A stretch of DNA of 20,961 nt, from positions 1 through 20,961 of IMG/VR virus record IMGVR_UViG_3300031951_001445; one strand, 5' to 3'. The stretch comes from a virus. Shown in pieces: positions 1 through 20,961 of the stretch (positions within the stretch are counted from its first letter, which is position 1; each line of letters opens with the position of its first letter). The notes under the pieces were generated by a model, which searched no databases, was not told the origin of the DNA, and worked only from the letters and a program-made list of their open reading frames with translations. Position numbers and translations under genes: made by a program.

Positions 1-67
1 AGTCCTTACCATGATACTTGAAACTCACGTTGTCATGACGCACAGGAACCAGCACAGCATCGCTCAT
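1..67 (-). CDS. Small early-region protein, N-terminal fragment (cut by window edge)
   Basis: Only the first 22 codons are in the window (MSDAVLVPVRHDNVSFKYHG, then KD) and the frame is still open at base 1, so the product cannot be recognised. The start is supported by a GAGGAG ribosome site about 8 bases upstream of the ATG and by a good promoter 30-60 bases upstream (119-124/96-101). It is the leftmost of the row of small minus-strand genes, separated from its upstream neighbour by intergenic element E1. Confidence 0.7.
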   Translation of the reverse strand, partial: MSDAVLVPVRHDNVSFKYHGKD

Positions 68-95
68 ATCTTCTCCTCGTTGTTGAATACCACCA

Positions 96-124
96 AGTCT
101 ACATCTATTATCGGCATTTGTCAA
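96..124 (-). promoter_or_regulatory. Sigma70-type promoter P1 for the gene at 1-67
   Basis: Read on the minus strand, the -35 TTGACA (119-124) and -10 TAGACT (96-101) are 17 bp apart. A C-rich tract lies just upstream of the -35. Confidence 0.75.
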
Positions 125-149
125 GGGTTGGCATTAGAAAAAAGTTTTT

Positions 150-234
150 GTGCTAACTCGTTTGTCTACAAGAGTTTAGGAAAAAGGCGGGCGGCCGGCC
201 TCGCCGCAAAGTCTTATGCGGCAAGGCTTTAGGC
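150..234 (-). repeat. Intergenic dyad element E1
   Basis: First of six related intergenic copies. It holds an AAGAGTTTA-type dyad (152-180), a GC-rich core around GGCCGGCC, and a second dyad (207-234) directly after the stop codon of the gene at 235-558. In minus-strand RNA the second dyad folds as GCCTTGCCGC / GCGGCGAGGC around a 10-base loop. The core is then followed by a short T-run, so it may act as a terminator. Confidence 0.8.
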
Positions 235-558
235 TCAGACGGGAGCAACCACCCAATCGGGGGTCACGATCATCCGATCCTCGAACGGAGTACCGTCGCT
301 GAGGAACCATTCGTAGTTCTTCTGGTACACTCGCACCGGGCTATACTTGTTGATACGATCCTTCGTGGTGCTTGTATGCCAGCCGCCGCTATTGAGCATC
401 ACGCTATCATCCGGATAAATCACCACCACATTAGTACCATGCAGTTCGATGGCAACGCTACCATCGGCCTGAATGTATGCGTAGGTATTGTTGCCAATCT
501 TACGCTGGCCCCGGTTACGCTTTCCGAGAACCATCTTAGTCGCTTGTGCGTGAGTCAT
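235..558 (-). CDS. Conserved phage protein of unknown function (GNNTY/LNSGGW family)
   Basis: This 107-aa protein has a basic N-terminus (KRNRGQRK, residues 13-20) followed by a beta-rich core with GNNTY (22-26), a DGS turn, LNSGGW (55-60) and TTKDRIN (64-70). From memory, this signature recurs in small proteins of many unrelated phages, and no function is established for any of them that I know. The family name is knowledge-based. Any regulatory or DNA-binding role would be a guess from the basic start. The ATG has an AAAGGA ribosome site and a near-consensus promoter (593-620). It sits alone between elements E1 and E2. Confidence 0.85.
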   Translation of the reverse strand: MTHAQATKMVLGKRNRGQRKIGNNTYAYIQADGSVAIELHGTNVVVIYPDDSVMLNSGGWHTSTTKDRINKYSPVRVYQKNYEWFLSDGTPFEDRMIVTPDWVVAPV

Positions 559-592
559 GTTCTTTCCTTTGGGGTGATGTTCTTATATCGAC

Positions 593-620
593 ATTATACA
601 GTCTAGCCTTTAGGTGTCAA
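593..620 (-). promoter_or_regulatory. Near-consensus sigma70 promoter P2 (hybrid class)
   Basis: TTGACA (615-620) and TATAAT (593-598) are separated by 16 bp on the minus strand. The -10 sits inside a 17-bp block (582-598) that is identical at P5, P7 and P9. The leader further downstream carries the CATCACCCCA motif otherwise typical of the second promoter class. Confidence 0.88.
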
Positions 621-646
621 CAAGAAAATAAAAGATTCTTGGGATT

Positions 647-731
647 GTTCTAAGGTCTTGAATCTAAAGAGTTTGCGTCAAATGCGGGCGGCCCGCCTCG
701 CCGCAAAGTGTTATGCGGCAAGGCTTTAGGC
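647..731 (-). repeat. Intergenic dyad element E2
   Basis: Same architecture as E1: an AAGAGTTT dyad, the self-complementary GC core GCGGGCGGCCCGC (684-696), then a dyad directly abutting the stop codon of the gene at 732-1010. The last ~50 bp match E1 almost base for base. Confidence 0.8.
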
Positions 732-1010
732 TCAATCGTCGTAACTTCCGTAGCCGTCATCACTATGGAAATCCTCACGATCATCATCGCCATAGTATCC
801 GTAGTCCTCATCGGTTCCCCAGCCGCACGAACTCATGGCACTATCATGATCGCCATCCATACTATCATCGTAGTTATCATCCCATTGGTCGATCATTTCA
901 TCAGCGTCCAGATCATCGCCGTAGAAATCGTCATGGTCATCGTAGTTATAGTCCACGTTATCATCCTCATAAGAGTTATCGGGATCGAACAGGGGATCGG
1001 GGTGACTCAT
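732..1010 (-). CDS. Extremely acidic Asp/Tyr-rich protein, possible DNA mimic
   Basis: From the ATG at 1010 the protein is 92 aa with 32 Asp and 4 Glu, one Arg and no Lys, so the net charge is roughly -35. Ten Tyr residues are spread through it, often as DY or YDD. I recognise no domain. A TTG codon at 1028 would add six residues, but the ATG is preferred because a GAGAAG ribosome site lies upstream of it. Strongly acidic small phage proteins include known DNA mimics that inhibit restriction or other DNA-binding proteins (T7 Ocr, T4 Arn). Charge and location suggest such a role but do not prove it. The 30-codon ORF at 1025-1117 ends 14 bases upstream, and both probably share promoter 1139-1166. 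Confidence 0.8.
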   Translation of the reverse strand: MSHPDPLFDPDNSYEDDNVDYNYDDHDDFYGDDLDADEMIDQWDDNYDDSMDGDHDSAMSSCGWGTDEDYGYYGDDDREDFHSDDGYGSYDD

Positions 1011-1024
1011 CTTATTATATCTTC

Positions 1025-1117
1025 TCAAAGAATAGGGGTATAACTAGTAAAGACAGAAACAGCTATTGTGAACGATACCACTAAAATCAAAATCATCTCT
1101 TTATCGTTTTGGTGCAT
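1025..1117 (-). CDS. Putative 30-aa single-pass membrane peptide
   Basis: This short ORF lies in what would otherwise be a ~120-base leader between promoter P3 and the acidic gene. The translation starts MHQNDKEM, then has a hydrophobic stretch (ILILVVSFTIAVSVF) and a short polar end (TSYTPIL). It looks like a single transmembrane helix with its N-terminus polar. Its stop overlaps the GAGAAG that precedes the next start, so the two could be translationally coupled. The ribosome site before its own ATG is weak (AGAAAGCAAAAG). An ATG at codon 8 is an alternative start. It could be chance, but a hydrophobic ORF that exactly fills the leader is suggestive. Confidence 0.45.
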   Translation of the reverse strand: MHQNDKEMILILVVSFTIAVSVFTSYTPIL

Positions 1118-1138
1118 CTTTTGCTTTCTATAAAAGGT

Positions 1139-1166
1139 AGTTTACCAGAAAGATAATCTCTGTCAA
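1139..1166 (-). promoter_or_regulatory. Sigma70-type promoter P3
   Basis: TTGACA (1161-1166) and TAAACT (1139-1144) are 16 bp apart on the minus strand. The -35 begins only 2 bp after the stop codon of the gene at 1169-1354. It would drive the 30-aa ORF and the acidic gene. Confidence 0.7.
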
Positions 1167-1168
1167 GC

Positions 1169-1354
1169 CTAAAAAACATTGGCCCAAAAAGGTTCATTTG
1201 GACACACATCGTCAACGATACCGACCACTTCTGCCCAATCCCAGTAGTTGATTTCCAGATCGGGATCGTCAATCGGTTCGATCATCGGCTCAAGAATACC
1301 CTGCTCCGCAAGGTCGGCCAGGATACCGTTCACATCGTCGAAGTCGTTGAGCAT
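1169..1354 (-). CDS. Small acidic protein without basic residues
   Basis: The 61-aa product contains 16 Asp/Glu and no Lys, Arg or His at all. It is not low-complexity: the LADLAEQGIL segment looks helical, and Trp/Tyr residues cluster at 37-40 (YWDW). I recognise no family. The start has a CGGAG ribosome site and promoter P3b (1383-1410) with the CATCACCCCA leader. It is the second very acidic gene in a row, which strengthens the idea that this cassette carries DNA-mimic or other inhibitor proteins, though that remains an inference. Confidence 0.75.
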   Translation of the reverse strand: MLNDFDDVNGILADLAEQGILEPMIEPIDDPDLEINYWDWAEVVGIVDDVCPNEPFWANVF

Positions 1355-1382
1355 CGTCGTTCTCCGTTGGGGTGATGCACTG

Positions 1383-1410
1383 ATTCTACAGAGTATTATC
1401 GGCTTGTCAA
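1383..1410 (-). promoter_or_regulatory. Sigma70-type promoter P3b (class B)
   Basis: TTGACA (1405-1410), 16-bp spacer, TAGAAT (1383-1388) on the minus strand. A run of G immediately precedes the -35, and the leader has CATCACCCCAACGGAG, which includes the ribosome site. Confidence 0.78.
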
Positions 1411-1435
1411 CCCCCTTTTCTTGAAAAATCTTTTT

Positions 1436-1520
1436 TGTCGCAACTCTTTTGCTGATAAGAGTTTATGTCAAGCCGGGCCGGCCGCGTTCGCCGTAAAGTC
1501 TTACAGCGTAACGCTTTGCG
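1436..1520 (-). repeat. Intergenic dyad element E3
   Basis: The first dyad is AACTCTT-8 bases-AAGAGTT (1442-1463). The GC core contains GGGCCGGCC, and the second dyad is a diverged copy (about 1490-1520). It runs up to the stop codon of the gene at 1521-1853. Confidence 0.75.
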
Positions 1521-1853
1521 TCAACCCCTCCATCCGAAGGGGGAAAGTTCCTCGCCGCAGGCCAGAATCGCAGCATACTGCTCGGCCAAAGCGGCCTTGC
1601 GTTCGGACGAACCGGGCTTGCCAACAGGTACGATCATGGTATCTTCACCCCCATTGTAGCGGGGGTCAACCTTTTCAGGCTTGTTCTTGCTTCCTTTGCG
1701 GAGAGCCTTGCGGTTGAACTTGTGAACCTTTTCGCTGTGGATCGGGCCGTACACACCATCGGCAAGTGATGGCTGATGCCGTGTTGCCATTCCGAGAAAG
1801 CACATGCGAGCCTGTCGCTTGGCATCTTCGATGATCTTGAACTTAGTGGCCAT
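1521..1853 (-). CDS. Hypothetical basic protein, 110 aa
   Basis: I recognise no family. The N-terminal ~25 residues (KFKIIEDAKRQARMCFLGMA) look helical. The middle is Lys/Arg-rich (HKFNRKALRKGSKNKPEK, about 44-61), and the C-terminal part has a helical, Ala-rich segment (SERKAALAEQYAAILACGEE). The basic middle could bind nucleic acid, but this is only composition. The ATG is preceded by AAGAGGAAAACGACA, which supplies a ribosome site, and by promoter P4. The last codons (PFGWRG and stop) fall in sequence resembling the region upstream of P4, which suggests the 3' end was joined at a repeated junction. Confidence 0.75.
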   Translation of the reverse strand: MATKFKIIEDAKRQARMCFLGMATRHQPSLADGVYGPIHSEKVHKFNRKALRKGSKNKPEKVDPRYNGGEDTMIVPVGKPGSSERKAALAEQYAAILACGEELSPFGWRG

Positions 1854-1886
1854 TGTCGTTTTCCTCTTGGTGGTAGTGATGAACGT

Positions 1887-1915
1887 ATTTTACAGAAACT
1901 TTTTTACCGCGTCAA
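1887..1915 (-). promoter_or_regulatory. Sigma70-type promoter P4 (class B)
   Basis: TTGACG (1910-1915), 17-bp spacer, TAAAAT (1887-1892) on the minus strand. GGGG precedes the -35 and CATCAC follows the -10. A small hairpin (CCCT/AGGG, 1917-1931) overlaps the stop codon of the gene upstream. Confidence 0.75.
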
Positions 1916-1920
1916 CCCCT

Positions 1921-2142
1921 CTAGCGAAGGGTGGTCAGTCCCTTGAAGTGAGAGAAAAGAAGAATCAAATCCCTGCCAGGATACTTGTCGTCGATATACT
2001 TCTGTGCAGTCATTTTCCGATTGTCGGTAGAGCCAACGAACTGCACGACCGCACCATTCTCATCGACCACCTTCCACACCTTTTTCTGTACGATCTTAGG
2101 AAGGCTACTGATGAAGTCGTTGATATGAGTTGCTTTTTCCAT
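1921..2142 (-). CDS. Hypothetical protein, 73 aa
   Basis: No family is recognised. The predicted fold is mixed: a helical start (NDFISSLPKIVQKKV), a beta hairpin-like WKVVDENGAVVQFVG (23-37), and a helix followed by a hydrophobic strand (RDLILLFSHF). The gene follows the class A promoter P5 after a purine-rich leader of AAAGAGAGAAAAA. Its stop is only 5 bp from the -35 of the next gene. It is the first gene of the cassette between elements E4 and E3. Confidence 0.72.
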   Translation of the reverse strand: MEKATHINDFISSLPKIVQKKVWKVVDENGAVVQFVGSTDNRKMTAQKYIDDKYPGRDLILLFSHFKGLTTLR

Positions 2143-2171
2143 TTTTTTCTCTCTTTCTTTCTTATATCGAC

Positions 2172-2199
2172 ATTATACCATGGTATTCTTGAGCGTCAA
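2172..2199 (-). promoter_or_regulatory. Sigma70 promoter P5 (class A)
   Basis: TTGACG (2194-2199), 16-bp spacer, consensus TATAAT (2172-2177) on the minus strand. It carries the 17-bp block shared with P2, P7 and P9 (2161-2177). An A/T-rich GGAAACTTTTTGC lies just upstream of the -35 and may be an UP element. Confidence 0.85.
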
Positions 2200-2221
2200 G
2201 CAAAAAGTTTCCTTAAAAGAT

Positions 2222-2312
2222 CGTAAGGTTCGTAAGTCGTTGATGCGTAAGAGTTTACGAAAAACGCGGCCGGCCCGCCTCGCCGCAAAGTCTTATGCGA
2301 CAAGGCTTTAGG
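2222..2312 (-). repeat. Intergenic dyad element E4
   Basis: CGTAAG occurs three times at the left, followed by GTAAGAGTTTAC, the GC core CGCGGCCGGCCCGCC, and a right-hand dyad nearly identical to those of E1 and E2. It ends against the stop codon of the gene at 2313-2528. In minus-strand RNA the core is followed by GCGTTTTTCG, as expected for a weak intrinsic terminator. Confidence 0.8.
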
Positions 2313-2528
2313 TCACGTTGCGTGAATGAAAACCTTTTCGCTCGTGGTCTGATTCGTGATGGTCACGATCCAGTTACGACCACTACCATCCTCACGCATG
2401 ATAGCATTGACAAGGCCAGCGTATACCCTGCCCTTCGGATCTATCACACTAGTATACTTGCCAGCGATCATAGACGCGAAGATAGTGTTGAGGCTGTTCT
2501 TTCGATTAGCATAAGCAGTGCCAAACAT
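2313..2528 (-). CDS. Hypothetical protein, 71 aa
   Basis: No family is recognised. After a polar N-terminus there is a helical stretch (NTIFASMIAGKY) and then what looks like a small beta domain: VIDPKGRVYAG, MREDGSGRNWIVTI, SEKVFIHAT. The start has an AAAGGA ribosome site and promoter P6 with the CATCACCAC leader. It is the second gene of the two-gene cassette between E5 and E4. Confidence 0.72.
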   Translation of the reverse strand: MFGTAYANRKNSLNTIFASMIAGKYTSVIDPKGRVYAGLVNAIMREDGSGRNWIVTITNQTTSEKVFIHAT

Positions 2529-2555
2529 TTCTTTTTCCTTTGTGGTGATGAATCT

Positions 2556-2583
2556 ATTTTACAGAAATCTTTTTGTTTGTCAA
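2556..2583 (-). promoter_or_regulatory. Sigma70-type promoter P6 (class B)
   Basis: TTGACA (2578-2583), 16-bp spacer, TAAAAT (2556-2561) on the minus strand. GGGG sits just upstream of the -35 and a small CCCT/AGGG hairpin (2586-2597) lies between it and the preceding stop codon. Confidence 0.8.
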
Positions 2584-2602
2584 TCCCCTCTTAAGGGCGA
2601 GC

Positions 2603-2764
2603 CTAGTTGCTCATCCATGACGCTACCGTAGAGAGATCATCGGCCATTTCGACCGTCGATCCATCGGCCAGACGAACATTCCACACGTTACCTTCATCAA
2701 AGTGCCAGCCAACGATCACACCAGAAACACTATCTACAACCACCTTATCGCCAATCTGGAACAT
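2603..2764 (-). CDS. Hypothetical small beta-barrel-like protein, 53 aa
   Basis: The product starts MFQIGDKVVVDSVSGVIVGW and ends DDLSTVASWMSN. The pattern of a short strand (GDKVVV), a Gly turn, a second strand (GVIVGW), then NVWNVRLADGSTVEM resembles small SH3-like or KOW-like barrels. That is only a shape argument and no family is assigned. The ATG has an AGAGGAG ribosome site about 8 bases upstream and the near-consensus promoter P7. An out-of-frame ATG at 2771 is ignored. It is the first gene of the cassette between E5 and E4. Confidence 0.75.
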   Translation of the reverse strand: MFQIGDKVVVDSVSGVIVGWHFDEGNVWNVRLADGSTVEMADDLSTVASWMSN

Positions 2765-2802
2765 CTTGCATTCTCCTCTTTCTCTCTTACTCTTATATCG
2801 AC

Positions 2803-2830
2803 ATTATACCATACCCATCTTGAGTGTCAA
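2803..2830 (-). promoter_or_regulatory. Near-consensus sigma70 promoter P7 (class A)
   Basis: TTGACA (2825-2830), 16-bp spacer, TATAAT (2803-2808) on the minus strand, with the shared 17-bp block at 2792-2808 and an A/T-rich GGAAACTTTTTTG directly upstream of the -35. Confidence 0.88.
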
Positions 2831-2851
2831 CAAAAAAGTTTCCTTACAATA

Positions 2852-2944
2852 CCGTAAGGTTCGCAAGTGCTTACAGGGTAAGAGTTTACAGCAAACGTGA
2901 CCGCCCCGGCTCGACGTAAAGTCTTTAGCCATAAGGGTTTAGGT
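2852..2944 (-). repeat. Intergenic dyad element E5
   Basis: Left dyad with CGTAAGGTTCGCAAG and GTAAGAGTTTAC, a GC-rich core (ACCGCCCCGG), and a right dyad with TAAAGTCTT and AAGGGTTTA. It lies between the stop of the HU gene and promoter P7. Confidence 0.75.
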
Positions 2945-3223
2945 TCAACCGATCCTTTCGGCCATAACCTTTCCAGCCTTGAACCGCACCACCCTACGCT
3001 CCCCGATCATCACACTCTCGCCCGTTCGCGGATTGCGAGCCTTGCGAGGAGCAGTCACCTTTACAGTGAACACGCCGAAGTTTCGCAGTTCGATACGTCC
3101 CGTTGTAGCGAGCGTTTCGATCATGCTGTCAAGCGTAGCCTGCACAATCTCACGAGCCTGATCGCCCGTCACGCCAACCTTCTCCGCGATACCCTCAACC
3201 ATGCTTCGCTTCGTTCCAACCAT
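2945..3223 (-). CDS. HU/IHF-family DNA-binding protein
   Basis: This 92-aa protein matches the full HU/IHF fold. An N-terminal pair of helices spans about residues 4-42, followed by the hallmark RNFGVF (47-52). The beta-arm carries KARNPRTGE (61-69), with Pro65 at the tip that intercalates in family members. The C-terminal FKAGK (81-85) leads into the last helix. Such proteins bend and compact DNA as dimers. A phage copy may act on its own genome (replication, transcription or packaging) or compete with host nucleoid proteins. It has its own class B promoter P8 and a CTGGAG ribosome site. A family specialisation (HU versus IHF subunit) cannot be decided here. Confidence 0.95.
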   Translation of the reverse strand: MVGTKRSMVEGIAEKVGVTGDQAREIVQATLDSMIETLATTGRIELRNFGVFTVKVTAPRKARNPRTGESVMIGERRVVRFKAGKVMAERIG

Positions 3224-3253
3224 TGCTATCTTCTCCAGTGGTGTGATGCTCAG

Positions 3254-3282
3254 ATTATACCTAATCTTTTTCAGTCTGTCAA
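3254..3282 (-). promoter_or_regulatory. Sigma70 promoter P8 for the HU gene (class B)
   Basis: TTGACA (3277-3282), 17-bp spacer, TATAAT (3254-3259) on the minus strand. A TCCCC/GGGGA hairpin (3283-3300) fills the gap to the upstream stop codon, and CATCACACCAC follows the -10. Confidence 0.85.
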
Positions 3283-3300
3283 TCCCCCCTTATATGGGGA

Positions 3301-3519
3301 TCATGAGACGCCCATCCACGATGCCTTTTCCATACAGAAGTTATAGAACATATCGTTCAATACTTCTTCGTAGTTGCTGTCCGTAAGCCTACGTCGATCC
3401 ATCGTAGCGTCACACTCAGCAAACAGCCTACCATCTGGCGTGAACAGTAGCACCACATTGTACGTTTCGCTACCCCAGATAGCCTTGAGAACATCATTCA
3501 CTTTGTTCTTATCCATCAT
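3301..3519 (-). CDS. Hypothetical protein, 72 aa
   Basis: No family is recognised. The sequence suggests an alpha/beta fold: helix (NDVLKAIWG), strand (YNVVLLFTPDG), strand (RLFAECDATM), then a long helix (SNYEEVLNDMFYNFCME). Two ATG codons are adjacent (3519 and 3516). The second leaves a better distance from the GAGAGGG ribosome site, so the protein may really be 71 aa. Promoter P9 with the class A block lies upstream. This is the first gene of the cassette bounded by E6 and E5, followed by the HU gene with only a hairpin and P8 between them. Confidence 0.72.
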   Translation of the reverse strand: MMDKNKVNDVLKAIWGSETYNVVLLFTPDGRLFAECDATMDRRRLTDSNYEEVLNDMFYNFCMEKASWMGVS

Positions 3520-3547
3520 ACCCTCTCTTTCTTTCCCTTATATCGAC

Positions 3548-3576
3548 ATTATATCATACTTTTCTTGAGACTTCAA
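3548..3576 (-). promoter_or_regulatory. Sigma70-type promoter P9 (class A)
   Basis: TTGAAG (3571-3576), 17-bp spacer, consensus TATAAT (3548-3553) on the minus strand, with the shared 17-bp block at 3537-3553. Confidence 0.75.
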
Positions 3577-3597
3577 TAGGATTTTTGCTGAAAGTTT

Positions 3598-3694
3598 CGT
3601 AAGGTTCATAAATCCTTATGCGACAAGAGTTTACGGCAAACGCGGCCGCCAACGCTCGATGTAAAGTCTTATGGTACAAGAGTTTACATCAAAG
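3598..3694 (-). repeat. Intergenic dyad element E6, the clearest copy
   Basis: Two dyads in tandem flank the core CGCGGCCGCC. The right dyad (3658-3690, 33 bp) is the most symmetric of all. Arms GATGTAAA (3658-3665) and TTTACATC (3683-3690) are perfect complements, inner arms TCTT/AAGA pair again after one mismatch, and the loop is ATGGTAC. The left dyad carries the same core with weaker symmetry. It marks the right-hand boundary of the cassette region. Confidence 0.85.
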
Positions 3695-3815
3695 GGGGTT
3701 TTTTCATTTCCACTGACTCCCAATAAAAAACCGATAAAAGCCCCCGGTGGTCTAGACAAAACTCCAACCTTATAAACTAATTGGCCAGTTTAATAGCCAT
3801 TTTCCACAAACTTAT
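3695..3815. other. Non-coding junction between early cassettes and the AT-rich part
   Basis: No gene, promoter or RNA gene can be supported here. A C-run (GCCCCCGG, 3738-3745) and A/T tracts are present. Base composition changes here from mixed to clearly AT-rich. Confidence 0.5.
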
Positions 3816-3846
3816 AAAAAAAAGCAAGCACCAAATTGATGCTTGC
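3816..3846 (-). terminator. Intrinsic terminator of the minus-strand operon 3877-4411
   Basis: On the minus strand a 7-bp stem GCAAGCA / TGCTTGC (3840-3846 and 3824-3830) with a 9-base loop is followed by eight T (3816-3823). It lies 30 bp beyond the stop codon of the Tyr-rich gene. Confidence 0.88.
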
Positions 3847-3876
3847 CTCTTTTCAAACTATGATTCATTAATTATG

Positions 3877-4182
3877 CTAATAGTTATATTTTACCCATTG
3901 ATTATTATAGTAACCATAGTTTATTACGGAGGGATAATAATTGTATCTATAAGTATTATAGATTACAGGAACATATATTAGCCTATTTTCCACAGTTGTT
4001 ATCATCCTATTCTCCTGCACAATCACAGGAACATAAAATACATTATTTGAAACTTGATACGATGGAACTATTGGTTGTTGATACGCATATGCTACTGGCT
4101 GAGAATAATGCTGAAAATAATCACAAGAATACGCAATATTACAGCTAATAATACAAAATACAAAAAATAATAAATTTTTCAT
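3877..4182 (-). CDS. Tyr-rich secreted or membrane-anchored protein, 101 aa
   Basis: The start is placed at the ATG at 4182, which directly follows the stop codon of the upstream gene (TGATATG). It gives MKNLLFFVFCIISCNIAYSC, a typical signal peptide with Lys, a hydrophobic core and Cys residues. A longer reading from 4212 would spoil the signal sequence. The mature part has about 20 Tyr, many Val and Pro (YVPVI occurs twice) and ends in the Tyr/Asn-rich GYYNNQWVKYNY. A lipoprotein is possible because Cys occurs at the end of the hydrophobic segment, but a canonical lipobox is not clear. No family is recognised. An envelope role such as surface modification or superinfection exclusion is a guess from location and export signal. 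Confidence 0.72.
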   Translation of the reverse strand: MKNLLFFVFCIISCNIAYSCDYFQHYSQPVAYAYQQPIVPSYQVSNNVFYVPVIVQENRMITTVENRLIYVPVIYNTYRYNYYPSVINYGYYNNQWVKYNY

Positions 4183-4183
4183 A

Positions 4184-4411
4184 TCAACTATCATTTGCAA
4201 CAGAAACATCATTAATAACAGGATTCTTCCTTGGACGGCCCCTTGGCTTATTAATTCCTATTTTTCTTCTTTGGCGACGAATCATAGCTGTTGATACAGT
4301 TTCACCCGTCATACTGCTTAATTTTGCGGCCAATGCCCCATCACTATACGCATTAAGATTATCTTTAATATACTGAAGTTCAGTGGCTGTCCATTTTTTA
4401 TATGTTTTCAT
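4184..4411 (-). CDS. Small DNA-binding protein, Myb/HTH-like with AT-hook tail
   Basis: The 75-aa product starts KKWTATELQYIKDNLNAYSD, which resembles the first helix of SANT/Myb-like or related helix-turn-helix domains. It continues with a second and third helix (ALAAKLSSMTG, STAMIRRQRRKIGI). The tail KPRGRPRKNP (about 55-64) has the RGRP core of an AT-hook. Minor-groove binding of AT-rich DNA would suit the neighbouring AT-rich region. It is expressed divergently from the + strand late genes, with TTGACA-TATAAT for the opposite direction only 14-41 bp upstream of its start, so it could regulate that promoter. This is an inference from position. The start has an AAAAGGAA ribosome site. Confidence 0.78.
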   Translation of the reverse strand: MKTYKKWTATELQYIKDNLNAYSDGALAAKLSSMTGETVSTAMIRRQRRKIGINKPRGRPRKNPVINDVSVANDS

Positions 4412-4424
4412 AAATTAGTTCCTT

Positions 4425-4452
4425 TTGACAAAAAGTGTACTTTAACTATAAT
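4425..4452 (+). promoter_or_regulatory. Consensus sigma70 promoter for the + strand gene block
   Basis: TTGACA (4425-4430), 16-bp spacer, TATAAT (4447-4452). It lies between the divergent DNA-binding gene and the first + strand gene, which starts 35 bp downstream. Confidence 0.88.
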
Positions 4453-4486
4453 ATATTAGATCAAACTTCATCAAAGGCAAGAAAAA

Positions 4487-4672
4487 ATGACTAATGAACC
4501 TATAATTCCTTCTGTTTTAACAGTCAAATCTATTGGAGTAGATGTTTCAAATGATCTTAAAATTGATCAAACCAAAAGTATTGCACAATGCTTATATGAC
4601 CAAAATAATACAACAAAGATAATATCTAGTGAAAAAAAACAACAAGAAGAAAATAATAAAGAAGAAGAATAA
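4487..4672 (+). CDS. Hypothetical 61-aa protein overlapping the sigma-like gene
   Basis: The N-terminal part (MTNEPIIPSVLTVKSIGVDV) is weakly hydrophobic and unremarkable. The C-terminal 14 residues are only Lys, Gln, Glu and Asn, encoded by the A-rich stretch 4631-4672. No family is recognised. It is the first gene after the promoter at 4425-4452, with a weak AAAGGC ribosome site. The sigma-like reading frame begins inside it in the +1 frame, across a run of eight A (4632-4639). It may be a separate leader protein or the true N-terminal part of the sigma-like protein joined by slippage. Confidence 0.6.
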   Translation: MTNEPIIPSVLTVKSIGVDVSNDLKIDQTKSIAQCLYDQNNTTKIISSEKKQQEENNKEEE

Positions 4673-5291
4673 AGATAACTTATATGGTGTTAATGAACAA
4701 GACTTTTTAAATGTTATAGATATAATAACAAAAAAATTGGCCTATAAATTTAAATTTGGATATCATGATATTGATGATATGCGCCAACAAATAACCATAT
4801 TTGCTATTGAAGGATTAAAAAATTACGATCATAATAGGCCCCTAGAAAATTTTCTATGGACCCACGTTCGTAACAGATTATTTAATTACAAAAGAGACAA
4901 CTATCAACGACCCAACAAACCCTGCTTAACTTGTCCTTTTTATGATCAGTATTTAAAAAATAGTAATAGTAATTGTTCAAAATATAAAAATAAAAATGAT
5001 TGTGATCTATTCTATAAATGGTTAAATCGTAATACTAATAAAAAAAATCTTATGCATCTAACAACAATAGATGATATTAAAGATTATGGTAACGTATTTG
5101 AAACCCCCACCGACTCTGCTCAAGATGTTGCAGTTAAAGAGATTCTAGAAAAGATAGAAGATAAACTTAATGGAGAATTAAGAGAAATTTATCTTAAACT
5201 TAAAAATGGAGTAAGAGTTAATAAAGCTGATTCTGACAAATTATTTAATCATATTAAAAACGACATATTAGATAGTAATAACGATGAGTAA
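4629..5291 (+). CDS. Sigma-70 region-2-like protein with a Cys cluster (phage sigma factor candidate)
   Basis: Residues about 43-92 read like sigma region 2: FGYHDIDDMRQQITIFAIEG, then a KNYDHNR stretch, then ENFLWTHVRNRLFNYKRDN. The spacing of the DD-MRQQ, YD and WTHVRNRL blocks is that of region 2.1-2.2. A cluster of four Cys (C99, C102, C116, C125; CLTCPFYD and later NC, DC) could bind zinc. Region 4 is not evident, as in short phage late sigma factors of the T4 gp55 type. The 220 aa begin at a GTG with no good ribosome site inside the preceding gene, and the Lys-rich start is probably not conserved. The gene overlaps the next by 8 bp. The sigma assignment is homology-like pattern recognition. 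A late-transcription role is inferred. Confidence 0.68.
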   Translation: MKKNNKKKIIKKKNKDNLYGVNEQDFLNVIDIITKKLAYKFKFGYHDIDDMRQQITIFAIEGLKNYDHNRPLENFLWTHVRNRLFNYKRDNYQRPNKPCLTCPFYDQYLKNSNSNCSKYKNKNDCDLFYKWLNRNTNKKNLMHLTTIDDIKDYGNVFETPTDSAQDVAVKEILEKIEDKLNGELREIYLKLKNGVRVNKADSDKLFNHIKNDILDSNNDE

Positions 5292-6111
5292 AAAACGCGG
5301 ACAACTAAGTTTAGAAGAAGAAAAATTTATCAAAGATAATATTGATTCTTTAACTATAGAACAGATGGCCACCCACTTAAATCGTAACGAAAGTCCCGTT
5401 AAACGTTACATAATTGAAAATCAACTTTATATTAATGATGATACTAAAAACGAATATAATACACTGAAACAAAAGCTTCATAGTAAAACATTCTGGAAAG
5501 AAATTTCTCGTCAATTTGATAGTGAGAGTGGGGAATTAGAATATTTTGAAGAAATATGGATAAATTTAATCAAACAATTTCGAGAAGATGTTTTGCCCGC
5601 CGAAGAACTTCAGATTAAACAATTTATCACCATAGATATTCTTATTAACCGAAGCATGAAAGAAAGAAAACGTCATATTAGTGAAACTGAAAAATTACAA
5701 AAGCTTGTTGATAAAGAATATGAAAAACCTGAAGATCAAAGAGATATTAATAGATTAACCAATTTAGAAAATCAGCTTAGTTTCGCACGAAATAGTGTGG
5801 CAAGCTATACAAATGAATATACTAAATTATTATCCGAGTATCAAAAAATTAGTAAAGATCTTAAGGCCACCCGTGAACAACGAATCAAAAGAATAGAAGA
5901 CGGAAAAAGTAGCTGGGTAGGTTTGATACGAATGCTAGAAGAAGAAGATGTTAGGGAGAAAGAAGGAAGGGAAATGGCCATTTTAAGCATGGCAACAGAC
6001 AAGGCTCGCTCTCAATTATATAATTATCATGAATATCAAGATAATAAAGTAGATATTCCAATATTAAATGATGAAAGTATAACATCAAGAGATGACCATG
6101 AGAAACTATAA
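5284..6111 (+). CDS. HTH plus coiled-coil protein, candidate small terminase subunit
   Basis: The 275-aa protein opens with a basic helix-turn-helix-like part: LSLEEEKFIKDNIDSLTIEQ, then MATHLNRNESPVKRYI (about 8-45). This resembles the small DNA-binding protein encoded at 4184-4411. Residues about 120-205 are strongly helical and charged and should form a coiled coil (KERKRHISETEKLQKLVDKE, ending in LSEYQKISKDLKATREQRIK). The C-terminus is acidic. A DNA-binding N-terminus, a coiled-coil middle and a position upstream of terL all suit a small terminase subunit. However, two nuclease genes intervene and no family is directly recognised. It overlaps the sigma-like gene by 8 bp and the HNH gene by 20 bp. 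Confidence 0.6.
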   Translation: MSKKRGQLSLEEEKFIKDNIDSLTIEQMATHLNRNESPVKRYIIENQLYINDDTKNEYNTLKQKLHSKTFWKEISRQFDSESGELEYFEEIWINLIKQFREDVLPAEELQIKQFITIDILINRSMKERKRHISETEKLQKLVDKEYEKPEDQRDINRLTNLENQLSFARNSVASYTNEYTKLLSEYQKISKDLKATREQRIKRIEDGKSSWVGLIRMLEEEDVREKEGREMAILSMATDKARSQLYNYHEYQDNKVDIPILNDESITSRDDHEKL

Positions 6112-6373
6112 TGATCCACAATATAAACAATGGAGAAAATTAATCAAAACACGAGACCACAATACTTGTCAGTGGCCCAATTGTAATAGTCGTAAAAAAA
6201 TTCACGCCCATCATATTAATAAGTGGGCCGATTTTCCCGGCTTAAGATATCATCCTCTTAATGGTATTTGTCTCTGCAAAATTCATCATGATTATATTAA
6301 AAATAACGAAGAATCATACGTTGGTTTTTTTCAACAACTATTAATGAATAAACAAAATCAATTTAAAAAATAA
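6092..6373 (+). CDS. HNH endonuclease
   Basis: The 93-aa protein has a compact HNH module. A zinc pair C26/C31 is followed by HAHHINKW (38-45), with the catalytic His pair at 40-41. N57 in HPLNGIC and the second zinc/metal set C60, C62, H65, H66 in CLCKIHHDY follow. HNH enzymes make metal-dependent cuts in DNA. In phages a short stand-alone HNH protein next to terL often assists packaging (as in HK97 gp74-type systems), and others are homing endonucleases. The position before ERCC4 and TerL favours the packaging role. It overlaps the upstream gene, and an in-frame ATG at 6098 is an alternative start. Confidence 0.88.
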   Translation: MTMRNYNDPQYKQWRKLIKTRDHNTCQWPNCNSRKKIHAHHINKWADFPGLRYHPLNGICLCKIHHDYIKNNEESYVGFFQQLLMNKQNQFKK

Positions 6374-6374
6374 T

Positions 6375-6839
6375 ATGGCTACTAATCCATTTACTATTAT
6401 TATCGATACTAGAGAACAACATCCCTGGGAGTTCCCAGAATTTGCTGTTGCTAATAAAAAGTTAGATACTGGGGACTATAGTATAGAAGGATTAGAAAAT
6501 ATTTTCACCATAGAAAGAAAAAGAAGCGTTAGTGAAATTGCTGGAAATATAACTGAAAAAAGATTCATAAATGAGATGGAACGAATGGTGGAATATAGGC
6601 ATAAATTTATCCTTATGGAATTTACATTAAACAGTCTATTAGACTATCCGGTGGGATCAACAGTGCCAAGAAGACTATGGAATAATTTAAAAATTACTGG
6701 TAAATATATTTTAAAATCTTTAACAGAGATTAGTATTAAATATAATGTTCATATTATTTATTGTGGAAGTACAGATAATGCAGAAGAAGTGGCCTTATGT
6801 ATAATGAAAAGAATGGCGGAAACATATGGCAAACAATAA
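6375..6839 (+). CDS. ERCC4-type (XPF-like) nuclease
   Basis: The 154-aa product carries the ERCC4 nuclease core. DTREQHPWEF (11-20) is followed by LDTGDYSIEG (30-39) and IERKRSVSEI (46-55), which contains the ERK signature (47-49). Acidic residues D11, E14, D34 and E47 are the expected metal ligands. RFINEMERM (63-71) matches the helix that follows in family members. XPF-family nucleases cut branched or flap DNA. A stand-alone phage copy could resolve recombination or replication intermediates before packaging. It starts 2 bp after the HNH stop and overlaps terL by 14 bp, so these three are expressed together. Confidence 0.9.
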   Translation: MATNPFTIIIDTREQHPWEFPEFAVANKKLDTGDYSIEGLENIFTIERKRSVSEIAGNITEKRFINEMERMVEYRHKFILMEFTLNSLLDYPVGSTVPRRLWNNLKITGKYILKSLTEISIKYNVHIIYCGSTDNAEEVALCIMKRMAETYGKQ

Positions 6840-8853
6840 TGTAAAGCTTTATCAAGATGCATGGTTAGGTCTTGGTGATCTTGATAGTCTCGTTATACCA
6901 AATAATCCTATGATTGGTCGCTCAAAGATCGATATAGAAAGACCAGATCTGCATCTTTTAAGACTATTAAGAGATCCTAAATATATGGGAACAACAGTTA
7001 AACTCTTATTTAATATAGAACTACATCCTATACAAGTTGTTCTTCTTCAGGAATTTTGGGACCGTCCATTTCCTATGTTCGTTGCAACCCGTGGTTTTGG
7101 TAAAAGCTTTATCTTAGCGCTATATTCTTTATTAAAATGTATTTTTGTTCCTGGTACAAAGATAGTAATAGTAGGTTCCGCTTTTAGGCAGAGTAAAATT
7201 ATTTTTGAATATATGGAAAATATTTGGAATAATAGCCCAGTTTTAAGAAGTATCTTTAGTGGTAATAATGATGGTCCAAGAAGAGATGTTGACCGATGCA
7301 CTATAAGATTAGGAGATAGTTGGACGATTGCTGTACCACTAGGAACAGGAGAAAAAATCAGAGGTTTACGTGCTCATATTATTATTGCTGACGAATTTGC
7401 TTCAATATCTCCAGAAATTTATGAAACAGTAGTTTCTGGTTTCGCTGCTGTAAGCGCCAGTCCTATTCAGAATGTTAAAGAAGAAGCTCGTAAACAAGCT
7501 ATGAAAGATAGTGGATTATGGAGTGAAGAATTAGAAGTTTTACAAACTAAAAAAAATAATCAAGCAATAATTGCTGGAACAGCAGACTATAGTTTTAAAC
7601 ATTTTGCTAGTTATTGGAAAAGATATAAAAGCATAATAGAAAGTAAAGGAGATAAGCATAAACTAGAGGAATTATTTAAGGGTGAGGTTCCAGATAGCTT
7701 TAACTGGAAAGACTATAGCATTATTCGTATTCCTTATGAATTAGTTCCAAAAGGATTTATGGATGATAAACAAGTATCTCGTTCTAAAGCTACAATACAT
7801 ACTGGCATATATAATATGGAATATGCTGCGTGTTTCACAGAAGATAGTGATGGATTTTTTAAACGTAGTTTAATTGAAAGTTGTGTCTGTAGCGAAAGTA
7901 AACCAGTTATTATTAATGACAAACCAATATTTTTTGATGTTTCAACATCAGGTAAACCAGATTTACAATATGTATATGGTGTGGATCCAGCATCGGAAAA
8001 AGATAATTTTAGTATAGTTATACTAGAATTACATCCGGATCATAATCGAGTAGTTTACTGTTGGACCACTAATCGTAATAATTTCAAAGAACGTCAAAAA
8101 ACTGGATTAGTATTAGAGCATGATTTTTATGGATTCTGTGCTAGAAAAATAAGAAATTTAATGAAAACATTTCCTTGTGCTAAATTAGGCATGGATGCTC
8201 AAGGAGGCGGAGTAGCAATCGAAGAAGTGTTACATGATCCATCAAAACTAGATGTTGGTGAAAATCTAATATGGCCAATTATCGAAAATAAAGAAAAAGA
8301 TACTGATCATGAATCAGGATTACATATACTTGAATTAGTTCAATTCGCCAGAGCAGATTGGACAGCTCAGGCTAATCATGGTTTAAGAAAAGACTTAGAA
8401 GATAAACTACTTATTTTTCCCAGATTCGATCAATTGAGTTTAGCTTTAGCTTTAGATAAAGAAAATAAAGACATAATGGAAACATCTTTTGATAATCTAT
8501 ATGATAGTGAGAGTGAACTTATTCTAGAAATCGAAGAACTAAAAAATGAATTGACAACTATAGTAATGACACAAACTAGCTCCGCCGGAGGAGCCAGAGA
8601 TCGCTGGGATACTCCTGAAGTTAAATTACCAAATGGTAAGAAGGGTAAATTAAGAAAAGACCGATATAGTGCTTTAGTAATAGCAAATATGTTAGCGAGA
8701 CAAATAAATAGAGCATCAGAACCATTAAATTATGACGTCATAGGTTCTAATCTAAGAGATAAAGGAATGAAACAGTCAGGAAATATGTATAAAGGACCAA
8801 ATTGGTTTACCGAAGGAGCAAACGATAATATATATAAAGGAGTTTACAGATAG
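6826..8853 (+). CDS. terL: Terminase large subunit (packaging ATPase and nuclease)
   Basis: The 675-aa protein has both domains of TerL. In the ATPase part, Walker A is TRGFGKS (88-94), Walker B is IIIADE (185-190), and the coupling motif is GTA (251-253). The RNase H-like nuclease part has the three expected Asp: D387 in YGVDPAS, D457 in LGMDAQGGG, and D612 in KDRYSALVIAN. It pumps DNA into the prohead through the portal and cuts the concatemer. The region between D457 and D612 is long and includes a charged, probably coiled segment (about 560-580), which makes the protein larger than the usual 450-600 aa. It is coupled to the ERCC4 gene by a 14-bp overlap. Confidence 0.97.
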   Translation: MANNNVKLYQDAWLGLGDLDSLVIPNNPMIGRSKIDIERPDLHLLRLLRDPKYMGTTVKLLFNIELHPIQVVLLQEFWDRPFPMFVATRGFGKSFILALYSLLKCIFVPGTKIVIVGSAFRQSKIIFEYMENIWNNSPVLRSIFSGNNDGPRRDVDRCTIRLGDSWTIAVPLGTGEKIRGLRAHIIIADEFASISPEIYETVVSGFAAVSASPIQNVKEEARKQAMKDSGLWSEELEVLQTKKNNQAIIAGTADYSFKHFASYWKRYKSIIESKGDKHKLEELFKGEVPDSFNWKDYSIIRIPYELVPKGFMDDKQVSRSKATIHTGIYNMEYAACFTEDSDGFFKRSLIESCVCSESKPVIINDKPIFFDVSTSGKPDLQYVYGVDPASEKDNFSIVILELHPDHNRVVYCWTTNRNNFKERQKTGLVLEHDFYGFCARKIRNLMKTFPCAKLGMDAQGGGVAIEEVLHDPSKLDVGENLIWPIIENKEKDTDHESGLHILELVQFARADWTAQANHGLRKDLEDKLLIFPRFDQLSLALALDKENKDIMETSFDNLYDSESELILEIEELKNELTTIVMTQTSSAGGARDRWDTPEVKLPNGKKGKLRKDRYSALVIANMLARQINRASEPLNYDVIGSNLRDKGMKQSGNMYKGPNWFTEGANDNIYKGVYR

Positions 8854-8902
8854 CTTGGTGTAATTTACTATAAATCTATCACAATACTAATACAATACTA
8901 TT
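8850..8902 (+). promoter_or_regulatory. Candidate late-type promoter region before the portal gene
   Basis: The 49-bp gap after terL holds ACTATAAATCTATC (8868-8881), similar to the TATAAATA of T4-type late promoters. It also holds ATAGCTTGGTGTA (8850-8862), a 13-mer repeated at 11061-11073 near the end of the portal gene. No sigma70 -35 is seen. Confidence 0.3.
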
Positions 8903-11092
8903 ATGCCAAGAAAAAAGACCAAAAACGAAGTTATACAAGACGCTAGTCCACTAAAACCTGAAGAAGCTTACATAACATGGTCAGATGATTTGACCGATAA
9001 AAGAGAAGCTTTTAAAGAAATTGGCAAAAGCTTAGATGAATATGGATTAATAGATAAAGCCGTAGCTAATCAAAGTCGATATAGACTAGATTTTTCTAAT
9101 TTAACAGGAGATACTAGCAGTCGCCCAGGATTAACTCGTAGCGATTATGATTACTTTCGACCAGAAGAAAGCATACCAACTCAACTTAAGTTAATTTTTA
9201 GAAAAGCATCTGTTATCTATGACAGAGTAGGATTAGTTAAAAATGTTATAGATCTTATGTCTGATTTTGCCAGTCAAGGAATAAGACCGGTTCATCCTAA
9301 TAAAAGAATAGAAAGATTCTATCGTAATTGGTTTGATAAGGTTAATGGAGAAGATCGTAGTGAAAGATTTCTTAATAATTTATATAAAGTTGGAAATGTT
9401 GTTATAAATAAACAGACAGCTAAAATTAGTCTTAAGGTTGCAGATAGTTTATATAAAGCAGTTGCCGAAGCTGATTTTTCTATAGATAGTGAAGGATCAA
9501 AAATAGAAAAAAGAGAAATACCATGGAAATATACTTTTATAGATCCAGTATATGTTGATGTTATTGGTGGCTCATTATCTTCTTTTGTTGGAAATAAAAC
9601 ATATGCTATATCTTTACCAGCAGCTTTAAGAAAAGTTATTAATAATCCCAAGAATGAATCAGAACAAGCAATTATAAATCAATTACCATCTCAAGTAATT
9701 GAAGCAGCTAAAAGTAAAAAACAATATCCTCTAGATCCTAATAAAACATTAGTATTTCATTATAAAAAAGATGATTGGCAAACTTGGGCATATCCTATGA
9801 TATATGCTATTATGGATGATATTAATATTATTGAAAAATTAAAATTAGCAGATTTAGCCGCTCTTGATGGAGCCATAAGTAATATTCGTATTTTTAAACT
9901 AGGTAGTTTAGAACATAAAATTGCACCAACAGCAGCCGCTGCTAGTAAACTAAGTGCGATACTAGAAAATAATGTTGGTGGTGGAACAATGGATCTTGTA
10001 TGGGGTCCAGATATTGAATTAATAGAAAGTAAAACTACAGTACATCAGTTCCTAGGAGAAGCAAAATATACTCCGCATCTTAATAGTATTTATGCTGGTT
10101 TAGGAATTCCTCCGACACTAACAGGCACATATGGCGCTTCTGGTACAACTAATAATTTCATTTCATTAAAAACTTTGACACAAAGACTTCAATACGGAAG
10201 AAGAAAACTAATAGCGTTTTGGAAGCAAGAAATGATAGAGGTACAAAAAGCGATGGGCTTTAGATATCCAGCTAAAATAGAATTTGATAGAATGGATCTT
10301 AGTAATGAGGATGCAGAGAAAGCTCTATTAGTACAACTAGCTGATAGAAATCTTGTCTCCGATGAGATGCTACAAAGAATATTTGGATTTGATCCCGATC
10401 TTGAAAGAACACGTCTTAATAGAGAGTCAAGAGATAGAGATAGTGGTCGTATGGTTAATAAGTCTGGACCTTGGTATGATCCACAAGTTGAAGAATCTCT
10501 AAAAAAGATAGCTTTACAAAATGGTTTAGCAGCCCCAAGTCAAGTAGGACTAGAACTAGAAAAGAAAAAAAATGGAGAAAAAACTGGTCTAGAAATGAAA
10601 GCCCCACCAACTACAAACACTTCTGCACCATTGCCTGATATTCAAAAAGGTCAACCCCAACAAGGAAGACCAAAAAATTCTAAAGATAGTGAAAAAAGAA
10701 AGACCAAACAATTTGGACCAAGGACCGGAGCAAATATTCAATTGTGGGCTATAGCTACTCAGGATAAAATATCAGAAATTTTAAATCCAGTACTATTAGA
10801 ATTTTATAGTAAAAAAAATATGAGAAGTTTATCTAGCACAGAATATGATGAAGCAGAAAGTGCTAAAACCAAAGTGTTCCTTTCTCTTGATCCATTAACT
10901 GTTATTAATGATGAAATAATTTTATCTAAATTAAATGATATAAATAATATTAAGATATCTCATATTTATAGCCATTATTTGGATTGGTCTAAAAATATCT
11001 CTATAGATTTAGATAAAGCCTTAACTTCAGAAGAACAAAAATACAATAAAGCCTATTTTTATAGCTTGGTGTATAATTCTGATATTGAATAA
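8903..11092 (+). CDS. Portal protein
   Basis: This 729-aa protein forms the dodecameric ring at the capsid vertex through which DNA passes. The central part is portal-like. The stem/wing region is followed by TPHLNSIYAGLGIPPTLTGT and then SLKTLTQRLQYGRRKLIAFW, a long helix typical of portals. After it comes RMDLSNEDAEKALLVQLADR and a metal/turn-rich FGFDPDLERTRLNRE. The last ~190 residues are unusual for a portal: a Pro/Gln/Lys-rich linker (PPTTNTSAPLPDIQKGQPQQ, about 570-590) and a helical C-terminal domain. The length exceeds the common 450-550 aa. No clear ribosome site precedes the ATG. The assignment rests on these segments and on its position between terL and the prohead protease. Confidence 0.88.
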   Translation: MPRKKTKNEVIQDASPLKPEEAYITWSDDLTDKREAFKEIGKSLDEYGLIDKAVANQSRYRLDFSNLTGDTSSRPGLTRSDYDYFRPEESIPTQLKLIFRKASVIYDRVGLVKNVIDLMSDFASQGIRPVHPNKRIERFYRNWFDKVNGEDRSERFLNNLYKVGNVVINKQTAKISLKVADSLYKAVAEADFSIDSEGSKIEKREIPWKYTFIDPVYVDVIGGSLSSFVGNKTYAISLPAALRKVINNPKNESEQAIINQLPSQVIEAAKSKKQYPLDPNKTLVFHYKKDDWQTWAYPMIYAIMDDINIIEKLKLADLAALDGAISNIRIFKLGSLEHKIAPTAAAASKLSAILENNVGGGTMDLVWGPDIELIESKTTVHQFLGEAKYTPHLNSIYAGLGIPPTLTGTYGASGTTNNFISLKTLTQRLQYGRRKLIAFWKQEMIEVQKAMGFRYPAKIEFDRMDLSNEDAEKALLVQLADRNLVSDEMLQRIFGFDPDLERTRLNRESRDRDSGRMVNKSGPWYDPQVEESLKKIALQNGLAAPSQVGLELEKKKNGEKTGLEMKAPPTTNTSAPLPDIQKGQPQQGRPKNSKDSEKRKTKQFGPRTGANIQLWAIATQDKISEILNPVLLEFYSKKNMRSLSSTEYDEAESAKTKVFLSLDPLTVINDEIILSKLNDINNIKISHIYSHYLDWSKNISIDLDKALTSEEQKYNKAYFYSLVYNSDIE

Positions 11093-11113
11093 TCCACATT
11101 AAGGATCATAATA

Positions 11114-12628
11114 ATGATTGTATATAAATCTGAAGAAAATGATGGTTTATCTGAAGTATTATCAACAAAAGCTTGTGTTACATATGCTACATTAGCAGCT
11201 CCATCAGAGCCATTCAGCACAGAATCTGCTCCAGAACTAAAGGCCATTGCAAGTCTAGAAGATCAAGATCTATATTATGTTCAGTCTATTTTAGTTACTA
11301 GTTCTTGGAATAAAAATGATGATATTTTTGATAAAGTAGAAGTTTGGAATGCTAAAAATACACCAACTCACAAACCAACCAATTTAGAGCATGACGAAAA
11401 TATTATTGTTGGTCATATTACAGCTAATTGGCCAATAACACAAGAAGGCATATTAATTAACGATAATACTTCTATTGATAGTTTACCAAATAAATTTCAT
11501 ATATTAACCGGTTCTGTTATTTATACTGGTTATAGTAATCCAGAACTAAAAAATAGAGCAGAAGAATTAATTAATGAAATTCAAAATGGGGAAAAATATG
11601 TTAGTATGGAGTGCTTTTTTAAGGGTTTTGATTATGGTTTAATAGATAAAAGCACTGGAAAGTATAATATACTACCAAGAAATGAAACAACAGCATATTT
11701 AACCAAACACTTAAGAGCTTATGGTGGACAAGGTGAGCATGAAAACTATAAGATAGGAAGAGTATTAAGAGATATAACATTCTCTGGAAAGGGATTTGTT
11801 AATAAGCCAGCTAATCCAGAAAGTATAATCTTTAATTCAGATAATTTAAAATTTGGTAAGGCTAGTATTAGTAATAGAGAAAAAAACGATAGTTTTAAAA
11901 AAATAGGTGTATCTTCAAATCAAGCAAATACTCAGGAGAATAATATTATGAGTTTAGAAAAACAAGTTGCCGAAATTTTTGAAAAAATTGAAAATATTAG
12001 TACAAATACTAATGCTTTAGTTGAAGCTAATAATACAATAGCCCAACTTAAGAATCAATTAAGCGCAGCTGAAACAGCTGTAGCCGCTAGCGATGAAAAC
12101 ATGCAAAAAATGAAAGCTGAATTTGATTCAGTATTAGCTGCTACAACAGAGACTCAAACAAAAGCAAATGAAGAAATAGCTGCTCAAATTGAAGCACTAA
12201 AAAATGAACTAGTAGCCTCTGAAGAAATCATTGCAGCTTATAAGAATAAAGAAGCTGAAATGATTAAAAAAGAAAAAAATATGAAAAGAATGGCATCTCT
12301 TATCGAGAAAGGTGTTGATTCAGAGTCAGCATCAGCCACTGTTGAAAAATTAGCAGACCTTACTGACGAAGCTTTCGAAGCAGTAACCAGTCTTGTAGCT
12401 CTAGCTGCTAAGCCAGTTAAGCCAGCAGAAAAGATCGAGAAAAAAGAAACCAAAGCAGAAGAACAATCTGATGTTTCAGAAGTTTTAGAAACAGCAGAAG
12501 CAACAGAAAGTATTGATCTTAGTGTTGGTGAGGATAGCGAAGAACCAGCAGTAGAAAATACTAGAGCAGCTTTAGTAGATTTTGTGTATAGTAGATTAGG
12601 CAAAAAATCAACCAATAAGGGAGAGTAA
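11114..12628 (+). CDS. Prohead protease fused to scaffold domain
   Basis: The N-terminal ~245 residues are a prohead (U9/U35-like) serine protease. H93 sits in NLEHDENIIVGHI, Ser164 in KYVSMECFFKGF, and the family-typical ending ITFSGKGFVNKPANPES is at 221-237. From residue 279 the sequence changes to a long coiled coil (SLEKQVAEIFEKIENI onward, to about 400), an acidic Glu/Ala-rich segment, and a C-terminal helix with a basic tail (VDFVYSRLGKKSTNKGE), as in capsid scaffolds. The protease would cleave the scaffold and itself during capsid maturation. An AAGGA ribosome site precedes the ATG. An internal start at 11948 would make the scaffold part alone. Confidence 0.88.
   Translation: MIVYKSEENDGLSEVLSTKACVTYATLAAPSEPFSTESAPELKAIASLEDQDLYYVQSILVTSSWNKNDDIFDKVEVWNAKNTPTHKPTNLEHDENIIVGHITANWPITQEGILINDNTSIDSLPNKFHILTGSVIYTGYSNPELKNRAEELINEIQNGEKYVSMECFFKGFDYGLIDKSTGKYNILPRNETTAYLTKHLRAYGGQGEHENYKIGRVLRDITFSGKGFVNKPANPESIIFNSDNLKFGKASISNREKNDSFKKIGVSSNQANTQENNIMSLEKQVAEIFEKIENISTNTNALVEANNTIAQLKNQLSAAETAVAASDENMQKMKAEFDSVLAATTETQTKANEEIAAQIEALKNELVASEEIIAAYKNKEAEMIKKEKNMKRMASLIEKGVDSESASATVEKLADLTDEAFEAVTSLVALAAKPVKPAEKIEKKETKAEEQSDVSEVLETAEATESIDLSVGEDSEEPAVENTRAALVDFVYSRLGKKSTNKGE
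11948..12628 (+). CDS. Probable nested scaffold protein (internal start)
   Basis: An in-frame ATG at codon 279 of the protease gene is preceded by AGGAG (11934-11938) at 9 bases, better than most ribosome sites in this region. It begins exactly at the domain border, where the protease ends and the coiled-coil part starts, and gives a 226-aa protein. This is the arrangement of lambda C/Nu3, where the scaffold is made in excess from an internal start. The ribosome site and border are seen in the sequence. Expression is inferred. Confidence 0.65.
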   Translation: MSLEKQVAEIFEKIENISTNTNALVEANNTIAQLKNQLSAAETAVAASDENMQKMKAEFDSVLAATTETQTKANEEIAAQIEALKNELVASEEIIAAYKNKEAEMIKKEKNMKRMASLIEKGVDSESASATVEKLADLTDEAFEAVTSLVALAAKPVKPAEKIEKKETKAEEQSDVSEVLETAEATESIDLSVGEDSEEPAVENTRAALVDFVYSRLGKKSTNKGE

Positions 12629-12630
12629 AC

Positions 12631-13086
12631 ATGGCTCTAAAACCAGACCGTATAGAAGCTTATACTGATATTTCATTTTTCTGCAATACTACAGCAGAGC
12701 GCGGTGGTATCGTTTCACACGTTACTGGCGGTAGTGGCGTTAGTATGGACGATTCAAACGCAGTAGTTGCTTATTCAGCAACTGGAAGTGGCGTTAAACC
12801 AGCCGGTCTATTACTAAATGATGTTGTTAATATTGACTTAACAAGACAACACATCAATTGGTTCAAAGACGAGGTTCAAGTTGGTGGTAAGGTAATCGTT
12901 TTACGTCAAGGTCAAGTAACAACCAACATGCTTGAGAGCGTAGCTCCAACAATTGGTCAAGATGCTTACTGTGGCGTTAGTGGTTTACTAACAAATGCTT
13001 TGCCTACCAGTGGTGTTAAGGTCGGTCGTTTCCTAAGCACCAAAGATCCTGATGGCTATGTCAAAGTTGATATCAACATAACTTAA
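12631..13086 (+). CDS. Capsid decoration/stabilisation protein (head fibre-like)
   Basis: The 151-aa product is beta-rich with many Gly, Val and Thr and no Lys-rich or helical part. Segments such as GGIVSHVTGGSGVSM, VQVGGKVIVLRQGQVTTN and AYCGVSGLLTN suggest a compact beta barrel like those of phage decoration proteins. Its place between scaffold and major capsid genes is the classical one for such a protein, which would trimerise on the capsid surface. A GGGAGA ribosome site lies 6 bases before the ATG, and the gene starts 2 bp after the previous stop. Codons shift towards GGC/CGT/GGT, as in the next gene, consistent with high expression. Family identity is inferred from position and composition. 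Confidence 0.75.
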   Translation: MALKPDRIEAYTDISFFCNTTAERGGIVSHVTGGSGVSMDDSNAVVAYSATGSGVKPAGLLLNDVVNIDLTRQHINWFKDEVQVGGKVIVLRQGQVTTNMLESVAPTIGQDAYCGVSGLLTNALPTSGVKVGRFLSTKDPDGYVKVDINIT

Positions 13087-13106
13087 TTTTAAGGGAGAAG
13101 AAACTT

Positions 13107-14129
13107 ATGTCCACCAATCGTTTTGAACCAACACCAGAGCTTACTGACCTATTAGTTCGTTCTGGTTCACCAAGTAGAGAAGTATCAGTAGCAGCTTGTC
13201 ATGAGTTTGCTAAGGCCCTAGAGCTACCTCTTCGCAAAGGTTTGTTAAGCGGAGATATTCTAAATGGCATTTTTGAGCCAATTAAATTGGCCCCTGGTGC
13301 TACTCCAGAATTTCCACTTGACTTTTTAGCTCCAGGTTCTGAAAGAGATTTCGTAGCCTATACCATCCCAAATCACGGATATATTCCAGAGCGTCACGTT
13401 GAGAGCGATTACGTCATGGTTCCAACCTATGATATCGGCGCCTCAATCGATTATCTCTTAAAATATGCTCGTAATGCTCGTTGGGATGTTGTTGGTCGTG
13501 CTATGGAAGTTCTCGAAGGCTCATTTGTTAAGAAGATGAACGACGATGGCTGGCACACTCTATTAGCTGCTGGCGTTGATCGTAATATCGTAGTATTCGA
13601 TAGCGATGCATCAGTTGGTCAGTTTACTAAGCGTCTAGTAAGTCTCATGAAGACTGTTATGCGCAGAAACGGTGGCGGTAATTCTGCTAGTAATAATCGT
13701 GGTTTACTAACAGATCTTTATGTTTCACCAGAAGCAATGGAAGATATCCGCAATTGGGGTCTTGATCAAGTTGATGAGATTACTCGTCGTGAAATTTATG
13801 TAGCTGCTGATGGTACACTAAACCGTGTATTCGGAGTAAATCTACATGATCTAGATGAACTCGGAGAAGGTCAGGAATATCAACTATTTTATAGTAATAT
13901 TCTTGGTGGTACACTACCACAAAACTATAGTGGTTCAGATGACAAGGTCGAACTTGTTGTTGGTTTAGATCTTCGTAAGAGCGACAGCTTTATTATGCCA
14001 GTTCGTGAAGAAGTTCAAATTTTTGAAGATGAAACACTACATCGTCAAAAGAGAGCTGGTTATTATGGCTGGGCAGAGCAAGGCTTTGCTGTTCTAGATA
14101 ATCGTAGAGTACTACTTGGCGCTCTCTGA
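13107..14129 (+). CDS. Major capsid protein, HK97-type fold
   Basis: The 340-aa protein is expected to form the icosahedral shell. There is an N-terminal arm, then an E-loop-like stretch with FVAYTIPNHGYIPERHVESD, and a long helix (SIDYLLKYARNARWDVVGRA). After these come the A-domain-like FGVNLHDLDELGEGQEYQLF and the usual C-terminal EEVQIFEDETLHRQKRAGYY plus GWAEQGFAVLDNRRV, as in related large-phage capsid proteins. It has GGGAGAAG as ribosome site, lies directly downstream of the decoration gene and is followed by a strong terminator. Arg codons are mostly CGT here, unlike the AGA of the terminase and portal genes, which is typical of very highly translated genes. Confidence 0.93.
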   Translation: MSTNRFEPTPELTDLLVRSGSPSREVSVAACHEFAKALELPLRKGLLSGDILNGIFEPIKLAPGATPEFPLDFLAPGSERDFVAYTIPNHGYIPERHVESDYVMVPTYDIGASIDYLLKYARNARWDVVGRAMEVLEGSFVKKMNDDGWHTLLAAGVDRNIVVFDSDASVGQFTKRLVSLMKTVMRRNGGGNSASNNRGLLTDLYVSPEAMEDIRNWGLDQVDEITRREIYVAADGTLNRVFGVNLHDLDELGEGQEYQLFYSNILGGTLPQNYSGSDDKVELVVGLDLRKSDSFIMPVREEVQIFEDETLHRQKRAGYYGWAEQGFAVLDNRRVLLGAL

Positions 14130-14157
14130 TTTTTAAAGAACATACCATCAAATAAAG

Positions 14158-14188
14158 AAAGGCTGGCCTCGCGCCGGCCTTTTTTTTT
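14158..14188 (+). terminator. Strong intrinsic terminator after the major capsid gene
   Basis: A 10-bp stem AAAGGCTGGC / GCCGGCCTTT with one G-U pair and a 5-base loop (14168-14172) is followed by T-rich sequence (nine T in all, 14180-14188). It closes the capsid operon. Confidence 0.95.
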
Positions 14189-14219
14189 AGGTGTATTATA
14201 CTAATAACCTGATGCTTTT

Positions 14220-14249
14220 TTGATTTAATGCCCATAACTCTATTAATAT
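14220..14249 (+). promoter_or_regulatory. Possible promoter for the fibre genes
   Basis: TTGATT (14220-14225) and TAATAT (14244-14249) lie 18 bp apart after the terminator. The match is weak. The need for a promoter here is inferred from the terminator upstream. A second A/T-rich box (TATAAT, 14257-14262) abuts the start codon, too close to be a normal -10 for this gene. Confidence 0.35.
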
Positions 14250-14262
14250 AGTAGGATATAAT

Positions 14263-14664
14263 ATGGCAGCAAGTAAATATGATTTTCCTATAGAACAAGG
14301 TAGTTCTTTTAAACTTAGTTTAGTTTATAAAGATTCTGATGATAATGTGGTCGATTTAACTGGTTGGTGCTCCAGATTAATCTGGGTAACTAATACTGGT
14401 ACTACACAAGTATTTACAACAGAAAATGTAAATGATACTTCTTATAATTTTACAATAGATGGTACAAATGGTAAGATTATATTATTAATACCGGCCAATA
14501 CCACTAATTTATTTAATTTTTTTGGCGCAAAATATGACCTAGAATTACAAAGTCCCGAAGAGCTGTATGCTGGTGGCGGTAAATATACTATTAGATTATT
14601 ATATGGAGATATAGAAATAGTTAAAAGATATACCCGTTCTGGTACTGCTCTGGAGTGTCAATGA
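14263..14664 (+). CDS. Beta-rich virion structural protein (tail/baseplate type)
   Basis: The 133-aa product has the recurrent pattern of a small phage tail or baseplate family: [20 protein letters not shown], then DNVVDLTGW, then a [18 protein letters not shown] stretch, then YDLELQSP and a final [17 protein letters not shown]. It resembles an Ig-like or BppU-like beta sandwich, which in other phages lies next to fibre genes. I do not know its precise partner. The AGGA before the ATG is weak. Its stop overlaps the start of the collagen-like gene by 4 bp (ATGA), so the two should be translated together and may interact. Confidence 0.8.
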
Positions 14665-17600
14665 GCGATTTTATATTGCAAATTATTGAACAAAATGTCA
14701 ATAAAATACAAATCGAAACTAGTATCATAGATGTAACTCCTACTAAAATAGAGATCGAGCAGTTTAATAATGTTAATGTTGATAATGCTTATATAGAGAA
14801 TATAATAGACAATGTCGAAATTCAGACATATGATTCTATTAATTTACAAATTACTGATACTGGTAAAATTTTAGCGGGAGATTTACCAGATAATATTCCA
14901 ATGAGTAAAATTATTGGAAATCTTCATTATACAAGAATAGATGATTTAGATAGTCATATTATAGATATTGCTGGTTCTGGTGGCGGAGGGGGAAATGGCT
15001 CCCAAGGTATACAGGGAATACAAGGAAAACAAGGTATTCAAGGAGCACAAGGGTCACAAGGTAGACAAGGAACTCAAGGATTATATGGAGTACAAGGTAT
15101 TCAAGGATCTCAAGGAGGAGGAGCCCAAGGAATTCAAGGTATACAAGGTTCTCAGGGTAGACAAGGTATTCAAGGAAGTATAGGGGCCGGATTACCAGGT
15201 TCTCAAGGAATTCAAGGAATTAGAGGTAACAGTGGTATACAGGGCTCAACTGGTTCCGGCAGTCAAGGAATACAAGGCATCCAGGGTAGACAGGGAATAA
15301 CAGGTAGGCAAGGAATTCAAGGGATCCAGGGAACCAATGGTGGCCAAGGTATTCAAGGAATTCAAGGAGTTCAGGGTATTCAAGGAAGTACTGGTATTGG
15401 ATCTCAAGGCGTACAAGGAATAATTGGTGCTTTATCTTGGACACCAAATTTTGTTGGAAATATAAGTCAATATGCTAGTAATTCTAACTCTTTTATTAAA
15501 ACCGTTAGTACCGCAACCGCACAGGTTTATTCTAGCGAAGGATATACGAACGGAGCGTTCTGTTCTGCCAAACTTTCTGCAACAGATTTTGCAGCAGCTT
15601 TTGGTTTAACTAGCGATCCTACAGCAAGCTCAGATTATTCTACAATAGATTATGCCTGGTATTTTCTTGGTAGCTATGCGCTCGTTATTGAAAATGGTGT
15701 GAGTAGTGATACTTATTTCTTTTCTTATACTTCATCAAATATTTTTTATATTACTTATGATGGTATTTATATAAGATATTGGGTAGACGGGGTTTTATAT
15801 AGAACTGTTCAAAGATCAATAGGTAGTCCATTATATTTTGATGGTATTCTTTATAATCTTAATAGTAGAATAGATTCTGTTTCTTTTGGACCAATGGCTC
15901 AGTCTGGTAGTCAAGGATTACAAGGCATACAAGGCATTCAAGGTAGACAAGGAGTTCAAGGCATTCAAGGATTAGGAAGTCAGGGTATTCAAGGACTTCA
16001 AGGAAGACAAGGTGTCCAAGGTATCCAAGGTCCGCAAGGAACACAAGGCATTCAAGGCTCTCAAGGTACTCAAGGTTCACAAGGCATTCAAGGTATTCAA
16101 GGTATTCAAGGAATTACTGGCAGTCAGGGAGTACAAGGAGTTCAAGGTATTCAAGGTAGACAGGGTATCCAAGGTATTCAAGGAATTACTGGCGGTCAGG
16201 GGATACAGGGCATACAGGGAGTACAAGGTATTCAAGGTCCACAAGGCATTCAAGGAGTTCAAGGAGTTACTGGCAGTCAGGGAGTACAAGGCATTCAGGG
16301 TAGACAAGGAATTCAAGGTATATCAGGATCATTTGCTGGACAAGGTATACAAGGAATTCAAGGCTCACAAGGATTACAAGGAATTCAAGGATTATTAGGT
16401 GATCAAGGTATTCAAGGAGTTCAAGGGATAACTGGTAGCCAGGGTAGTCAAGGAATTCAAGGAATTCTTGGTAATCAAGGAATTCAAGGCATACAAGGAA
16501 TAGACGGTGCTTTTGCCGGACAAGGTATACAAGGAGTTCAGGGAATTCAAGGTATTGGTTCACAGGGAATACAAGGTTCTCAAGGACTTGACGGAGCATT
16601 TGCCGGACAAGGCATTCAAGGTCCGCAAGGAGTTCAAGGACTTCAAGGAGCACAAGGTTTTATTGGTAACCAAGGAGTTCAAGGATTACAAGGAATTCAA
16701 GGAACTGATGGAAGTCAAGGACTACTTGGAAATCAAGGGACTCAGGGAATCCAAGGAGTCCAAGGAATTCTTGGTAATCAAGGCTTACAAGGAATTCAAG
16801 GAATTATTGGAGCTCAAGGCGCTCAAGGAATTCAAGGTATTCAAGGTAGACAGGGTATTCAAGGAGTTCAAGGTCCACAAGGAGTTCAAGGAATTCAAGG
16901 AAACGATGGAGCTTTTGCTGGACAAGGTATTCAAGGAATTCAAGGCAGACAAGGTATTCAAGGAATAACTGGAGGTCAGGGAGTTCAAGGTATCCAGGGG
17001 AATACTGGAAGCGCTGGAAGTCAGGGAATTCAAGGAATTCAAGGAAGACAAGGAATTCAAGGAGTACAAGGAAATGATGGAGCTTTTGCTGGACAAGGTA
17101 TTCAAGGAATTCAAGGCAGACAAGGTATTCAAGGAGTTAGAGGAGCCCCAACATGGACACCGAATATTACTGGCGCAGGAACACTTACCCAGTCCTCAAC
17201 TGAACCAAGTACTTTTAATCACCCCATAAATGATGGAACATGTCAAGTATATTCATCTGAAGGATACACAAGAGGAGCATTTTGTTCTGCATCTGTTACT
17301 GGTAGTTCTAATTTTGGTATTTTTGCATTTGGTTTAAATAGTGATCCAACAACAGATGTAAATATGGAAAGTATAGATTATTGTTTTTATTGTATTGTTG
17401 GCAATATAAATTCTACTACTGTTGAAATAGCAATATATGAAAATGGTACGCTTAGAACATATCCGGGCAATGTTACAAGTACTTCCACTCTTGCTATTAC
17501 ATATGATGGAAGTAATATTAGGTATTTAGTAAATGGTACTGTTGTAAGAACTGTTGCTAGAAGTATTGGATCGGCCCTTTATTTTGATTCAGCTTTTTAC

Positions 17601-20600
17601 CAGATATCCACTTTAAGTTCTGTTGTTTTCGGGCCTATGGGAGAAATAGGCAGTCAGGGAATCCAAGGTATCCAAGGAATTCAGGGCATAACTGGCACTC
17701 AGGGTGCTCAAGGAATCCAAGGAGTACAAGGAAACTCTGGAAGCTCTGGAGCTCAAGGAGTTCAGGGTATTCAAGGTAGACAAGGCTTACAAGGTATTCA
17801 AGGAAATTCTGGCAGTTCTGGAAGTCAAGGCATTCAAGGTAGTTCTGGAAGCTCTGGGAACCAAGGAATTCAAGGAATTCAAGGAAGACAGGGTATTCAA
17901 GGTATACAAGGATCACAAGGAAATACTGGAACTCAAGGAATTCAAGGTATTTTTGGAGCTTTATGTTGGACACCAGTATTTAGCGGAGATGTCGCACAAT
18001 CTTCTAGTAGTACAAATAGTTTTATAAAAACAGTTAGCAATGGTACAGCATCGGTTTACTCCCAAGAAGGATACACAAGAGGAGTATTTTTCTCTGCAAA
18101 ACCATCTAATAATAATGTTGTAACAGCTTTTGGATTAACCAGCGATCCTACTGCAAGTGCCAATTACGACACTATAGATTATGCTTGGTATTGCTACAAT
18201 AGTGGAGCTGCTGGCATATTTGAAAATGGAGTTATACCAGTTGTAGTATCCGTTTCCTATTCATCGTCAACAGTGTTCTCTATTACTTATGATGGAGCAA
18301 ATATTAGATATTGGGCAGATGGTGTCCTATACAGAACGGTAGCTAGAGCAATTGGTAGTCCATTATATTTTGACTCATCAGTCTATACATTAAATACTGG
18401 TATAAATTCAGTTACTTTTGGACCTATGGGTGAAGTCGGAACTCAGGGGATTCAAGGTATTCAAGGAAGTATTGGTAGTCAAGGAGTTCAAGGAATTCAA
18501 GGAAGCTCAGGAAGTCAGGGTATTCAAGGAGTTCAAGGCAGACAAGGCTTACAGGGTATTCAAGGAAGTTCTGGCAGCGCTGGAAGTCAAGGTGTTCAAG
18601 GTATTCAGGGTAGTAGCGGAAGCATTGGAAGTCAAGGCACTCAGGGCATTCAAGGTAGCGCTGGAAGTTCGGGAAGCCAAGGTATTCAAGGTATTCAAGG
18701 TATTCAAGGAATAACGGGTAGTCAGGGTAGTCAAGGTTTACAAGGTATTCAAGGAATAATCGGAAGTCAGGGCGTTCAAGGTATTCAAGGACTTACTGGA
18801 GGTCAGGGCATACAAGGTATTCAAGGTCCACAAGGCATTCAAGGTATTCAAGGAATAACTGGAAGTCAGGGAGTTCAAGGCATTCAAGGACTTTACGGAA
18901 GTCAAGGACTACAAGGTATTCAAGGAGGTCAAGGTAGCCAAGGAATACAAGGTGTTCAAGGAACCACAGGTTTAAATGGATTAAGTACTGGAGCGAATTT
19001 TTTCTTAAGCTCTTCTGTAACACAATTTAACTCCTATAAACAACTATCAAAAACACCAAGCGGCGCAGGATCTCAAACAATATCAATAAATTTAGCCGGT
19101 CTTGAACAAAATAGATTAGTAGCATCATATATTACAGATGTTAATGAACCAAATGCATACCTTGTTCCTCCTGGTATTTGGCATTTATATAGCTATTTAA
19201 CAAAACCAACACCTAATAGTAATGTTACATATTATTATACAGTTAGTAAATATCCAATTGGTGGCCCAGAAACACTACTGGTAACGTCAGATACTGTTCA
19301 AATAGGCTGGGATACTGATAATACTACTCCAGTAGAAACTAAGAGTAACGCTGTTATAGCAACTAATAGTTTAAATCTCACCGATAGAATAGTTATTAAT
19401 ATTTATCTGAATAATAATGATAATAATACTAGATTAACCACATTTTATACAGAAGATGCTCATTATTCTTATTTAGTAAGTACTTTTTCTACTCCGGGTG
19501 TTCAAGGCATCCAGGGCATACAAGGTATTCAAGGAATAACTGGCAGTCAGGGCGTTCAAGGCATTCAAGGTCCACAAGGCATTCAAGGTATTCAAGGAAT
19601 AACTGGCAGTCAGGGCGTTCAAGGCATTCAAGGTCCACAAGGCATTCAAGGTATTCAAGGAATTACTGGCAGTCAAGGAGTACAAGGCGTTCAAGGCATT
19701 CAAGGTTCACAAGGCATTCAAGGTATTCAAGGAATAACTGGCAGTCAGGGCGTTCAAGGCATTCAAGGTCCACAAGGACTACAAGGTATTCAAGGAATAA
19801 CTGGCAGTCAGGGCGTTCAAGGCATTCAAGGTTCACAAGGCATTCAAGGTATTCAAGGAATAACTGGCAGTCAAGGAGTACAAGGCGTTCAAGGCATTCA
19901 AAGTTCACAAGGCATTCAAGGTATTCAAGGAATAACTGGCAGTCAGGGAGTACAAGGTATTCAAGGTCCACAAGGCATTCAAGGTATTCAAGGAATAACT
20001 GGCAGTCAAGGAGTACAAGGCGTTCAAGGCATTCAAGGTTCACAAGGCATTCAAGGTATTCAAGGAATAACTGGCAGTCAGGGCGTTCAAGGCATTCAAG
20101 GTCCACAAGGCATTCAAGGTATTCAAGGAATAACTGGCAGTCAAGGAGTACAAGGCGTTCAAGGCATTCAAGGTTCACAAGGCATTCAAGGTATTCAAGG
20201 AATAACTGGCAGTCAGGGAATTCAAGGCATTCAAGGTTCACAAGGCATTCAAGGTATTCAAGGAATAACTGGCAGTCAGGGCGTTCAAGGCATTCAAGGT
20301 CCACAAGGACTACAAGGTATTCAAGGAATAACTGGCAGTCAAGGAGTACAAGGTATTCAAGGTCCACAAGGACTACAAGGTATTCAAGGAATTACTGGCA
20401 GTCAAGGAGTACAAGGCGTTCAAGGCATTCAAGGTTCACAAGGCATTCAAGGTATTCAAGGAATAACTGGCAGTCAGGGAGTACAAGGTATTCAAGGTCC
20501 ACAAGGCATTCAAGGTATTCAAGGAATAACTGGCAGTCAAGGAGTACAAGGCGTTCAAGGCATTCAAGGTCCACAAGGACTACAAGGTATTCAAGGAATA

Positions 20601-20961
20601 ACTGGCAGTCAGGGAATTCAAGGCATTCAAGGTCCACAAGGACTACAAGGTATTCAAGGAATAACTGGCAGTCAGGGCGTTCAAGGTATTCAAGGAAGAC
20701 AGGGCATTCAAGGTATTCAAGGAATTACTGGCAGTCAGGGAATTCAAGGCATTCAAGGTTCACAAGGCATTCAAGGTATTCAAGGAATAACTGGCAGTCA
20801 GGGAGTACAAGGTATTCAAGGTCCACAAGGACTACAAGGTATTCAAGGAATTACTGGCAGTCAAGGAGTACAAGGCGTTCAGGGTATACAAGGTCCACAA
20901 GGACTACAAGGTATTCAAGGAATAACTGGCAGTCAGGGAATTCAAGGCATTCAAGGTCCAC
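14661..20961 (+). CDS. Giant collagen-like tail fibre protein, C-terminus beyond the window
   Basis: One open frame without a stop runs for 2,100 codons to the last base. Residues 1-104 form a helical/beta N-terminal domain, probably the virion attachment. Five Gly-X-Y stretches follow, rich in Gln and Ile (GIQGIQG, GSQG, GPQG) after a short poly-Gly linker (105-112). They span about residues 113-254, 414-828, 993-1098, 1257-1438 and 1613-2100+. They alternate with three homologous globular domains (255-413, 829-992, 1099-1256) and one unrelated domain (1439-1612). Collagen triplets in phage fibres form trimeric shafts, and the domains between them may bind surface glycans. Pro is rare, so stability would come from Gln and Thr. 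I checked the frame across all domain borders. Long ORFs on the opposite strand are by-products of the repeats. Confidence 0.95.
14973..15425 (+). repeat. Collagen-like repeat stretch 1
   Basis: Starts with a Gly-rich linker (GSGGGGGNG) and continues as Gly-X-Y with Gln in most Y positions. The frame is the same as in the whole gene. Confidence 0.9.
15426..15899 (+). other. Globular domain 1 of the fibre
   Basis: About 158 residues starting LSWTPNFVG and ending near FGPMAQSG, with [30 protein letters not shown] and [13 protein letters not shown]. It is homologous to domains 2 and 3. The pattern suggests a jelly-roll lectin-like (concanavalin/SPRY-type) fold, which is inferred from these strand signatures. 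Confidence 0.8.
15900..17144 (+). repeat. Collagen-like repeat stretch 2 (longest complete one)
   Basis: About 415 residues of Gly-X-Y triplets. Inserts such as DGAFAGQG recur (near 16506, 16592, 16905 and 17076), which suggests internal duplication. Confidence 0.9.
17145..17640 (+). other. Globular domain 2 of the fibre
   Basis: Begins [10 protein letters not shown] and ends in a SVVFGPMGE block. [14 protein letters not shown] and [19 protein letters not shown] align with domains 1 and 3, and the N-terminal part is somewhat longer and diverged. This is the least similar copy of the three. Confidence 0.78.
17641..17954 (+). repeat. Collagen-like repeat stretch 3
   Basis: Short Gly-X-Y stretch with several GSSGSSG-like triplets in place of GIQ. 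Confidence 0.88.
17955..18432 (+). other. Globular domain 3 of the fibre
   Basis: Starts [11 protein letters not shown], with [31 protein letters not shown] and [19 protein letters not shown], and ends SVTFGPMGE. Closest to domain 1 in sequence. Confidence 0.8.
18433..18974 (+). repeat. Collagen-like repeat stretch 4
   Basis: Gly-X-Y triplets, at first with GSSGS elements, then passing into the [10 protein letters not shown] pattern that later dominates stretch 5. Confidence 0.88.
18975..19496 (+). other. Globular domain 4 of the fibre (unrelated fold)
   Basis: About 174 residues without similarity to domains 1-3. It begins [19 protein letters not shown], has [14 protein letters not shown] and [17 protein letters not shown], and ends [13 protein letters not shown]. 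The regular beta-strand pattern of polar and hydrophobic residues suggests a beta sandwich. No family is assigned. Confidence 0.75.
19497..20961 (+). repeat. Homogeneous 63/72-bp tandem array (collagen-like stretch 5)
   Basis: The mark ACTGGCAGTCA occurs 22 times from 19539 to 20925, with spacing of only 63 or 72 bp (14 and 7 intervals). Each unit is 7 or 8 Gly-X-Y triplets, containing [10 protein letters not shown] and GIQG with GPQ, GSQ or GLQ. The array runs off the window. Copy number is probably variable by unequal recombination. One Gly is replaced by Ser at codon 1748 (19902-19904). Confidence 0.95.

Follow-up and report, generated by a model that had tools for sequence, protein, structure and literature searches.

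The window, a whole IMG/VR record of 20,961 bp that is classed as linear and is probably a fragment, ends in a tandem array of 63- and 72-bp units. We consider this array likely to form the distal portion, as far as it is visible, of a collagen-like virion fibre that is very long and modular and whose rod length drifts through unit changes that keep both the reading frame and the Gly-X-Y phase. The fibre is probably trimeric and can probably change length. Judging from the IMG sample numbers and the company of other matches, the phage is presumably of freshwater origin.

Organization of the fibre gene and its neighbourhood

The fibre ORF contains five Gly-X-Y stretches, with Gln in most third positions and non-collagen domains between the stretches (Table 1). 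It holds 435 visible Gly-X-Y triplets, and the Pfam collagen model PF01391 (cut-off 27.2) scored 592.8 bits on the ORF and 274.4 bits on the array alone. The predicted product is a collagen-like rod, putatively a triple helix, carrying three lectin/SPRY-like domains and one jelly-roll-like domain. A PDB sequence search with the array gave chain 8zxl_X (spindlefibril/axialfibril) as the best match; since this chain is a plain Gly-X-Y repeat, the match indicates collagen-like composition only.

Copies 2 and 3 of the repeated domain are 46% and 61% identical to copy 1, respectively. AlphaFold2 modelled copy 3 as a concanavalin/SPRY-type sandwich, which Foldseek matched to SPRY domains, the VIP36 lectin, and CBM66, and its sequence relatives are Cellulophaga phage structural proteins (34% identity, E 2e-3). 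These modelled folds suggest that the lectin-like domains may bind sugars. For domain 4, modelled as all-beta, the best Foldseek matches were CocE-type esterases, over ~222 columns of a 570-residue chain, with TNF-like matches being weaker. Searching the phages collection by tblastn gave no match to domain 4 or to the array, the latter a low-complexity query that was possibly filtered, and a domain 4 scan of the genome_contigs collection returned 64 pattern matches and no confirmed relative.

Table 1. Coordinates of the fibre gene, its modules, and neighbouring genes in the window
Feature	Position	Strand	Remarks
Terminase large subunit	6826..8853	+	phrog_2, E 2.9e-21
Putative major capsid protein	13107..14129	+	named by position and conservation only
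Fibre ORF	14655..20961	+	at least 2,102 aa, open at contig end; PF01391 592.8 bits
N-terminal non-collagen domain	14655..14978	+	stand-alone protein of about 86-125 aa in relatives
Older Gly-X-Y stretch 1	14979..15431	+	
Lectin/SPRY-like domain copy 1	15432..15902	+	alignment A1; phage matches; fold via homology to copy 3
Older Gly-X-Y stretch 2 (diverged stretch of the original prediction)	15903..17141	+	
Lectin/SPRY-like domain copy 2	17142..17645	+	alignment to copy 1
Gly-X-Y stretch 3	17646..17954	+	
Lectin/SPRY-like domain copy 3	17955..18437	+	AlphaFold2 pLDDT 90.6; Foldseek; phrog_19691
Gly-X-Y stretch 4	18438..18983	+	
Domain 4, all-beta, jelly-roll-like	18984..19496	+	AlphaFold2 pLDDT 76.6; Foldseek; 31 IMG/VR loci
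Array lead-in Gly-X-Y, 45 nt	19497..19541	+	
Array, 14 units of 63 bp and 7 of 72 bp	19542..20927	+	
Gly to Ser codon, array unit 6	19902..19904	+	also in 3300031857_001581
Partial 22nd unit, cut by record end	20928..20961	+	

The terminase matched 41 phage records, all at less than 60% identity and at 20–25% among the matches listed. A terminase scan yielded 582 relatives, and the analysis continued with the best 80, three of which matched at 100% identity. The capsid gene is present in 56 of these best 80 (of 582), 38 of the 56 extend at least 2.5 kb beyond it, and a Gly-X-Y ORF follows in 12 of those 38, the three same-phage records included. The putative capsid protein itself was found in five of eight records tested, at 85–89% identity, and had no family or phage match, tblastn of the phages collection and the PHROG search included. 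In relatives, the collagen-like gene follows the putative capsid gene and is itself followed by a set of connector-like and tape-measure-like genes (named by position and size, not by family search), and relative G013 is without a collagen-like gene at that place. From this distribution, the collagen-like gene looks like optional, exchangeable cargo. The N-terminal domain was found at 27 loci, 24 of them outside the same-phage records, and none of the 24 continues into Gly-X-Y sequence (one ran off its contig). Because this domain stands alone in other phages, the window gene looks like a fusion of a short stand-alone protein to a collagen-like rod.

This setting bears on the site and role of the fibre. 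A head or neck decoration of nearly neutral length, as opposed to a host-range tail fibre, is a real possibility, although short of probable, and as sites the head or neck and the tail are equally plausible. The decoration reading is favoured by the position of the gene, with the putative capsid gene and one small gene immediately upstream and, in relatives, the connector-like and tape-measure-like block after it; by the low frequency of Gly-X-Y ORFs beyond the capsid gene (12 of 38) and the absence of the gene at that place in G013; and by the match of the lectin-like domain to phrog_19691, which is filed under head and packaging. On the other hand, the array matches many PHROGs named tail fiber, though by composition, and lectin-like domains fit adhesion. 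A head or neck site would be compatible with the repeat mechanism that we favour, namely frame-keeping change in unit number.

The remainder of the record differs in composition along its length, with a G+C content of 42–49% over positions 1–4000 versus 29–33% over 4001–12000. Positions 1–3700 carry six copies of an 80-nt intergenic element at 497–792-bp spacing; the small minus-strand ORFs between the copies include an HU-type DNA-binding protein (2945–3223) and an ORF (235–558) like Kyanoviridae Gp96. The left part is not a chimera of the window contig alone, since two same-phage records reach further left and differ at a single base in 1,186. Upstream of the terminase lie an ERCC4-type nuclease (6375–6839, E 7e-9) and an ORF (4629–5291) whose resemblance to sigma-70 region 2 is weak (E 4e-5, slightly under the cut-off).

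The tandem array and its variation among same-phage records

Between 19497 and 20961, we located 22 unit starts with every spacing either 63 or 72 bp, confirming the exact periodicity that had been described; 21 units are complete and the last is partial. This count is a minimum, as position 20961 is the record end and the array runs off it. TRF gave a period of 63 with 22.0 copies, together with higher-order periods of 135 and 198 bp. Mean pairwise DNA identity was 92.4% among the 14 units of 63 bp (10 distinct) and 95.8% among the seven units of 72 bp (4 distinct). The original prediction had called the units almost identical; their likeness at the DNA level is indeed high, but it amounts to 92–96% and not 99%.

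Synonymous-codon shuffles that kept the protein gave a unit identity of 82.3% (63 bp) and 81.6% (72 bp), with a maximum of 85.1%. Repeated 31-mers occupied 1216 of 1431 positions in the array, against a mean of 31 and a maximum of 126 in 300 shuffles; outside the array, they occupied 60 of 1218 positions at 15903–17150 and none in the other three Gly-X-Y stretches. The supposed contrast between a young array and a diverged stretch at 15900–17144 is therefore real and far above chance. That the units resemble each other only through protein constraint (codon choice, selection) and not through recent duplication is extremely improbable: the protein is very repetitive and Gln-rich, as such constraint would have it, but the shuffles fall far short of the observed repeats and the older stretches, which code for the same kind of repeat, show at most 60 repeated positions. 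Pure codon constraint was rejected on the synonymous-shuffle test. With the shuffles so far below the observed values, the likeness of the units reflects homogenisation of the DNA, and the array is young at the DNA level.

Exact repeats within the array occur at two spacings: those of 137, 121, and 92 bp have copies 531 bp apart, and one of 125 bp has copies 135 bp apart; the longest is 137 bp and none reaches 141. The periods of 135 and 198 bp together with the exact repeats at 531 bp point to copying of multi-unit blocks in addition to single units. Of the proposed recent unequal recombination, the recent homogenising duplication is borne out, and recombination or slippage is the process that we infer behind it. 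Older stretch 2 holds a 60-nt exact repeat at 16905 and 17076 (spacing 171 bp), which is a smaller, separate recent duplication. The array has Gly-X-Y runs of 45 and 116 triplets, and its register is broken once, by a Gly to Ser change in one unit; since 3300031857_001581 carries the same change, a sequencing error is unlikely.

The three same-phage records were compared with the window inside and outside the array. Outside it, 3300031857_001581 and 3300032050_000866 showed 0 mismatches over 19,496 bp, and 3300008114_000238 showed 2 mismatches over 17,117 bp. Within it, only two units are visible in 3300032050_000866, both identical to the window, while 3300031857_001581 is identical to the window up to and including unit 17, departing from it in the final 43 nt; 0 of its 1183 31-mers are new, and this terminal difference may be an assembler's wrong branch. 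In 3300008114_000238, units 1–3 match the window and divergence begins from the fourth unit on. Six of its 10 units are identical to some window unit and four are absent from the window, and 47 of its 672 31-mers and 21 of its 682 21-mers are absent from both other arrays compared. An anchored BLAST alignment placed 23 of 25 mismatches inside the array and 2 outside. Global alignment of the two arrays, in which the left end is unanchored and from which no rate was drawn, showed 16 mismatched positions among 702 columns, the gaps being 189, 9, and 72. Taking the contigs at face value, the array would appear to change far faster than its flanks.

None of the four same-phage contigs gets through the array; they stop after 2, 10, 17, and 21 complete units, so that the earlier doubt about short-read assembly was justified and the unit count is a lower bound. 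Short-read assemblers commonly have k-mer limits of about the size of the 137-bp repeat. It is accordingly conceivable, but unlikely, that the differences between samples are assembly artefacts, with one fixed array resolved differently and broken near the k-mer limit. The four contig ends and the absence of any exact repeat of 141 bp fit such an origin. The novel 31-mers and 21-mers of 3300008114_000238 argue against it, as mis-ordering makes no new short words unless they come from the unseen part of the array; even so, this record may contain assembly errors in part of its array, or its novel units may belong to the stretch of the window array beyond the contig end. We retain true change in the array as the preferred reading. 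Such variation is seen here at the level of sequence; a copy-number difference is not proven for the window phage, because no record shows the complete array. A relaxed unit pattern searched in viral_contigs matched only stretches of the three same-phage records, and the far half of the fibre gene was thus not found; a first, differently degenerate pattern also matched two contigs of a related fibre.

Related fibre genes and a second phage with domain 4

Complete collagen-like fibre genes in the same place were available for two relatives, G009 (3300013372_004679, 907 aa) and G010 (3300042907_001518, 743 aa), whose flanks are 99.6% identical upstream and 98.9% identical downstream. Within Gly-X-Y sequence, the two differ by clean gaps of 9, 9, 162, and 45 nt; the remaining gaps of 263, 1, 21, 11, and 7 nt (sum 303, a multiple of 3) lie toward the C-terminal side, where a module has been exchanged. 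The longest exact repeat in this pair is only 22 nt, so assembly is unlikely to have caused the length difference. Variation in complete, low-repeat genes such as these also speaks against an assembly origin of the differences in the window array. The pair thus provides a repeat-number difference between complete alleles and supports length polymorphism of this type of fibre gene, as judged from these alleles. The prediction that length changes keep the frame and register is supported by the clean gaps, although the register of the window array is broken once by the Gly to Ser change. Strain variation, also predicted, is present at the sequence level, one of three same-phage records differing in the array against 2 flank mismatches in 17,117 bp, and in length in the related pair.

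Speaking against such variation, other fibre genes in the family are invariant between samples: L067, L069, and L071 show no difference over 3,729 nt, nor does L075 over its 1,527 nt, and L079 and L082 are the same over 2,286 nt. In the complete genes of L114 and L115 (protein 84% identical, upstream only 55%), numerous Gly-X-Y gaps are multiples of three residues, yet other gap sizes occur too; the pair was rejected as evidence of length change, as it is too diverged.

Domain 4 is present in 31 IMG/VR loci, 20 of which (L116–L135) share one nearly identical domain and array start, with domain 4 followed by a Gly-Ser/Thr rich collagen-like array. With L128 as the reference, 8 of the 19 other loci were identical over the whole shared upstream region (10,460–10,516 bp) and one more had 4 mismatches; for the other ten, the ungapped comparison was broken by differences further upstream. 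In 18 of the 20 contigs the sequence stops within the array; L116 and L125, which span it, each have a frame break, at different places, and these observations, too, fit an assembly artefact. The number of 117-bp spacings (13 × 9 bp) is one in each of L116, L125, and L134 and two in L126; L128 shows three before its contig ends. With one 117-bp unit removed, L126 is exactly the same as L116 and L134 across 531 nt of the array. This is suggestive of a difference in the number of 117-bp units among these contigs, although, with an exact repeat of 137 bp in this array, a collapse to one copy is possible.

We rejected this second phage as a sister of the window phage, as none of its records that were tested (three, for 20 loci, and two of them short) contains the capsid protein of the window; domain 4 is better read as a fibre module shared and exchanged between two phages. 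The L128 contig of the second phage, at 222 kb, ends in the array. In 3300044591_001286, a complete gene with a domain 4 homologue continues into further domains, and L137 carries, after position 10519, a repeated domain-4-like domain with Gly-Thr-Ser collagen-like stretches between the copies.

Proposed mechanism and comparison with known systems

In the mechanism that we propose, homologous recombination or replication slippage between the 63/72-bp units and unit blocks would add, remove, and reshuffle units, and because the unit lengths are multiples of 9 bp, most events would keep the frame and the Gly-X-Y phase. Rod length would then drift quickly while the domains stay fixed. Most likely, the fibre would present its sugar-binding domains at a distance from the particle, where they could contact host surfaces, and selection may act on the length changes. 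If the rod forms a triple helix with the rise of 2.9 Å per residue given in an excerpt of PMC3368898, each 63-bp unit would add ~6 nm and each 72-bp unit ~7 nm, and the 435 visible triplets would span ~380 nm. A stronger version, in which the array is a phage contingency locus, that is, a recombination hotspot that generates length variants within a population whose genomes are otherwise close to clonal, with selection tuning the rod to host surface layers, seems to us rather doubtful.

If confirmed, frame-keeping drift of the array would be a natural case of phage fibre length evolving much faster than the rest of the genome, as is already known for bacterial collagen-like adhesins; its interest lies in a near-clonal flank set against a variable array. 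The contig ends also show a database bias: public assemblies of phages with arrays of this kind break at this one gene (4 of 4 contigs here and 18 of 20 in the second phage), so that the longest such fibres are missing from databases.

A literature search by title and abstract start found nothing on tandem-repeat length variation in collagen-like phage fibres. In Bacillus anthracis, the repeat number of BclA is reportedly polymorphic and alters filament length. Likewise, the collagen-like tandem repeat number of Legionella Lcl is polymorphic between strains and alters adhesion, according to the excerpt of PMC6460258. The window array shares with BclA/Lcl-type adhesins a DNA-level tandem repeat in the collagen region; as far as these accounts go, Lcl and BclA are bacterial surface proteins, whereas the window protein is a predicted virion fibre.

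Among phages, the tail-associated lysins (Tal) of S. thermophilus phages are described in excerpts of PMC9437275 and PMC13207995 as having carbohydrate-binding domains and collagen-like linkers of variable number and length. Like Tal as excerpted there, the window protein separates predicted carbohydrate-binding domains by collagen-like stretches; unlike Tal, its rod is far longer and Gly-X-Gln rich, and its gene, located beside the putative capsid gene, contains a DNA array of recent homogenisation. For the E. coli prophage protein EPcl, the excerpted part of PMC3368898 reports Col lengths that typically differ by multiples of three residues, and a trimer and triple helix shown by experiment. 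The window fibre, known from sequence alone, resembles EPcl as excerpted there in placing a phage collagen domain between other domains, and differs in that the EPcl Col domain is short (111 residues in the protein studied) and has other capping domains. Collagen-like phage fibres and length-polymorphic bacterial collagens are thus already known, and the window fibre joins them.
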